Source: Mesorhizobium sp. WSM2240
Lineage (GTDB): Bacteria; Pseudomonadota; Alphaproteobacteria; Rhizobiales; Rhizobiaceae
Length of the DNA: 64,000 nucleotides
Direction of reading: 5' to 3'
NCBI RefSeq assembly: GCF_040438645.1
Contig: NZ_CP159253.1
Coordinates: forward strand, 806,001 to 870,000
The notes under the pieces were generated by a model, which saw only the letters and a program-made list of their open reading frames with translations, was not told where the DNA came from and did not search any database. Positions 1 through 64,000 of the stretch are shown here, in pieces (the stretch's first letter is position 1; each line of letters opens with the position of its first letter). The translations under genes were made by a program, and so were the position numbers.

Positions 1-54
1 CGGCGCCGTCAATAGCGGTCGCAAGGAATGGAATCCGCCACCGTGTGTCGTCTT

Positions 55-70
55 TGTCGGGTCCGCTACA
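55..70 (+). promoter_or_regulatory. NifA upstream activator site (TGT-N10-ACA)
   Basis: TGT at 55-57 and ACA at 68-70 are separated by exactly ten bases. This is the canonical NifA-binding motif. It lies about 100 bp upstream of the -24/-12 promoter of nifH, the usual distance for NifA to contact RNA polymerase by looping. Confidence 0.85.
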
Positions 71-109
71 CACGGCTTGCTTAGCCAGTCTCTTGTTGCC
101 TCGGATTAA

Positions 110-1150
<1,041 letters not shown>

Positions 1151-1169
1151 CCGCCGCTGCCAATACGTG

Positions 1170-1192
1170 GCGCCGCCCTCACCGGGCGGCGC
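1170..1192 (+). other. Stem-loop between nifH and nifD
   Basis: A perfect 9-bp inverted repeat, gcgccgccc (1170-1178) and gggcggcgc (1184-1192), encloses a 5-base loop just after the nifH stop. There is no run of T after it, so it is unlikely to be a full terminator. Hairpins at this position are known in nif operons to stabilise the nifH transcript or attenuate read-through into nifD. That role is inferred here. Confidence 0.6.
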
Positions 1193-1252
1193 GCTTTACG
1201 AGAACCGCGTCTCGTCGGTGAGGCGTCACTCAACAACCTGGAAAGGGGTCCC

Positions 1253-2752
1253 ATGAGCCTGGAATACGAGAACGACGGCGCTCTCCATGCGAAGCTTATC
1301 GAGGAGGTGCTCTCGCAATATCCAGACAAGGCGGCGAAGCGCCGCAAGAAGCACCTCAGCGTCGCAAAGAGCGGGGACGAGGCTGGCGAGGAGAACGAGG
1401 TCCTTTCCGAATGCGACGTCAAATCGAACATCAAGTCCATTCCGGGCGTGATGACGATCCGCGGTTGCGCCTATGCCGGCTCAAAGGGCGTGGTATGGGG
1501 GCCGGTCAAGGATATGGTCCACATCTCGCACGGCCCGGTCGGCTGCGGGCAATACTCCTGGTCGCAGCGCCGCAACTACTACGTCGGGATGACCGGCATC
1601 GACACGTTCGTGACAATGCAGTTCACTTCCGACTTCCAGGAGAAGGACATTGTTTTCGGCGGCGACAAAAAGCTGGAACAGATCATCGACGAGATCGAGG
1701 AACTGTTTCCGCTGAACAAGGGCCTCACCGTGCAATCCGAATGCCCGATCGGCCTGATTGGCGACGACACCGAAGCAGTTTCCCGCAACAAGGCCAAAGA
1801 GCACGGAAAGACGATCGTGCCGGTGCGTTGCGAGGGCTTCCGCGGCGTCTCGCAATCGCTCGGCCACCACATCGCCAACGACGCGATCCGCGACTGGGTA
1901 TTCGAGAACAAGGAGGTCGAGTTCGAGGCCGGCCCTTACGACGTCAACGTCATCGGCGACTACAATATCGGCGGCGACGCCTGGGCCTCGCGCATCCTGC
2001 TGGAGGAAGTGGGGCTGCGCGTGGTCGCCAACTGGTCGGGCGACGCTACGCTCGCCGAGATAGAGCGCGCGCCGAAGGCCAAGCTCAATCTCATCCATTG
2101 CTACCGGTCGATGAACTACATCTGCCGGCACATGGAGGAAAAATACGGCATACCCTGGATGGAATACAACTTCTTCGGCCCCTCCCAGATCGAAGCCTCT
2201 CTGCGCAAGATAGCTCAGCATTTTGGGCCTGAAATCGAGGAGAAGACCGAAAAGGTCATCGCCAAGTACAGACCCTTTGTTGACGCGGTCAATGCCAAGT
2301 ACCGGCCGCGCCTCGAAGGCAAGACGGTGATGCTCTACGTTGGCGGCTTGCGCCCCCGTCACGTCATCACGGCCTACGAGGACCTTGGCATGGCGATCGT
2401 CGGCACCGGCTACGAGTTCGGCCACAATGACGACTATCAGCGCACCGGCCATTACGTGAAGAACGGTACGCTGATCTACGATGACGTGACCGGTTACGAG
2501 TTGGAGAAATTCATCGAGGGGGTTCGCCCCGATCTCGTCGGCTCCGGCATCAAGGAGAAGTACCCGGTGCAGAAGATGGGCATCCCGTTCCGTCAGATGC
2601 ACTCCTGGGACTATTCCGGCCCGTATCACGGCTATGACGGCTTCGCCATCTTCGCGCGCGACATGGATCTGGCCATCAACAATCCGGTCTGGGCCCTCTA
2701 CGATGCCCCCTGGAAGAAGGCCGCACCGCCGGCGGCGATCGCCGCCGAATGA
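1253..2752 (+). CDS. nifD: Nitrogenase MoFe protein alpha chain NifD
   Basis: This is the alpha subunit of dinitrogenase, which carries the FeMo cofactor and shares the P-cluster with NifK. At 499 residues it is full length. P-cluster cysteines are C72 ([10 protein letters not shown]), C98 ([10 protein letters not shown]) and C164 ([11 protein letters not shown]). FeMo-co is ligated by C283 ([10 protein letters not shown]) and H450 ([14 protein letters not shown]). The ATG at 1253 follows GGAAAGGGG. The gene lies 102 bp after nifH in the same operon. The first 13 codons are duplicated in a relic at 33531-33569. Confidence 0.98.
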
Positions 2753-2882
2753 GAAGCTGGCCTCTCCGCCCAGGCGGGGAGGCCGATGAGCGCCCGCGGC
2801 CCTATGCCCGCGGCAGTCCCTTCAACGTCTCGATGTCCCTGTGCCGCCGGAGTGCGCCGCAGCTGGAAAAAGGTGACCACCA

Positions 2883-4424
2883 ATGCCGCAGTCGGCCGAA
2901 AAAGTTCTTGACCATGCCCCCCTGTTCCGCGAGCCGGAATACAGGCAGATGCTTGCCGAGAAGAAGATCAATTTCGAATGCCCGCATCCGGACCAGGTCG
3001 TTACGGATCAGCGCGAATTCACCAAGAGCTGGGATTACCGCAAAAAAAACCTCGCCCGCCAAGCGCTGGTCGTGAACCCCGCCAAGGCCTGCCAGCCGCT
3101 CGGCGCCGTGTTCGCCGCCGCCGGCTTCGAGCGGACGATGTCTTTCGTCCACGGCAGCCAGGGCTGTGTGGCCTATTACCGCTCGCACCTGTCGCGCCAT
3201 TTCAAGGAGCCGTCCTCGGCGGTCTCCTCGTCAATGACCGAGGACGCGGCGGTGTTCGGCGGCCTCAAGAATATGATCGACGGGCTCGCCAACACCTACA
3301 GCCTCTACGACCCGAAGATGATCGCGGTCTCGACCACCTGCATGGCGGAGGTGATCGGCGACGACCTGCACAGCTTCATCGAGAACGCCAGGGAGGAAGG
3401 CTCCGTGCCGCACGACTTCGACGTGCCCTTCGCCCACACTCCGGCCTTCGTCGGCAGCCATGTCGACGGCTATGACAGCATGGTCAAGGGCGTCCTGGAG
3501 CATTTCTGGAACGGCAAGGAGCGCGTCGAGGCCGCAGCCAACATCAACATCATCCCTGGCTTCGACGGCTTCTGCGTCGGCAACAATCGCGAGCTCAAGC
3601 GCCTGCTCGACCTGATGGACGTGTCCTACACCTTCATCCAGGACGCCTCCGACCAGTACGACACGCCGTCGGACGGCGAGTACCGGATGTATGACGGCGG
3701 CACCAGGATCGAGGACGTAAAGGCGGCGCTGGATGCCGAGGTCACGATCTCGCTGCAGCACTACAACACCCGCAAGACGCTGGAATATTGCAGGGAAGTC
3801 GGGCAGGCGACCGCGTCATTCCATTACCCGCTCGGTATCCAGGCGACCGACGAATTCCTGATGAAGGTTTCGGAGATCTGCGGCAGGGAGATTCCGGAGG
3901 AGATCCGTCTCGAGCGCGGCCGCCTGGTCGACGCCATGGCCGACAGCCAGTCCTGGCTGCACGGAAAGAAATACGCGATCTACGGCGATCCGGACTTCGT
4001 CTACGCCATGGCCCGCTTCATCATGGAGACCGGCGGCGAGCCGACCCACTGCCTGGCCACCAACGGCACCAGTGCCTGGCAAGCCGAGATGAAGGAACTG
4101 CTCGCCTCCTCGCCCTTCGGCAAGGATGCGCAGGTCTGGGCGGGCAAGGACCTGTGGGCGTTGCGCTCGCTGCTGTTCACCGAGCCGGTGGATCTCCTGA
4201 TCGGCAATTCCTACGGCAAGTATCTGGAACGCGACACTGGCACTCCGCTGATCCGGTTGATGTTCCCGATCTTCGACCGGCACCATCATCACCGCTTCCC
4301 GCTTATGGGCTACCAAGGCGGCCTGCGCGTGCTGACGACGATCCTCGACAAGATCTTCGACACGCTCGATCGCGAGACGGGCGAGACGGGCGTGACGGAC
4401 TTTTCATACGACCTCACCCGCTGA
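2883..4424 (+). CDS. nifK: Nitrogenase MoFe protein beta chain NifK
   Basis: This is the beta subunit of dinitrogenase and forms the alpha2-beta2 MoFe protein with NifD. It has 513 residues. P-cluster ligands are visible at C70 (AKACQPLGA), C95 ([12 protein letters not shown]) and C153 ([12 protein letters not shown]). The N-terminal extension typical of NifK precedes them. It starts 130 bp after nifD behind AAAAAGGTGA. The C-terminus ends in the usual [10 protein letters not shown]. No truncation or frameshift is visible. Confidence 0.98.
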
Positions 4425-4478
4425 GAGCGGGCGGCTGGCTTCCCACCGGAGCCGGCCGCTTTTCGACGGAGACCGGCA

Positions 4479-5951
4479 ATGTCCTCGCTCAATGCCAAAA
4501 TCCAGCACGTCTTCAACGAGCCTGCCTGCGAGAAGAACCAGGGCAAGGACGCCAAGGCGCGCAGGAAGGGCTGCTCGAAGCCGCTCACCCCGGGCGCGGC
4601 GGCCGGAGGCTGTGCGTTCGACGGCGCCAAGATCGTGCTGCAGCCGATCACAGACGTCGCGCATCTGATCCATGCGCCGCTCGCCTGCGAGGGCAATTCC
4701 TGGGACAATCGCGGCACGGCGTCGTCCGGGCCAACGCTGTGGCGCACAAGCTTCACGACCGACCTCACCGAACTCGACGTGGTAATGGGGCAGGGGGAGC
4801 GGAAGCTTTTCAAAGCCATCCGCGAGATCAAGGAGGCCTATGCGCCGCCGGCGATCTTCGTCTATTCGACCTGCGTGACGGCGCTGATCGGCGACGATAT
4901 AGAGGCAGTGTGCAAGCGGGCGAGGGAAAAATTCGGCTTGCCGGTGGTGCCGATCAATGCGCCGGGCTTCGTCGGCTCCAAAAACCTCGGCAACAAACTC
5001 GCCGGCGAGGCGTTGCTCGATCACGTCATCGGCACGGTGGAGCCCGACGATTCCGGCCCCTACGACATCAACATCCTTGGCGAATTCAACCTGTCCGGTG
5101 AGTTCTGGCTGGTGAAGCCGCTCCTTGATCGGCTCGGCATCCGGGTGCGCGCCTGCATTCCGGGCGACGCTCGCTACCTCGACGTTGCCTCATCGCACCG
5201 CGCTCGGGCGGCTATGATGGTGTGCTCGACCGCGCTCATCAATCTCGCCCGCAAGATGGAGGAGCGCTGGGACGTCCCTTTCTTCGAGGGCTCCTTCTAC
5301 GGCATCACCGACACCTCGGAGGCGCTACGTCAGCTCGCAGGGCTACTCGTGGAGAAGGGCGCCGATCCGGAACTGCTCGACCGAACGGAGGCGTTGATCG
5401 CGGAAGAGGAGGCGATCGCGTGGAAGAGCCTCGCGGCCTATCGGCCGCGGCTGCAAGGCAAGCGCGTGCTGCTCAACACAGGCGGTGTGAAGTCATGGTC
5501 GGTCGTCCACGCGCTGGTGGAGACCGGCATGGAGATCGTCGGCACCTCAGTCAAGAAATCGACGCTCGAAGACAAGGAGCGCATCAAGCAGATACTCAAG
5601 GACGAGAACCATATGTTCGACTCGATGGCGCCGCGCGAGCTTTACGCCATGCTCTCAGAACACAAGGCCGACATCATGCTGTCGGGCGGGCGCACGCAGT
5701 TCATCGCGCTGAAGGCCAAGATGCCCTGGCTCGATATCAACCAGGAGCGGCAGCACCCTTATGCCGGCTATGACGGCATGGTGGCACTCGTGCGCCAGAT
5801 CGACCTCGCCATTCACAACCCGATCTGGCGCCAGGTGCGGGAGCCGGCGCCATGGGATTGCGAACTGCCAAGCACGAAGTGCGAGACCGGGGCTGTGCAC
5901 GCTTTCAAGAAACTCGTCGGCACGATGGACGCCGACTTAGGCGGGTGTTGA
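4479..5951 (+). CDS. nifE: FeMo-cofactor scaffold protein NifE
   Basis: NifE pairs with NifN to form the NifEN scaffold on which the NifB product matures into FeMo cofactor. It is a NifD paralogue of 490 residues. It shows the GCAFDGAK, PLACEGNSW and YSTCVTALIGDD motifs that correspond to the P-cluster region of NifD. It begins 54 bp after nifK and ends 5 bp before the chosen start of nifN, so translation is probably coupled. Confidence 0.96.
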   Translation: MSSLNAKIQHVFNEPACEKNQGKDAKARRKGCSKPLTPGAAAGGCAFDGAKIVLQPITDVAHLIHAPLACEGNSWDNRGTASSGPTLWRTSFTTDLTELDVVMGQGERKLFKAIREIKEAYAPPAIFVYSTCVTALIGDDIEAVCKRAREKFGLPVVPINAPGFVGSKNLGNKLAGEALLDHVIGTVEPDDSGPYDINILGEFNLSGEFWLVKPLLDRLGIRVRACIPGDARYLDVASSHRARAAMMVCSTALINLARKMEERWDVPFFEGSFYGITDTSEALRQLAGLLVEKGADPELLDRTEALIAEEEAIAWKSLAAYRPRLQGKRVLLNTGGVKSWSVVHALVETGMEIVGTSVKKSTLEDKERIKQILKDENHMFDSMAPRELYAMLSEHKADIMLSGGRTQFIALKAKMPWLDINQERQHPYAGYDGMVALVRQIDLAIHNPIWRQVREPAPWDCELPSTKCETGAVHAFKKLVGTMDADLGGC

Positions 5952-5956
5952 GGCCG

Positions 5957-7354
5957 ATGGTCCGCATCCTTTCCCAGACCAAATCGGCGGCGGTCAATCC
6001 GCTGAAGTCGTCGCAGCCGCTCGGTGCGGCCTTCGCCTTTCTCGGCGTCGAGGGTGCTGTGCCGCTGTTCCACGGCAGCCAAGGCTGCACCAGCTTGGCG
6101 CTCGTGCTCTTCGTGCGGCACTTCAAGGAGACGATCCCCTTGCAGACCACGGCGATGGACGAAGTGGCGACGATCCTTGGCGGGGCGGACCATCTGGAAG
6201 AGGCGATCCTCAACCTTAAGACCCGCACAAAGCCAAAGCTGATCGGGGTCTGCACGACCGCGCTGGTGGAAACCCGTGGCGAAGATTGCGCAGGCGAGAT
6301 CGCCGCCATCAAGCTGAAGCGGGCGGAAGAACTCGCGGGTACGGAGGTGGTGCTGGCCAGCACGCCGGATTTCGACGGCGCGATCGAAGAGGGCTGGGCC
6401 AAGGCTGTCACTGCGATGATCGAAGGGATTACACGGCCCGGCGTGCGGGCGCGGAAGCCAAAGAAGAAGCAGAAGAAAAAAATTGCGATCCTGCCCGACT
6501 GGAATTTCACTGTGGCTGATCTCGAGCATTTGCGTGAGATGGTGGAAGCCTTTGGGCTCGAACCGGTGATCCTGCCGGACGTCTCCGGCTCGCTCGACGG
6601 CACGGTGCCCGACGGCTGGGTCCCGACCACCTATGGCGGCACCAGCATCGACGATATTCGTGAGCTTGGCACGGCGGTGCAATGCATCGCCGTCGGCGAG
6701 CATATGCGTCGCCCAGCGGAGGTGCTGCACAGGCTGACCGGCGTGCCTTACGTGCTGTTCCAGTCGCTGACTGGGTTGAAGAGCGTCGACCGGTTCGTCT
6801 CGCTGCTCACGGTGATTTCGGGCGCGGCGGCGCCGGCGAAGGTGCGCCGTCAGCGGGCGCAATTGCAGGACGCTTTGCTCGACGGACATTTTCATTTCGG
6901 CGGCAAGAAAATTGCCATCGCTGCCGAACCGGACCAGCTCTACCAGCTCGCGAGCTTCTTCAACGGCATGGGCTCCGAAATTGCGGCGGCCGTCACCACG
7001 ACCGACAGGTCGAAAATTCTCCAGAAAGTGCCGGCACAATCGATCCAGGTCGGCGATCTCGGCGATCTCGAACGTCTTGCCGCCAGCGCTGATCTTCTCG
7101 TCACCCATTCGCACGGACGCCAGGCGGCCGAGCGCCTTGGCATTCCGCTCATGCGCGTCGGCTTCCCGGTCTTTGACCGGCTGGGCAGCCAGCACAAGCT
7201 CACAATCCTTTATCAGGGGACCCGCGACCTGATCTTCGAGGTGGCCAACATCTTCGAAGCCAGCCAGCACGCGCCGACGCCTGATCTCCTAGATCCATTC
7301 AGTAACCGAGAAACGCCAGATGAGCTCCGTTCGTCGCCTCTCGCTCGTCACTGA
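5957..7354 (+). CDS. nifN: FeMo-cofactor scaffold protein NifN
   Basis: NifN is the partner of NifE in the NifEN cofactor-assembly scaffold and a NifK paralogue. The open frame extends upstream to 5852 inside nifE. The ATG at 5957 (MVRILSQTKSAAVNPLKSSQ) is chosen because it lies just past the nifE stop and gives 465 residues, normal for the family. The motif PLFHGSQGCTS is conserved. Its 3' end overlaps nifX by 35 bp. Confidence 0.95.
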   Translation: MVRILSQTKSAAVNPLKSSQPLGAAFAFLGVEGAVPLFHGSQGCTSLALVLFVRHFKETIPLQTTAMDEVATILGGADHLEEAILNLKTRTKPKLIGVCTTALVETRGEDCAGEIAAIKLKRAEELAGTEVVLASTPDFDGAIEEGWAKAVTAMIEGITRPGVRARKPKKKQKKKIAILPDWNFTVADLEHLREMVEAFGLEPVILPDVSGSLDGTVPDGWVPTTYGGTSIDDIRELGTAVQCIAVGEHMRRPAEVLHRLTGVPYVLFQSLTGLKSVDRFVSLLTVISGAAAPAKVRRQRAQLQDALLDGHFHFGGKKIAIAAEPDQLYQLASFFNGMGSEIAAAVTTTDRSKILQKVPAQSIQVGDLGDLERLAASADLLVTHSHGRQAAERLGIPLMRVGFPVFDRLGSQHKLTILYQGTRDLIFEVANIFEASQHAPTPDLLDPFSNRETPDELRSSPLARH

Positions 7355-7817
7355 CGAGGTTCACGCACCGACGCCAGGACCGCAAGCCGGCGCATTGCGC
7401 ATAGCAATCGCCACGCAAGACCTGGAGGGCCTCAATGCGCATTTCGGGTCGGCCAGGCGCTTTGCCGTCTATGACGTGACGCGTGACGATTCGAAGTTCG
7501 TGGAAGCCGTGGCCTTCGACGACGTTTCCGATGAGAGTGGGAAGCATCGGACCGAGGGCGATGATCGCATCACGCCCAAGGTGGAGGCGTTGAAGGACTG
7601 TCACCTCCTGTTTTGTTTGGCAATTGGCGGGCCTTCGGCAGCCAAACTCGTTTCGGCGAGAATCCTTCCGATCAAAGTGCCGCAGCCTGAATCCATCGAA
7701 GACGTACTATCGCGCACTCAGGCGATGCTCAGGAAGGCTCCTCCGCCATGGCTGCGCAAGCTGCTGGCGGAAACAGGCGCCGCCGGAAAGAAACGATCGT
7801 TCGAGGACGAGGGCTGA
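7320..7817 (+). CDS. nifX: Nitrogen fixation protein NifX
   Basis: NifX is a small carrier that binds NifB-co or FeMo-co precursors during cofactor assembly. The protein has 165 residues. A dinitrogenase iron-molybdenum cofactor domain spans about residues 25-140 ([42 protein letters not shown]). The start overlaps the end of nifN, consistent with translational coupling. A short basic tail after residue 145 is unconserved in appearance. Confidence 0.93.
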
Positions 7818-7833
7818 AATGAGGAGAAGACGA

Positions 7834-8313
7834 ATGTCTGATGCCACAGTTACTTCCGCTGTCAACGAGAACGAGGCGGCCCTCGCCACCCCGTTCGTCA
7901 AATGCCTCGTGAGGCTGATCCGTGCTCAGGATTCATACGGATCATGGGAAGGCAAACCAGATGCCGAGCTTCTCGCCGACTTCATCATCACCAAGGAACA
8001 GCGGCGTGCGATCCCGATCATTGGCGATCCCGATCCGGACGTGCTGTGGAGGCTCGAGATCTTTTACGCCGCCGTCGGGCTTGCGATCGAGGAGCGATGC
8101 GGCCTGATGGCATCGCCGATTATCAAGCTGAGTCCTGAGGGCTTCGGGCGCGTGGTTTTCACGGCAGGACGGTTGGTCGTTCTGTCGAAGACCTTGCGCG
8201 ACGTTCACCGGTTCGGCTTCGAGACATTCCAGCAGCTCGCCGAGGCCGATACGAAACTGGTCGACGCTGCGATCGCAGCCATCGAAGCCTATCCCGAAGT
8301 CGCACGAGCGTGA
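7834..8313 (+). CDS. NifX-associated nitrogen fixation protein (DUF269)
   Basis: This 159-residue protein belongs to the DUF269 family that nearly always follows nifX. Its exact role is unknown but is presumed to be in cofactor assembly. Family-like stretches include [20 protein letters not shown] near the N-terminus and [26 protein letters not shown] in the second half. The ATG at 7834 is selected because GAGGAG lies 8 bp upstream; an ATG at 7819 is less well placed. It follows nifX by 16 bp. Confidence 0.92.
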
Positions 8314-8340
8314 TGGAACCGGGCCTCGGGAAAGGAGATC

Positions 8341-8544
8341 ATGTCAGACCTTGAAGCGCTGCAACGGAAGGTCCGCAAACTTCAGTCGCACGCGGGAGCT
8401 GCGAAGATGGAACTGCACGACCTCGCCGAGGACCTTCCAGTCAACTGGACCGAGATCAAGGCAGTCGCCGGGAAAACATTCGACATTTTTGCCGAGTTGG
8501 ACGCTGCAAGGAGAGAGCTCGCTGCATTGGAGGATTCACTATGA
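8341..8544 (+). CDS. CCE_0567-type small nif-associated protein
   Basis: The product is a 67-residue, mostly helical protein of the family (DUF683, CCE_0567) found between the DUF269 gene and fdxB in nif clusters. The family is described as small metalloproteins of unclear function. The pattern VRKLQSHAGAAKMELHDLAE and LPVNWTEI is typical. GGAAAGGAG precedes the ATG. The stop overlaps the fdxB start as ATGA. Confidence 0.88.
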   Translation: MSDLEALQRKVRKLQSHAGAAKMELHDLAEDLPVNWTEIKAVAGKTFDIFAELDAARRELAALEDSL

Positions 8545-8792
8545 GCGGCTTCGTGACCCGCGACGCCTCCGGATGGAGCCCGGAATATGCGACCGCTCCC
8601 AATGCGAAGACCTGCATCGGTTGCGGCCGCTGCTTCAAGATCTGTTGGCGCGAGGTCATGGACCTTCACGGGATGGATGATGCGGGTGAATCCTCGGCGC
8701 TCTGCGCCGGCGAGGGCGACGACTTCGACGGCGCATTCAATCAACCGACGCGGCCGATGCCGAATTTTCGTTTTGACGCAAGGCAGTGCTGA
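8541..8792 (+). CDS. fdxB: Nif-specific ferredoxin III (FdxB), C-terminally altered
   Basis: FdxB-type ferredoxins carry two iron-sulphur motifs and serve nitrogenase or cofactor biosynthesis. The N-terminus and the first motif CIGCGRCFKIC (about residues 31-41) are clear. The second CxxCxxCxxxC motif expected near residues 75-90 is missing. The last 30 residues (FNQPTRPMPNFRFDARQC at the end) look unrelated, with only two isolated cysteines. At 83 residues it is shorter than the roughly 95-100 of relatives. No alternative frame restores a second motif before the next gene. It may be non-functional or bind one cluster. Confidence 0.8.
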   Translation: MSGFVTRDASGWSPEYATAPNAKTCIGCGRCFKICWREVMDLHGMDDAGESSALCAGEGDDFDGAFNQPTRPMPNFRFDARQC

Positions 8793-9547
8793 TGAAGCCA
8801 CTGGTCCTGATCTGTTCGCAAGATCCGGAGTTCTATCTGGTCCACAGCCACATCCTCGAGGTGGATGGCTTCACGATTGAACTGGCCGGCGGCGTGGAGG
8901 AGGCGCTTGCATTGGCCAATGAACGGGAGCCTAAGGCCGTGGTGCTGGACTGCCAGCCGGCAAGCGCGACAGGGTCGACCATCTGTGCCCAGCTCAAAGG
9001 GGAGCCCCGGACCGGCGGCCTGCCCGTTATTGCCCTGATCGCGCCCGGCGCCGAGGACCAGCATTTCGATCTCTTGAAGGCAGGCATCGACGAGAGCTTT
9101 GTGCGGCCAATCGCACCAGCGAAGCTGCTCGACTATCTACGGGCGAAGCTGGCGCTGGCGAAGCCGGGTTCAAACGGGATTGCAAACGGCAGCTGGCTCT
9201 GCTGTGGCGGCCTTGAGATGAAGGTCGATGCCCACCGAGTCCGCGGTAACGGCCACGAGATACACCTCGGACCGATCGAGTTCAAACTGCTGCGGCTTTT
9301 GCTCGAGACTCCCGGCAAGGTCTTCAGACGAGACGAGTTGATCGCCGCGGCCTGGCCGGAAAATATCCACATCGGGGAACGCACGGTCGATGTCCATATC
9401 AGTCGGATCAGAAAGGCGCTGAAGAGGGCCTCGCCCGGCAGCGTCATTCGGACCATCAGGTCGGCCGGCTACTCGCTCGAGGAGCCGGACGCCGAACCGG
9501 AGGCTGAATTGGTAACCGATACCACCTCCCCATCTCCGTCGTGCTGA
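8792..9547 (+). CDS. OmpR/PhoB-type response regulator
   Basis: This two-component response regulator has 251 residues. An N-terminal receiver domain (about 3-120) has the putative phosphoacceptor D53 in AVVLDCQP. A C-terminal winged-helix DNA-binding domain (about 140-235) shows GPIEFKLLRLLLETPGKVF and RTVDVHISRIRKAL. The conserved receiver lysine before proline is replaced by R105 (VRPIAP), so activation may be atypical. The ATG at 8792 overlaps the fdxB stop (TGATG), coupling it to the nif operon. No histidine kinase lies nearby. Confidence 0.9.
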   Translation: MKPLVLICSQDPEFYLVHSHILEVDGFTIELAGGVEEALALANEREPKAVVLDCQPASATGSTICAQLKGEPRTGGLPVIALIAPGAEDQHFDLLKAGIDESFVRPIAPAKLLDYLRAKLALAKPGSNGIANGSWLCCGGLEMKVDAHRVRGNGHEIHLGPIEFKLLRLLLETPGKVFRRDELIAAAWPENIHIGERTVDVHISRIRKALKRASPGSVIRTIRSAGYSLEEPDAEPEAELVTDTTSPSPSC

Positions 9548-9609
9548 GCGCGAGACCAGCGGGCTTCGAACGCGCTTGCAGCCCGACATACTCAGAAAGA
9601 AGCAGTCAG

Positions 9610-10545
9610 ATGCCTTTCAAAACTGTGCTCAGTGTGACGGGAGCTGACCACTCCGATCAGGACGTCAGACTAGTTGCCAATCTGTGTGCCGAGATCGGCG
9701 CACATCTTTCCGTACTGATTATGTCGCCTCCGCCGCTCCTCATGTGGCCGCGGCCGCTATGCGATTGCATCCCCGCGTGGCCTGAACAACGCGCATTGGA
9801 CAGACTGGAAAAACGGTCCTGGCAAATCGGGAGACTTTCACAGGACATGGACAGACTGGAAAAACAGTCCTGGCAAATCGAGCGATTTTCAAACGACATG
9901 GCCAGACTGCAAAAACGGTCTAGGGAAGTCCGGACTCTGTTGAGAGGCATGCGGCTTTCTTATGACGTCGATACCGACTATGGCGATCAGGCCAACATCG
10001 GTGACGTGGTGCGACAGCGGGCGCTCTGCGCCGACCTCACAATCGTCGGCCCTGCATTTCTCAACGATGATGATCTCGGACGTCGTGTCATCGACGGCAG
10101 CTTGTTCGAAACAGGAAAACCGGTGCTTCTTGTTGCGCCGAAGGGCGCTGAGGCGACTCTGAGGCCACGGCGCGTGCTGGTCGGCTGGAATTCGCGAGTC
10201 CAGGCGTCCCGGGCGGTTCGCGAAGCGCTGGATCTCCTATCCGGTGCGGAGGAAGTTCGTCTCGCAGTACTCGATCCGGAGGCGAGCTGCAACGGAAACG
10301 GCCTCGAGCCAGAAGCCGGCATCGTTGCCTATCTCGCTCGGCACGGTGTTCGGGTGGCGATCGACCGGTTGCCGAGTGCCGGCCAACCGGTGGCCACGGT
10401 ACTCGCGCAGCACGCGGTCGACACGTCTGCCGACATGATAGTCATGGGCGCCTATGGCCGCCGCCGAGTGCGTGATCGGATCTTCGGTGGCGTGACGAGA
10501 TGGATCGTTAAGAAGCCGCCATTGCCGCTGTTTTTGGCTCTGTGA
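9610..10545 (+). CDS. Universal stress protein (UspA family) with coiled-coil insertion
   Basis: The protein has 311 residues with two Usp-like halves. The second half ends in the nucleotide-binding signature region DMIVMGAYGRRRVRDRIFGGVTRWIV. Between the first strand region and the middle (about residues 60-115) there is a charged helical insertion built from near-identical 17-residue units (DRLEKRSWQIGRLSQD and variants). The ATG at 9610 is preferred over an upstream frame opening at 9541. It is 62 bp downstream of the response regulator. Nif-linked Usp genes are common in rhizobia, and the role is presumably stress adaptation in bacteroids. Confidence 0.85.
   Translation: MPFKTVLSVTGADHSDQDVRLVANLCAEIGAHLSVLIMSPPPLLMWPRPLCDCIPAWPEQRALDRLEKRSWQIGRLSQDMDRLEKQSWQIERFSNDMARLQKRSREVRTLLRGMRLSYDVDTDYGDQANIGDVVRQRALCADLTIVGPAFLNDDDLGRRVIDGSLFETGKPVLLVAPKGAEATLRPRRVLVGWNSRVQASRAVREALDLLSGAEEVRLAVLDPEASCNGNGLEPEAGIVAYLARHGVRVAIDRLPSAGQPVATVLAQHAVDTSADMIVMGAYGRRRVRDRIFGGVTRWIVKKPPLPLFLAL
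9796..9940 (+). repeat. 51-bp in-frame tandem repeat inside the usp gene
   Basis: Units begin at 9796, 9847 and 9898. Each opens ttggacagactg or at(g)gacagactg, and units one and two differ at only a few bases. The third is partial and decays after about 35 bp. The unit length is a multiple of three, so copy-number change would keep the frame and lengthen a predicted coiled coil by 17 residues. Confidence 0.9.
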
Positions 10546-10837
10546 CTGGTACCGGAGTAGTGCCGATGCTGTTCGAAGCTCTGCCCCCTGGTCGCCTATC
10601 CTGATGCCAATTGGGAGAAAGTCGCAGCAAACGCGCAAATTCGCGGAGCTCTTCGGAGCCAATCTGCACGCACGCGCACTCGCCGTGGCGCACTCAATCG
10701 CATGATCATGATCGTCGATCAAGGGGCCGCTGCGAACGCTGGGGGGCTGCGCCCGCGTCTGCCCAAAGAGCTGCCAGACCATCGGCGGCGACAGGATCGC
10801 TGCATTGAACTGATGAGACACAACGAGGAGAACGGCG

Positions 10838-11107
10838 TTGCCCTTTAGAATTTTTTGTGGCGTCCTGGGGCTGGTCCTGTGCGCCAACGCTCTAACGGTC
10901 TACTTCATCTTACATTCCATCCGCGCGGCAACCTTCACAACGCTGGCTTGTGCGCTGTTTTTTCAGGTCGCCTATTTCGGAAGCGTGCTCTTGCTGGTCT
11001 GGCGGTCTGGCAACTCGGGCAGAGCTGGCCAAAAGGCTCGGCATTGCGGCAGTTGCGGGGAGGTTCGGCACGAATCGTCAGATCATAATAAAAAGGGTGA
11101 GGAATGA
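10838..11107 (+). CDS. syrA: SyrA-like exopolysaccharide-regulating membrane protein
   Basis: This 89-residue protein has two hydrophobic segments (about 5-25 and 32-55). It closely resembles the SyrA/ExoX-type family annotated as exopolysaccharide production repressor in rhizobia (opening MPFRIF, then ALTVYFILHSIRAA and LFFQVAYFGSVLLLVW). SyrA is an inner-membrane protein that modulates exopolysaccharide output. The start codon is TTG at 10838, well supported by GAGGAG 8 bp upstream. The polar tail after residue 58 contains a CGSC motif. Confidence 0.7.
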   Translation: MPFRIFCGVLGLVLCANALTVYFILHSIRAATFTTLACALFFQVAYFGSVLLLVWRSGNSGRAGQKARHCGSCGEVRHESSDHNKKGEE

Positions 11108-11501
11108 ATCCTCAGATGGACTCCCGCTTTGTCGACGCGTGGCATACCGCGGCTTCCCTTAAGGGGGCCATGACAAGATCATTGCTCAGTTTTACGCTAC
11201 TTTGGACGAAGCTTGAACACCGGGCTGATCGTTGAAGCGATACCGTGCTTGGCATGGTCGAGGCGACTGCATTCCGGTCGTTTCAATGCCGAGGGAGATG
11301 GATGTTTTCGGTCCCTTAGACATTGGTGGCCTATCGCAGCACGCCGGCTTCGGGTTGTTTCGTCTCGATGACGAACGAGGTGCTAGAAATATAACGGGCT
11401 CTTCTGGGACGTCGAAGAGCGCAGCTGGCCTCGAATCAAGCGCGGTATTAGGAGGACGTCCATAGCTGCTTTCAACCCAATCACGTATCGCTGGAGAGAC
11501 C
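11108..11501. other. Intergenic region upstream of acdS
   Basis: There is no convincing gene here. In Mesorhizobium loti acdS is NifA/RpoN dependent, so a promoter is expected. The best match, TGACAAGATCATTGCT at 11171-11186, has a good -12 box but a weak -24 box. No TGT-N10-ACA was found near it. Confidence 0.4.
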
Positions 11502-12515
11502 ATGCTGGGAAAATTCGAACGCTACCCGCTCACCTTTGGACCCACGCCTATCGAGAGGCTCGATCGCCTCGGCAAGCATCTAGGGGGAAAGGTGGAAATC
11601 TACGCCAAGCGCGAGGACTGCAACTCTGGTCTCGCCTTCGGCGGCAACAAGCTCCGCAAGCTCGAGTACATCGTCCCCGATGCGATCGCGTCGAATGCCG
11701 ATACGCTTGTGTCCATTGGCGGCGTGCAGTCCAACCACACGCGGATGGTCGCCGCGGTCGCCGCCAAGATTGGCATGAAATGCCTCCTGGTCCAGGAGAG
11801 CTGGGTACCACATGAGGATGCCGTCTATGACCGGGTCGGCAATATTCTCTTAAGTCGCATCATGGGAGCAGAGGTGCGCCTGGTCGACGAGGGCTTCGAT
11901 ATCAGCATCCGCCCCAGTTGGGAACAGGCGCTCGATGAGGTCAAGTCAAGGGGCGGCAGACCCTATGCAATACCAGCTGGAGCTTCCGTTCACAAATATG
12001 GCGGTCTCGGCTATGTGGGGTTCGCGGAGGAGGTGCGCGCGCAGGAGAAGCAGCTTGGGTTTGCTTTTGACTACATCGTGGTCTGCACGGTCACGGGTTC
12101 AACGCATGCCGGCATGCTCGTCGGGTTCGCCAAGGAAGGCCGACAGCGCACCGTGATCGGTATCGATGCTTCCGCCACCCCAGCCCAAACTAAGGCGCAG
12201 GTGCTAAACATTGCCCAGCATACTGCGAAGCTCGTGGATCTTGGCACGGAAATCGTCGAGGAGGACGTGGTGTTGTTGGAGGAGTACGCGGGCCCGAGTT
12301 ATGGTGTTCCGTCCGAGGAAACGAAGGCGGCCATCCGCCTGTGCGCGCGGCTCGAGGGTATGATTACTGATCCCGTCTACGAAGGCAAATCGATGCAAGC
12401 GATGGTCGACCTGGTTCAGAAAGGCTTCTTTCCAGAGGGATCGAGGGTCCTTTACGCGCACCTCGGCGGGGCGCCGGCGATCAACGGCTACAGCTACACC
12501 TTTCGTAACGGCTGA
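11502..12515 (+). CDS. acdS: 1-aminocyclopropane-1-carboxylate deaminase
   Basis: This PLP enzyme cleaves the ethylene precursor ACC to alpha-ketobutyrate and ammonia, which lowers host ethylene and favours nodulation. The 337-residue protein shows the PLP lysine K50 in [11 protein letters not shown]. It has [11 protein letters not shown] for substrate and cofactor contacts, and DPVYEGKSM near the C-terminus with the Tyr-Glu pair that separates true ACC deaminases from D-cysteine desulfhydrases. It starts at the ATG after GGAGAGACC. It stands alone between syrA and the que genes. Confidence 0.96.
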
Positions 12516-12697
12516 CGCTCGACAGATTGCAACGTCCCTGCCGTGCCGGCGATGCGCTCGAGATTCGGGTGAGTGGAATTTTCGCAGATCGACGGTGGAA
12601 AGGACTCCAGCAGCTGCCGTCGGATATACGTCAACTCACGCTCTTTCCGGTGGGCGAGGTGAAGCGGTCACTTGCTCAATCAGAGGCAATTTAATCC

Positions 12698-13333
12698 ATG
12701 TCATACGCGGTCAAGGAGATATTCTACACGCTTCAAGGTGAAGGGCGTAATGCTGGGCGGGCTGCCGTATTCTGTCGTTTCGCTGGATGTAACTTATGGT
12801 CGGGGCGTGAAGCTGACCGCGCTACGGCAATCTGCAGGTTTTGCGACACCGATTTTGTTGGTATGGACGGCGCCGGCGGCGGACGCTTTGCGACCGCGCG
12901 GGAGCTTGCATCTGCCGTTGAGCAGGCTTGGCATGGGGCCGGGGCAGGGGAGCGTCTAGTCGTCCTCACTGGAGGGGAACCGCTTCTGCAGGTAGACGAA
13001 GACCTCATAAAAGCTCTACACGACGTGGCATTCGAAATCGCTGTGGAGACCAACGGTACCATTCACCCGCCGACTGGCATCACCTGGCTTTGTGTCAGTC
13101 CGAAGGCCGGCGCACCGCTCGCAGTCACGGTCGGGGACGAACTTAAGCTTGTCTATCCTCAGCCTGGTGCGGAGCCCGAGCTTTTTGAAGGCCTCGCATT
13201 CAAGCACCTTTTACTTCAGCCGATGGACGGGCCCGAACGCGAGGCGAATACGGCGGCCGCCGTCGCCTATTGCCTTGCCAACCCACGCTGGCGACTGACT
13301 CTTCAAACTCACAAATTTCTTGGGATCCCATGA
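12698..13333 (+). CDS. queE: 7-carboxy-7-deazaguanine synthase QueE
   Basis: This radical SAM enzyme converts 6-carboxytetrahydropterin to 7-carboxy-7-deazaguanine in the preQ0/queuosine pathway. It has 211 residues. The [4Fe-4S] cysteines are C31, C46 and C49, in the CX14CX2C spacing of proteobacterial QueE rather than the usual CX3CX2C. GGEPLLQ and ETNGT motifs are present. Its stop overlaps the queD start as ATGA. The gene order queE-queD-queC covers three consecutive pathway steps; folE is not in the window. Confidence 0.94.
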   Translation: MSYAVKEIFYTLQGEGRNAGRAAVFCRFAGCNLWSGREADRATAICRFCDTDFVGMDGAGGGRFATARELASAVEQAWHGAGAGERLVVLTGGEPLLQVDEDLIKALHDVAFEIAVETNGTIHPPTGITWLCVSPKAGAPLAVTVGDELKLVYPQPGAEPELFEGLAFKHLLLQPMDGPEREANTAAAVAYCLANPRWRLTLQTHKFLGIP

Positions 13334-13683
13334 AAATTACACAAGCTTTCACGTTCGAGGCAGCACACCGCCTTCCGCGGGTGCCGGAAACCCATCGCTG
13401 CCATCGAATGCATGGCCACTCGTACCGTGTGGAACTTCGTCTCGAGGGGCCAGTGGATCCGGAGACGGGCTTTGTTGTCGATTTTTTTGACGTGGAAGCT
13501 GCTTTCGGCCCCCTTTTGCAGCGTCTGGACCATCACTGTCTGAATGACATCGAGGGCCTCGAAAATCCCACCGCCGAAAATATCGCAATCTGGCTCTGGG
13601 ACCGAATCAAGCCGATCCTGCCGCAAATTGCGTCGGTGACAGTCTACGAGACCCCCCAATGCTGGGCTGAATATGAAGGGTGA
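13330..13683 (+). CDS. queD: 6-carboxytetrahydropterin synthase QueD
   Basis: QueD turns dihydroneopterin triphosphate into 6-carboxy-5,6,7,8-tetrahydropterin. The 117-residue protein has the zinc histidines H13 (FEAAHRL), H28 and H30 (HRMHGHSY), and the catalytic cysteine C24. The ATG at 13330 overlaps queE by 4 bp. A longer frame from 13270 would run back into queE and is rejected. Confidence 0.95.
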
Positions 13684-13687
13684 GACG

Positions 13688-14455
13688 ATGCTCCAGGATT
13701 CGGAGACTGCGCTCGTTCTCTTCTCCGGCGGCCAAGATTCAACCACCTGCTTGGCTTGGGCTCTCGACAAATTCGAGCGCGTCGAGACGATCGGCTTTGA
13801 CTACGGGCAGCGGCATCGGATCGAACTTGAGGTTCGGCCGCGTGTGCTCGATCGAATGCGGAGGGACTTTCCGGGTTGGAGCAGTCGACTCGGCGAGGAT
13901 CACCTCATCGACATAGCGGTGCTTGCGCAGGTGAGCGAAACTGCGCTTACCCGCGGTGTAGAGATCGCGATGCAGGAGAACGAACTCCCGAATACGTTCG
14001 TGCCTGGCCGCAATCTTCTCTTCTTAATCTTCGCTGCCGCGGTCGCGTATCGTCGGGGCGCGAAGCATCTGGTCGTCGGCGTCTGCGAGACGGATTACTC
14101 AGGCTACCCCGATTGCCGAGACGACACCATCAAGGCGATGCAACTCGCCTTGAACCTCGGGATGGAGACACGCTTTGTCATCCACACTCCGTTGATGTGG
14201 ATCGACAAGGCGCAGACCTGGGCGCTGGCGGAGCGCCTGGGGAGCGAGACACTTGTTCACCTCATCTGCGAGGAAACCCACACCTGCTACAAGGGCGACC
14301 GCAAGCACCGCCATGCCTGGGGTTTCGGTTGCGGAGACTGCCCAGCGTGCAAATTACGCGCTCGAGGATGGGAGCGATTCTGCTCCTCTCCAGCGAGCGC
14401 GCAGCGCAACCGATCCGCGCCTGTGCCGCCGTGCGCGCCGGCACGCTCAATCTGA
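13688..14455 (+). CDS. queC: 7-cyano-7-deazaguanine synthase QueC
   Basis: This ATP-dependent enzyme amidates and dehydrates 7-carboxy-7-deazaguanine to preQ0. The PP-loop SGGQDST is at residues 13-19 and the zinc site is in FGCGDCPAC near residue 220. The start at 13688 follows AAGGGTGAG, 4 bp after queD; an in-frame ATG at 13673 is also possible. The last 25 or so residues after ARGWERF are low-complexity and unlike the family, suggesting the 3' end has been rewritten by a small frameshift or fusion without touching the active site. Confidence 0.93.
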
Positions 14456-15543
14456 CCAGCTGACGATCGAGGTCACCGCTGCAGCGAAGGATACAGTCCC
14501 TGGCGAATGGTTCGGCTGATGGAGACAGCCGAAGGCGGTCGCCCTCGCTGTCGCAAGATCGTCGGTCGTGCGTCCTGCCTTTGCTTTTCCGGCGGTCAAC
14601 CTTACGGCGTTCCTGGCGGGCTGCGGAACCATCGCCGGAGATTGGCACGAGCGGTCTCAATCGCGCCGAACGGCGCGCTTTTGTGTTCGCCGACGGATCG
14701 AGGCCCCTGTCTTCAGTTGGCAGCTTGCACTGGAGCGCGCCGAATGGCTGGAACATCGGACATCGCTCGACATCATTGCCTCGCGCGTCGACCTGACCCG
14801 TCGGGCCATTCTTCGCGGACTCTCTCAGGCGTGATGCAGCCGTATTCTGGTGTCCACGCCGGTGCGGATACGTCTTGCCAATCATGGCGAAGCAGGTGTC
14901 CTCATCGTCGGCGCCGCCGCCTTTCGATCTGACGGCGCTGCCATGCCCTGCAACGATCCTGCTTCGGTCGGCGGCGGCCAACATGTTCTGTCGCGGCGTG
15001 CCGACCAGCACGTCCAACTCGGTGGGTTCGGGCGTGAAGGTACTCAGCCCATCCCCCTCCATTTCGACGCAGTTGAAACACCGCCTCTGAGCTTTGGTAG
15101 AATGCCTCAACCGTCTGACGGCGCACGGGCGGTTGCCAAAGAGCCTCTCTCCGCCGGAAGCGCGTGGCCGACTGTTCGTCGGCGCTCGACGGTTCGCTTG
15201 CGCTTGCAAATGACAAACTCAGCAGGACGAGTGTTCAGACCTTTTATGTGGGTTGATGCTGACCAATGATGACACTGGTCAGTCCCATACGAACGGCAGC
15301 GCATCTTGATCGCCTTCGAATCCTGGGCTGCCTTTGCGTGCATACGGACCTAACTGTCTGCGATCTAGCGGAGATTTTGGGTCTGAGTCGCAAGCAAATG
15401 TGCGACACGTCCTGTTCAGCCGTGTCAGGTTAGAGACGGCATGTTCGAAAGCCGACGCTGAGGCGCGAGTATTCCATCGATGGGGCCACGCCGTTGCACA
15501 TTGTTTTCCCGTCTTTCAAGCAAAAACCGCAAAAAGTCTTTGA
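14456..15543. other. Long non-coding stretch downstream of queC
   Basis: About 1.1 kb has many short open frames on both strands, none with a recognisable domain, good ribosome-binding site or consistent codon use. It probably consists of decayed sequence. Near its end, TGT-N10-ACG at 15423-15438 is one base off a NifA site and lies about 105 bp upstream of the sigma-54 promoter at 15544. Confidence 0.5.
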
Positions 15544-15565
15544 TGGCACGTCGATTGCAACACTG
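15481..15565 (+). repeat. Promoter-containing repeat, copy 1
   Basis: About 85 bp is shared with 19657-19741. The core tttcccgtctttcaagcaa (15505-15523) is identical to 19681-19699 and is followed in both by A-rich sequence and ggcacgt. In this copy the segment carries a consensus -24/-12 promoter. The other copy has lost the -12 spacing. Confidence 0.7.
15544..15559 (+). promoter_or_regulatory. Sigma-54 promoter upstream of the radical SAM operon
   Basis: TGGCACG-TCGA-TTGCA matches the RpoN consensus at every conserved base. It is about 270 bp upstream of the radical SAM start at 15832, so a long leader is predicted. An imperfect NifA site (TGT-N10-ACG, 15423-15438) lies upstream at a suitable distance. 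This suggests NifA/RpoN expression during nitrogen fixation. Confidence 0.75.
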
Positions 15566-15831
15566 CAAAGGACCCGCGCGACCACGGCGGTCTCCTAGTT
15601 GTCCCCGCAGGAGTTCAGATGAAACTTCCTCGATTGGTCCAAATCGATTGCCATAGACGCTGCACAGTTGAGTGCGTTCCCGCCGCTTCGTCCATGTCGA
15701 CTGAGAGCCACCGAATCAAGACCGCTGATCGAAATTGCACTGCTTGCCCCAAGCACAAGTCTGCGATGTAGCGCGAACGCAACTCCTATCGCGCCTTGCA
15801 TTCCCACGAAAGCCAACGGAGTCCTAAAGAA

Positions 15832-17307
15832 ATGAACGTGCCGAGCTATTCCGAGGCCCTGGAACTTGCGATCGACCGCTCGTACGACATCAATTTGGAC
15901 ATGTTGAGGGCGCGAAATTTGCTCCTTGACACGTACAACGACTATCTCGTCGGCACATATCCTCCTCTCAAGGCAATGGGGGATCTCGATGCCAAGCGGC
16001 TGCTGGCTCGGGTTGCGTCGTCAGTCGACCTCTATTTCCACATTCCCTTCTGTAACCAGTATTGCACCTTTTGCCACTTCGGCAAGGAAATCAATCCGTC
16101 TCCATCCCGAGTGGAGCAATATTTAGCGGCGTTAAATAAAGAGATGATGTGGTCAGACGCGGCGCTTAAGGGCAAAGTTATTGAGACCGCCTTTTTTGGA
16201 GGTGGCACCCCATCATTTTTAACCAAGCCTCAACTAAAGACGCTTTTTAACATTATTAACCAGCGATTTGATTTATCAATGTCAGAAGTAAGTTTCGAAT
16301 TGCATCCCTCTCTTGTAAAGAATGTAGATGCTGCGGATCGCCTTTCGACAGTCCTTGAAGGTGGCGCAAATCGCTTCGTCCTCGGCGTTCAAACTCTAGA
16401 TCCGAAAATCTTGCGCATATTGAATCGCGGGCACGGCGTAGACGAGGTGACACAAATTGTAAAATTGCTAAATGAGATGGACGTCGGGAATCTATCCCTC
16501 GATCTTATGTACGGCCTGCCCGAGCAAACGTTCCGAAGCTGGTACGACTCACTTGTCGGCTTATTGGATATGGGAATAGAGAAGTTCAACATATTCCCGT
16601 TGATGTTTAAATCGACAGACCCCATCGCCCGCCAATTAGCCAGAGGACGATATCAATTCGCTGGTTCGAAGGAGCGGATGATAATGCATTTTATGGCGGA
16701 ACACATCCTCACCGCGCTCGGCTATCGGCACGGGCCGATTTTCTATTGGACTAAGAAGTTACAGCCGCACTCCGTTCAACAGTGCCGTAAATACGATTCC
16801 TGGAACGACAATAATCTTGTCCCGTTTGGGGTTAGCGGATTTGGCTACATGAGTCAGTGCCAGTTCTATAACGAAGCAAACTTGGATCGCTATCTATCCA
16901 GAGTTGAGGCGGGCGAAAAACCAGTTTGGAAAGGTGTAGTACTGTCGGAAGATGATCTAATGCGCAGAACAATAATGTTTGCCTTGCGAAGCAGCGGAGT
17001 GTTGCTATCTCGCTTCGAGCATGAATTTGGGATCTCCATAGAAAAGTACTTTGGCCGAGAGATTAACACCCTAGTGGAAGCGGGACTTGTCAGCATTTCA
17101 GAGGATGGCGTTCTTTCGTTAACTGCAGCCGGCATTATCAATTCGGGTGCTGTATCGCTGCTATTTTTTTCGGACAATGTGCTTGATCGGGTCGCGTACA
17201 ACGATAGCAGGATAACAGACAAACGAACTGACCTGATCGAAAAACACGATTACTCGCCCGCGGGAAGATACGGGTCAAGTGAAGAAATGCAAGCTGTCTT
17301 TCGGTGA
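15832..17307 (+). CDS. HemN/HemW-like radical SAM protein
   Basis: This 491-residue radical SAM enzyme is related to coproporphyrinogen III dehydrogenase (HemN/HemW group). The cluster motif CX3CX2C is C74, C78, C81 in HIPFCNQYCTFCHF, and GGGTPS is at 123-128. The C-terminal half has a HemN_C-like winged domain (RRTIMFALRSSGVLLSRF). It differs from housekeeping HemN and HemW in surrounding residues, and members of this group also act as methyltransferases or on other substrates. It starts at the ATG after AAAGAA. It is AT-richer than its neighbours, hinting at transfer. It overlaps or abuts the next gene and lies behind a sigma-54 promoter. Confidence 0.88.
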   Translation: MNVPSYSEALELAIDRSYDINLDMLRARNLLLDTYNDYLVGTYPPLKAMGDLDAKRLLARVASSVDLYFHIPFCNQYCTFCHFGKEINPSPSRVEQYLAALNKEMMWSDAALKGKVIETAFFGGGTPSFLTKPQLKTLFNIINQRFDLSMSEVSFELHPSLVKNVDAADRLSTVLEGGANRFVLGVQTLDPKILRILNRGHGVDEVTQIVKLLNEMDVGNLSLDLMYGLPEQTFRSWYDSLVGLLDMGIEKFNIFPLMFKSTDPIARQLARGRYQFAGSKERMIMHFMAEHILTALGYRHGPIFYWTKKLQPHSVQQCRKYDSWNDNNLVPFGVSGFGYMSQCQFYNEANLDRYLSRVEAGEKPVWKGVVLSEDDLMRRTIMFALRSSGVLLSRFEHEFGISIEKYFGREINTLVEAGLVSISEDGVLSLTAAGIINSGAVSLLFFSDNVLDRVAYNDSRITDKRTDLIEKHDYSPAGRYGSSEEMQAVFR

Positions 17308-17324
17308 AGTCTGGGGGCTCGTCA

Positions 17325-18518
17325 ATGGTCGCTAAGTCGCCCTTTTCTGTCCCGGACCAGACGTCCCATCGGGCGCAGGGGATTTTTTCTCATCTGACCG
17401 ACAGCATCGATTGCCGGCAGCGAATACGCCCGCTCGGGAATGTTAGCGATTTTGTCGCCGACCAACTCCCGCACCATATCGCGGAGATCAAAGGTAGTGA
17501 ACGGCCAGATGAAACGGTCAAGGCGCTTGGGCATAGCATTAACACGATGATAGCGGGAACGGACTGTGAGGCGCACCTACTGAATCTGTCGCAGTCCGAG
17601 TTTGGAGTGGCTAAGACAGACATCCAGTATCTCGTCAATTGTGCTTATCAGATGTCCGCGATTGCGGGCCTTCATCCCGTCGATGCCGAGTTAACGGTAG
17701 GAGAGCCGCTTAGGCGAATTGCACGCTTGAGCCGCCAGCGGCAGCCTAGCATTGATGTTCTCTCCTATGAAGATATGATCCTTACCAATCCGCTGGAGAG
17801 CGATCCACGAGTATATTGCCTCGGCTCAGCCGGCGTCGAGGAGCGAGATTTTTGTCTGGGTCATCAACTCATTGAGAGCGACTTACAGTCGGCAATGGAC
17901 GCTCTACTTGAATTGCGTGACGCGGTGGGCGCGGATGCGGACCAGTGTCTTGCGCTGTGCGTGAAGTCCCTGGAGTCGGCGAATTATGTACTGGAGCGCT
18001 TTTATGAACATTTATCGCCTGATCTATTCGGCGAGTTTCGCATGTTCTACGGAAAAAACCCTTACAAGGATAGGCTTGGCCCAAGCGGTCGTTTCTCTGC
18101 CCGGATCGTGGCGGTCTCGGTGCTACTGATCGGTGAAGAACTCTTCCACCAGAAACCACAATTTTATAGGGATGTGTATCGGCTGTCAGAGTACTATCCG
18201 CAGGCATGCATTCACGAGGTATTCCGCTGGTTGTCACCAGACAAGGGGAGCGCGCGGCTCCAGCCAAGCTGGCTGGAAGGGGCAGCGGACTTTCCCAAGC
18301 TTGCAACCATTTCGCCCGTCCTGGAGCGCCACGGCAGTGACATCAGAAACCTGCGAGCGGCCTGTGTTTGTGCGCTGGATCGGTTTACCCGGATGCACCG
18401 CAGGACGGCATTGAAATATACGATTGAACCGGGTCGTCCAATCGTCGGAGTTGAGGCGGCGGAGAGTGTTGAGGCGGTACTTTCACAGCGGCTTTTAACG
18501 GCAGTGCATCAAAGCTAA
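17325..18518 (+). CDS. Predicted IDO/PrnB-superfamily haem protein
   Basis: No close family name is obvious, but two features point to the indoleamine 2,3-dioxygenase/PrnB fold. A central FRMFYGKNPYKDRLGPSGRF resembles the substrate-loop region. Near the C-terminus FTRMHRRTALKYTI matches the proximal-haem region of human IDO (recalled as FRSYHLQIVTKYI), making H358 the likely haem ligand. Such enzymes open or rearrange indole rings or act in pyrrolnitrin synthesis. The protein has 397 residues from the ATG at 17325, which has GGGGG upstream. A GTG at 17304 overlapping the previous stop (GTGA) is the alternative. The substrate is unknown. Confidence 0.6.
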   Translation: MVAKSPFSVPDQTSHRAQGIFSHLTDSIDCRQRIRPLGNVSDFVADQLPHHIAEIKGSERPDETVKALGHSINTMIAGTDCEAHLLNLSQSEFGVAKTDIQYLVNCAYQMSAIAGLHPVDAELTVGEPLRRIARLSRQRQPSIDVLSYEDMILTNPLESDPRVYCLGSAGVEERDFCLGHQLIESDLQSAMDALLELRDAVGADADQCLALCVKSLESANYVLERFYEHLSPDLFGEFRMFYGKNPYKDRLGPSGRFSARIVAVSVLLIGEELFHQKPQFYRDVYRLSEYYPQACIHEVFRWLSPDKGSARLQPSWLEGAADFPKLATISPVLERHGSDIRNLRAACVCALDRFTRMHRRTALKYTIEPGRPIVGVEAAESVEAVLSQRLLTAVHQS

Positions 18519-18591
18519 CTGCGGTACCTGCCGAACTAAAAACGTATCATGATGCCACGGACAGCGTCCGAAACCAGAAAGGTGATGGTCG

Positions 18592-19080
18592 ATGTCTCAA
18601 GACGAAGTGATCTTTCGTCGGTTCGAGACAGGGGATGCCGATGATGTATGGCACCTGCACAGACGCGCATCTGAGACTGTTGGTGTGTGTGGTCCGCAAG
18701 GGGTGTGGGAGGATGATTTACGCAATGTCGGAAAGGTATACATTGCGTCAGGCGGAGATTTCGTAGTTGGGCATATTGGTCCCCAGCTCGTTGCTATGGG
18801 TGGATTGAAACCTGTTGACGATGATGTCGCAGAGCTGAAACGTATGCGGGTCCATCCCGCCTTTCAACGGCGAGGGCTTGGAAGGAGGATTCTTAGTGAA
18901 ATGGAATCGCGAGCCGTTGCTCTGGGATTCAAGTGGATAGCGCTTGACACGACTACCGTCCAAGTAGGGGCTCAAAGAGTTTATGAGACCGCTGGCTATA
19001 TTCGCTGCGCGGAAGGGATGTTGCACGGATATGCAGTGATCTTCTACAAGAAGCGGCTCACCGGCCAGGATGACTGTTGA
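18592..19080 (+). CDS. GNAT family N-acetyltransferase
   Basis: This 162-residue acetyltransferase has the acetyl-CoA pyrophosphate loop QRRGLGRR at residues 92-99, after the beta-4 strand ELKRMRVHP. The C-terminal YETAGY and GYAVIFYKK close the fold. AAAGGTG precedes the ATG. It follows the haem-protein gene by 73 bp on the same strand, so it is likely the third gene of the operon. The substrate is unknown; acetylation of the pathway product is a reasonable guess. Confidence 0.88.
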   Translation: MSQDEVIFRRFETGDADDVWHLHRRASETVGVCGPQGVWEDDLRNVGKVYIASGGDFVVGHIGPQLVAMGGLKPVDDDVAELKRMRVHPAFQRRGLGRRILSEMESRAVALGFKWIALDTTTVQVGAQRVYETAGYIRCAEGMLHGYAVIFYKKRLTGQDDC

Positions 19081-19460
19081 AATTCTGCCGAGAAGTGACC
19101 CGAGAGTTTCACCGAGAACCGACCCACCATTTGTACGTTTTGAGTTTCAGGTTGAGGTCAAGTTTTGGCACCATGTTTTTAGCTTCGTAGGCGGTGCTGT
19201 GTCTTTTGAGTAGCCGGCCGATCGTTACTGCGGTGATTTTGCTTTTATGCGCGCGACGAGCTCTTCGTCCGACAAAACTGTCGAACTGTCGAGGAAGTCG
19301 TCCCACTCGTGATCGAAAGACGAGCATGGGCGAGCATTTGTCTCAACTCGTCAATCCCATTGTCAGTGAGAGCGGTGATTGCCTCATTCGTGCCATCGTA
19401 GACGCTGATGATACCGCCCTAGGAGAGTTTGTCGTCGTTGCTGACGATCGCCTGAAGGAC

Positions 19461-19500
19461 CGAAGGAGCGAAGGAGCGAAGGAGCGAAGGAGCGAAGGAG
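19461..19500 (+). repeat. Five perfect copies of an 8-bp unit
   Basis: The octamer cgaaggag is repeated five times without interruption. Because eight is not a multiple of three, any reading frame across it would shift with copy number. No credible gene spans it. The surrounding 19081-19691 region holds no gene that I can support. Confidence 0.95.
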
Positions 19501-19656
19501 CTCAGGATCTTCTCCAAGCTTATTCGCGACGTGGTCTATGGTGAAGACGTAGGTGATGGTAGCCATCAGGCGGCCTTGGCCATCAAAGCAAAATCACCGC
19601 TACGGCACCGCTGGTCACCCTTCGACCTGGTTGGCGAGTTGCGTCAATCGCCCGGT

Positions 19657-19741
19657 GCGGAGCCATGCGGTGCACATGAGTTTCCCGTCTTTCAAGCAAG
19701 GCCCGAAAAAAAAGTTTTCGGTGGCACGTTCAGCATCGCTG
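19657..19741 (+). repeat. Promoter-like repeat, copy 2 (decayed)
   Basis: This segment is homologous to 15481-15565, with the identical core tttcccgtctttcaagcaa at 19681-19699. The ggcacgt is retained but the -12 element is out of register, so it is not a working RpoN promoter as read. It overlaps the 3' end of the HAD gene on the other strand, so the last 15 or so residues of that protein are encoded by this repeat. Confidence 0.7.
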
Positions 19742-20507
19742 AAATCTGCGAGCGCGATGGCGCACCCCACCAGTCGCACAAATTGAGATAGCCGAGATCG
19801 CTTGCGCTGTCACCGAATCCGATCGCTGGCCGATCTCCAGACTCCGAGCGGATTTTCCTCAAGAGGAACTCTACTGCTCGGCGCTTTGAAACCGGCGGGG
19901 GAATGAGCGCGAAGTTGTTTCCGTTGTGATGGCGTATCCAACCCGCATCGTCGAACTCAAATTTCAGTTCCGCCAGCCTATTGCCATCACCGTTGATTTC
20001 TTTGAAGACGGCATATGTGGCCATATCCATTTCTTCAACGATCCACGAACGAACGGACATTTTGCCAGCCTCGGCTCCTTGCCGACCTATTTCAAGTACC
20101 TTGTTCAGTGCCTCCCTGTGAGGGATCAGTTCTTTAGAAATGACATCGTGCCATTCCTTCAGATGCGCACCGTCCGGTTTAAGGATGACAGCGCCGTTGG
20201 CTACAATTGCATAGCTGTTGAACGCGATCTTGACGTTCCCGTAGGCCGTGGTGCCACGTGCCGTGACGGGAATGACTTGTGACGTACTCAGCAGCCAATC
20301 GATCATCGCAACCTGCCGCGGGGTCATCATGGAATGATGTCCGTTCGAGGAGATCGCAGCTAGAGCCAGTTTGTCCTGGCTGCCTTTCGGACACTTTGCC
20401 CGCGTCTGGAACAATGTGTCATCCAGATCGGCAAACACGACTGGCTGCATGGCGGGATCTGCGGATTCGACGGGTTGATCAGGCATTGCACTCGATCCGC
20501 GATACAT
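19692..20507 (-). CDS. HAD-family hydrolase of the ter-associated type
   Basis: This is a haloacid dehalogenase phosphatase. Motif I is DLDDTLF, with nucleophile D27 and D29. Motif II is in PVTARG, and motif IV is GFGDSASD. A cap region lies between. The start is set at the ATG at 20507 (271 residues); a TTG at 20528 would add seven. HADs of this type are companions of StiP and TRSP phosphoribosyltransferase genes next to ter operons, where they are proposed to dephosphorylate a nucleoside-like product. The extreme C-terminus is encoded by a repeated promoter-like sequence and may not be original. Confidence 0.8.
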   Translation of the reverse strand: MYRGSSAMPDQPVESADPAMQPVVFADLDDTLFQTRAKCPKGSQDKLALAAISSNGHHSMMTPRQVAMIDWLLSTSQVIPVTARGTTAYGNVKIAFNSYAIVANGAVILKPDGAHLKEWHDVISKELIPHREALNKVLEIGRQGAEAGKMSVRSWIVEEMDMATYAVFKEINGDGNRLAELKFEFDDAGWIRHHNGNNFALIPPPVSKRRAVEFLLRKIRSESGDRPAIGFGDSASDLGYLNLCDWWGAPSRSQISAMLNVPPKTFFSGLA

Positions 20508-20761
20508 ATTTGGAATCGGTTTCTTCAACGTGGAGAGATCCCAGGCAGATGAGTTTGGTTATGCGTTCATATCTATGCCAACCGCCTTTCGTCAAAGCGA
20601 TGGTCAGCCCTGTTATAATCAAGATAGACATCTGTTTACTAACAAGAGTTGCCGTCACGACGGTCGATCAGCAAACCGGATGAATCGAAACGCCGAGCCC
20701 AAGCTCGATCCTGGTTGAATCGGATCGGAAATTTGGATCAAAGGCAATATAATCAAGTTTT

Positions 20762-21850
20762 CTAAACCTTCTTTATTATAGTAATGGCGCGATATGGCTG
20801 GAGTTTTGTCGGGTCGACCTGGAAAGGGATATTCTTCTCCCGGATCAGATGCCGCAGCGCTGCCAGTTCAGCGTCTTCAACGGAAGACAGGAATACAATT
20901 TGAGGCATGCGGCGCAGAATTGCCCTCGTGGCTTCCGCAATCCCTGGCTTGATCCGATTGATATTCTCGACGGCAAACTCTGCAGCAATTCGATTTATTG
21001 CCTCCCGCGATCGTCTCTGATTGCTTGACCGGTCGTTGTCCGTCCACCGCGCGGGCTCATGATTTTGGCCTAGCGCGGCGACGGCATGGGTCCATACATT
21101 GTCCACGAAAGCAGCTGAGATATCGTGGGACATCAAGTGATCCCATCTGACTGTACCGTGAAAATCTTCCGGACCTGTGACCTCCTCGTTCAGTATCGAA
21201 CGGCTGATCAGCCCGGACACGGTGCTTCCGAGTATTCCCGATGGAATGAGCCAGTCTTCGCCCGAGGCCGCAAGCCACGCGCGGCCACAGGGGTCAGACA
21301 GAACCACCAGCTTTGGCGGCTGTGCAGAAAATGAATGGAAGCTCCGTTCCAGCTCAGTGGAAATAGCGCCTTTGCCGGTCCAGCCGTCAACAAACAGCAG
21401 ACCTTCAATGGGCCGCCGCTCAATGATATGGCGCATTGCATTGCTGTCAATCCCGCGGTCCCGGATGATCGAAATGCCAAAGTGTTCGACGTCCTTTCCC
21501 ATGCGCGACAACGCACGCTTGAGGAGAACACCCAAAGGCACCCCGGCCCGAACGAAGCTCGCCAACGTGATCGGGCCTTGAATTTGATTTGAGATAGACC
21601 GCGCGAGAGCTGCCACCTCGCGTCCCATTCTCTCAGCGCCAGCTGACATCGCTTCATAGAATATCGCCATGTAGCCGGTTTCGGGCGCGCTTTCGAGCGA
21701 AATCATTTCCGAATAATGGCGTAGGCCGGACTGTATCGCCGCTTCCTTCAATGCGAGGTCGGTTGGCTCCAAATTTACGAGCTTCAAAAGGAACCTGACA
21801 TCCGTGGTGCGATACGTGCCCGAAATGAATTCACTTTCAGCCTTCAACAA
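20762..21850 (-). CDS. StiP-family protein with C-terminal PELOTA domain
   Basis: The protein has 362 residues. The StiP domain, earlier called a PRTase-like domain and now often annotated as a cysteine protease, spans about 5-290. It shows SGTYRTTDVRFLLK, SFVRAGVPLGVLLKRAL, IIRDRGID and FVDGWTGKGAI. A PELOTA-type RNA-binding domain ends the protein (IVFLSSVEDAELAALRHLI). This fusion is characteristic of ter-linked biosynthetic operons. The start codon is one of two adjacent TTGs (21850 or 21847), just after GGGAGGA. It is 102 bp downstream of the TRSP gene on the same strand. Confidence 0.85.
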   Translation of the reverse strand: MLKAESEFISGTYRTTDVRFLLKLVNLEPTDLALKEAAIQSGLRHYSEMISLESAPETGYMAIFYEAMSAGAERMGREVAALARSISNQIQGPITLASFVRAGVPLGVLLKRALSRMGKDVEHFGISIIRDRGIDSNAMRHIIERRPIEGLLFVDGWTGKGAISTELERSFHSFSAQPPKLVVLSDPCGRAWLAASGEDWLIPSGILGSTVSGLISRSILNEEVTGPEDFHGTVRWDHLMSHDISAAFVDNVWTHAVAALGQNHEPARWTDNDRSSNQRRSREAINRIAAEFAVENINRIKPGIAEATRAILRRMPQIVFLSSVEDAELAALRHLIREKNIPFQVDPTKLQPYRAITIIKKV

Positions 21851-21952
21851 AGTCCTCCCTTCCTCCGCCTCTTACCGGAGCTTGGAGCTCTGGCGTATGA
21901 CTGCAACTCCAAATGCATGGTTGTATGACGATTAATTCTTGGTGAAAATGAC

Positions 21953-23074
21953 TTACTGCGGAATTACTACGGTTGCCGGTGCCAAGAACTCTGTAAGTAT
22001 AGGACTTATCGTCTCTTTATTCGTCTCGGAGCAAAGGAGGACCTTGGCGTAGTCTGACGGCTCAACATTGTACAGATAATTTAACACATGGCCGCCGTAA
22101 TTGTCCTCAAATGCAATTTTTTTTACAATCGTATGACCCACCGAAATCGGCGATCGGGTAACGGATGAGTAGTGGACGTCAGCACCTTCCATCTCCAATT
22201 TTTCCGCGAGCAGGAACGGCTGCCAAACATACTCTCCTGTACCAAGAACAAGGGTCGCACCCGACGCTGCCGCCGCAGCCTGCAGTTGGTGGCTGTGCCG
22301 GGAGACACCCAGCCGCGCCCAGTCGAAACGCTTGTCGGGCGAAGTGACTCTGCCCCTTTTTGTCTTAACTGTTGGCACTTCCGGCGCGTCGATGTTCAGA
22401 CCGTTTGCATCCCAGCGATACCGCCCGGATAGAATTGATGCGCGCTCCACGTTGGCTGCGATCATCTGTTCGGCAGCACCATCTGACCAATCGGTGAGGG
22501 TAACGAGTACCGTATTGCGAAGATTCGACCTGATGCTGGCAGGCAGAGCTGCGAACAAATTGCCAAATGTTTTTCCGGTCGACGCCTCATCGTCAATCAA
22601 TACAAGTGTTTGGGCGTCCTTGACCCTCGAGACCAGACTTGGCGCGAGCGGCCAGTGTAAGAGATGGCTCGTGGCGTGACTGTGCTCCTCCTCGAAACCG
22701 CACATTAGGGGCAACCCAAGTGCATGTCTGGTAGTGCAAATATAAGCGGTATCGTCCCGGTCATTTTGTTCTGAATATTGTTGATGTACGCCCGCACCCA
22801 GCCCGACAGCAGTTTCGGCCATTCCTATGAACAGGATTGGCCCTTCGAGATCGGGTGAAATTTGGTCGGCCAGAAGTTTGTACGTCTTTCGCATCACGGA
22901 AGGCCGCACGGGAATGTGACGTCCGAGCACCTTGGAAACGAACAGGAATGACCGTTTGGGATTGATGCGCTCCGCGAACCCGAACATTGCATCGGGGGGT
23001 ATTAGGCTGCGATCGACTTCAACCGATATGGTTCCGCGGGCGAGTTCGGCAGAAAGGTATTTTTGTAAGGGCAT
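21953..23074 (-). CDS. Phosphoribosyltransferase with TRSP domain
   Basis: This 373-residue protein pairs an N-terminal type I phosphoribosyltransferase domain with a C-terminal TRSP domain. The PRTase has NPKRSFLFVSKVLGRHIPV and the PRPP-binding loop LIDDEASTGKT around 159-169. The TRSP domain is named for the motif that is literally present at residues 306-309 (SVTRSPIS). This architecture is known from ter-associated operons predicted to make a nucleoside-like metabolite. The ATG at 23074 is chosen because family similarity begins there; the frame is open upstream to 23167. Confidence 0.87.
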   Translation of the reverse strand: MPLQKYLSAELARGTISVEVDRSLIPPDAMFGFAERINPKRSFLFVSKVLGRHIPVRPSVMRKTYKLLADQISPDLEGPILFIGMAETAVGLGAGVHQQYSEQNDRDDTAYICTTRHALGLPLMCGFEEEHSHATSHLLHWPLAPSLVSRVKDAQTLVLIDDEASTGKTFGNLFAALPASIRSNLRNTVLVTLTDWSDGAAEQMIAANVERASILSGRYRWDANGLNIDAPEVPTVKTKRGRVTSPDKRFDWARLGVSRHSHQLQAAAAASGATLVLGTGEYVWQPFLLAEKLEMEGADVHYSSVTRSPISVGHTIVKKIAFEDNYGGHVLNYLYNVEPSDYAKVLLCSETNKETISPILTEFLAPATVVIPQ

Positions 23075-23389
23075 TGTTGAAAAACGTCCACCCGAGTAGC
23101 TAATGATTTGGCTCCGTTGTCGCGGGAACCTTCTTGTGAGCAGGCGCTGAGGTAGACGCAGGTTCATGCATACCAGCTACAAACTCCAGCGCTTTACCGC
23201 CGAGATTGTCCCTGCGGGTGGCTTTATTGCCGGTTCGATTTGAGCCTGCGGGTGTCGAGGAATCTGAGCGCGGGACATCGTCGTCTGGGAAACGATCCGC
23301 CGGTGGAGAACAAGCTCGGCCCCGGCTACGTTCGACGCGCACAAGCGGCCAGCTCGAATAATGTTGGCACCTACACGAACCCCTCATCA

Positions 23390-23672
23390 CCTCCTCGGCA
23401 AGAAAATTTGGTTATGGCGGGCTGTCGAGCAAGACAGACACGTTCTCGGCGGGATCGTCCAGAGCCGCCACAAATCATCAAGGCCGCCAGGCGGTTGCTC
23501 ACCAGCGCCCTGGCGCCAAAGCACGTTCCCGTGGAGCGGCGAAACGGCAGGTCGGAGCACCGCGCCCATAGGGCATCAATAACAGAGCCGAGAATTCCCA
23601 CGCGCCCGCTGCGAAAAGGTCAATTCAGTGCTCTGGCCGATTGCCATCGTCACCTCCGTTGGTTGGGGTAAA
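23390..23672 (+). pseudogene. IS6-family transposase relic
   Basis: Two frames together give fragments typical of IS6 transposases. KKIWLWRAVEQDRHVLGGIVQ is followed, after a frameshift, by KAARRLLTSALAPKHVP and EHRAHRASITE, which parallels the EHR..KGLNNRAENSH region. The catalytic residues are not all retained. The flanks 23075-23389 and 23673-24202 contain no gene that I recognise. Confidence 0.7.
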
Positions 23673-24242
23673 GCCGTCACAACGGCTTCCCAAAATTGAT
23701 GCAAGTGACGTGCCATCCTGAGGACTTTGCTGCGCGCCGATACTCAAGTTGGGCCGCGCACCTTGGCATCGCGCTCTTCCTTCTTTTTGCTTTGAGGGCT
23801 GCGAACGAAATGCAAAACGTTTCACGATGGCGCGTTTGTTCGATAGTCGACAGTTTGGATCAATAGCGACAGTTTGTTTGCATAGGATCGACACACCATA
23901 TGGCCGGCACCGGTCGGCCGCCTCAGTGTGTCAAGCGAAATCACGGAGTGGCACCGGCGCGCGTGCTGCCGCCCGAGCCGCCTCGACGAGCGTGCCGCGG
24001 GCATGTCCACGGCCCTATTTCCTGAGCCGCCGTTGGTAATCGAGCCCTGGCCCGCACTGCCTGACGCTGGGAGCAAAGCTCACAAGGTGGCTGGTCGAGC
24101 GGGACACGTTGCCGCCGATCGTGCCCTTCGTCGCCAACCGCCACAGTCATGTCGACACCGGCGACAGTCATCAGCCGTTTTACGCCGCAAGATCGCGCTC
24201 GATGGAGTGCACCCCGTTTGACCGGACAGGTGGCGGGCTGCA

Positions 24243-25085
24243 TTAAGCACCAGCGGCCTTTGCCCTGAACTCGCGCGGCGAGAGGAAGCGCAAGCCGGAG
24301 TGCGGGTGGATTTCATTGTAATCGTCGAACCATTTCGGCAGCAAGGCCAGGACGGTTTCGGCGTCTGGCAGAATGACGTTGCGGGCGTAATCACGCTTCA
24401 GGGTTTTGACGAAGGCCTCGGAGATGCCATTGCTCTGCGGCGAGCGGACAGGGGTGAAGGCCAGTCGCAAGCCCAGCGCCGCCGCGGTAGTCGCCGTTTC
24501 CCGAGTGATGTAGGCGCTACCGTTGTCGGACAGCCATTCCACCGGATGCGGCGTCCTGGCGTCGCCGAAGCGCTGCTCGACGGCCTCGACCATCAGATCG
24601 CGCACCATCTCGCCCGAGACGCCGGCATGGGCGACGGCCGACCAGGCGATGATCTCACGGTCACAGGCATCGATGACGAACAGCACCCGCACGATCTCGC
24701 CGTTGCGGCATTTGAGTTCGAGATGATCCGAGCACCAGCGGATGTTGGAACGCAGGGCAATGACGACGCCGTCATGGGTGCGGGCCGGGCGATAGGCGGT
24801 ATGGCGCGTCAGCACGAGACCGTTAACCTGCATGATGCGCAGCACCCGCTTGGCGTTGACAGGCGGCAGGTCCTGAATGCGCCTCTCGCGGTTGAGCAGA
24901 GCCGTGATGCGGCGATAGCCATAGGTCGGCCGTTGATCGACCAGCCTGCGAATTGCGGGCAGCACGGCCACATCTTCAGCCTTGGTGTAGGGCTTACGCG
25001 TCGCCGGGCTTTCGAGAGGGCGTTTCTTAGCCTGCTCGACGAGGTTGGAGCGGGAGACGCCGAGCGTGTCAGCGACCATCTTCAC
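24243..25085 (-). CDS. IS3-family transposase OrfB (integrase catalytic subunit)
   Basis: This is the DDE transposase subunit of the insertion sequence, 280 residues with a GTG start overlapping the orfA stop. HTH-like TYGYRRITALLNRE is at the N-terminus. The catalytic triad is readable as D in WCSDHLELK, D in WLSDNGSAY and E in NGISEAFVKTLK. The C-terminal PHSGLRFLSPREF is typical. It resembles the IS2-like group of IS3. Expression as an OrfAB fusion by frameshifting is likely from the family. Confidence 0.93.
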   Translation of the reverse strand: MKMVADTLGVSRSNLVEQAKKRPLESPATRKPYTKAEDVAVLPAIRRLVDQRPTYGYRRITALLNRERRIQDLPPVNAKRVLRIMQVNGLVLTRHTAYRPARTHDGVVIALRSNIRWCSDHLELKCRNGEIVRVLFVIDACDREIIAWSAVAHAGVSGEMVRDLMVEAVEQRFGDARTPHPVEWLSDNGSAYITRETATTAAALGLRLAFTPVRSPQSNGISEAFVKTLKRDYARNVILPDAETVLALLPKWFDDYNEIHPHSGLRFLSPREFRAKAAGA

Positions 25086-25495
25086 CGCGAACCGTCCTGG
25101 TCGAATGAGGCGAGCCGCAACGCTGGCTTTTTGGGGGCGACGAGATCGAGCGCCTCCTTGAGGATCTCGACCTCCATGGTCTTCTTGCCCAGCATGCGCT
25201 CCAGATCGCGCACACGTTTCTCGAGTTCGCGCACACGACCTGCGCCAACAACATCGTCGTCGGCCTGAACGGCGGTCGCACCGCCTTCGAGCATACGGCG
25301 CTTCCAGGCAAAGAGCTGGCTAGGCGCAATGCCGGCACGGCGTGCCACATAGGACACCGACATACCGGGCTGCATGGCCTCTTCGACGAGGCGCACTTTT
25401 TCGGCTGTCGTCCAGCGCCGTCGGCGCTGGACCGAAGTGATCACTTCAACACGAGGCGAAGGAGAGAACGGATCAGAAGTCATAGTCATAATCAT
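25082..25495 (-). CDS. IS3-family transposase OrfA
   Basis: This is the DNA-binding subunit of the insertion sequence, 137 residues. It has a helix-turn-helix (WTTAEKVRLVEEAMQPGMSV then YVARRAGIAPSQLF). A leucine-zipper-like helix follows (VRELEKRVRDLERML) and the typical KKTMEVEILKEAL. It overlaps the orfB start by 4 bp. Confidence 0.92.
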   Translation of the reverse strand: MIMTMTSDPFSPSPRVEVITSVQRRRRWTTAEKVRLVEEAMQPGMSVSYVARRAGIAPSQLFAWKRRMLEGGATAVQADDDVVGAGRVRELEKRVRDLERMLGKKTMEVEILKEALDLVAPKKPALRLASFDQDGSR

Positions 25496-25556
25496 AGGCG
25501 TATGCCTATGCCTTATCGGCTATGCCACCTGTCCGGTCAAAACAGGGTGCGCTCCA

Positions 25557-26023
25557 CTCGATGACTGGGCAGGAGCTGTTGTCACGGTAACTTCTAGTGA
25601 AGAGGCCTGCGGTAGATGCCGACTGCGCTCGCTCGCACGGAAGACGTGAACAATGCCGCAGACCGGTTATGTGGCGCGCGCAATCTGCGAACCCCTGCAA
25701 TCAGGTGCTTCAGATGCCGCCCATGCAAAGGTTGCGAGATCTTCTGTTGGTAGTCCGCTCAGCCGGATGTCATCGTCGGATCTTCATCGCCCGCGTTAGG
25801 CATCACTGGTTACTCCGGGGCCAGTTCCGCGCACGAGACTCATAGAGTCACAGCCGTCTGCGAGTTCCAGGCAGGTCTGCAAAACTTCGCTGTGCCTGAA
25901 TGCCTTCGAGGAGCATTGCCCACCTGTGGTAGTTCCAGTTCGTCTCCGGTAAGGCCAGCGCCAATGATCCGTCCCTTCCAGGTCCAGTTTGACGGGCCTC
26001 GACAATCGAATTCGACCCGGTCG
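25557..26023. other. Gene-free stretch between the IS3 element and the hydroxylase block
   Basis: No supported gene or RNA is seen here. Short open frames lack ribosome-binding sites and recognisable motifs. Confidence 0.4.
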
Positions 26024-27429
26024 ATTAATCTCCAGCTTCTACACCACTTGCGACTTTAGCTCTACGCCAGCGACGTCGATCAAATGGGAACATAACATAG
26101 TCGCGCACGGTGAGCGGCTCGGGCTGGTCTCGGAGGCCAACTTCCGGCCACTCGTTCTTTTTTGGCCAGTATGCCGTTCGAAAAATCGTGTCCCAGATAG
26201 TTGTAAAGAACCCGTAGTTTCGGTGCCGGTGATTCGGTTCCAACGAGTGGTGAATGCGATGGAACTTATTGTCGCCAATGATATATCGAAACGGTCCAAG
26301 GTTGATGCGGGTGCTAGAGTGTGAAAGATGGGCCTGAAAAGTAATCAGCGTCATGGCAACAGCGGGCACTACGCCAGATTCGAAGTGGAACAGCGCGAGT
26401 GGTAGTGCCACTAACCCTGCGTAAACGATTGGCTCGGAAATGTGATGATGGCAATTCCATGCCGTCAGTTCGCGGATCGAGTGGTGAGTAGCGTGCAAGC
26501 GCCAGAGGAATGGAACAGCATGCTGAGCGCGGTGCATCCAGTAGTAGAAGAAGTCGCCGGCAATCGCGACCAAAACGCCTGAAAGGACGGCCAATCCATT
26601 ATTAATGATTGCGTTATCAGAGTGAAGCAACGCTCCGAAATCGATCGTTACGAACGGCTTTATCCCTAACCAGCCCAAGCTCAAAGCGTAGAAGTGCCAG
26701 ATAAAGGCACCGCATCCTAGGCGAATTATCCAATTTCGAACGCCGCGAACGTATGAGGCAAAACTGTATCGATAAGCCGGAAAGAGTAGCTCGAGCGCGG
26801 CGCAAACGGTTGCGAAGATTACAACCAGCTTAAACGATTCCACGAAAATCTTGGTTATCTGGTTAACATCGAGAACGTGCATTTGTTTGCTCCGAATCGT
26901 TCAAAAGCTCCAACCTCAGGTCGGAGTGACTCCCATGAACGCAGTCGTCTTCGCCACGAGGGCGAGACCAATGTTGTTAGTCTCCAGCGTAGCCCTAAAC
27001 TCGAGTCGGCATCCGGACCGATATCCGCGCAGAAATCACGAATTGCGCAGCGGCGCACTGCAGGGATGTGCTATGCAGAATTTTCATAAATCGGTAAAAT
27101 TAGTTGTTTGGATAACGCCCATCCATGTCCCAAATGGTTGGAGGAGCCCACTATGCGCCATGCTGGCGAAAACCAGATGAAGCGACGGCCGGGTGAGCGA
27201 CGCGCCGGGCCGAAGCTCGAGCTTGTACTCTCGCGACCGATCGTCTCGCCGGCATGATCCAGGAGATGCCAAAGGTCTACAAGCAGGTGCCCTCAACGTC
27301 ATCAGCGAGCTCGGCCTGCGCAAATTGACGGCAGCGAACTTATTGGGCGTGGAGGTGATTGAGACTGGGCTCGTCTGGACGCGCGGCCTCCATTTGAAGG
27401 AGCGCGAACGAATAGATGACTGACAAGGC
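26024..27429. repeat. 1.4-kb duplicated block, copy 1
   Basis: This block aligns without gaps to 33570-34975 (offset 7546 bp). The middle, from about 26340 to 27310, appears identical. Substitutions are concentrated in the first 320 bp, plus two near the far end. It carries one fatty-acid-hydroxylase gene and about 550 bp of sequence upstream of it with no clear gene. Confidence 0.93.
26025..26882 (-). CDS. Sterol desaturase/fatty acid hydroxylase family protein, copy 1
   Basis: This is an integral membrane di-iron oxygenase of 285 residues with several transmembrane helices. The histidine boxes are HRAQH (117-121), HATHH (130-134) and HRIHH (208-212), plus HHH at 145-147. This family hydroxylates or desaturates lipids and carotenoids; the substrate here cannot be told. 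It differs from copy 2 at about nine residues, all after position 183. Copy 1 has N217 and R219 where copy 2 has H and W, so the last histidine-rich region differs between copies. Confidence 0.88.
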   Translation of the reverse strand: MHVLDVNQITKIFVESFKLVVIFATVCAALELLFPAYRYSFASYVRGVRNWIIRLGCGAFIWHFYALSLGWLGIKPFVTIDFGALLHSDNAIINNGLAVLSGVLVAIAGDFFYYWMHRAQHAVPFLWRLHATHHSIRELTAWNCHHHISEPIVYAGLVALPLALFHFESGVVPAVAMTLITFQAHLSHSSTRINLGPFRYIIGDNKFHRIHHSLEPNHRHRNYGFFTTIWDTIFRTAYWPKKNEWPEVGLRDQPEPLTVRDYVMFPFDRRRWRRAKVASGVEAGD

Positions 27430-27548
27430 AAGATTATTAATCATTTTGTGCCATCGACAGGCGCGGCGGATTATGACGGAAATACTTGCGAGAAGCGCCG
27501 CCATGATTCATCCTGCTGAGGATAAATTCTTCGCCCGAAATCGCCCGC

Positions 27549-27840
27549 ATGGCTTCATGCCACGCTGCCCGGCACCGCCGCGGCCGCGTCGATCGTTCCG
27601 GCGAATTGGTTGCACCCGTTCCCGACGCGCAAAGCCTTGCCGTAGAGGGTTTTGAGGACGTCGCGATCGCAGCCGGCGCCGCCATCGGCGCTCTCACCAT
27701 CGTCATGACGAGTGGCTGGAGGGCCGGATGCGCCGTGGTCCAAGGGGGCGGTAACCATCTGAACGTCGGCATGAGCACATTGTGGCAGCCAGACGAGACC
27801 TTCTTCGATCTGCATACGCGACAAGGAAGTAGCCACCGCA
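27549..27840 (+). pseudogene. DUF1403-family relic
   Basis: A short stretch (PVPDAQSLAVEGFEDVAIAAGAAIGAL) resembles VPDAQGPAGQHVEDIALVAGTAIGAL at 35128-35205 and the DUF1403 family of rhizobial plasmids. No intact reading frame remains. The sequence from here to 28233 holds nothing else recognisable. Confidence 0.55.
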
Positions 27841-28233
27841 ATGCCGGCGCACATCGCTGGAACGCAGGTCGCCGACGCCAATGTCCCGGAGAGGGTGAAG
27901 ACGCAAAAGCAGATCCTGCGCGTCTTGTCCGAAGGCCAAATGAGGCGCTCGAAGCTAGCCGCCTGGATGGCGGTTCCGGCCCGCACCTATGCCGATCGCG
28001 GCGGCTTTCCGGACCGCTGACCAGTGGGCCGAGGCCGCGCCGCTGTTTGCGCCGCCAACCGCTGAATGAGCGGACAGGGCAGGGCGGCGGGGATTCCGCC
28101 GCCGGTCCCGCCGCCCGTCGCCGAGTTGACTGTGCGGGTATTCGCCAGCAGAGAGTGCTGGGATCCGCGCAAGCGCGGCGCGCGAGGCCCTTATGAATCC
28201 CCGAACGTGCGCGTTTGTCGACGCTGTTGCAAT

Positions 28234-28249
28234 TGGCACGGATTTTGCA
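28234..28249 (+). promoter_or_regulatory. Sigma-54 promoter upstream of a DsbA-like gene
   Basis: TGGCACG-GATT-TTGCA is a consensus -24/-12 element. The only plausible gene downstream is the DsbA-like open frame at 28455. I did not find a TGT-N10-ACA activator site in the 150 bp upstream. Confidence 0.7.
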
Positions 28250-28454
28250 TAAAGGCCCTTGGAGCGTTCGACCGGAGCGCAGCGACGGGAGATGCCCGGG
28301 AGGGGGAACCCACCATGATCCGGTCAGGAGACAGTAAGTTGCTACTTGTGACCTGCAAACCGCCGCGCGAGCCCCGCGGCCCGCAAGCCCTCTTTGGCGT
28401 CAAAAAAGGCCAGCCGTTGCTGCCCTGCCGTTCACTGTTGATTGGACCTGACCC

Positions 28455-28886
28455 ATGCCTGAACAAAAAACCCGCCTTATCGGTATTTTAGTCCTGGCCC
28501 TTGCCGGGATTGTAGCGCAACATCCGGTTGTCAAAAACTACCTGCACCATTGGAAACCGGGTTTAAAATTCGCCGCAAAGGCGGCGCTCGCCGCCCGCAA
28601 ACAGGGAAAATTCGAGGCGCTTCATCACGGCCTTTTGGCTGCTCGCGGTCAGCACAGCGAATCGTCCGTCTTGACTATCGCACGACAGGTGGGCCTCGAC
28701 GTTGAGAGGCTCAAGCAGGACATGGAAGATCCCGCCATCGAAGACGCCCTCAAGCGCACTCGCGCGCTCGCCAAGGAGCTGTACATCACCGGCACGCCGG
28801 CCTTGGTTCTCGGCGACGAAGTGATCGCAGGGGTGCCCGCGATTCCCACGCTGGAGCGCTTAATCGCCAAAGCGCGGGAAAGCTAA
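28455..28886 (+). CDS. DsbA-like protein lacking the CXXC active site
   Basis: The 143-residue product begins with a hydrophobic, signal-like segment (LIGILVLALAGIVA) and then jumps to the second half of a DsbA/Com1-type thioredoxin. That half includes FAAKAALAARKQGKFEALH, IARQVGLDVERLKQDM and the cis-Pro loop TGTPALVLGDEVI. The roughly 60-residue section with the first strand and CXXC is absent, so an internal deletion is likely. Without the redox cysteines it cannot be an ordinary oxidase. It sits about 200 bp after a consensus sigma-54 promoter. Confidence 0.75.
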   Translation: MPEQKTRLIGILVLALAGIVAQHPVVKNYLHHWKPGLKFAAKAALAARKQGKFEALHHGLLAARGQHSESSVLTIARQVGLDVERLKQDMEDPAIEDALKRTRALAKELYITGTPALVLGDEVIAGVPAIPTLERLIAKARES

Positions 28887-29959
28887 GCGTCGATACCGCG
28901 CCGGATCACCAACGTCGGCATTTTTGACAGTGGTGACGGCCGGTGCAATCCCGATCTCCGGCGATGAGTGCCGCGTCTCGCGCCGGGCCAAATCGCTTGT
29001 ATGGCCCGGCAACGCGGTAGTGGGCGCGCACCACGCCGTTCCATCGGCAGCGTGCAGTCGCGCATTCAGCGGCGCTTTCCTCAACCTCGTCGAATCGCAC
29101 AGCTCGGCACCCGTTCGGCGGCGTTGGTGTTCCCGTCCTTCTGCCAGCGTTTTTTCACCGAAAGCCTCGCCAACGGGAAAGGCATGAAGCGCGCCGGACG
29201 CGTGCTTCAGATCGCGGCCGGCGTGACGATGATCGTCATGGGTTTTCGCCTACTGGGGATACTACAAGTCCTCATTGTCAGCAGAATCGGTCGACGCGCT
29301 ACGCCGTCGGCGCCAAGCTCGCCACGCGCTGGACAGCATGGCCCTTGGCGTGCTGACAACCCGCGGCCGTTGCAAGACGTCCCGGCCGGATAGGCGAAAA
29401 TGGCGTTGGCCGCCATCCCATGCACCTCCAGCATTTCATTCAGGGCCGAGGCCTCGGTCGGCTCATTGAGGATCACGGCAGCCGGTTGCTGCTTGTCAGC
29501 TTGGCGTTTCCCTGGCCAAGCTGCCATGCCGTGAGCCCGACACCTCATTGATCGAGTGGTTGAGGCTGGCGCCGGTGTCCGGAATTGAAAGCCCTGATAT
29601 CGATTGCGCGGCAGGCGACCCCGTTGATCGCCGGCGAACGCATGCGTGGGCGGGGGCACCACATCGGCAAAGGCATGCCGCCAGCCAAGCCATCCCTTGT
29701 GGCTTGCCATGCCGCCCAAGATCGAATTCGCTACCGGCATGAAGTCGCAGGCGTGAGGGTTCAAAGGAGGCAAGCCCGTCGCTCAGCTCATAGCCTAGCC
29801 AAAGACCCGCGCCGTGCGGGTCGTAGGCGGCCGCCGTCCCTTCGGATATGGCCCAGAAGATCGGGGCCAGGCGATTTGGCAAGCCGGGCGGGGTTTTGCG
29901 CCGTTCACATCAAAACTCGTCCGCCCGGCCAATTCTGTTCCCCACATCAAACCTGACGG
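28887..29959. other. Gene-poor region between DsbA-like and TlpA-like genes
   Basis: Short open frames only. A piece near 29180-29260 (MKRAGRVLQIAAGVTMIVMG) vaguely recalls the end of a CcdA-type membrane protein, but the match is too weak to call. Nothing else is recognised. Confidence 0.35.
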
Positions 29960-31099
29960 TCAGCCGCAAACGGTATACCAGCTGTCGAATCGGCGTGGAG
30001 CCACACAGAGACCGCCGTAACAAACCTTCTCACCCTTGTAGTTGGCCAGAGCCTGTAGCAACTCCGGCAAAAGGTGCTGTTTAACTGCGTTCGCGTCAGG
30101 GTCCGGACCGTCCAGCGACTTCAGTGCCAGCTCGATCAACTCGATCGCCCGATCTTTGTTGCCGCTCTCATGATAGTACCGAGCGACGGCCGGATAAGAG
30201 AACTTAAGGCCTTCGCCTTGCGGGGGATTCAGTGCCAGGATGTGTTCGGACAGCTGTTTGCCCATCGCCAACCGCTCAGCAGACGGAAAGTGCGAACCGC
30301 CAAAGTTCGGATGGAAGAGTTGATCTAGCGCCGCAATCATCCAATCCTCGGAGTTTCTGTTGATCGCGTCGCGAACGAATTGGCGCATGACGGGCAAGCC
30401 GGCCTGCATGTCGCGCATTTTGTTAAGCAACAGATTCACATGAGACCGGCGAAAACCGAGCTTGTCCGGCAACAAGGCGATGCCTTCTTCGATCGCCGAG
30501 AGCGCCGTCTTCCAATCCTTTTTCTCCACCGCCGCCCTATATCTATCATCGATCGGCTTCTTCAGCGCTTGTTCGCGCGCTATGGGTTCGTCTTCCGCAA
30601 TCCGCTTCGTATCGGCGGCTTTCGCTTGCTCGCTGGTGCGCCAGCTGCCGCCAAGCACTTTCGGCAAAATGTCATCGAGTTGCGTCGGAGAACCGATAAA
30701 GGCGATGTGGCCGTCTCGATCGACCACGAACGAGGTCGGAATCCCGACAGAAAAGCTGGGCTCCATCCAAAGCTTGTCCATTTCGCCTGTTGAGTCGAAC
30801 GCGATCCGATAATTCAGGTTCGGGAACTTTTCGGTCAACCACGCGTCCAACTTGCTTCGGGCCTCATCGGCCGTTGGAGCGTTTTCAGAAGCCGCGACTC
30901 CGACGATCTCGACCCCGCTGTCCCTGTACTTCTCCTGCAGCTGCATCAGATGCGGCATCCCGTCCACACATGGTCCGCACCACGTTGCCCAAAATTCGAC
31001 GATATACACTTTGCCGGGCTCGAAGCTCGTGAGGGGCTCGCCACGCAGCCAGTTCTCGACCATAATCGAAGGCGCCGGGGACTCGATCTGCAGTACCAT
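29960..31099 (-). CDS. TlpA-like thioredoxin-domain protein, copy A (3' end replaced)
   Basis: The 379-residue protein has a redoxin domain (about 10-150) with WCGPC (C41, C44) and the cis-Pro region GIPTSFVVDRDGHIAF. An alpha-helical, TPR-like C-terminal half follows. There is no signal peptide, so it is probably cytoplasmic. The ATG at 31099 has GGAG 8 bp upstream; the frame is open to a TTG at 31111. Compared with copy B at 61183, the last 12 residues (RRFDSWYTVCG at the end) come from unrelated sequence past the duplication junction near 29997. Confidence 0.85.
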   Translation of the reverse strand: MVLQIESPAPSIMVENWLRGEPLTSFEPGKVYIVEFWATWCGPCVDGMPHLMQLQEKYRDSGVEIVGVAASENAPTADEARSKLDAWLTEKFPNLNYRIAFDSTGEMDKLWMEPSFSVGIPTSFVVDRDGHIAFIGSPTQLDDILPKVLGGSWRTSEQAKAADTKRIAEDEPIAREQALKKPIDDRYRAAVEKKDWKTALSAIEEGIALLPDKLGFRRSHVNLLLNKMRDMQAGLPVMRQFVRDAINRNSEDWMIAALDQLFHPNFGGSHFPSAERLAMGKQLSEHILALNPPQGEGLKFSYPAVARYYHESGNKDRAIELIELALKSLDGPDPDANAVKQHLLPELLQALANYKGEKVCYGGLCVAPRRFDSWYTVCG

Positions 31100-31395
31100 G
31101 TTGCGCTCCAAAGTTTGCTTTCTGCGCGAGTTTGTTCCCGCTCAGAGACAGCACACGGGTTCAGGGGAGAGAGAGCGTCGCTCGTCTGCCCCCATCGCGT
31201 GCAGTCAGCAACAAATGTGCAATAGCCGTGCCAGCGCGCTCAGCGCCAGTAGCGCCTGATTGCTTGGAAAAACCTCCGCAGTGCCCAGATGGCCGGTCGT
31301 AATGAACCTGACACTTTTGCCAATCCTTGTTCCGAACCTGACATTTTGTCTGCCCTCTGTCAGCTTTTGGACATTCATCGCCCGTGCTTCGCGCC
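29997..31395. repeat. 1.4-kb duplicated block with TlpA-like gene, copy A
   Basis: This block aligns to 61247-62647 with two single-base indels and scattered substitutions, most between 30570 and 30700. It contains the thioredoxin-domain gene and the short dispersed repeat at 31214-31395. Confidence 0.92.
31214..31395. repeat. Dispersed 180-bp repeat, copy 1
   Basis: The segment beginning aatgtgcaatagccgtgcc is also found at 58286-58510 and 62465-62690. It contains spaced copies of an aacctgaca motif (for example 31305 and 31334) and a diverged ctgtcag. Repeated motifs like this resemble transposase-binding ends of an insertion sequence, but no transposase accompanies it. Confidence 0.75.
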
Positions 31396-31419
31396 GGAGG
31401 CTGAGGAGCGATTAGCGAC

Positions 31420-31915
31420 GGCCTTGTGGAAACGCTTCCCGGCCAGGCCGCAGTTTTTCAAGCGACACGGGAAGATTGGCAGCTGTTGGGCACCGCCGTG
31501 TCTCGCGGACACGATCCGTCGGTGTTCGGGAGTGCGTACTTCCAGACGGCGGAATCCGGGCCATCTGGCTGGGGAAATGGCCTACCTCCAGAATCGATAC
31601 GGCAAGCGCCCGGTTTACGTTTCGCGAATTGACAATTCCTCGCTCGAGGATCTTGAACGCGTCATGCCGACAGGCCCGATCTTCATCCATGGCGGCGGCA
31701 ATTTCGGCGACATCTGGGGTGCGCATCATGAGTTTCCGCGAGCGCGTGCTCGAGCGCTTCCCCGAGCGTCAAGTTATCCAGTTTCTTTCATCCCGCCATC
31801 AATGAGAAACTCAAGCAGCTTGCCGGGACGGCGACGTTCATCGATCCGTTGCGGCTATGCGAGGGGATCATGTGTCCATATCGCGAGCAAGGCTTGTACT
31901 TATACACCGGCGGCG
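31420..31915 (+). pseudogene. Polysaccharide pyruvyl transferase relic
   Basis: Three frames must be joined to read the gene. The first is YGKRPVYVSRIDNSSLEDL then GPIFIHGGGNFGDIWGAHHEF, the second FRERVLERFPERQVIQF, and the third DPLRLCEGIMCPYREQG. The GGGNFGD motif is diagnostic for ExoV-like pyruvyl transferases of exopolysaccharide synthesis. At least two frameshifts make it non-functional. Confidence 0.75.
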
Positions 31916-32132
31916 GCAAACCCAAGGAGGCCTTGGGCAAGCCCGGCCGGCCGAACACTTGGCCGATATGGTCAATTTCCCGCGCGACGATGCGGTTGGC
32001 GAGCTCGAACAGGTCACCGTCGTCTTCGTGGATGATCTCGTCGACCTCGCCGAAGGACAGCATGGTGTCGCAACGCCGGTAGCCGAGCATGTCATCCATG
32101 GTGCGCGACCAATACCTCTTGCCGCGCACCAT
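31905..32132 (-). CDS. Unidentified open-frame fragment
   Basis: About 75 codons read RYWSRTMDDMLGYRRCDTML and DEIIHEDDGDLFELANRIVA with protein-like composition. I do not recognise the family. It abuts the pyruvyl transferase relic and has no clear start or ribosome-binding site, so it is probably the end of a lost gene. Confidence 0.3.
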
Positions 32133-32418
32133 GTCCCAGTCCCACGGGCCGCAGCGCCCGCGCGCAAGCGCAAGGTCGATGCGCCGAGGGCATCGAGGCG
32201 GGCCGCATCCGAAGGACGAAGCGAGTGCAAGGGACCGAACTCAGCGTGTTTGATTTCCCGCAAAAAGCTGGGCGTCCGTTGGGCAAAATGGGGCTATATC
32301 CGAGATGAAGGGTTGCTGCCTAACAAGTGAGATGGCAAGGAGGGCGTGTCTTAGCATTTCACCTTCCCCAACGGCACTCGGCCGTACATATGTAAAGCAA
32401 AATAGTAAGAGGAAACCG

Positions 32419-33244
32419 ATGCGGCCGATCACCCGTCCTATCCTGTGCGCGCTCGCTATCCTTGTTGGTGGACAACACGCCCATGCTCGAGAGCTAACGT
32501 GCCAGGGCTCGTCACCGCTGGAGCCAACGATTTCTTTTGGAGAGAAAATCGTGGATGGCGAGCCGACCACGATCGAATAGCATCCTTGGCAGGTCTTACT
32601 CCTTACTGGGATTAACGGGGATGTCTTCTGCGGTGGATCGGCGATCGGAAAGCGATGGATCGTCACAGCGGCGCACTGTTTGGCGGATCAAAACACACGT
32701 CGAGGTCAAGGTAGGCGCTGCAGATTACGATGGTGGCGTTTCGTTAGAGGTAAAGAATTTCGTTGTTCACCCAGACTATAACCCGGAGACATGTGAACAT
32801 GACGTGGCGCTGGTGCTGGTGGACAATACGCAACCCGCAGCGGTCATCCCCCTTGCTACCGCCAGTACGCAAATTGCTATTGGCGAGAACCTTACTGTGA
32901 CGGGTTGGGGAGACACGTTAGAAGGTGCAAATGAACGATCAGACCAGCTCCTAAAGGGCACCGTTCCGTACGTAGTCAACGAGACGTGCAATGGTCCGGA
33001 GTCATATAATGGGGAGGTCCTTCCTGGGATGATCTGCGCCGGAAGCGCCAGCGGCGGGACCGATGCTTGCCCAGGGGACAGTGGAGGTCCTCTGACCAAA
33101 GGCAATAACCCAGATAACGCCATCTTGGTTGGAATTGTATCCAGTGGGAAGGGTTGCGGACGGCGCCTGAAGTACGGTGTATATACGCGCGTGTCGTCTG
33201 AGCGCGAGTGGATCATGAAGGTGATGTCAAAATTCGGTGACTGA
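32419..33244 (+). pseudogene. Secreted trypsin-like serine protease, broken
   Basis: A signal peptide (MRPITRPILCALAILVGG...AHA) is followed by IVDGEPTTIE. An in-frame TAG at 32578-32580 follows, then in the same frame [10 protein letters not shown] and TAAHC with the catalytic His. A frameshift near 32690-32705 moves to the frame holding HDVALV (Asp) and CPGDSGGPL (Ser). All three catalytic residues survive, so the damage is recent: one stop and one single-base shift. Family S1 proteases are unusual in rhizobia. Confidence 0.8.
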
Positions 33245-33392
33245 GGCGGCGAGTCGGGGATGCGTGCAGGATGGAAATTTCACGCTGCTGCGTCTATCCG
33301 GCATCAAACATGTCCTCCGTGATCCGGATGCGCGGCGGCTGGAGGCGGCCCTGGTGCAGCAGCCATCGGTGACCGCGTCATCTTGGCGAGAG

Positions 33393-33569
33393 CTTCAGAC
33401 CAAGGAAACCGTCAAGGCGGTCGCCCAATAACCCCTCCTGCCGCCGCGAGGCGCGGCCTTGAGCTGGCGCGCCTTTCAAAGAACGGCGCCTCCTCACCGA
33501 GGCGTCACCCGAACCTTAAAAAGGGATCCTATGAGCCTGGAATACGAGAATGACTGCGCTCTCCATGCA
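33393..33569 (+). pseudogene. Relic of a second nifH-nifD junction
   Basis: The sequence ends a nifH-like frame with ELQTKETVKAVAQ and stop (real nif[14 protein letters not shown]). A degraded intergenic region follows, then AAAAAGGGATCCT and a nifD start reading [13 protein letters not shown] (real nif[14 protein letters not shown]). It breaks off at 33569, exactly where the hydroxylase duplication begins. It shows that another nifHD copy once existed and was destroyed by recombination. I recognise nothing upstream of it between 33245 and 33392. Confidence 0.9.
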
Positions 33570-34975
33570 ATTAATTTCCAGCCTCTGCACCACTTCCGAC
33601 TTTAGCTCTACGCCAGCGACGTCGATCAAATGGGAACATAACATAGTCGCGCACGGTGAGCGGCTCGGGCTGGTCTCGGAGGCCAACTTCCGGCCACTCG
33701 TTCTTTTTTGGCCAGTATGCCGTTCGAAAAATCGTGTCCCAGATAGTTGTAAAGGACCCGTAGTTTCGGTGCCAGTGATGCGGTTCAAACGAGTGGTGAA
33801 TGCGATGGAACTTATTGTCGCCAATGATATATCGAAACGGTCCAAGATTGATGCGGGTGCTAGAGTGTAAAAGATGGGTCTGAAAAGTAATCAGCGTCAT
33901 GGCAACAGCGGGCACTACGCCAGATTCGAAGTGGAACAGCGCGAGTGGTAGTGCCACTAACCCTGCGTAAACGATTGGCTCGGAAATGTGATGATGGCAA
34001 TTCCATGCCGTCAGTTCGCGGATCGAGTGGTGAGTAGCGTGCAAGCGCCAGAGGAATGGAACAGCATGCTGAGCGCGGTGCATCCAGTAGTAGAAGAAGT
34101 CGCCGGCAATCGCGACCAAAACGCCTGAAAGGACGGCCAATCCATTATTAATGATTGCGTTATCAGAGTGAAGCAACGCTCCGAAATCGATCGTTACGAA
34201 CGGCTTTATCCCTAACCAGCCCAAGCTCAAAGCGTAGAAGTGCCAGATAAAGGCACCGCATCCTAGGCGAATTATCCAATTTCGAACGCCGCGAACGTAT
34301 GAGGCAAAACTGTATCGATAAGCCGGAAAGAGTAGCTCGAGCGCGGCGCAAACGGTTGCGAAGATTACAACCAGCTTAAACGATTCCACGAAAATCTTGG
34401 TTATCTGGTTAACATCGAGAACGTGCATTTGTTTGCTCCGAATCGTTCAAAAGCTCCAACCTCAGGTCGGAGTGACTCCCATGAACGCAGTCGTCTTCGC
34501 CACGAGGGCGAGACCAATGTTGTTAGTCTCCAGCGTAGCCCTAAACTCGAGTCGGCATCCGGACCGATATCCGCGCAGAAATCACGAATTGCGCAGCGGC
34601 GCACTGCAGGGATGTGCTATGCAGAATTTTCATAAATCGGTAAAATTAGTTGTTTGGATAACGCCCATCCATGTCCCAAATGGTTGGAGGAGCCCACTAT
34701 GCGCCATGCTGGCGAAAACCAGATGAAGCGACGGCCGGGTGAGCGACGCGCCGGGCCGAAGCTCGAGCTTGTACTCTCGCGACCGATCGTCTCGCCGGCA
34801 TGATCCAGGAGATGCCAAAGGTCTACAAGCAGGTGCCCTCAACGTCATCAGCGAGCTCGGCCTGCGCAAATTGACTGCAGCGAACTTATTGGGCGTGGAG
34901 GTGATTGAGACTGGACTCGTCTGGACGCGCGGCCTCCATTTGAAGGAGCGCGAACGAATAGATGACTGACAAGGC
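33570..34975. repeat. 1.4-kb duplicated block, copy 2
   Basis: This is the second copy of 26024-27429. Its left edge is fused to a truncated nifD start and its right edge runs into DUF1403-like sequence. Related but diverged DUF1403-like sequence also lies past the right edge of copy 1, so the original duplicated unit was probably larger. Confidence 0.93.
33571..34428 (-). CDS. Sterol desaturase/fatty acid hydroxylase family protein, copy 2
   Basis: The protein has 285 residues and the same architecture and histidine boxes as copy 1 (HRAQH, HATHH, HRIHH). The first 183 residues are identical to copy 1, while the rest carries about nine changes (for example T184, L187, F214, H217, W219). Both copies have the same upstream sequence, so both may be expressed. 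The substrate is unknown. Confidence 0.88.
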   Translation of the reverse strand: MHVLDVNQITKIFVESFKLVVIFATVCAALELLFPAYRYSFASYVRGVRNWIIRLGCGAFIWHFYALSLGWLGIKPFVTIDFGALLHSDNAIINNGLAVLSGVLVAIAGDFFYYWMHRAQHAVPFLWRLHATHHSIRELTAWNCHHHISEPIVYAGLVALPLALFHFESGVVPAVAMTLITFQTHLLHSSTRINLGPFRYIIGDNKFHRIHHSFEPHHWHRNYGSFTTIWDTIFRTAYWPKKNEWPEVGLRDQPEPLTVRDYVMFPFDRRRWRRAKVGSGAEAGN

Positions 34976-35033
34976 GCGGCGGTTAGTGGGTAAAACCGTT
35001 GCTAAAAGCGCCGCCATGTTCATCCTGTGATGG

Positions 35034-35743
35034 ATGATTCTCCGTCTCAGGCCCGCTCCCCGCAACCATAGCACACTTGCCGTCACCGCGGTCGCCGCGA
35101 TGGTCACTGTACCTACGTGGCTGCGACGCGCCGTTCCCGATGCGCAAGGCCCTGCCGGACAACACGTTGAAGACATCGCGCTCGTAGCCGGCACCGCCAT
35201 CGGTGCCCTCGATGCGGTGGTCCGCCGGCAGGAGCGATGGGCGGGCGCCTGGCGACAGCGGCTGGCGTTTTCGGCGGCGGCTGTGACGGCAAAACAGGCG
35301 GGGCGCGTCGAGGATGAGGCGGCCTTGCGCGACGCCGTGCTGCTCAGGCGACCGGGAGACGACGTCGGCCCTACCGGATGAATACTGTTCGCTTGGCGCC
35401 TGGCGGACAGCGCGGCCTGCAGAAGCGTTTGCTGACGGCGGCAAGCGTCGCCACGATGCTGGAGGATCTGGGCCATGCTCGCGACGATGAGACTGCGGGT
35501 GATCTAGCCGGAGACCTTGGACAGCTCGCCGTCAGCGCTGGAACGGTCGAGATGCTGACCGGTGCGTTGGTGGCCATGGAACGATATGGCTTCGGGCGCG
35601 TCGCCGGATCTTGGCTTACCGACGCTCTGTTGGCGCAGCGGCTGGGCTCGGAACATGTGGTGCCGCTGCTGGGGACAGGGACTGCTCAGGGGCAAATTGC
35701 TCTCGGTCGCGTCGTTCTGAAACCGGCTCAGCGGCAAGCATAG
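35034..35743 (+). pseudogene. DUF1403-family gene, frameshifted
   Basis: Two overlapping frames cover the family. VPDAQGPAGQHVEDIALVAG and AVVRRQERWAGAWRQRLAF lie in the first. LTAASVATMLEDLGHARDD and LVAMERYGFGRVAGSWLTDA lie in the second. DUF1403 genes sit in rhizobial plasmid-maintenance modules. A related fragment occurs at 62801-63080. Confidence 0.7.
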
Positions 35744-36053
35744 AGTCGGAACCGATCGGGCGAGCGCTTGCTCGGTGCGCAGGCGCGTGCTGCGCTGCGT
35801 GGCATCGATCTGTCTGTCGAGCTGGGCCGGCGCGCCGATCGGCTGCTAGCGATGATACCGAAACTGCCGCCCGGGCATCGGAGCTTGTCTCGAAAGGCTC
35901 TTATCCGACGACGCAATCGTGGCTTCGGAAAAAATCGCGGGGATGAGCGATCGCAGTCTGCGCCGGCTGTTCGACAGGCTGGTCGAGCTCGGTGCCGTGC
36001 GTGAACTGTCCGGTCGGCCGACCTTCCGCATCTATGGACTGTGGGAGCGATAG
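35744..36053 (+). pseudogene. Fragment of a RHE_PE00001/DUF1612-type protein
   Basis: The last frame reads SDRSLRRLFDRLVELGAVRE then LSGRPTFRIYGLWER and stop. This resembles the C-terminus of a DUF1612/HTH protein found next to DUF1403 genes in rhizobia. The upstream part is broken by frameshifts. Confidence 0.5.
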
Positions 36054-36074
36054 TGGAGGTGGGGCGCGCGAACA

Positions 36075-36590
36075 GTGAAGGGGGGACCAGGCGACGGTCG
36101 TTCAAATAACCATTTGTTCGACCGCGAGCTGGATCATCTGCCGCCGGACGCGCGCTGGCGCGAATGGATGCACCGCGTCGAGGCGACGGTCTTTGCGGAG
36201 AGCGAGCCGGTGACACGTAGTGTACTCCCACGGGTCGTTGGAGCCATTTGCAATCTCGATCTCCTCATCGACGACATTTGCGAGGAGCTGGGCGGCCGCC
36301 CCCATGACCTCGTCTCCGTCGCCGGCGGCTGGAAGCATCTGACGCGGCCAGCCTATGCGGACGCCGTCCGCAGTGCATTTGGCACAGCCGCCGGCGGGAG
36401 GCGTGCGAAAGACCTGACGCAGTCCGAAGTGCTGGTTCTGATGTGCATCGCCTACTTCCAGCCGATCACGTGTGGAGACTTGTCGTCGATTTTCGGCAAG
36501 GAAGTTTCGCGCGACCTGATCGGCCATCTGTGCGGCGCCGGCCTGATCGCTTCCGGGCCGCGAAGCCCGATGCGCGGCGCGACGCTGTAG
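36075..36590 (+). CDS. ScpB-like chromosome segregation protein, C-terminally truncated
   Basis: The 171-residue product resembles the ScpB-like proteins of rhizobial plasmids (ARWREWMHRVEATVFAESEP, LTQSEVLVLMCIAYFQPIT and two winged-helix regions). It lacks the last 50 or so residues expected after HLCGAGLIASGPRSP, where the frame runs into an IS5-like fragment. GTG at 36075 is the first start; MNHLF-like sequence begins a little later. It follows DUF1403 and DUF1612-type remnants, the usual order in this module. Confidence 0.7.
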   Translation: MKGGPGDGRSNNHLFDRELDHLPPDARWREWMHRVEATVFAESEPVTRSVLPRVVGAICNLDLLIDDICEELGGRPHDLVSVAGGWKHLTRPAYADAVRSAFGTAAGGRRAKDLTQSEVLVLMCIAYFQPITCGDLSSIFGKEVSRDLIGHLCGAGLIASGPRSPMRGATL

Positions 36591-36745
36591 AACACCTGCA
36601 ACAACATGGCCCGCAGCAATTCCTCCGGCGCAAGGATGGGGCGACCGCCTTTGGCACTGCAGGCGTACATGCCGGAAAACCAGCGCTTCATTGACCATCA
36701 GCCCCACCTTGGCGCGAATGATCTACTGATCCTTGGTCATGTCGG
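36560..36745 (-). pseudogene. IS5-family transposase N-terminal relic
   Basis: Read on the minus strand, GGRPILAPEELLRAMLLQVF with a preceding AKVGLMVNEAL segment in another frame matches the N-terminal region of IS5-type transposases (GRPSI.PE.LLRA.LLQ..Y). Only this end remains, and it truncates the ScpB-like gene. Confidence 0.7.
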
Positions 36746-36853
36746 TGTCCTTTCGAACGCCGAGGCCGGGCGCTGCGAGCCCTGACCACTCCGCGCCCGG
36801 CCTCGGCTTAAGCTTCAGCCTGTGACACCGTCTGTCAGATTAAGTTTAAACTT

Positions 36854-37894
36854 TTACAGATTCGCCGATGGCAACAAGCGCGCCTGACGCAACGCCGCCA
36901 GATCGGCCGAGCCGGTGCAGAAGCAGGCGACAGCCAACTGGCGGATGACGATCTCGAAATGCGCGACAACCGCCTCGGTGGACACCGTCGCCGCGCGCAG
37001 CACGCCGGCCGCCTGCCCGGCGATGTCCGCGCCCAGGCGGATGGCCTTGGCCACGTCGACGCCGTCGCGGATCCCGCCCGACGCGATCAGCTTCACCGTT
37101 GGCAGCGCCCGACGTACCGCCTGCACGCTGGCCGGGGTCGGAATTCCCCAATCGGCGAACGCCATCGCCACTGCTCGGTCGGCGGGATCGCGGGCGCGCT
37201 CGCCCTCCACCGCGGCCCAACTGGTGCCGCCGGCGCCGGCGACATCGATCACCGCCACGCCCTCCTCGACGAGCGCACGGGCCACCGAGGCGGACAGGCC
37301 CGACCCCACTTCCTTGGCCACGATCGGCACGCCCATGCTGCGCGCGGCGCGAGCGATCTGCGCCAGGATGCCGCGCCAGTCGCGGTCGCCCTCCGGCTGT
37401 ACCGCTTCCTGCAGCGGATTGAGATGGACGATGAGTCCATCGGCCTCCAGCGCATCCACCGCCCGGCGCGCCAGGTCCAGGCCGTCGGCCTCGCGCAGTT
37501 GCGCGGCGCCGATATTGGCCAGCAAGGGAATGTCTGGGGCCAGGCGGCGCAGCGCGCGCGTCAGCCCCTGAGGGTTGCGCGATTGCAGGCTCACGCGCTG
37601 CGAACCGACGCACATGGCGATCCCCAAAGCTTGCGCTGCCTCGCTCAGATGTCGGTTGATGGCCTCGGCGCGTGGCATGCCGCCGGTCATGGAGCTGATC
37701 AGCAGCGGCGCGCGCATGGTCTTGCCCAGCAGCGAGGCCCGCAGGTCGATCTGCGTCAGGTCCAACTCGGGCAATGCGCAGTGTTCGAAACGGATGTACT
37801 CCCAGCCGGCGGCGACCGTGGCCGGCGCCGCGCGCCGATCCAGCACGATGTCCAGATGGTCGTCCTTGCGCCGGCTCAGGGCGGTGTCGCTCAT
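36854..37894 (-). CDS. idi: Type II isopentenyl-diphosphate isomerase
   Basis: This FMN-dependent isomerase interconverts IPP and DMAPP, balancing the C5 units for GGPP. The 346-residue protein has [29 protein letters not shown] (the NPLQE loop) and [10 protein letters not shown], all typical of Fni/IDI-2. The ATG at 37894 follows GGAG. It is the last gene of the gibberellin operon, 85 bp after ks. An intact idi in this position is seen in some gibberellin operons and degraded or absent in others. Confidence 0.94.
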
Positions 37895-37979
37895 GCTCGC
37901 TCCATCCGTCGCATCGGGTGACGGCGTTGCGTCGGATCGGACCGACGGCAGCCTGCGCACGCCGCCGCCTCCCGCGCGT

Positions 37980-40429
<2,450 letters not shown>

Positions 40430-40643
40430 GCGGGACGTTCCTTCTGCAGACGGTTGACGAGAACCAGGATCGGGCAGACGCCGGTCCGCCGCATAGGGTT
40501 GCCCGTAGCGCGCTGCGTGCGCCGTGGCCGTGCTTGCCAATTGCTGCGATCGGCGCCGCGGACTGGACACAGTGCAGCAACATGCACCGCTGCCGCCGGC
40601 CGATCGCAGCGGCACAGGGGCGACTCCATGCGGACAGGCGCGC

Positions 40644-41651
40644 TCATGCGCATGGCGCGTTCTTGAACAGATACGCCTTGGCCCGCTGCAGCATCTGCGC
40701 CAACCGTTCCGCACGCGGCCCCAGCGGGGTGATGGCCTCCCCGGCGTCGCGCAACAGATCCAGCGCGAACTGGCGCGCTTCCTGCAGCCCCATGACCGAC
40801 GCGCAGGTCGGCTTCTGCGCGGCCGCGTCCTTGCCGGGAGTCTTGCCCAGCGTCGCGGTATCCGCTGTCGCGTCGAGAATGTCGTCGACCACCTGCAGCG
40901 CCAGGCCGAAACAGGCGCTGTAGCGATCGAGCGCACAGTACAGCGCAGCGTGCGCGGCATCCTCCACGATGGCGCATAGCGCGCCCATGCGAACGGACGC
41001 GCGCACTAGCGCTCCGCTCTTCATCCGGTGCATCGCCACGATCCTGTCCAGCTCCACGTGCTTTCCGACCAGCGACAGATCCATGGCCTGCCCGCCTGCG
41101 GCACCCTCGGCGGACACCGCCTGCGCCAGTTCGCGCACGAGCGCGATACGGTTGTCGCCCGGCGCATCCAGGCTCGCCAGGGTTAGGAAGGCGTGCGCCT
41201 GCAGCGCATCGCCGACCAGGATCGCAGTGGCTTCGCCGAACTTGACGTGCACGGTCGGAAGGCCGCGGCGAAGCACGTCGTCATCCATCGCGGGCAGGTC
41301 GTCGTGGACCAGGGTACAGGCGTGCATCATCTCGATGGCGGCGCCGACGTCGTCGAGCATGTGCGCCGGCGTGTCGACTAGTGCGCCGGCAGCCAGACAG
41401 AGCAAGGCGCGGGTGCGCTTCCCGCCATGCAAGGTGGCGTAGCGCATCGCCGCCATCAGCTCGGTCTCACCGTCCTCTTCGGCGCAGAGAAGACGCGCCA
41501 GCGCCTGTTCGACCCGCTTTGCGCCGTCCTGCATCCAGATCTCCGGCAGCAGCCTGCCGGATGCGCCGCCCGCCTGCGCGCCCAATCCGCCTAGCGCAAA
41601 AACGCCAGTTCGGTCGTCGTGTAGCGTGGAACCGGTCTGCATGTTGTTCAT
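40644..41651 (-). CDS. ggps: Geranylgeranyl diphosphate synthase
   Basis: This trans-prenyltransferase supplies GGPP to CPS. It has 335 residues. GGKRTRALL precedes the first aspartate-rich motif DDLPAMD (117-123), and the second, DDILD, lies in QVVDDILDATAD. The chain is full length, unlike the truncated ggps reported in some rhizobial operons, so the operon can make its own precursor. Starts at 41651 or 41642 are both possible; AAGGAC lies just upstream. Confidence 0.93.
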   Translation of the reverse strand: MNNMQTGSTLHDDRTGVFALGGLGAQAGGASGRLLPEIWMQDGAKRVEQALARLLCAEEDGETELMAAMRYATLHGGKRTRALLCLAAGALVDTPAHMLDDVGAAIEMMHACTLVHDDLPAMDDDVLRRGLPTVHVKFGEATAILVGDALQAHAFLTLASLDAPGDNRIALVRELAQAVSAEGAAGGQAMDLSLVGKHVELDRIVAMHRMKSGALVRASVRMGALCAIVEDAAHAALYCALDRYSACFGLALQVVDDILDATADTATLGKTPGKDAAAQKPTCASVMGLQEARQFALDLLRDAGEAITPLGPRAERLAQMLQRAKAYLFKNAPCA

Positions 41652-41794
41652 GTCCTTGTACCTGACAGGAGACGGCCACGGCGAGCGGCGAGCCGCCGCG
41701 GTGTTGCCCGGCGTCGCGCCGAGCGCGCGCCGAGTGCAGCAATGCTGCGCGTCGCGGCGCCGCTGCCTCGCCACACGGGGCATGCGATGTCAGC

Positions 41795-43138
41795 TCATGA
41801 GAATCCGATGCGGATTGCCATGGACGGATGTGCGGTCGGATAATAGCGCCGGCCTTTATCGACGCCGCTCAGCAACCGCGGCCGCACCCCGGCCTTGTGC
41901 ATGGTCAGCGCCAAGGCGATGCAGAACTGCACCATTTCCAGCCATACCAGGTGGTAGCCGATGCAGACGTGTGGCCCGGTACCGAACTGCAGCATGTCCA
42001 CCGGCCGGATCGGCTCCGTGCGTTGCAGCCACCGCGCCAGGCGGAACTGATCAGGCGCCTCGTGCAGCAGTGCCGAGGTCGAGAAATGCAGCAGCGGGAT
42101 GCACAGATGGGTGCCCGCGCGAATCCGCCGTTGGCCGAGTTGCAGTTCGTGCAGCGCGCGACGCGGCAGGAGCGTGGTCGCCGGATACATGCGAAGCGTC
42201 TCGCGGAACAGCGCCTCGGCGACCGGGCACTGCGCCAGGTCCGCGTGCCGGGTCGGCACCGCGCCCACGCGTTGCGCCTCCTCGACCAGGGCGTCCCACA
42301 GCACAGGCTGCCGCGCCAGCTCAATCACCATCCAGGCCATCGTCGAGGCGGTGGTGTCATGACCGCCAAGCAGCAGCAAGCGGATATTGGCGACCAGGAC
42401 GTCATCGGAGAGCGCATCGTCGCTGCGATCGAAGGCGCTCACCATGTCGTTGATCAACCCGGTGCGCGCGGCATGAGCGCGCGCGTCGCGCACGAACTGG
42501 CGCAACTGCGCGTCGATCCAGTCGCGGGCGGCGCGGCCGCGCCGCAAGGGCAGTCCGGGCAGGTCGACTCGGGGCGCGACGATCAATTGCAGCAATTGCC
42601 GGTACTTGCGATGCCATCCCGGCAGGTCCTGCGCGGGGATTCCCATGAGGCTGAAGATGAGCTTGAGCATCAGGTCGCCGGTTTCGCGCAGGATGGTTAC
42701 GTCGCCGCGGTCGCGCCACGACTGCACCCGCGCCCGGATGATGGGCGCGAACAGGTCGCCGATGCCGGCCTGGGTCAGCCCTCTGGGCAGGAACGCCGCC
42801 TTGATCGCGTCGCGCGCCTGCCGATGCGCGCCACCGTCCTGGGCGACCAACGTTCCGGCAAGCAATTCGGGTGCCATATCTTCCATCAACGCCGAGGACA
42901 CGTCCTTGTGCCGGAGCAGTGCGAACGCATCCGGATCCACGCAGGTCATCAGGTGTCCGGCAGGGCCGAAATCCAGCCAGAAGTGGCTGCCCAGCGTCCG
43001 CTCAGCGCGCCGCAGCAGGCGCGGCAAGTCGCAGACGATGGCGGGAAGATGCCCGACCAGGGGGAAAGCGCCGGGCACGACCGGGATATCGTCCCGCAGC
43101 CGGTGCCGACGGTCCAGCGGGTTTAGCAGCATGACCAT
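41795..43138 (-). CDS. cyp117: Cytochrome P450 CYP117 (ent-kaurene oxidase)
   Basis: This P450 oxidises ent-kaurene to ent-kaurenoic acid. The 447-residue protein has the I-helix GGHDTTAST, an ExxR in LFRETLR and the haem loop FGTGPHVCIG with ligand C392. The ATG at 43138 overlaps the SDR stop by one base (TGATG). A frame opening at 43366 is a shadow of the SDR gene. The assignment rests on operon position and P450 type. Confidence 0.93.
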   Translation of the reverse strand: MVMLLNPLDRRHRLRDDIPVVPGAFPLVGHLPAIVCDLPRLLRRAERTLGSHFWLDFGPAGHLMTCVDPDAFALLRHKDVSSALMEDMAPELLAGTLVAQDGGAHRQARDAIKAAFLPRGLTQAGIGDLFAPIIRARVQSWRDRGDVTILRETGDLMLKLIFSLMGIPAQDLPGWHRKYRQLLQLIVAPRVDLPGLPLRRGRAARDWIDAQLRQFVRDARAHAARTGLINDMVSAFDRSDDALSDDVLVANIRLLLLGGHDTTASTMAWMVIELARQPVLWDALVEEAQRVGAVPTRHADLAQCPVAEALFRETLRMYPATTLLPRRALHELQLGQRRIRAGTHLCIPLLHFSTSALLHEAPDQFRLARWLQRTEPIRPVDMLQFGTGPHVCIGYHLVWLEMVQFCIALALTMHKAGVRPRLLSGVDKGRRYYPTAHPSMAIRIGFS

Positions 43139-43974
43139 CAGCAGCGCGCCGCTTTGGTGGTGTCGCCGGCAGCCCGCGGGGCGCGGCTGTTGCCCCCGTC
43201 GGCGTACGTCGGCACATGCGCCAGCATGCCGCCGTCGATGCACACGACCTGGCCGGTGATCAACGCAGCCTCGTCGGAGAGCAGGAACGCCACCAGCGCA
43301 GCCACGTCCTCGGGGCGGCCGACGCGCGGCAGGAGCTGGTGCCGCCGCAGATGCCGTTGCATACACTCGTCCAGCTTGGCGAGGAGACGCTCGGTCATGA
43401 TGAGTCCCGGCGCAACCGCGTTGCAGCGGATCTGCGCATGACCGTACTGGGTGGCGAGCGAGGCCGACAGCATGTTCATCGCCGCCTTCGACGCGGCGTA
43501 GGACGTCAGCGCGGTATCACCGCTGAGCCCCTGGCACGACGACATGTTGACGATCGCGCCACCGCCGCGGGCGATCATCCGTGGGATGGCCTGCCGGCAG
43601 CAGAGAAGCGTGCCGCGCAGATTGGTCGCCATGGTCTGATCCCAGACCGCCAGGTCCAGGTCGAGAATCGCGCGGTCGAGCGGGGTCAGATGCATGGCGC
43701 TCGCGTTGTTCACCAGCAGGTCGACCCCACCGAAGTGCCGCTCCGCCGTCTCGAACAGCGCTGCCACCGCCTGCGCATCGGCGATGTCCATGGCCAGGGC
43801 CAGCGCGTGGCCCGCTTCGGCCGCGATCTGCGCGGTGCAGGCGATCGCCGTCGAGCCATCAATGTCGGCCACCACCACTCTGCCGCCCTCCCGCGCGATG
43901 GCGAGGGCGCATGCCCTGCCGATGCCGGCGCCGGCACCGGTCACCACGGCCACCTTGCCTTCAAACCGTCCCAT
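43138..43974 (-). CDS. sdr: Short-chain dehydrogenase of gibberellin synthesis
   Basis: This NAD(P)-dependent SDR has 278 residues. The cofactor motif TGAGAGIG is at 12-19, NNASA follows, and the catalytic residues are S145 or S146, Y159 and K163 (YAASK). In the bacterial pathway it oxidises GA12-aldehyde to GA12. It starts inside the 3' end of the ferredoxin gene behind a perfect AGGAGG, giving tight coupling. The C-terminus extends about 20 residues past the usual SDR end. Confidence 0.94.
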   Translation of the reverse strand: MGRFEGKVAVVTGAGAGIGRACALAIAREGGRVVVADIDGSTAIACTAQIAAEAGHALALAMDIADAQAVAALFETAERHFGGVDLLVNNASAMHLTPLDRAILDLDLAVWDQTMATNLRGTLLCCRQAIPRMIARGGGAIVNMSSCQGLSGDTALTSYAASKAAMNMLSASLATQYGHAQIRCNAVAPGLIMTERLLAKLDECMQRHLRRHQLLPRVGRPEDVAALVAFLLSDEAALITGQVVCIDGGMLAHVPTYADGGNSRAPRAAGDTTKAARC

Positions 43975-44269
43975 CGTGTCCTCCTGGATCGCGTTGGTCT
44001 TTCGCGGCATGCCGCTCGGCCTCCGCCGGAGAAGGCGCAGGGTCGGCGCTGGCGCGCCCGTCATCGTCAGCGTCGCTTTCGATGACCCGAATGGCGGCGA
44101 CCGGGCACTGGTTGGCCGCGAGCCGCACGGCGGCGTGCAGCGCCTGCGGGACCCTCGCCACGCACACTTCGGCCACGCCGTCCAGTTCGCGCTGGCGAAA
44201 GGTGCCCGGCAGCGTCAGCACGCACTGCCCGGTGGTTCCGCACAGATCCTGGTCGATCACGACGCGCAT
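43961..44269 (-). CDS. fd: 3Fe-4S-type ferredoxin of the gibberellin operon
   Basis: This is a 102-residue ferredoxin. Its first 65 residues form the domain (VIDQDLCGTTGQCVLTLP with C10 and C16, and NQCPVAAIRV), and a disordered acidic tail follows. It donates electrons to the P450s, CYP114 in particular. Its ATG is one base after the CYP114 stop, and its end overlaps the SDR start by 14 bp. Confidence 0.92.
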   Translation of the reverse strand: MRVVIDQDLCGTTGQCVLTLPGTFRQRELDGVAEVCVARVPQALHAAVRLAANQCPVAAIRVIESDADDDGRASADPAPSPAEAERHAAKDQRDPGGHDGTV

Positions 44270-44270
44270 C

Positions 44271-45560
44271 TCAGCCCTTCTGCGCATGCAGCCGCACCGG
44301 CAGCGCGCGGAACGTCCTAAGGAACGCGGAGGGCTCCCGGGTCGGCTGCTCGGCCAATGCCAGCGTGGGGAAGCGCGCCTGGATCCGCGGCAGGCTCTCG
44401 GCCAACTGCACCCGGGCCAGTTGCGCACCGAGGCAGAAGTGGATGCCGTGGCCGAAGCTCAGCATGATCTTCCCGTCGGTCGACATGCCAGGACTGGTGC
44501 CGTAGAACCGCGCGGGATCGAAGCGGTCGGGATCGGCGAAGGCGTCCGGGTCGCGATTGCCGGCCGCGATCAGCACGCGCACATCCGCGTTCTTCGGGAT
44601 CACCACGCCGCCCAGTTCGATGTCGCGCTGGGCGATACGCGGAATGGAGCTGAACATGGCGGGCGCGTCGCAGCGCAGGACTTCTTCGACGAATGCCTCC
44701 ACCCCCAAGGCGTCTCCCTGCAGCCAGCGTCGCTGTTCGGGATATGCCAGCATCGCCAGGACCGCATGGTCGATGGTAGCGGCAGTGGTGGCGAAGCCGC
44801 CCAGCAGCATGCCCCACAGCATGCTGATCAACTCCGCATCTGACAGCGTGTCGGCATCGTCATCGTGTGCGCCGACCAGCTTCGACACGATGTCCTGGCG
44901 GGGATCGGTGCGCTTGCGCTGTATGAGGTCGCCGAAGTAGGCCTGCACCCTGGCGCTGGCCGCGTCCGCCGCGGCGAGCTGGGGATCGCTGGCGTGCGGG
45001 CTCAGGCCTTCCAGAATGGCGCCGATGCCGGCGGCGAGCCCGAACGTGTCGTCCTGGGGCATGCCGAACAGTTCGGCGAAGACCAGCATAGGCAAGGCCA
45101 GCGCGAATTCCCGATGCAGGTCCACCGCCTCCCCGCGCTCCAGCGCGGGCGCCATGGCGTCCAGGCGCGCTGCGACGATGCGCGCGATGCTCGGCCGCAG
45201 GTTGTCGATCTGGCGCATGGTGAAATCGCGCGAGATCAGCCGGCGCAGACGCGTATGCGTCGGTGGTTCCTTCATCGCTAGCGTGGACGCCAGCAGATTG
45301 AGCGACAGGCTGGTCGCCGCACGCGGGAAATAGCGCGCCAGTTCGCCCGGCGCCGGTCCCCGAAACGCATCGCCCGTGGCCTTCAGCGCCCAGTAGATGT
45401 CGGCGTGGCGGCTCAACAGAAAGAGGCCCGACGCCGCGCGATGCACCGGATCGTGCTCGCGCAACCACCGCATGAACGGATACGGGTCGTGGATGCACGC
45501 TGGCGACGCCAGTTCGGCGAAGGCGTCCCGGCATGCTGCCGTGGTTTTTTGCATGTCCAT
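44271..45560 (-). CDS. cyp114: Cytochrome P450 CYP114
   Basis: With the operon ferredoxin, CYP114 carries out ring contraction of ent-kaurenoic acid to GA12-aldehyde. From the ATG at 45560 (AGGTAA just upstream) the protein has 429 residues. It has an I-helix GGFATTAAT, ExxR in EEVLR and haem loop [10 protein letters not shown] with C376. The open frame continues upstream into cyp112 but that part is unconserved. Confidence 0.94.
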
Positions 45561-45652
45561 CTTGGTTACCTGTTGGCTGGCTGATCTGACCGGCGCGCCA
45601 GGCGCGCCGGCAAATTGCGGAGAAGATCGCGATTCCTGGCGGCGTCCGCGCA

Positions 45653-46855
45653 TCACCAGAGCACCGGGAACTCCTCGAACCCGCCAGTGATGATCTCCTT
45701 GCGCAACTTCAGTTCTTCGGGCGCCACGGCCAGGCGCAGCGCGGGAAAGCGCTGGAAGATCGAACCGAACACCACTTTGAGTTCCAGCCTGGCCAGCGCC
45801 ACGCCGATGCAGTAGTGCGGCCCGTAGGAGAACGCCAGGTGCGGGTTTTTGTCGCGTCCGATGTCGAAGATTTCCGGGTCGTCGAAATGGCGCGGATCGA
45901 ACGACGTCGCCGGCAGGCCGACCAGCACCTTGCTCTCCGCGGGAATATTCACGCCCGCGATGGTCACGTCGGTCCTCGGATAGCGCATGATGCCGTCCCA
46001 GCCCGCGCCCGGCGGGTACATGCGCAGAATTTCCTCCACCGCCTTCTCCACCAGAGATGGATCGTCAACCAGGCGGTCGCGCTGTTGCGGATGGCGGAAC
46101 ATGGCCAGCAGGCCGAATTCGATCTGCGCGACGGTGCTCTCGTGCCCCGCCACCAGCATGCCCGCCGCCAAGCCGATCGCCTCTTCCTCGGTCGCATTGC
46201 CTTGATCGACCGCCGCGAGCAGATCCGTTAGCAGATTGTCGCCCGGATCCTGGCGCTTGTCCCGCATCTTGCCGCGAATGTAGGCGCGCAGTTCTTCCCA
46301 GGCCAGGCGCGATGCGCTGCGCGGGCCGCTTTCATGCTGGTGCGTCATCACCTCGTCAGACAGCCCGGCGAAAAAGGCGTGATCCTCGTAGAGCACGCCC
46401 ATCAGCGCGCTGATGACCATGGCCGGAAGCGGAAAGGTGAGATGGCGCCGCAGGTCGGCGGGCTGGGGCTGGGCCGCCAGCGTCTCGAACAACTGCGCGG
46501 CGATCGCCTCGACCTGCTGCGCGAGCAGCTTCACCCTGCGGTTGCTGAAGGCAGGCGCCACGATCGTGCGTAACCGGGCATGCTCGCCCCCCTCGTGCGA
46601 GACCAGCCACCCCGGCGAACCGAGAATCACCGAATCCGGGGTGAATGCCGCCGGCGGCATTCCCGCGGGCCGGAACGCCGCGTCTGACAGCACCGCCTTG
46701 GCCTCGTCGTAGCCTGTCACCCACCAGCCTTCGTGCCCGGACGGGAAGCGCACGCGGTGGATCGGACCGTTGGCGCGTAGCGCCAACATCTCGGGCGAGG
46801 GTTCGATGTGATCGACGCGCCACATCGGCAGCGTCGGCAAGGGTTGTTCGGACAT
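45653..46855 (-). CDS. cyp112: Cytochrome P450 CYP112
   Basis: This first gene of the gibberellin operon encodes the multi-step C20 oxidase that converts GA12 to GA9. It has 400 residues, with I-helix AGHESTVAQ, ExxR in EEILR and haem loop [10 protein letters not shown] with C349. No CYP115 gene, which would hydroxylate GA9 to bioactive GA4, precedes it. The upstream 300 bp contain only a candidate sigma-54 promoter. Confidence 0.95.
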
Positions 46856-46930
46856 GGTGGCACTTCACTCTCTAAGCGATCGAAGGGCGGAAGGTGACCG
46901 GGGTCGGCTGCTGCCATCGTCTCTGAACGG

Positions 46931-46946
46931 TTCAATAATCGTGCCA
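46931..46946 (-). promoter_or_regulatory. Candidate sigma-54 promoter of the gibberellin operon
   Basis: On the minus strand TGGCACG-ATTA-TTGAA has the same -24 and -12 boxes as the nifH promoter at 157. It is 76 bp upstream of the cyp112 ATG. No TGT-N10-ACA site is seen upstream; the nearest, TGT-N12-ACA around 47034, has the wrong spacing. Confidence 0.6.
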
Positions 46947-47241
46947 ACCTGGCGAATCGAGCCGGCGACAGAAGTTTATGCTTGCTGTTCAGCCCTTTAG
47001 CGTGCGGCAAACAACGGATCGGCTCACCAAGCCTGTGGCGCGGACCTGACAAACCCGACAAAAGTGTCGCGAAGCCGCCATTTTTGCAGGGATGGCGGAC
47101 CCAAAGAGATCCACTGAAACCGGCGCGGGAACTCAGCGACAGCGGATTGATCTGATCAGCACGCCGCGGCACCGCCGGTGACGGTCTCCCCGGATGTCAA
47201 AGCCAAGGCTTGAACCCTGCGATAATCTGTGGTGCGAGGCA

Positions 47242-47340
47242 GACGCTCATCCCCGTCGCTGATGTCGATCCCAAGCTCGGCCAACAGGTGGAGGTCCACT
47301 ACGACCTGCCGCAGACCTCGCTGCAGCTCGCCTTTCCTGG
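47242..47340 (+). pseudogene. M16 peptidase fragment
   Basis: Translation gives [20 protein letters not shown] then QTSLQLAFPGV. This corresponds to [20 protein letters not shown] in the intact M16 protease at 52844-55579, diverged but colinear over 30 residues. It is a relic of a second M16 gene cut by IS21-like sequence. Confidence 0.8.
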
Positions 47341-47354
47341 CGTCGGATGCGTAT

Positions 47355-47640
47355 TTCAAGCGATCGTGAGCACGGATTTCACGGGATGATGAGCAACGAT
47401 TTCAGACGATCGTGAGCAACGATTTCAGGTGATCTGAGCACCTTTTCGGAGGTGCGGAATGCTTCGGCCGACAACTCAACCGGTCTACAGGATGCCTCGT
47501 TCAAAACGAGGAAGCCTGATGCCAACCCAGAGATTGTCGATGCGCCGGATCAGAGAAGTTTTACGTTTAAGGCATGTCCAGAGCCTGACCGAACGCGTCA
47601 TCGCGCACACGCTCGGGGGTAAGCAACGGCAACCACAGAA
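47355..47640 (+). mobile_element. IS21-family end and istA N-terminal fragment
   Basis: Three roughly 23-bp direct repeats, gatcgtgagcaacgatttca and variants, at 47355-47427 are typical multiple binding sites at an IS21 terminus. They are followed by an open frame from 47520 reading MPTQRLSMRRIREVLRLRH, the N-terminal HTH of IstA. It degenerates within 40 codons. No istB or opposite end is present. Nothing further is recognised up to 48041. Confidence 0.8.
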
Positions 47641-48041
47641 GTTTCTCAATTCGCCCGACAAGCGTGCGTGCCCGAGAGCGGAGCTCGTATCGGCAGGACT
47701 TCGGGCACAGCATCAGCCCAAACTCTGATCCCCAGATTCGTGGACTGCCGCAGCGAACCGCATCGGACCCGTTCGATCCGCATCGCCCCGCAACATATCC
47801 GCGCCAGTCTTGGCGCCACCCACTCATATTCTGAGTGTTGCGAGCGCGGTCGCTAGGCGCTGCACACCGCGCTTGATCTCGCGAACGGACCGCAAGCAGC
47901 CTTGTCCTGGTGTCTTTGGCCGGTTCGATTTTTTCGGCGGTGACAAGGGTGTGTTGACGTTCCTGAATTCTCTCCATCGTTCATCCCTCCCGTTCGGCGA
48001 AGGATGGCGCCGGAGGCGGTATGCCTCCGGCGCGTCGTGCG

Positions 48042-48560
48042 TCACGCGTTGCTGATTGCTATTCGCTTCACCTTGGACTGCGCGTTCTGGCTCTTCGGCA
48101 GCGTCACGTTGAGAACGCCGTTCTTGAAAGACGCGTTGACTTTGTCCTTCTCGACATCATAGCCGATCGGAATACGGCGCTCGAACTGGCCGTAGAAGCG
48201 CTCCGAGAAGTGGCGATCCTTGTCTTCCGTTTCGGAGCGTTTTTCGCCGCGCAGCGTCAGCATGTCGTCGTCGAGCAGGACCTCCATGTCCTTCTCCTCC
48301 AGACCCGGGACTTCGGCGGTCACGTGGATGTCCTTGTCGGTCTCGGAAATCTCCACGCTCGGCCAGCCGCGGCTGAATGGGAAAGTCTGCCCGAACGAAG
48401 GAAGACGGGAATCGAAGCCCCGGAAAACGTCGTCGAACAGCCTGTTCACCTCGCGGTGCAGCGCCAGGAACGGGTCCTGGTCGCTGTCGCGATAAACGCT
48501 CGGAGCCTGGTTGTTGCTGAGGCCATTACGGCCCCAGGGGATGAGTTCACGCATGTTCAT
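48042..48560 (-). CDS. Hsp20/alpha-crystallin small heat shock protein
   Basis: This holdase chaperone has 172 residues. An alpha-crystallin domain spans about 65-160 (WPSVEISETDKDIHVTAEVP, LEEKDMEVLLDDDMLTLRGE, FKNGVLNVTLPK) with the conserved G-V-L motif. AGGAGAAACGACC precedes the ATG. It lies 80 bp after the other Hsp20 gene on the same strand, and the two likely form an operon. Confidence 0.93.
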   Translation of the reverse strand: MNMRELIPWGRNGLSNNQAPSVYRDSDQDPFLALHREVNRLFDDVFRGFDSRLPSFGQTFPFSRGWPSVEISETDKDIHVTAEVPGLEEKDMEVLLDDDMLTLRGEKRSETEDKDRHFSERFYGQFERRIPIGYDVEKDKVNASFKNGVLNVTLPKSQNAQSKVKRIAISNA

Positions 48561-48640
48561 GGTCGTTTCTCCTCATGTTCCAACTGACATCAGCCGGCAC
48601 CGGGCGGCACCCAGTGCCTCCTTTCAGCGAGGCAGGTCGG

Positions 48641-49114
48641 TCAGGCCGCCTTCGTGCCGGATTCAATCTGCTGCGGCTCGGGCTTGGTCTGGCCCTTGCC
48701 GATCTCGATCCGCCGCGGCTTCATCTCTTCGGGAATCTCCCGCTTCAGATCGATGCTGAGCAGGCCTTTCGACAGGCTCGCTCCCGCGACCTTGACATGG
48801 TCGGCCAGCTCAAAGCGACGCTCGAACGCCCGCTCGCCGATGCCGCGGTAGAGGTACTGGCCTTCATCGTCCTCGCCAGGTTTCGATCCGCTCACAATGA
48901 GCATGTTGGGCTGGTGAGTGATCGTCAGCTCGTCCTGAGAAAAGCCGGCCACCGCCATGGTGATGCGGTATTCATCCTCACCGGTCTTGGCGATGTCGTA
49001 AGGCGGCCAATTGTCGATCGTGGTCACACGGCTCGCATTCTCAAGCATGTCGAAGATGCGGTCGAAGCCGATGCTCGACCGGAACAGGGGAGTGAAATCG
49101 AGGTTTGTCCTCAT
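48641..49114 (-). CDS. Hsp20 small heat shock protein (IbpA-like)
   Basis: This small heat shock protein of the rhizobial class A/IbpA type begins MRTNLDFTPLFRSSIGFDR. It has a crystallin domain through GERAFERRFELADHVKVAGA and LSKGLLSIDLKREIPEE. Two ATGs are in frame. The one at 49114 is preferred because AGGAGG lies 8 bp upstream, whereas it is only 2 bp from the ATG at 49120. The leader looks like a ROSE RNA thermometer. Confidence 0.92.
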   Translation of the reverse strand: MRTNLDFTPLFRSSIGFDRIFDMLENASRVTTIDNWPPYDIAKTGEDEYRITMAVAGFSQDELTITHQPNMLIVSGSKPGEDDEGQYLYRGIGERAFERRFELADHVKVAGASLSKGLLSIDLKREIPEEMKPRRIEIGKGQTKPEPQQIESGTKAA

Positions 49115-49185
49115 AGCCATATCCTCCTTTGAGCAACATGGATACGAGAAGGCGCCAAGAAGCCTTGACGCCTCCTGAGTTTATG
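49115..49185 (-). promoter_or_regulatory. ROSE-like RNA thermometer in the Hsp20 leader
   Basis: In the transcript, TTGCTCAAAGGAGGAT places the TTGCT anti-Shine-Dalgarno motif just before AGGAGG, as in ROSE elements of rhizobial heat-shock genes. Upstream, ggcgtcaag and cttggcgcc form a 9-bp stem (one G-U pair) with a GCTT loop. The structure was judged by eye. Confidence 0.6.
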
Positions 49186-49471
49186 CCGGCCCCTTTCGGC
49201 GACAGGCGATTATCGATTTAGAAACAGTGCGTTGCGTGTTCAAGAGGGCGGCCTAGGAAAAATTTCAAGCAAGGCCGGCTGAACTGGATTCAACGATCCG
49301 AACCCGATCGAGGCCTGGCGTCGGCAAAATTGGCCGGCAGGGTGGCGGCCAAACGAGCACTGGCTGGCGTCAAGGGTCTTGAAGCTCGGCCTTGCTCAAT
49401 CCATCTCACTTTTGGGCGCCGCAATGGCGCCGATTGCTTGCTCGAAAAGACCATCAAAAATGGAGGAAGTG

Positions 49472-49939
49472 ATGAATGACGTACGGTTTCCCGAACCGGT
49501 CGTGCTGGAGTTTGCAACCGGCAAACGGCAGGTCGCAACCAGCTTCGAAGCAATTGAATGCCTGCGCCAGCAGTGGCCGGAATGGGCGCGCGGCCGCAGC
49601 TGGCGATCGGCTCACCGCGCCTGCCGCGATGCGCTTGACGGATGGCGCAATCCAACAGACGCCCGCAGGACCTTCTTGAAAGCGGCGAGGCAGGCGGGCC
49701 TCCTTGCCAGCGATCCTCGTTCCTCGCCGCCGCGAAGAAAGTCGCGTTCGGTCAAAATGTTTGGGTGTACACCCCAAGCCGGCTCAATGGAGGGCGATGA
49801 TGGCGTCCACCGCACGCCATTCAGACGGCCTGATCAGCCGTTGATGGCCGATGCACGCCGCGCGCAGCGTGCCTTCGAGTTTGCGCTCCCAATAATCGAA
49901 AAAGCCGATCAGTTCGGGGATTGCGGAGCCAGGTCATAA
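49472..49939 (+). CDS. DUF982 domain-containing protein
   Basis: The product has 155 residues. Residues 8-90 match the rhizobial DUF982 family (FEAIECLRQQWPEW, SAHRACRDALDG, ARRTFLKAARQAGL). The family's function is unknown. The last 60 residues are an unusual extension. GGAGGAAGTG precedes the ATG at 49472, which fixes the start. Confidence 0.8.
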   Translation: MNDVRFPEPVVLEFATGKRQVATSFEAIECLRQQWPEWARGRSWRSAHRACRDALDGWRNPTDARRTFLKAARQAGLLASDPRSSPPRRKSRSVKMFGCTPQAGSMEGDDGVHRTPFRRPDQPLMADARRAQRAFEFALPIIEKADQFGDCGARS

Positions 49940-50068
49940 TCCCGCCAGACAAGAGCCATCCTGGAAAGAGCTGCCGCAGGCCCGGATGGCCGGTTGATAA
50001 TGGATTTCGGCGGACGCTGCGGCATCGAACCGTGTTGAAAAATCCGCGCTAAGAGCGGATAATGGAGC

Positions 50069-50896
50069 ATGGTTCACGATCAACGCTCCGCGCTGTCAAC
50101 TCATATCGCCGGCCTGCTCTCAGCAGGACAGGTGGTCTTTACGAGCGAACACGCGGAACAGGCTCTTGCCGTCGGACGCGGCGCATTTCTCGATGCGGCG
50201 GAGCGCCTTCAACGCCGCAAGGCGCTGATCAGGCCCCGGCAAGGGTTCTACGTCGCGGTGCCCCCACAGTTCGCCACCTGGGGTGCGCCGCCGCCCTCAT
50301 GGTACATCGATGCCCTCATGCAACACGAACAGCAACCCTATTATATTGGCCTGCTGAAGGCGGCCGAGCTTCACGGGGCTACGCACCAGGCCGTGATGGA
50401 ATTCCAGCTCGTCACTCCCAAGCGCATGCCGAAAATCAAGGCCGGCCGCAATCTGATCGTCTTCTATTACCGCAAAGACATTGCAGCCGTGGAAGCCGGA
50501 ATCCAGGACCGAAAAACGGATACGGGCAAGATGAAAATATCCTCACCCGCCCTCACGGCCCTGGACCTGTTGCGCTATCCGCAGGCAGCGGGCGGAATCG
50601 ACAATGTCGCGACGGTCCTCGTTGACCTTGGCGAAAAGATCGATCCTTCTGAGCTCGCCGCGCTGTCCGATGCGGCTGAGCGGCCCGTCGTCCAACGTCT
50701 CGGTCATCTGCTGGAGCGGCTGGGGCACGGGGGGCGCGCCGATCCGATGCACACGGCGCTGATGGCGCGCGGCGCGGCGCCGTGGACGGAACTCGACCGG
50801 GATGAGGCGCGCGATCCGGATTTCACGCCTGCCCCGCAGGAGCACGACGACCGTTGGCGTGTCGTCGTACGCCGCAGACCGGAGGTCGATGAATGA
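50069..50896 (+). CDS. abiEi: AbiEi-family type IV antitoxin
   Basis: This 275-residue protein is of the AbiEi kind. It has an N-terminal winged helix (about 10-65: AAERLQRRKALIRPRQGFYV) and the AbiEi C-terminal domain with YYIGLLKAAELHGATHQAVM and KISSPALTALDLLRYP. AbiEi represses its own operon and counteracts the AbiEii nucleotidyltransferase. The stop overlaps the abiEii start (ATGA). The antitoxin is intact, but its partner is frameshifted. Confidence 0.88.
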   Translation: MVHDQRSALSTHIAGLLSAGQVVFTSEHAEQALAVGRGAFLDAAERLQRRKALIRPRQGFYVAVPPQFATWGAPPPSWYIDALMQHEQQPYYIGLLKAAELHGATHQAVMEFQLVTPKRMPKIKAGRNLIVFYYRKDIAAVEAGIQDRKTDTGKMKISSPALTALDLLRYPQAAGGIDNVATVLVDLGEKIDPSELAALSDAAERPVVQRLGHLLERLGHGGRADPMHTALMARGAAPWTELDRDEARDPDFTPAPQEHDDRWRVVVRRRPEVDE

Positions 50897-51780
50897 TCCC
50901 CGCTCAGAACATCGTCGCCTGGGGCAATATCGTTCCGTGGACCGATCAGCGTCAGGTCGAGCAGGACCTCCTCATAAGCCGCGCGCGCTCATTGACATCT
51001 TCAATGACGATCTCCTATCTGCGGAACTGCGTTTTCGCGGCGGCACGGCACTGAATAAGTTGCATTTCCCCGAACCGCTGCGCTATTCGGAAGACATAGA
51101 TCTCGTTCGAACGACCGCAGGTCCGGTCGGACCGATGCTGGATCGGTTGCGGGATGTTCTCGAGCCATGGCTTGGGCGAGCGCAATTGGATCAAAGCTCG
51201 GTTGCTCCCAAATTTCGTTTCCGTGTCGAGTCGGAGGACGGAAGTGACGTTCCCCATCCGTCTCAAGGTCGAAATCAACACGCGCGAAATCGAAGCTTAC
51301 GATCCGCCGCAAGCTCTAGCGCTTCGGATAGACAACCCTTGGTTTGCCGGAGAGGCCCCAATTCCAACCTTCTCTCGCGAGGAAATGCTCGCCACCAAGC
51401 TGCGGGCTCTCCTGCAGCGCGACAAGGGACGTGATCTCTATGACCTTTCCCATGCCCTATTTGTGTTTGATGGGCTTGATGTTGCTCGGGTCACTGAACT
51501 GTTCGGCCGGTATCTTCAGCTTGCCGGCCAATCGATATCCCGGGCCCAGGCCGAGGAGCGAATGTTTGCCAAGCTAGCAAATCCGCGGCTGTTGACGGAT
51601 ATGCGGCCATTGCTGCCGGCGGCGCAGTCGAAGGCTTTGTCGGAAGACGCTACCAATGATGCCTTCGAGCGCGTATTCGAGGGACTGATTGCAAAAATCG
51701 CTGGCGACACTTGGGTCCGCACCGAGGAGATGAAAGAAAGGTTTCGGCTGACGGGTTCGTCCGCTCAAAACTTCCCATAG
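50893..51780 (+). pseudogene. abiEii: AbiEii-family nucleotidyltransferase toxin, frameshifted
   Basis: The gene starts MIPAQNIVAWGNIVPW in one frame. It shifts near 50985 in a cgcgcgcg run to the frame carrying the nucleotidyltransferase core FRGGTALNK (GG motif) and SEDIDL (DxD). Near 51245 it shifts back to the first frame, which then runs intact to the stop (FPIRLKVEINTRE, EEMLATKLRALLQRDKGRDL). The two shifts compensate each other. If they are real the toxin is dead; sequencing error is the alternative. Confidence 0.8.
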
Positions 51781-51947
51781 CATCGTCAGGAAATGGGTGG
51801 GCCGTCGCACAGTCCTTGATGATCGTGTGATCGAGCGTGTCCGGAAAAATGTTACATTCTTCGGACATCTTCCCCGTGACCCTGAGTGTTAACGGGCACC
51901 CAGTTGGAAGGCGCGCGGAGGGCTAGTAAACCGCTACGAAACGAGCT

Positions 51948-52370
51948 CTATCCAGCTCCGAATAACCCTGTTGGCCATATCAGCGACCGCGAGTTCGAGA
52001 ACGGCGGCAAGAGTTTCAATTGTCGGCAACACCCCGCCCGGGTGATCGGCGCTCCGACAACGTCGACAAATGGCTCATCCGTCTCAGTTAATATGCGATC
52101 TATGGGCAGTTGAGCAACGATCTCGCGCCCGCGCGATTTTGTAGCATCGCCTGGCTCACCGAGAAATAACAGCCTGCCTGCGCCGCGCGCCGAGCTTCGG
52201 CGCGTGCCACTGAACCAGTGAAGAACCACTTTGCCCCGGTCGCGTGGCAGGCATTCCTCGGCTAGATCGAGTACGCCGCTAGCGGTTCTGACACTGTGAA
52301 CCGAGAGGATCTTGCCCTCACTTGCGGCGCTCCTTCTGATGATGGATCCAACAGCGCCGAAGAATGCCAC
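51948..52370 (-). pseudogene. TatD-family nuclease relic (QatD-like)
   Basis: The open frame holds KILSVHSVRTASGVLDLAEE and VVLHWFSGT, then after a shift EARRAAQAGCYFSVSQAMLQ in another frame, then back to REIVAQLPIDRILTETDEPF. This order, with HWFSG and LTETD.PF, matches TatD metal-dependent hydrolases of the QatD type used in the Qat antiphage system. Two frameshifts and a missing N-terminus show decay. No qatA, qatB or qatC is adjacent. Confidence 0.7.
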
Positions 52371-52400
52371 ACCGTCGCCGCTCGCCCCATAGCATCTACC

Positions 52401-52637
52401 TCATGGGACACGACGGACTATATCGCCTAAGACAGCACGGAGAAGCGTTCTAACTTCCTGTTCGGCGAGCCCCGGCGCAATCCCTGATTCGGACAGTTGG
52501 ACGAGAATTGTCTTGACGGTGCTGCGCCAGAAGGCATTTGCGTCCTCCCCGTTCTTGGATTCCAGGACCCGGGCGATAGATTCGATCAATTTCCGCCGAC
52601 GATGCAGCGGAAAAGCGCTTGTGTTTGATTCACCCAT
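52401..52637 (-). CDS. DUF6074-like small protein
   Basis: The product has 78 residues. The pattern FPLHRRRKLIESIARVLESK, NAFWRSTVKTILVQL and EVRTLLRAVLGDIVRR recalls the short DUF6074 proteins common on rhizobial plasmids and islands. Function is unknown. It lies just upstream of the TatD relic on the same strand. Confidence 0.6.
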   Translation of the reverse strand: MGESNTSAFPLHRRRKLIESIARVLESKNGEDANAFWRSTVKTILVQLSESGIAPGLAEQEVRTLLRAVLGDIVRRVP

Positions 52638-52843
52638 AGACCGCCTATTGCCTTCAGTCTCGCGAATAACCCGTCGCGGGTTAAAAAATTCGTTAACAGC
52701 GCCTTTTTAGGACATCCGGGGGAACGCTCGCCTAAACCGGCTGACGCATCGCAGGGCCGCTGAAACCGCTCCGGGGGCCTCATTAGCTCACCGAACCGGA
52801 ATTTCGCTCCCCGCGAAAAGGGTCCCGAATACGGGTCCTGGGC

Positions 52844-55579
52844 TTATCCTTCGCCTCCCACCGGCGGGCCGACAACCATAATGGCGGGCTCGGCCGAAAG
52901 CAGCTTCTTGGCTGCTGCCTTGACCTGGTCGAGCGTCACCTGACTGATAAGGGCAGCGCGGCGCTGGATGTAGTCGATGCCGAGCCTGTCGAGCTGCCAC
53001 TCGATGAGCGTGGCTGCAATCGTGATGGAGGAGCCCAGTTTGCGGATGGCATAGCCGCCGATCAGACATTTCTTGCTCGCCTCGAGCTCGGCCTCGGTCG
53101 GACCTTCTTCCGCCATCTCCTTCACTACCTTGCGCACCAGATTCAGCGTCCCGGCCGCCCTGTCCGAACGCGTCGCCGTCCCAACCTGCAGCGCGCTGGA
53201 ATGCCGGTGGTCGACCAAGCTGGAATAGGCGAAATAGGTCAAGCCGCGCTCGCGCACCTCCTGCCACAGGCGCGACGTGAAGGGCGAGCCGCCGAGGATT
53301 TCATTCAGCAGCTCCGCGGCGTAGAAATCTGGCGCGCTGCGCTTCACCCCGGGATAAGCCAAGCGCAGCAACGTCTCCGGCAGGTCGTAGTCGACTGTCA
53401 CCTGCTGGCCGAACTTCGGATCGACATCGGCGACGGGGGCGCGCGACTGCTTCTGAGGCAAATCGCCGAACAGCTGGTCGAGCTTTTTACGCAGCGTCTT
53501 CGCATCGATGTCGCCGACCACCGCCACATGCAGGCCGTCGAGGGCAAAAGTGGCCTTGTGGAAGGAGCTGAGATCGGCCGGTGTGATGCCAGCGAGGCTC
53601 TCTTTAGTGCCCTCGGCCGGCCTCGAATAGGGATGCGTGCCGTAGATCGCGCGCAGCCATTTGCGCTCGGCGATCGCCTCGGGGTCGCGCTCTTTGGCGA
53701 TGATGCCGGAAAGGATCTGGGCGCGGATGCGGTCGATCGGCTCCCGGTCGAAGCGCGGCCTGTTGACCGCGAGCCGAAGCAAATCGAAAGCGGCGTCCTG
53801 CTGTTCGGACAGCATGCGCATCGAGCCATAAATGCCGTCGCGCTGCGCCTTAAAGCTCATCTCGGCGCCGGCATCGTCTAGCTTCACCTGGAAGGCATCG
53901 CTGTCGAGATCGCCGGCGCCCTCGGCCAACAGGGCGCTCATCAGATTGGCGAGGCCCTCCTTGCCGGCCGGGTCCTGCGTGGTGCCGCCGTCGAAGACGA
54001 AGCGAATGGCAGTGATCGGCGTCGTGTGGTCCTCCACCAGCCAGGCGTCGATGCCTTTTTCAGATTTAACGTCCTGGATGTTCAGGCGTTTAGCGCCGGC
54101 AAGATGAGGAACGACATCGCGAGGAGAAGGGTCGCCAGCGGCGTGGCGAGGCGCGCTGCCCTCCCTTCTCCAAGGAGAGCGCGCCTGCGCGAAGACGCCA
54201 TCGCGTTGGTTCGTCATCACATCAAATTCTCCGTCGGGCAAGAGATAGCCGGTAGTCGAATGGTCGAGCGCGAGATAGCGGGCGACGACCGCCTTCACCT
54301 GATCGGCGGTGACCTTGCGGATGCGGTCCGGCCATTCCTCGACGTCCTGCACGGTGCCGCCGGTGGCGAGCATCCGGCCATACAGCTTAGCCATGAGATC
54401 CTGCCTGTCGCGGGCGAAGATCATCGAGCGGACAGAGCGAATCTTCGCCCGCTCAAGCTCGTCATCGGTCACCCCGTCCTTGACGATGCGGGCGATCACT
54501 GCATGGGCCGCCGCCTCCAGATCGGCGAGCTTGGCATCGCCGCGCGGCGAGCCGTAGATGGTGAGCCTGGTGGCATCGAGCATGGTGCCCTGGAAATGAG
54601 CGCCGGCTTTGGCGGCGAGGCCCTGTTCCACCACCAACTGCTGATAGAGCCGGCTGCGGTTGCCGCCGCCGAGAATTTCGGCCAGGAGGTCCAGCGCCTC
54701 GGCCTCACCGGGCTCGGCCGTCCGATAGGACGGCACCACCCAATGGGTGGAAAAGCTGGGCACCGAAACGCGTACGTCGCTAAGCGTCACCGTGCGCCTG
54801 GTGTTCTGCTCCGGCTCGACCGGGCGGGTGCGCGGCGGTAAATCAGGACCCGGCGCGAGCTTGCCATAGGTCTTCTCGGCCAGCTCCTTCACCGTCTCCG
54901 GCTCGACATCGCCGGCCACCACCAGCACGGCGTTGTTGGGCCTGTAATATTTTTCGTAGAGCGCTTTAGCGTCGTTCCAGGTCAGCTTCTCCATCTCCTG
55001 CATCCAGCCGATGATCGGGATGCGGTAAGGCTGGTTCTGCCAGAGGGTCGCGTCAACCTGCTCTTCCAGCATCGTCTGCGGATTGTTGTCGACGAACAAA
55101 CGGCGCTCCTCCATGATCACGTCGCGCTCGGTCTTGATATCATCATCGTCGGTGAGGATGAGGTTGAACATGCGATCAGCCTCAAAGCTCATCTTCTGCT
55201 CCAACGCCGAAGGCGCTACCGTTTCATGGTAGCCGGTGAAGTCGTAAGAGGTGAAGGCATTGATCGAGCCGCCGATGGCCGAGACGGCGCGGCCAAGCTC
55301 GCCGGCCGCATGGTTGGTTGTCGCCGCCTTGAACATCAGATGCTCCAGGAAATGGGCAATGCCTGATTTGCCCGGCGGCTCGTCGGCGCTACCGATCTTA
55401 TACCACACCATATGGGTGACGATCGGCGCACGGTGATCGGGGATGACGACCACTTCCATGCCGTTGTCGAGCAGGAAATTCGTCGCCTTGCCGTCGTCCC
55501 TTGCGGCCAGAGCCGGAGCGGTGGTCACCAGGGTGGTCGCAGCAGGCATCCTGCGCAGCCCGTCAGACAGAACTTTCAT
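52844..55579 (-). CDS. Double-domain M16 zinc protease
   Basis: The 911-residue protein joins two M16 units. The first (about 30-450) holds the inverted zinc motif HFLEH at 76-80 and is catalytic. The second (about 500-900) lacks it and is the structural partner. Many bacteria encode these as two separate genes, so this is a fusion. The N-terminus has a weak signal-like segment ([13 protein letters not shown]), suggesting a periplasmic location. The ATG at 55579 follows GGAGCC. The linker near residues 463-500 is encoded by a palindromic DNA element. Confidence 0.93.
54149..54186. repeat. Palindromic element inside the M16 linker
   Basis: aggcgcgct (54149-54157) and agcgcgcct (54178-54186) form a perfect 9-bp inverted repeat around a 20-base loop containing tctccaaggaga. 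It is in frame within the coding sequence and encodes part of the unconserved linker. It resembles small palindromic elements that insert into rhizobial genomes. Confidence 0.65.
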
Positions 55580-55654
55580 CAATGGCTCCGCTTGTTATGG
55601 TGGGGCGAGGGCAAGGTTCGAGGCAAAGTGAGCTGGTCCTCGGTTTGAAGACGT

Positions 55655-55850
55655 TGCGTACCTGTCTCCCTCTCTGGGGCAGGTGGATCGGCGGGCAGCG
55701 CCGCGCCGGATGAGCAACCGTATTCATGTTGCGGGCCACACTCGAGCGTCATCCTAGGATTTATCCGGGAGACCCGCGGTGGCGGTGGCTTTCGGGGAGT
55801 TGATCATGGAACGTCTTCTCCTTGTCCCTGACGTGTCTGCGCATGACCGC
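55655..55850. repeat. 200-bp dispersed repeat upstream of the M16 gene
   Basis: This segment is diverged but clearly related to 60900-61100. Shared blocks include gcaggtggatcgg, agacccgcgg and cttctccttg, in the same order and spacing. Both copies lie about 75 bp upstream of a minus-strand start codon (M16 here, groES there). They could be a mobile intergenic element or a shared leader. Confidence 0.7.
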
Positions 55851-56000
55851 GCATGTACCGTGCCAAATGAGAAAACTGTTCAAACGCAAGGTGATAGATT
55901 AGGCTCTGCTACGTTGCGCGTCCGATATTGTCGGACATTGGACAGCGCCGAACGTGGGGTAGGTTAGGGACATAGATTGCTCGTGCGAGCCAGGATTGAG

Positions 56001-56244
56001 CGTGCTGCCGCGCAAGCGGATAGGATGCGCCTCGAACTGGCCGAGCACTTGAGAGTGTTGGAATTGAGTGGAAGCTGGCGAAGGCCTGGAGACTAGGGTG
56101 GTCGCCGCGGAACGCTGTTCTCGACAGGCAGGCTAGGACCGCAACGAGCACAGAAGTCTAGAGCGTGGCTGGCCGGGAAGGGGAGCCGGCCGCAGGCGAC
56201 TCGCCGTGGAAGGATGCTGCATCGAGCATTCCCCGCTCGAACAG
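56001..56244 (+). repeat. 250-bp direct repeat, copy 1
   Basis: This aligns to 57069-57310. Shared blocks include cgtgctgccg, gttggaattgagt, gccgcggaacgct and ccccgctcgaacag at the right edge. The pair encloses about 825 bp without a recognisable gene (56245-57068). Confidence 0.8.
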
Positions 56245-57068
56245 ATGTATGACGCCCACCCATTTCGGCAATTGACCAGAGCCGTTTGGGCCGAACGAAG
56301 AGCGGCCGTAGCAGTGCCGTTATCCAAGCTCGAAACTTTAGCGTCGGGGGCTTTCTCCACGAGGTGCGCTGCTTCAGTGGTCGGTCATCGGCGGTTGCTC
56401 CGAATCAGGGTGGTGTCAGCAACCCGACCTTTACCGGGAAACATCGATGACCACCTAAGCCGCTCGCTCGCTTCAGCGCTGTTGAGGGCGCGCTCGCGAG
56501 CGGGCTGCGCGACCGTCGAGCTAGCCACTCAGCGGGGCGACCCCGAACTTCGCTTTGTCTGCAATCTAACCATCTTGGATATGAGACCCGCCGGTTTGCA
56601 GCTATCGTGTTGATAGTGAAGAATTCTCCGTTGGCACGGAAACCTCCGCAAAAATAGATAAGTCGATATCGCTGACGCGGCACCACTCGATGACCTGCGG
56701 ACTGCAATAGTGATGCCTGTCGGCCCCGGATCGGGATGCGGGGCCAATTGCCCGCACCAGGCGTCGCAGCTTGGGGGCGGATGTCTGCTCGCTGCTTGGC
56801 TCGGGGCCTGACGCCCCGGCGATATCGATTGGGAGAAATCGACTATGATAGCCACATATCCCGAAGTGGCGATCGTCATCGGCGAGGGCTTCTCTAACAA
56901 GCGGCGACAGTCATCCTGGCCCGCAGCTCGGCCGACAGCAGCCTGCGGAGACGAGCCTCAAACTCAGGGAGCGGGTAGGCTTCAAACGAACCGCAGTTGC
57001 CGTGGCACAAAAACGGGCTGTGACAATGCATGCCATGCTCAATACCCGCGAGTGCTTCGATCGGAGCG

Positions 57069-57310
57069 CGTGCTGCCGTGCAGGGGGATTGGATGCGGCC
57101 TCGAACAGGCCGCGGGAGTTTGAGAGCGTTGGAATTGAGTTGAAGCTGGTGAAGCCTCGAGACGAGGGTGGCCGCCGCGGAACGCTTCCTCGACAGCAGG
57201 CCCAGGATCGCAACGAGCATAGGAGCGTGGCCGGTAGGGAACAGGAGCCAGCCGCTAGGCTACTGGCAGTGAAAGTGCGCTGCGCTGCACCGAGATCCCC
57301 GCTCGAACAG
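57069..57310 (+). repeat. 250-bp direct repeat, copy 2
   Basis: This is the second copy of 56001-56244, in the same orientation. Together they could be the ends of a lost or non-autonomous transposable unit, or a simple local duplication. Confidence 0.8.
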
Positions 57311-57395
57311 TTGACAGCTATCGCGCCACGTGGGCCGCAAAAGGGCGCGCCGACATTCGAACCCTCGTCGATACCACGCGTCTCGTCCCGGGCGC

Positions 57396-57924
57396 GAAGT
57401 CTTCAAAATCATCCTCCAAACCGTCAGCGGCTATCGTCAGAATAAACCAGCCACCTTGATCTTGCGGGTCTCTCTTCGGGCGCGCCTTTATCAGGACATC
57501 GAGGTGACATTCGAGCACGCTAGCGGATTGGCCGAATCCATCGTGGCACCATATGGCTTCGACATGGATCCTATGGCTTCAATTCAAAGCTGACGGGAAG
57601 GCTGTTCGCCTCGCCCGGCGTTTCGGAATTTGCGCCGACATAGAGTGGAGCGGCTCTCGCAACGCCAAGCGTACACGCGTCATCACGGCCTTCCAGAAAT
57701 GGGGATCGGCCATGACCTTCCTGTACGACTTCGGTGACGAGTGGCGCTTTCGCACTATTGGAACAGGGCAGCCGCACCCAATGCCAGATCCCCGCAAACT
57801 GTCAGCAAGATTGCAAGGCTCCCCCGCAGTACCCGGACATCGAAGACGAGTGACCAGCATTGTGCCGCATCGAGTGGGCGAGGGGTGGGCAATTACACCG
57901 TGGTCAGAAGGCAATGGCGGATGA
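57396..57924 (+). pseudogene. pRiA4b ORF-3-like protein, frameshifted
   Basis: VFKIILQTVSGYRQNKPATL leading to APYGFDMDPMASIQS in one frame, then FKADGKAVR and MTFLYDFGDEWRFR in the next, together reconstruct a member of the plasmid pRiA4b ORF-3 family, whose hallmark is TFLYDFGDDW. A frameshift near 57575 separates the halves. The 3' end overlaps yggT on the other strand. Confidence 0.7.
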
Positions 57925-58168
57925 AGGGGATGATCAAAACCACTATGATAGGCGAAATATCGATACAGCCGAGATTGGGCAGGAAGCGGCGGACCGGCGC
58001 CAGCACCGGTTCTGTCGTGCCGAACAGGAAATTCCCGATCGTGCCGACGAACGGGTGACGCGAATTGATGACGTTCATAGCGTGAAGCCATGAGAAAATC
58101 GCCCGAGCGGTGAGGAAGTAGCAGTAAATGCCCATCGCCAGAATCACGTTGTGAGTGAGGGCGATCAT
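57893..58168 (-). CDS. YggT family membrane protein
   Basis: This 91-residue inner-membrane protein has two YggT-type hydrophobic helices (about 2-25 and 65-88) flanking the motif [20 protein letters not shown]. Family members are linked to cell division or osmotic tolerance. The ATG at 58168 is preferred because GGAG lies 9 bp upstream. The final residues after IIPFIRH are short. Confidence 0.88.
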
Positions 58169-58285
58169 GCCGTTCTCCATTGAATTGGCCGGGCGAGGCG
58201 GCAAGTCCTGATTGCTCGAGCGTCGAACACCGCCGCTCTATGCTTGACACACTGTGGCCAGCCTCACTCATGTTGCCGCATCCTC

Positions 58286-58510
58286 AATGTGCAAAAGCCG
58301 TGCCAGCGCGCTCAGCGCAGTAAGCGCCTGATTGCTTGGAAAACCTCCGCAGTGCCCAGATGGCCGGTCGTAATGAACCTGACACTTTTGCCAATTTGTT
58401 CTGAACCTGACATTTGTCTCCCGCTGTCAGGTTTTTGGACACGCATCACGTGCTTCCCGCCGCCAGCATAGCGGCCCATCCGCATGGTCCGAAGCAGCAA
58501 GCAAGGCCGT
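58286..58510. repeat. Dispersed repeat, copy 2
   Basis: This is a copy of 31214-31395 and 62465-62690, with the same gcgcctgattgcttgg, gatggccggtcgtaatgaac and spaced aacctgaca motifs. It truncates the TauE-like gene that follows. Confidence 0.75.
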
Positions 58511-58688
58511 GAGAGGCGCGTGCCGTTGCGAACACTTCCGCCACGTGCACCGCGGCGGAAGCCTGCGCCGGCGGTACGCCGAAGGAGAGCAGCACCGTGG
58601 AGGAGATCGCGCCATAGGCCATGCCTTGCGCGCTGTCGACCGCCTGGGCGAGGAAGCCGACTATGGCGAAGAGAATGAATTCAGTCAT
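58503..58688 (-). pseudogene. TauE/SafE permease, N-terminal fragment
   Basis: The frame from ATG 58688 reads MTEFILFAIVGFLAQAVDSA then QGMAYGAISSTVLLSFGVPP, a clear match to the first helices of TauE/SafE sulphite/sulphonate exporters. After about 60 residues it runs into the dispersed repeat and the remaining 200 or so residues are gone. Confidence 0.8.
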
Positions 58689-58811
58689 TGGTGTCCGCCA
58701 TGAAAATGCCGCCGCATGTAGGCCTGTGGATCGGGGGGCGGCTTGGATCCGCGTCAAAGAAAAGGGCGGCATCGCTGCCGCCCTTCCGTAGTCTGAAGCC
58801 TGTTGGCCGGA

Positions 58812-60822
<2,011 letters not shown>

Positions 60823-60899
60823 TTTGGATGTTCCTGGTGCAGATGTTGAACGGTGCTCCGTTGCCGGAGCGTGCGAATGCTAACGTGGCTCTGACGGTC

Positions 60900-61100
60900 G
60901 GCTGCGTCCCGTCTTCCCCGCCTGTGGGAGCAGGTGGATCGGTGGACGGCGTCGAGCTGGCTGAGTAAGCTTCTTCATGTTGCCAAGCCTTACTCCAGTG
61001 CCATCTTTGACGGGTCTGAGAGACCCGCGGCGACAGTATGCTTTGGGGAGGTGATCAGGGGACGTATTCTCCTTGGTCGTTCACTTGTTTGCGGATGACG
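60900..61100. repeat. 200-bp dispersed repeat upstream of groES
   Basis: This is related to 55655-55850 upstream of the M16 gene (gcaggtggatcgg, gagacccgcgg, cttctccttgg). No gene is seen between groES and the TlpA-like gene (60823-61182). Confidence 0.7.
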
Positions 61101-61182
61101 GCGAGGCTGGGCTGGCCGCCTGGGCCAGCCTATTTGCACAACCACGCCAGGGAATGGACGAATAGCCAGTAAGCCGTTCTGA

Positions 61183-62349
61183 CTATCGCCCCTTCTTTGG
61201 TTTCCTCCTTGGCCGCCGCTTTGACCTCTTGGGAGGATCCTTTTGCGGAGCCACACAGAGAGCGCCGTAACAAACCTTCTCACCCTTGTAGTTGGCCAGA
61301 GCCTGTAGCAACTCCGGCAAAAGGTGCTGTTTAACTGCGTTCGCGTCAGGGTCCGGACCGTCCAGCGACTTCAGTGCCAGCTCGATCAACTCGATCGCCC
61401 GATCTTTGTTGCCGCTCTCATGATAGTACCGAGCGACGGCCGGATAAGAGAACTTAAGGCCTTCGCCTTGCGGGGGATTCAGTGCCAGGATGTGTTCGGA
61501 CAGCTGTTTGCCCATCGCCAACCGCTCAGCAGACGGAAAGTGCGAACCGCCAAAGTTCGGATGGAAGAGTTGATCTAGCGCCGCAATCATCCAATCCTCG
61601 GAGTTTCTGTTGATCGCGTCGCGAACGAATTGGCGCATGACGGGCAAGCCGGCCTGCATGTCGCGCATTTTGTTAAGCAACAGATTCACATGAGACCGGC
61701 GAAAACCGAGGTTGTCCGGCAACAAGGCGATGCCTTCTTCGATCGCCGAGAGCGCCGTCTTCCAATCCTTTTTCTCCACCGCCGCCCAATATCTATCATC
61801 GATCAGCTTCATCAGCGCTTGTTCGCGCGCTATGGGTTCCCATTTCGCAATCCGCTTCGTATCGGCGGCTTTCGCTTGCTCGCTGCTGCGCCAGCTGCCG
61901 CCAAGCACTTTCGGCAAGACTTTGTCGAGTTTCATCGGATGACCGATAAAGGCGATGTGGCCGTCTCGATCGACCACGAACGAGGTCGGAATCCCGACAG
62001 AAAAGCTGGGCTCCATCCAAAGCTTGTCCATTTCGCCTGTTGAGTCGAACGCGATCCGATAATTCAGGTTCGGGAACTTTTCGGTCAACCACGCGTCCAA
62101 CTCGCTTCGGGCCTCATCGGCCGTTGGAGCGTCTTCAGAAGCCGCGACTCCGACGATCTCGACCCCGCTGTCCCTGTACTTCTCCTGCAGCTGCATCAGA
62201 TGCGGCATCCCGTCCACACATGGTCCGCACCACGTTGCCCAAAATTCGACGATATACACTTTGCCGGGCTTGAAGCTCGTGAGGGGCTCGCCACGCAGCC
62301 AGTTCTCGACCATAATCGAAGGCGCCGGGGACTCGATCTGCAGTACCAT
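61183..62349 (-). CDS. TlpA-like thioredoxin-domain protein, copy B
   Basis: The protein has 388 residues with the same redoxin domain (WCGPC, C41/C44) and helical C-terminal half as copy A at 29960. It keeps what is probably the native C-terminus, a lysine/arginine-rich tail after CYGALCVAPQ. It differs from copy A at scattered positions, mostly between residues 130 and 185. The start at ATG 62349 has GGAG 8 bp upstream. Confidence 0.87.
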   Translation of the reverse strand: MVLQIESPAPSIMVENWLRGEPLTSFKPGKVYIVEFWATWCGPCVDGMPHLMQLQEKYRDSGVEIVGVAASEDAPTADEARSELDAWLTEKFPNLNYRIAFDSTGEMDKLWMEPSFSVGIPTSFVVDRDGHIAFIGHPMKLDKVLPKVLGGSWRSSEQAKAADTKRIAKWEPIAREQALMKLIDDRYWAAVEKKDWKTALSAIEEGIALLPDNLGFRRSHVNLLLNKMRDMQAGLPVMRQFVRDAINRNSEDWMIAALDQLFHPNFGGSHFPSAERLAMGKQLSEHILALNPPQGEGLKFSYPAVARYYHESGNKDRAIELIELALKSLDGPDPDANAVKQHLLPELLQALANYKGEKVCYGALCVAPQKDPPKRSKRRPRRKPKKGR

Positions 62350-62647
62350 GTTGCGCTCCAAAGTTTGCTTTCTGCGCGAGTTTGTTCCCGCTCAGAGACA
62401 GCACACGGGTTCAGGGGGAGAGAGAGCGTCGCTCGTCTGCCCCCAATGCGTGCAGTCAGCATCAAATGTGCAACAGCCGTGCCAGCGCGCTCAGCGCCAG
62501 TAAGCGCCTGATTGCTTGGAAAAACCACCGCAGTGCCCAGATGGCCGGTCGTAATGAACCTGACATTTTTGCCAATGTCTGTTCCGAACCTGACATTTTG
62601 TCTGCCCTCTGTCAGCTTTTGAACATCCATCGCCCGTGCTTCGCGCC
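61247..62647. repeat. 1.4-kb duplicated block with TlpA-like gene, copy B
   Basis: This is the second copy of 29997-31395. The left junction falls inside the gene's 3' end and the right end includes the dispersed repeat at 62465-62690. Confidence 0.92.
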
Positions 62648-62800
62648 AGAAAACTGTGGCCCATCCGAACGGTCCCGAAGCGCCAAGGCTATCACGGTGC
62701 GTGCGGCACGCAGCCTCTGCCCGTATTCCCGAGGCCATTCGCCTCAGTGACATCAGCTACATGATGCCGTGCTCTCACGCAACCGGGCGACACTCCTGGC

Positions 62801-63080
62801 TTGGCGTCGGCTGGCAGCGCGGCGCGCCAAGGATATCCTGACAAAAAGGGCCTCGCCGCGGTGCTGGTTGAGTTCGGTTTCGTCCAGGGCGACGAGGTGG
62901 TCATCGATCTGGCGGACGACCTTCGCAGTTCGGCACCCTCGTTCGGACGGTGGGATGATGCCGGCGCGCTCATGGCTGCCGAACGATGTGGCTTCGGGCG
63001 CGTCCTCGGAGCGAGGCTGGCCGATGCCCTGCTGGCGCAGCGCCTGGCTGGGCCGATGCGATTCCGTTGTTCGGCACCGA
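62801..63080 (+). pseudogene. DUF1403-family fragment
   Basis: GALMAAERCGFGRVLGARLA then DALLAQRLAGP parallels LVAMERYGFGRVAGSWLTDA at 35570-35640. It is the C-terminal part of a DUF1403 gene without a proper start or end. Confidence 0.65.
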
Positions 63081-64000
63081 GGCAGTGTTGGGCATGAGCT
63101 CAGGCCGATCGCGACAAGAGTGAGCGCTCTATCTCGGCCGGCTGGTCGAGGAAGCGCCAGCGCGGGAGCTCTCCGCCGCGCCGAGCAAACCTACACCGGG
63201 ATGCTCGACGCCGTTCCCGACTTCGGCGTGGAAGGCGTCGAGCGCCAGTCGATTGCCGGCGACATAAAGCGCGGTGCCGGAGCCGACGCGTTCGTTGCGG
63301 AACCAGCCGTTGAACATCGGCCCGGCTGTTACGGCTATGGGAGAGCAAGGGGAGGGGAAAGCTCCCCTCGCGGACGACGCGGCCTTGAAACAACAGGCGG
63401 CCCACACAAGGCGGCGAAAAACGCGATGACAGTCAAGCCGGCCCAGTCTCACTTTGGTTTCCGCGCCGCAGCGGTGCGGTAGTGCAAGCCCGACATTAAT
63501 CGGTGACCTGCGATGCCCAAAGATACAAGGATAGATTGTTGGGACGTTTCACATGGGCACCATTGTCTCATACCCGTTGGCAACCCCATCGAGAGTGTCT
63601 TCGCCACCGTGCGGCACAGGACGGTGCACCCAGGGGCTCGTTGTCGCCGACCACCGCCAAGCCGATGGTGTTCAAACTAGTGATCGCCGCATCGAAGACC
63701 ACCTGACGGCCCTACTCAGTTAGCGAAGCACATCTCGGATGTCAGATGGAACGTGGTATGGAGGTGATCCAAGTGCTGGCGAACCATGCCGCCCGATCGC
63801 CTCGTCACACAAAGTTCCGCATAGATTGACTTGGCGATGCTCGCCTTCGCAATGCCGGCGCGATACGACATCACGTTGATCCGCAACCCTCCCGCTCGAC
63901 GGCAAAAATCCGCTCGTTAATCCGGGACATTCGCCCGTATTCAGACTTGTTCGAAGCGGACTCGACCCGCACGGGTCAACGGTCTGTCTGGCGCAGAGGC
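63081..64000. other. Terminal stretch with no supported gene
   Basis: Only short overlapping open frames occur on both strands. A minus-strand stretch near 63200-63400 (AGPMFNGWFRNERVGSGTAL) looks protein-like, but I do not recognise it and it has no clear start. The sequence is probably relic. Confidence 0.35.

Follow-up and report, generated by a model that had tools for sequence, protein, structure and literature searches.

A three-gene radical SAM, predicted haem oxygenase and acetyltransferase module behind a NifA/sigma-54-type promoter in rhizobial symbiosis regions

We analysed a window of 64,000 nucleotides (64 kb) from Mesorhizobium sp. WSM2240, in which a -24/-12 promoter is followed on the plus strand by three genes encoding a HemN-like radical SAM protein (rSAM), a candidate haem enzyme of the IDO/PrnB type (ORF2) and a GNAT acetyltransferase (Table 1). 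Our main reading, to which we assign a probability of about 0.6, is that this trio is a biosynthetic module driven by NifA and sigma-54, in which the ORF2 oxygenase, the rSAM and the GNAT would act on one molecule, and that it forms a mobile module of symbiosis regions and plasmids. On this reading the trio is a compact, mobile and conserved module with a clear regulatory signature, which pairs a predicted haem oxygenase, whose pocket points to an aromatic amino acid, with two tailoring enzymes, and it offers a testable route from sequence to nodule metabolite. The tight spacing of the three same-strand genes reported in a preliminary description of this DNA holds: the GTG start of ORF2 overlaps the rSAM stop by 4 bases (an alternative ATG start at 17325 would give 397 aa) and the GNAT begins 73 bases past the end of ORF2. 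The 5' neighbours of the trio are nif-like, acdS-like and queE/D/C-like genes, nif and acdS being named by eye.

Table 1. Features of the trio and its upstream region in the window.
Feature	Position	Strand	Evidence or remark
NifA-type upstream activator-like site 1, TGT-N10-ACG	15423..15438	+	one mismatch to TGT-N10-ACA
NifA-type upstream activator-like site 2, TGT-N10-ACG	15442..15457	+	at -102 from the promoter element; one mismatch
Sigma-54 (-24/-12) promoter, TGGCACGTCGATTGC	15544..15558	+	present upstream in 24/24 intact trios
Leader with short block AGGAGTTCAGATGAAACTT	15559..15831	+	block common to relatives, reading frame not kept
HemN-like radical SAM protein, 491 aa	15832..17307	+	C74/C78/C81, Radical_SAM and HemN_C, dN/dS
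ORF2, IDO/PrnB-fold haem protein (predicted), 404 aa	17304..18518	+	profile, structure model, residue alignment
GNAT acetyltransferase, 162 aa	18592..19080	+	Pfam domain; fused to ORF2 in some strains

The -24/-12 promoter that had been claimed at 15544 is real. It lies 288 bases ahead of the rSAM start, a distance that ranges over 200-790 in relatives, which implies a long leader. A strict version of the element, TGGCAY-N5-TTGC, occurs within 800 bp upstream in all 24 trios with an intact rSAM start, a set made up of 21 genome loci, 2 plasmid loci and the window in which some members are close kin and counts are not independent. Mononucleotide shuffles give a chance expectation of about 0.001 per upstream region, and the strict pattern was counted 45 times, on both strands, across the 674,891 bases searched. 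Within 250 bases 5' of the promoter, 12 of the 24 loci carry a perfect TGT-N10-ACA activator site (1.16 of 24 expected), in all 12 at -94 to -98, and in two loci (L013 and L032) both copies of the site are perfect. The two sites of the window itself each carry one mismatch, an imperfection that counts against our proposal; paired sites with one mismatch each, spaced 19-20 bases from one another at the same place, were present in all 10 loci checked (the window and 9 of the 11 other loci lacking a perfect site). To judge by this sigma-54/NifA-type signature, the trio would be a NifA/sigma-54 target operon and, since its promoter is of this type, it would be expected to be on in nitrogen-fixing nodules. 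In three loci without an rSAM (L021-L023) a strict promoter persists, 183-197 bases ahead of ORF2. L006, L034, L030 and L031, all with a decayed or missing rSAM, showed no strict promoter in the 2.6 kb lying 5' of their ORF2 match. Duplicated nif fragments sit behind some M. loti NifA promoters (PMC3538637, in part); as an origin for the leader we discarded this, the segment 15540-15700 occurring only once in the genome at E 0.01.

The three genes also occur together elsewhere, as the preliminary description had required of a genuine pathway. A search of one-genome-per-species contigs gave 31 ORF2 loci. All 31 have the GNAT after ORF2, and 21 have a full rSAM before it; the rSAM is reduced to a C-terminal fragment in four (L006-L009) and absent in six (L021-L023, L027, L030-L031), of which L027 lies on a contig that ends inside ORF2 and L030-L031 have an ORF2 that itself aligns only from about residue 160. 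At L021, where the letters were read, the first rSAM codons run in frame into ORF2. Nine plasmid records with at least 80% of ORF2 gave a full rSAM in three, a fragment in two and none at E 1e-60 in four, and the four B. elkanii and B. barranii plasmids without an rSAM at this threshold match the GNAT in three pieces only. Parts of the trio decay in some lineages, and because the rSAM can be lost or truncated, the GNAT be in pieces and the promoter not be found (four loci), the trio is accessory and not universal; with the rSAM truncated or absent in the loci listed above, not every carrier can run three steps. We rejected the idea of a conserved cluster extending past the trio, as every other ORF family is confined to at most 8 of 37 sources, whose flanks differ in length and in some cases end at contig edges.

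The anticipated link with symbiosis genes was borne out, since nodA was found in all 31 carrier genomes tested. Within the family of the window nodA was matched in 18 of 297 genomes, twice only weakly, and ORF2 in 2 of 297, both with NodA and one of them the window's own genome, which is likewise included in the counts for the class (2/289) and the phylum (2/398). The 16 of 18 nodA-positive family genomes without ORF2, apparently from the same 297 and with the same two weak nodA matches, weigh against the proposal. All three genes are under purifying selection and are co-inherited: median dN/dS is 0.107 for the rSAM, the most constrained, 0.192 for ORF2 and 0.219 for the GNAT, and the three protein distance matrices of the 24 intact copies correlate at 0.885-0.937 (0 of 1000 permutations as high), with r 0.937 for rSAM and ORF2.

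Searched alone against PDB sequences with phmmer, ORF2 gave only chance matches; a profile of its family was needed to reach IDO, PrnB was not among the matches of that profile, and Pfam and NCBIfam scans at E <= 1 returned no PrnB-specific family. The profile search confirmed the alignment, proposed earlier, of a segment near the C-terminus (FTRMHRRTALKYTI, residues 361-374) with the proximal-haem segment of human IDO1, placing H365, invariant in 36 sequences, on IDO1 H346; with its proximal His, this segment alone scores only 0.52. By alignment, H365 would be the proximal and H187 the distal residue, with R246, Y155 and F183 in the pocket; the IDO1 pocket residues are kept in the profile alignment, and H187 stands at the position of IDO1 S167 and of the TDO/MarE His55. 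Against the Pfam IDO family (PF01231) ORF2 scores 11.3 bits for a cut-off of 26, and the 16 of 36 family sequences that match at E <= 0.1 (best 4.5e-6) do not include the window protein. Because of this score we assign ORF2, by sequence, to the IDO superfamily and do not class it as IDO proper; the score below the Pfam cut-off and the 0.52 of the isolated segment both count against the proposal.

A first structural model of ORF2, with a pLDDT of 73.9, was weak and gave nothing below 0.001 in Foldseek, and a second one, built from the alignment plus six rows (five distant, one fused), gave a clear fold match, with PrnB 9dfg at E 2.3e-5 in the structure search. The predicted structure has the IDO/TDO helical haem fold that the preliminary description had foreseen, and supports for ORF2 a haem fold of the IDO/PrnB type with a conserved proximal His. 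The pocket residues would favour a tryptophan-like amino acid as substrate. In its source, one ORF2 relative is named a DUF1864 protein; a distant one from the window's class (L042, a gene split in two frames) adjoins an aldo-keto reductase-like gene, with no rSAM and no GNAT seen by eye in its neighbourhood, and a Kitasatospora relative sits between tannase and biotin-carboxylase genes. If the prediction is right, the haem-dependent aromatic oxygenases (HDAOs) gain a rhizobial subfamily with ORF2.

The first gene carries the radical SAM motif and HemN-like tail attributed to it, CX3CX2C at C74-C78-C81 and Radical_SAM (E 1.7e-19) and HemN_C (E 3.3e-11) domains over their Pfam cut-offs, and its PDB sequence matches include HemN 1olt (E 1.1e-39) and the class C methylase NocN (E 2.9e-17). 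In NocN and HemN two SAM molecules are bound through Tyr34/Tyr56, Arg153, Arg171 and Asp196 (PMC12871812, in part), and matching the alignments by hand places rSAM Y68, R181, R199 and D224, none of which varies among 11 subfamily members, on NocN Tyr34, Arg153, Arg171 and Asp196. In CX3CX2C and these two-SAM residues, the protein has sequence features of a class C radical SAM methylase. NocN Tyr96, which contacts the second SAM and is not given as a diagnostic residue in the cited part of that paper, aligns with Phe, which counts against the proposal; the sequence alignment stops short of the NocN catalytic Tyr276. Among the 120 relatives listed of 493, 20 share 77-93% identity and are rhizobial where named, 82 follow after an identity gap at 38-47% (Streptomyces, Saccharopolyspora, Amycolatopsis, Actinomadura, Nocardioides and an Archangiaceae MAG) and 18 lie at 28-30%; a plasmid-record search with the subfamily gave only three matches, all rhizobial.

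The third gene was rightly described as a GNAT with a QRRGLGRR motif: it scores 51.9 bits against Acetyltransf_1 (cut-off 20.7), and the motif is the acetyl-CoA loop inside this domain. Fusion of ORF2 and the GNAT into a single polypeptide is seen in L006-L009, R. tropici CIAT 899 and a 589-aa Mesorhizobium protein; the part of the CIAT 899 genome paper cited here names two pSym acetyltransferase genes, not evidently the trio GNAT (PMC3557214).

We propose that ORF2 would be a histidine-ligated haem-dependent aromatic oxygenase of the IDO/PrnB branch, in which H365 would hold the haem and R246 an alpha-amino acid by its carboxylate, with the aromatic pocket lined by Y155 and F183; H187 would touch the indole N-H and steer the O2 chemistry. 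Before or after this step, the rSAM would add one carbon to the same molecule, or perform related radical chemistry, and the free amine would be acetylated by the GNAT, which some strains carry as the C-terminal portion of the ORF2 polypeptide. The product may be small, acetylated and tryptophan-derived, and made in nodules. Oxygenases of the IDO type depend on O2, and its scarcity in nodules counts against the proposal. In MarE the same two residues, His and Arg, mediate the binding of beta-methyl-Trp (PMC11904535, in part), HDAO enzymes beyond IDO and TDO act primarily in natural-product pathways (PMC11791213, in part), and IDO can also act as a monooxygenase (PMC12921851, in part). Given the pocket residues, the MarE analogy, the natural-product roles of HDAOs and the separate TDO and kynureninase carried by this genome, we favour a combination of ORF2 oxidation, rSAM radical chemistry and N-acetylation. 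We advance only tentatively, and would not bet on, the more specific picture of a new class of symbiosis metabolite: a tryptophan derivative that is oxidised, N-acetylated and either C-methylated by radical chemistry or given another one-carbon modification. It would arise solely in nitrogen-fixing bacteroids under NifA, through an undescribed pairing of HemN-type two-SAM and IDO-type enzymes, and might act on host auxin or defence chemistry.

In one competing account ORF2 would be an ordinary dioxygenase that converts tryptophan to N-formylkynurenine in the nodule, with kynurenine as the substrate of the GNAT and the rSAM only loosely attached to the pathway. This would fit the retained IDO1 pocket residues and the loci L021-L023, which keep ORF2 and GNAT behind the same promoter type without an rSAM. 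We consider it unlikely: since the genome already has its own TDO and kynureninase, a specialised enzyme is more probable than a second plain tryptophan-degrading one, the natural-product roles of other HDAOs point the same way, and the supposedly loose partner is the most constrained of the three genes and co-inherited with ORF2. Still less probable is an rSAM that acts on a tetrapyrrole instead of on the ORF2 substrate and, like HemN or HutW, would alter or provide the haem of ORF2 in microoxic nodules. The HemN domain order and the match to 1olt speak for it, as do close scores against the NCBIfam models of STM4012 (186 bits), HemN (TIGR00538, 182 bits) and HutW/ChuW (177 bits), but all three fall far under their cut-offs (380, 325 and 400), so that the first gene is HemN-like, as had been suggested, yet not HemN itself. 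Its motif, CxxxCxxCHF, invariant in 11 subfamily sequences, lacks the fourth conserved Cys of HemN (CxxxCxxCxC), which we take to matter in that enzyme and which is present in a HemN of the same genome (L043, CxxxCxxCAC) and in 1olt (CxxxCxxCGC); the PDB sequence alignment reads C-R at what we presume to be the functional HemN positions F310/Q311, and ORF2 persists in loci without the rSAM. Two other genes of the genome pass the HemN cut-off (390 and 365 bits), and on the score, the missing Cys and these two HemN genes we rejected the rSAM as a HemN duplicate supplying haem. The label 'coproporphyrinogen-III oxidase family protein' given to these rSAM genes appears misleading.

Least probable of all, and in our view barely credible, is a RiPP-type pathway with a leader peptide (15619-15771) as the rSAM substrate. 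A 50-codon ORF with a good ribosome site does start at 15619, lies in the same place in L002 and shares its first bases with relatives at the DNA level, but indels break the frame in many of them, its length and sequence vary, and in some loci nothing comparable is present; with its frame not conserved, we rejected a precursor in the leader.

To our knowledge, few NifA-controlled bacteroid small molecules are known beyond nitrogenase-related products and gibberellins. Each kind of enzyme is known, and we found no description of the trio, of its restriction to symbiosis or of its NifA-type control in the literature searched, which is weak evidence of absence as subscription journals lay mostly outside its coverage. 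The promoter is of the type seen in the NifA-RpoN regulon of M. loti R7A, where acdS is a NifA2-dependent target (PMC3538637, in part), and an acdS-like gene also lies upstream of the trio here; the trio itself is not among the rows of Table 1 of that paper that were examined. In a table of a P. phymatum NifA paper, strongly negative values are given for QueE, a radical SAM protein and a GNAT (PMC8305402, in part); the plasmid matches to ORF2 and the GNAT include none from this species, and we claim no link to the trio. Compared with IDO (IDO1/IDO2; SO4414), ORF2 shares 10-18% identity in structural alignments and differs in the His at the S167 place, in falling below the Pfam cut-off and in sitting in a sigma-54-type operon with an rSAM and a GNAT. 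With MarE and TDO it shares the arrangement of distal His and substrate Arg (PMC11904535, in part), whereas its architecture is IDO/PrnB-like and the TDO and MarE matches are weaker and partial. PrnB, a bacterial HDAO of a specialised pathway (pyrrolnitrin), has the same predicted fold at 12-16% identity; unlike the IDO match, it did not come up in the profile-sequence search, and no halogenase-like gene was recognised among the trio neighbours scanned. The rSAM resembles HemN and the class C methylases NosN and NocN in CX3CX2C, HemN_C and its four two-SAM residues, and differs from HemN in the fourth Cys, from NocN in the Phe at Tyr96 and from all three in grouping with the 38-47% relatives, many of them actinobacterial where named.

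The leader that separates the -24/-12 promoter from the first gene of the operon spans 200-790 bases in the window and its relatives, and these leaders have in common the block AGGAGTTCAAATGAAACTT, or a near match to it, in which the reading frame is not kept. The leader is present as a single copy in the genome.

In the loci of the R. tropici group (L006-L009, L034), the radical SAM gene is reduced to a C-terminal fragment and ORF2 is fused to the GNAT, so that these strains naturally encode the two domains in one protein but lack the radical enzyme that goes with it. The 2 loci of this group that were checked (L006 and L034) have no strict promoter within 2.6 kb. In Bradyrhizobium sp. 187, a large NRPS gene (L036:13740-19200) lies near the trio, on the far side of an IS21 element.

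Additional strict -24/-12 sites (TGGCAY-N5-TTGC) occur in the window. One is located upstream of the HAD hydrolase/StiP-PELOTA/PRTase_2-TRSP genes, on the same strand, and these genes are perhaps also under sigma-54 control. Two of the 3 CGCGCTGGCACGGCTnTTGCACATT sites precede the duplicated thioredoxin-fold-like genes by ~122 bases.

Features of the operon leader and its surroundings in the window
Feature	Position	Strand	Basis
queE-, queD-, queC-like genes (7-deazaguanine pathway)	12698-14455		Pfam matches
Operon leader	15559-15831	+	
HAD hydrolase, StiP-PELOTA, PRTase_2-TRSP genes	19692-23167	-	
Strict -24/-12 site	23715	-	
Two nearly identical 285-aa genes, desaturase/hydroxylase-like	26025-26882 and 33571-34428	-	by eye
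Duplicated thioredoxin-fold-like genes	29960-31111 and 61183-62361		by eye
Strict -24/-12 sites CGCGCTGGCACGGCTnTTGCACATT (n=3, near-identical)	31233, 58305, 62484	-	
P450, diterpene cyclase, prenyltransferase, SDR genes	36846-46855	-	by eye only

The queE-, queD- and queC-like genes sit between an acdS-like gene and the operon, close to nif, and a table of NifA-affected genes in P. phymatum includes QueE (PMC8305402). The genes listed at 36846-46855 resemble, by eye only, the rhizobial gibberellin operon.
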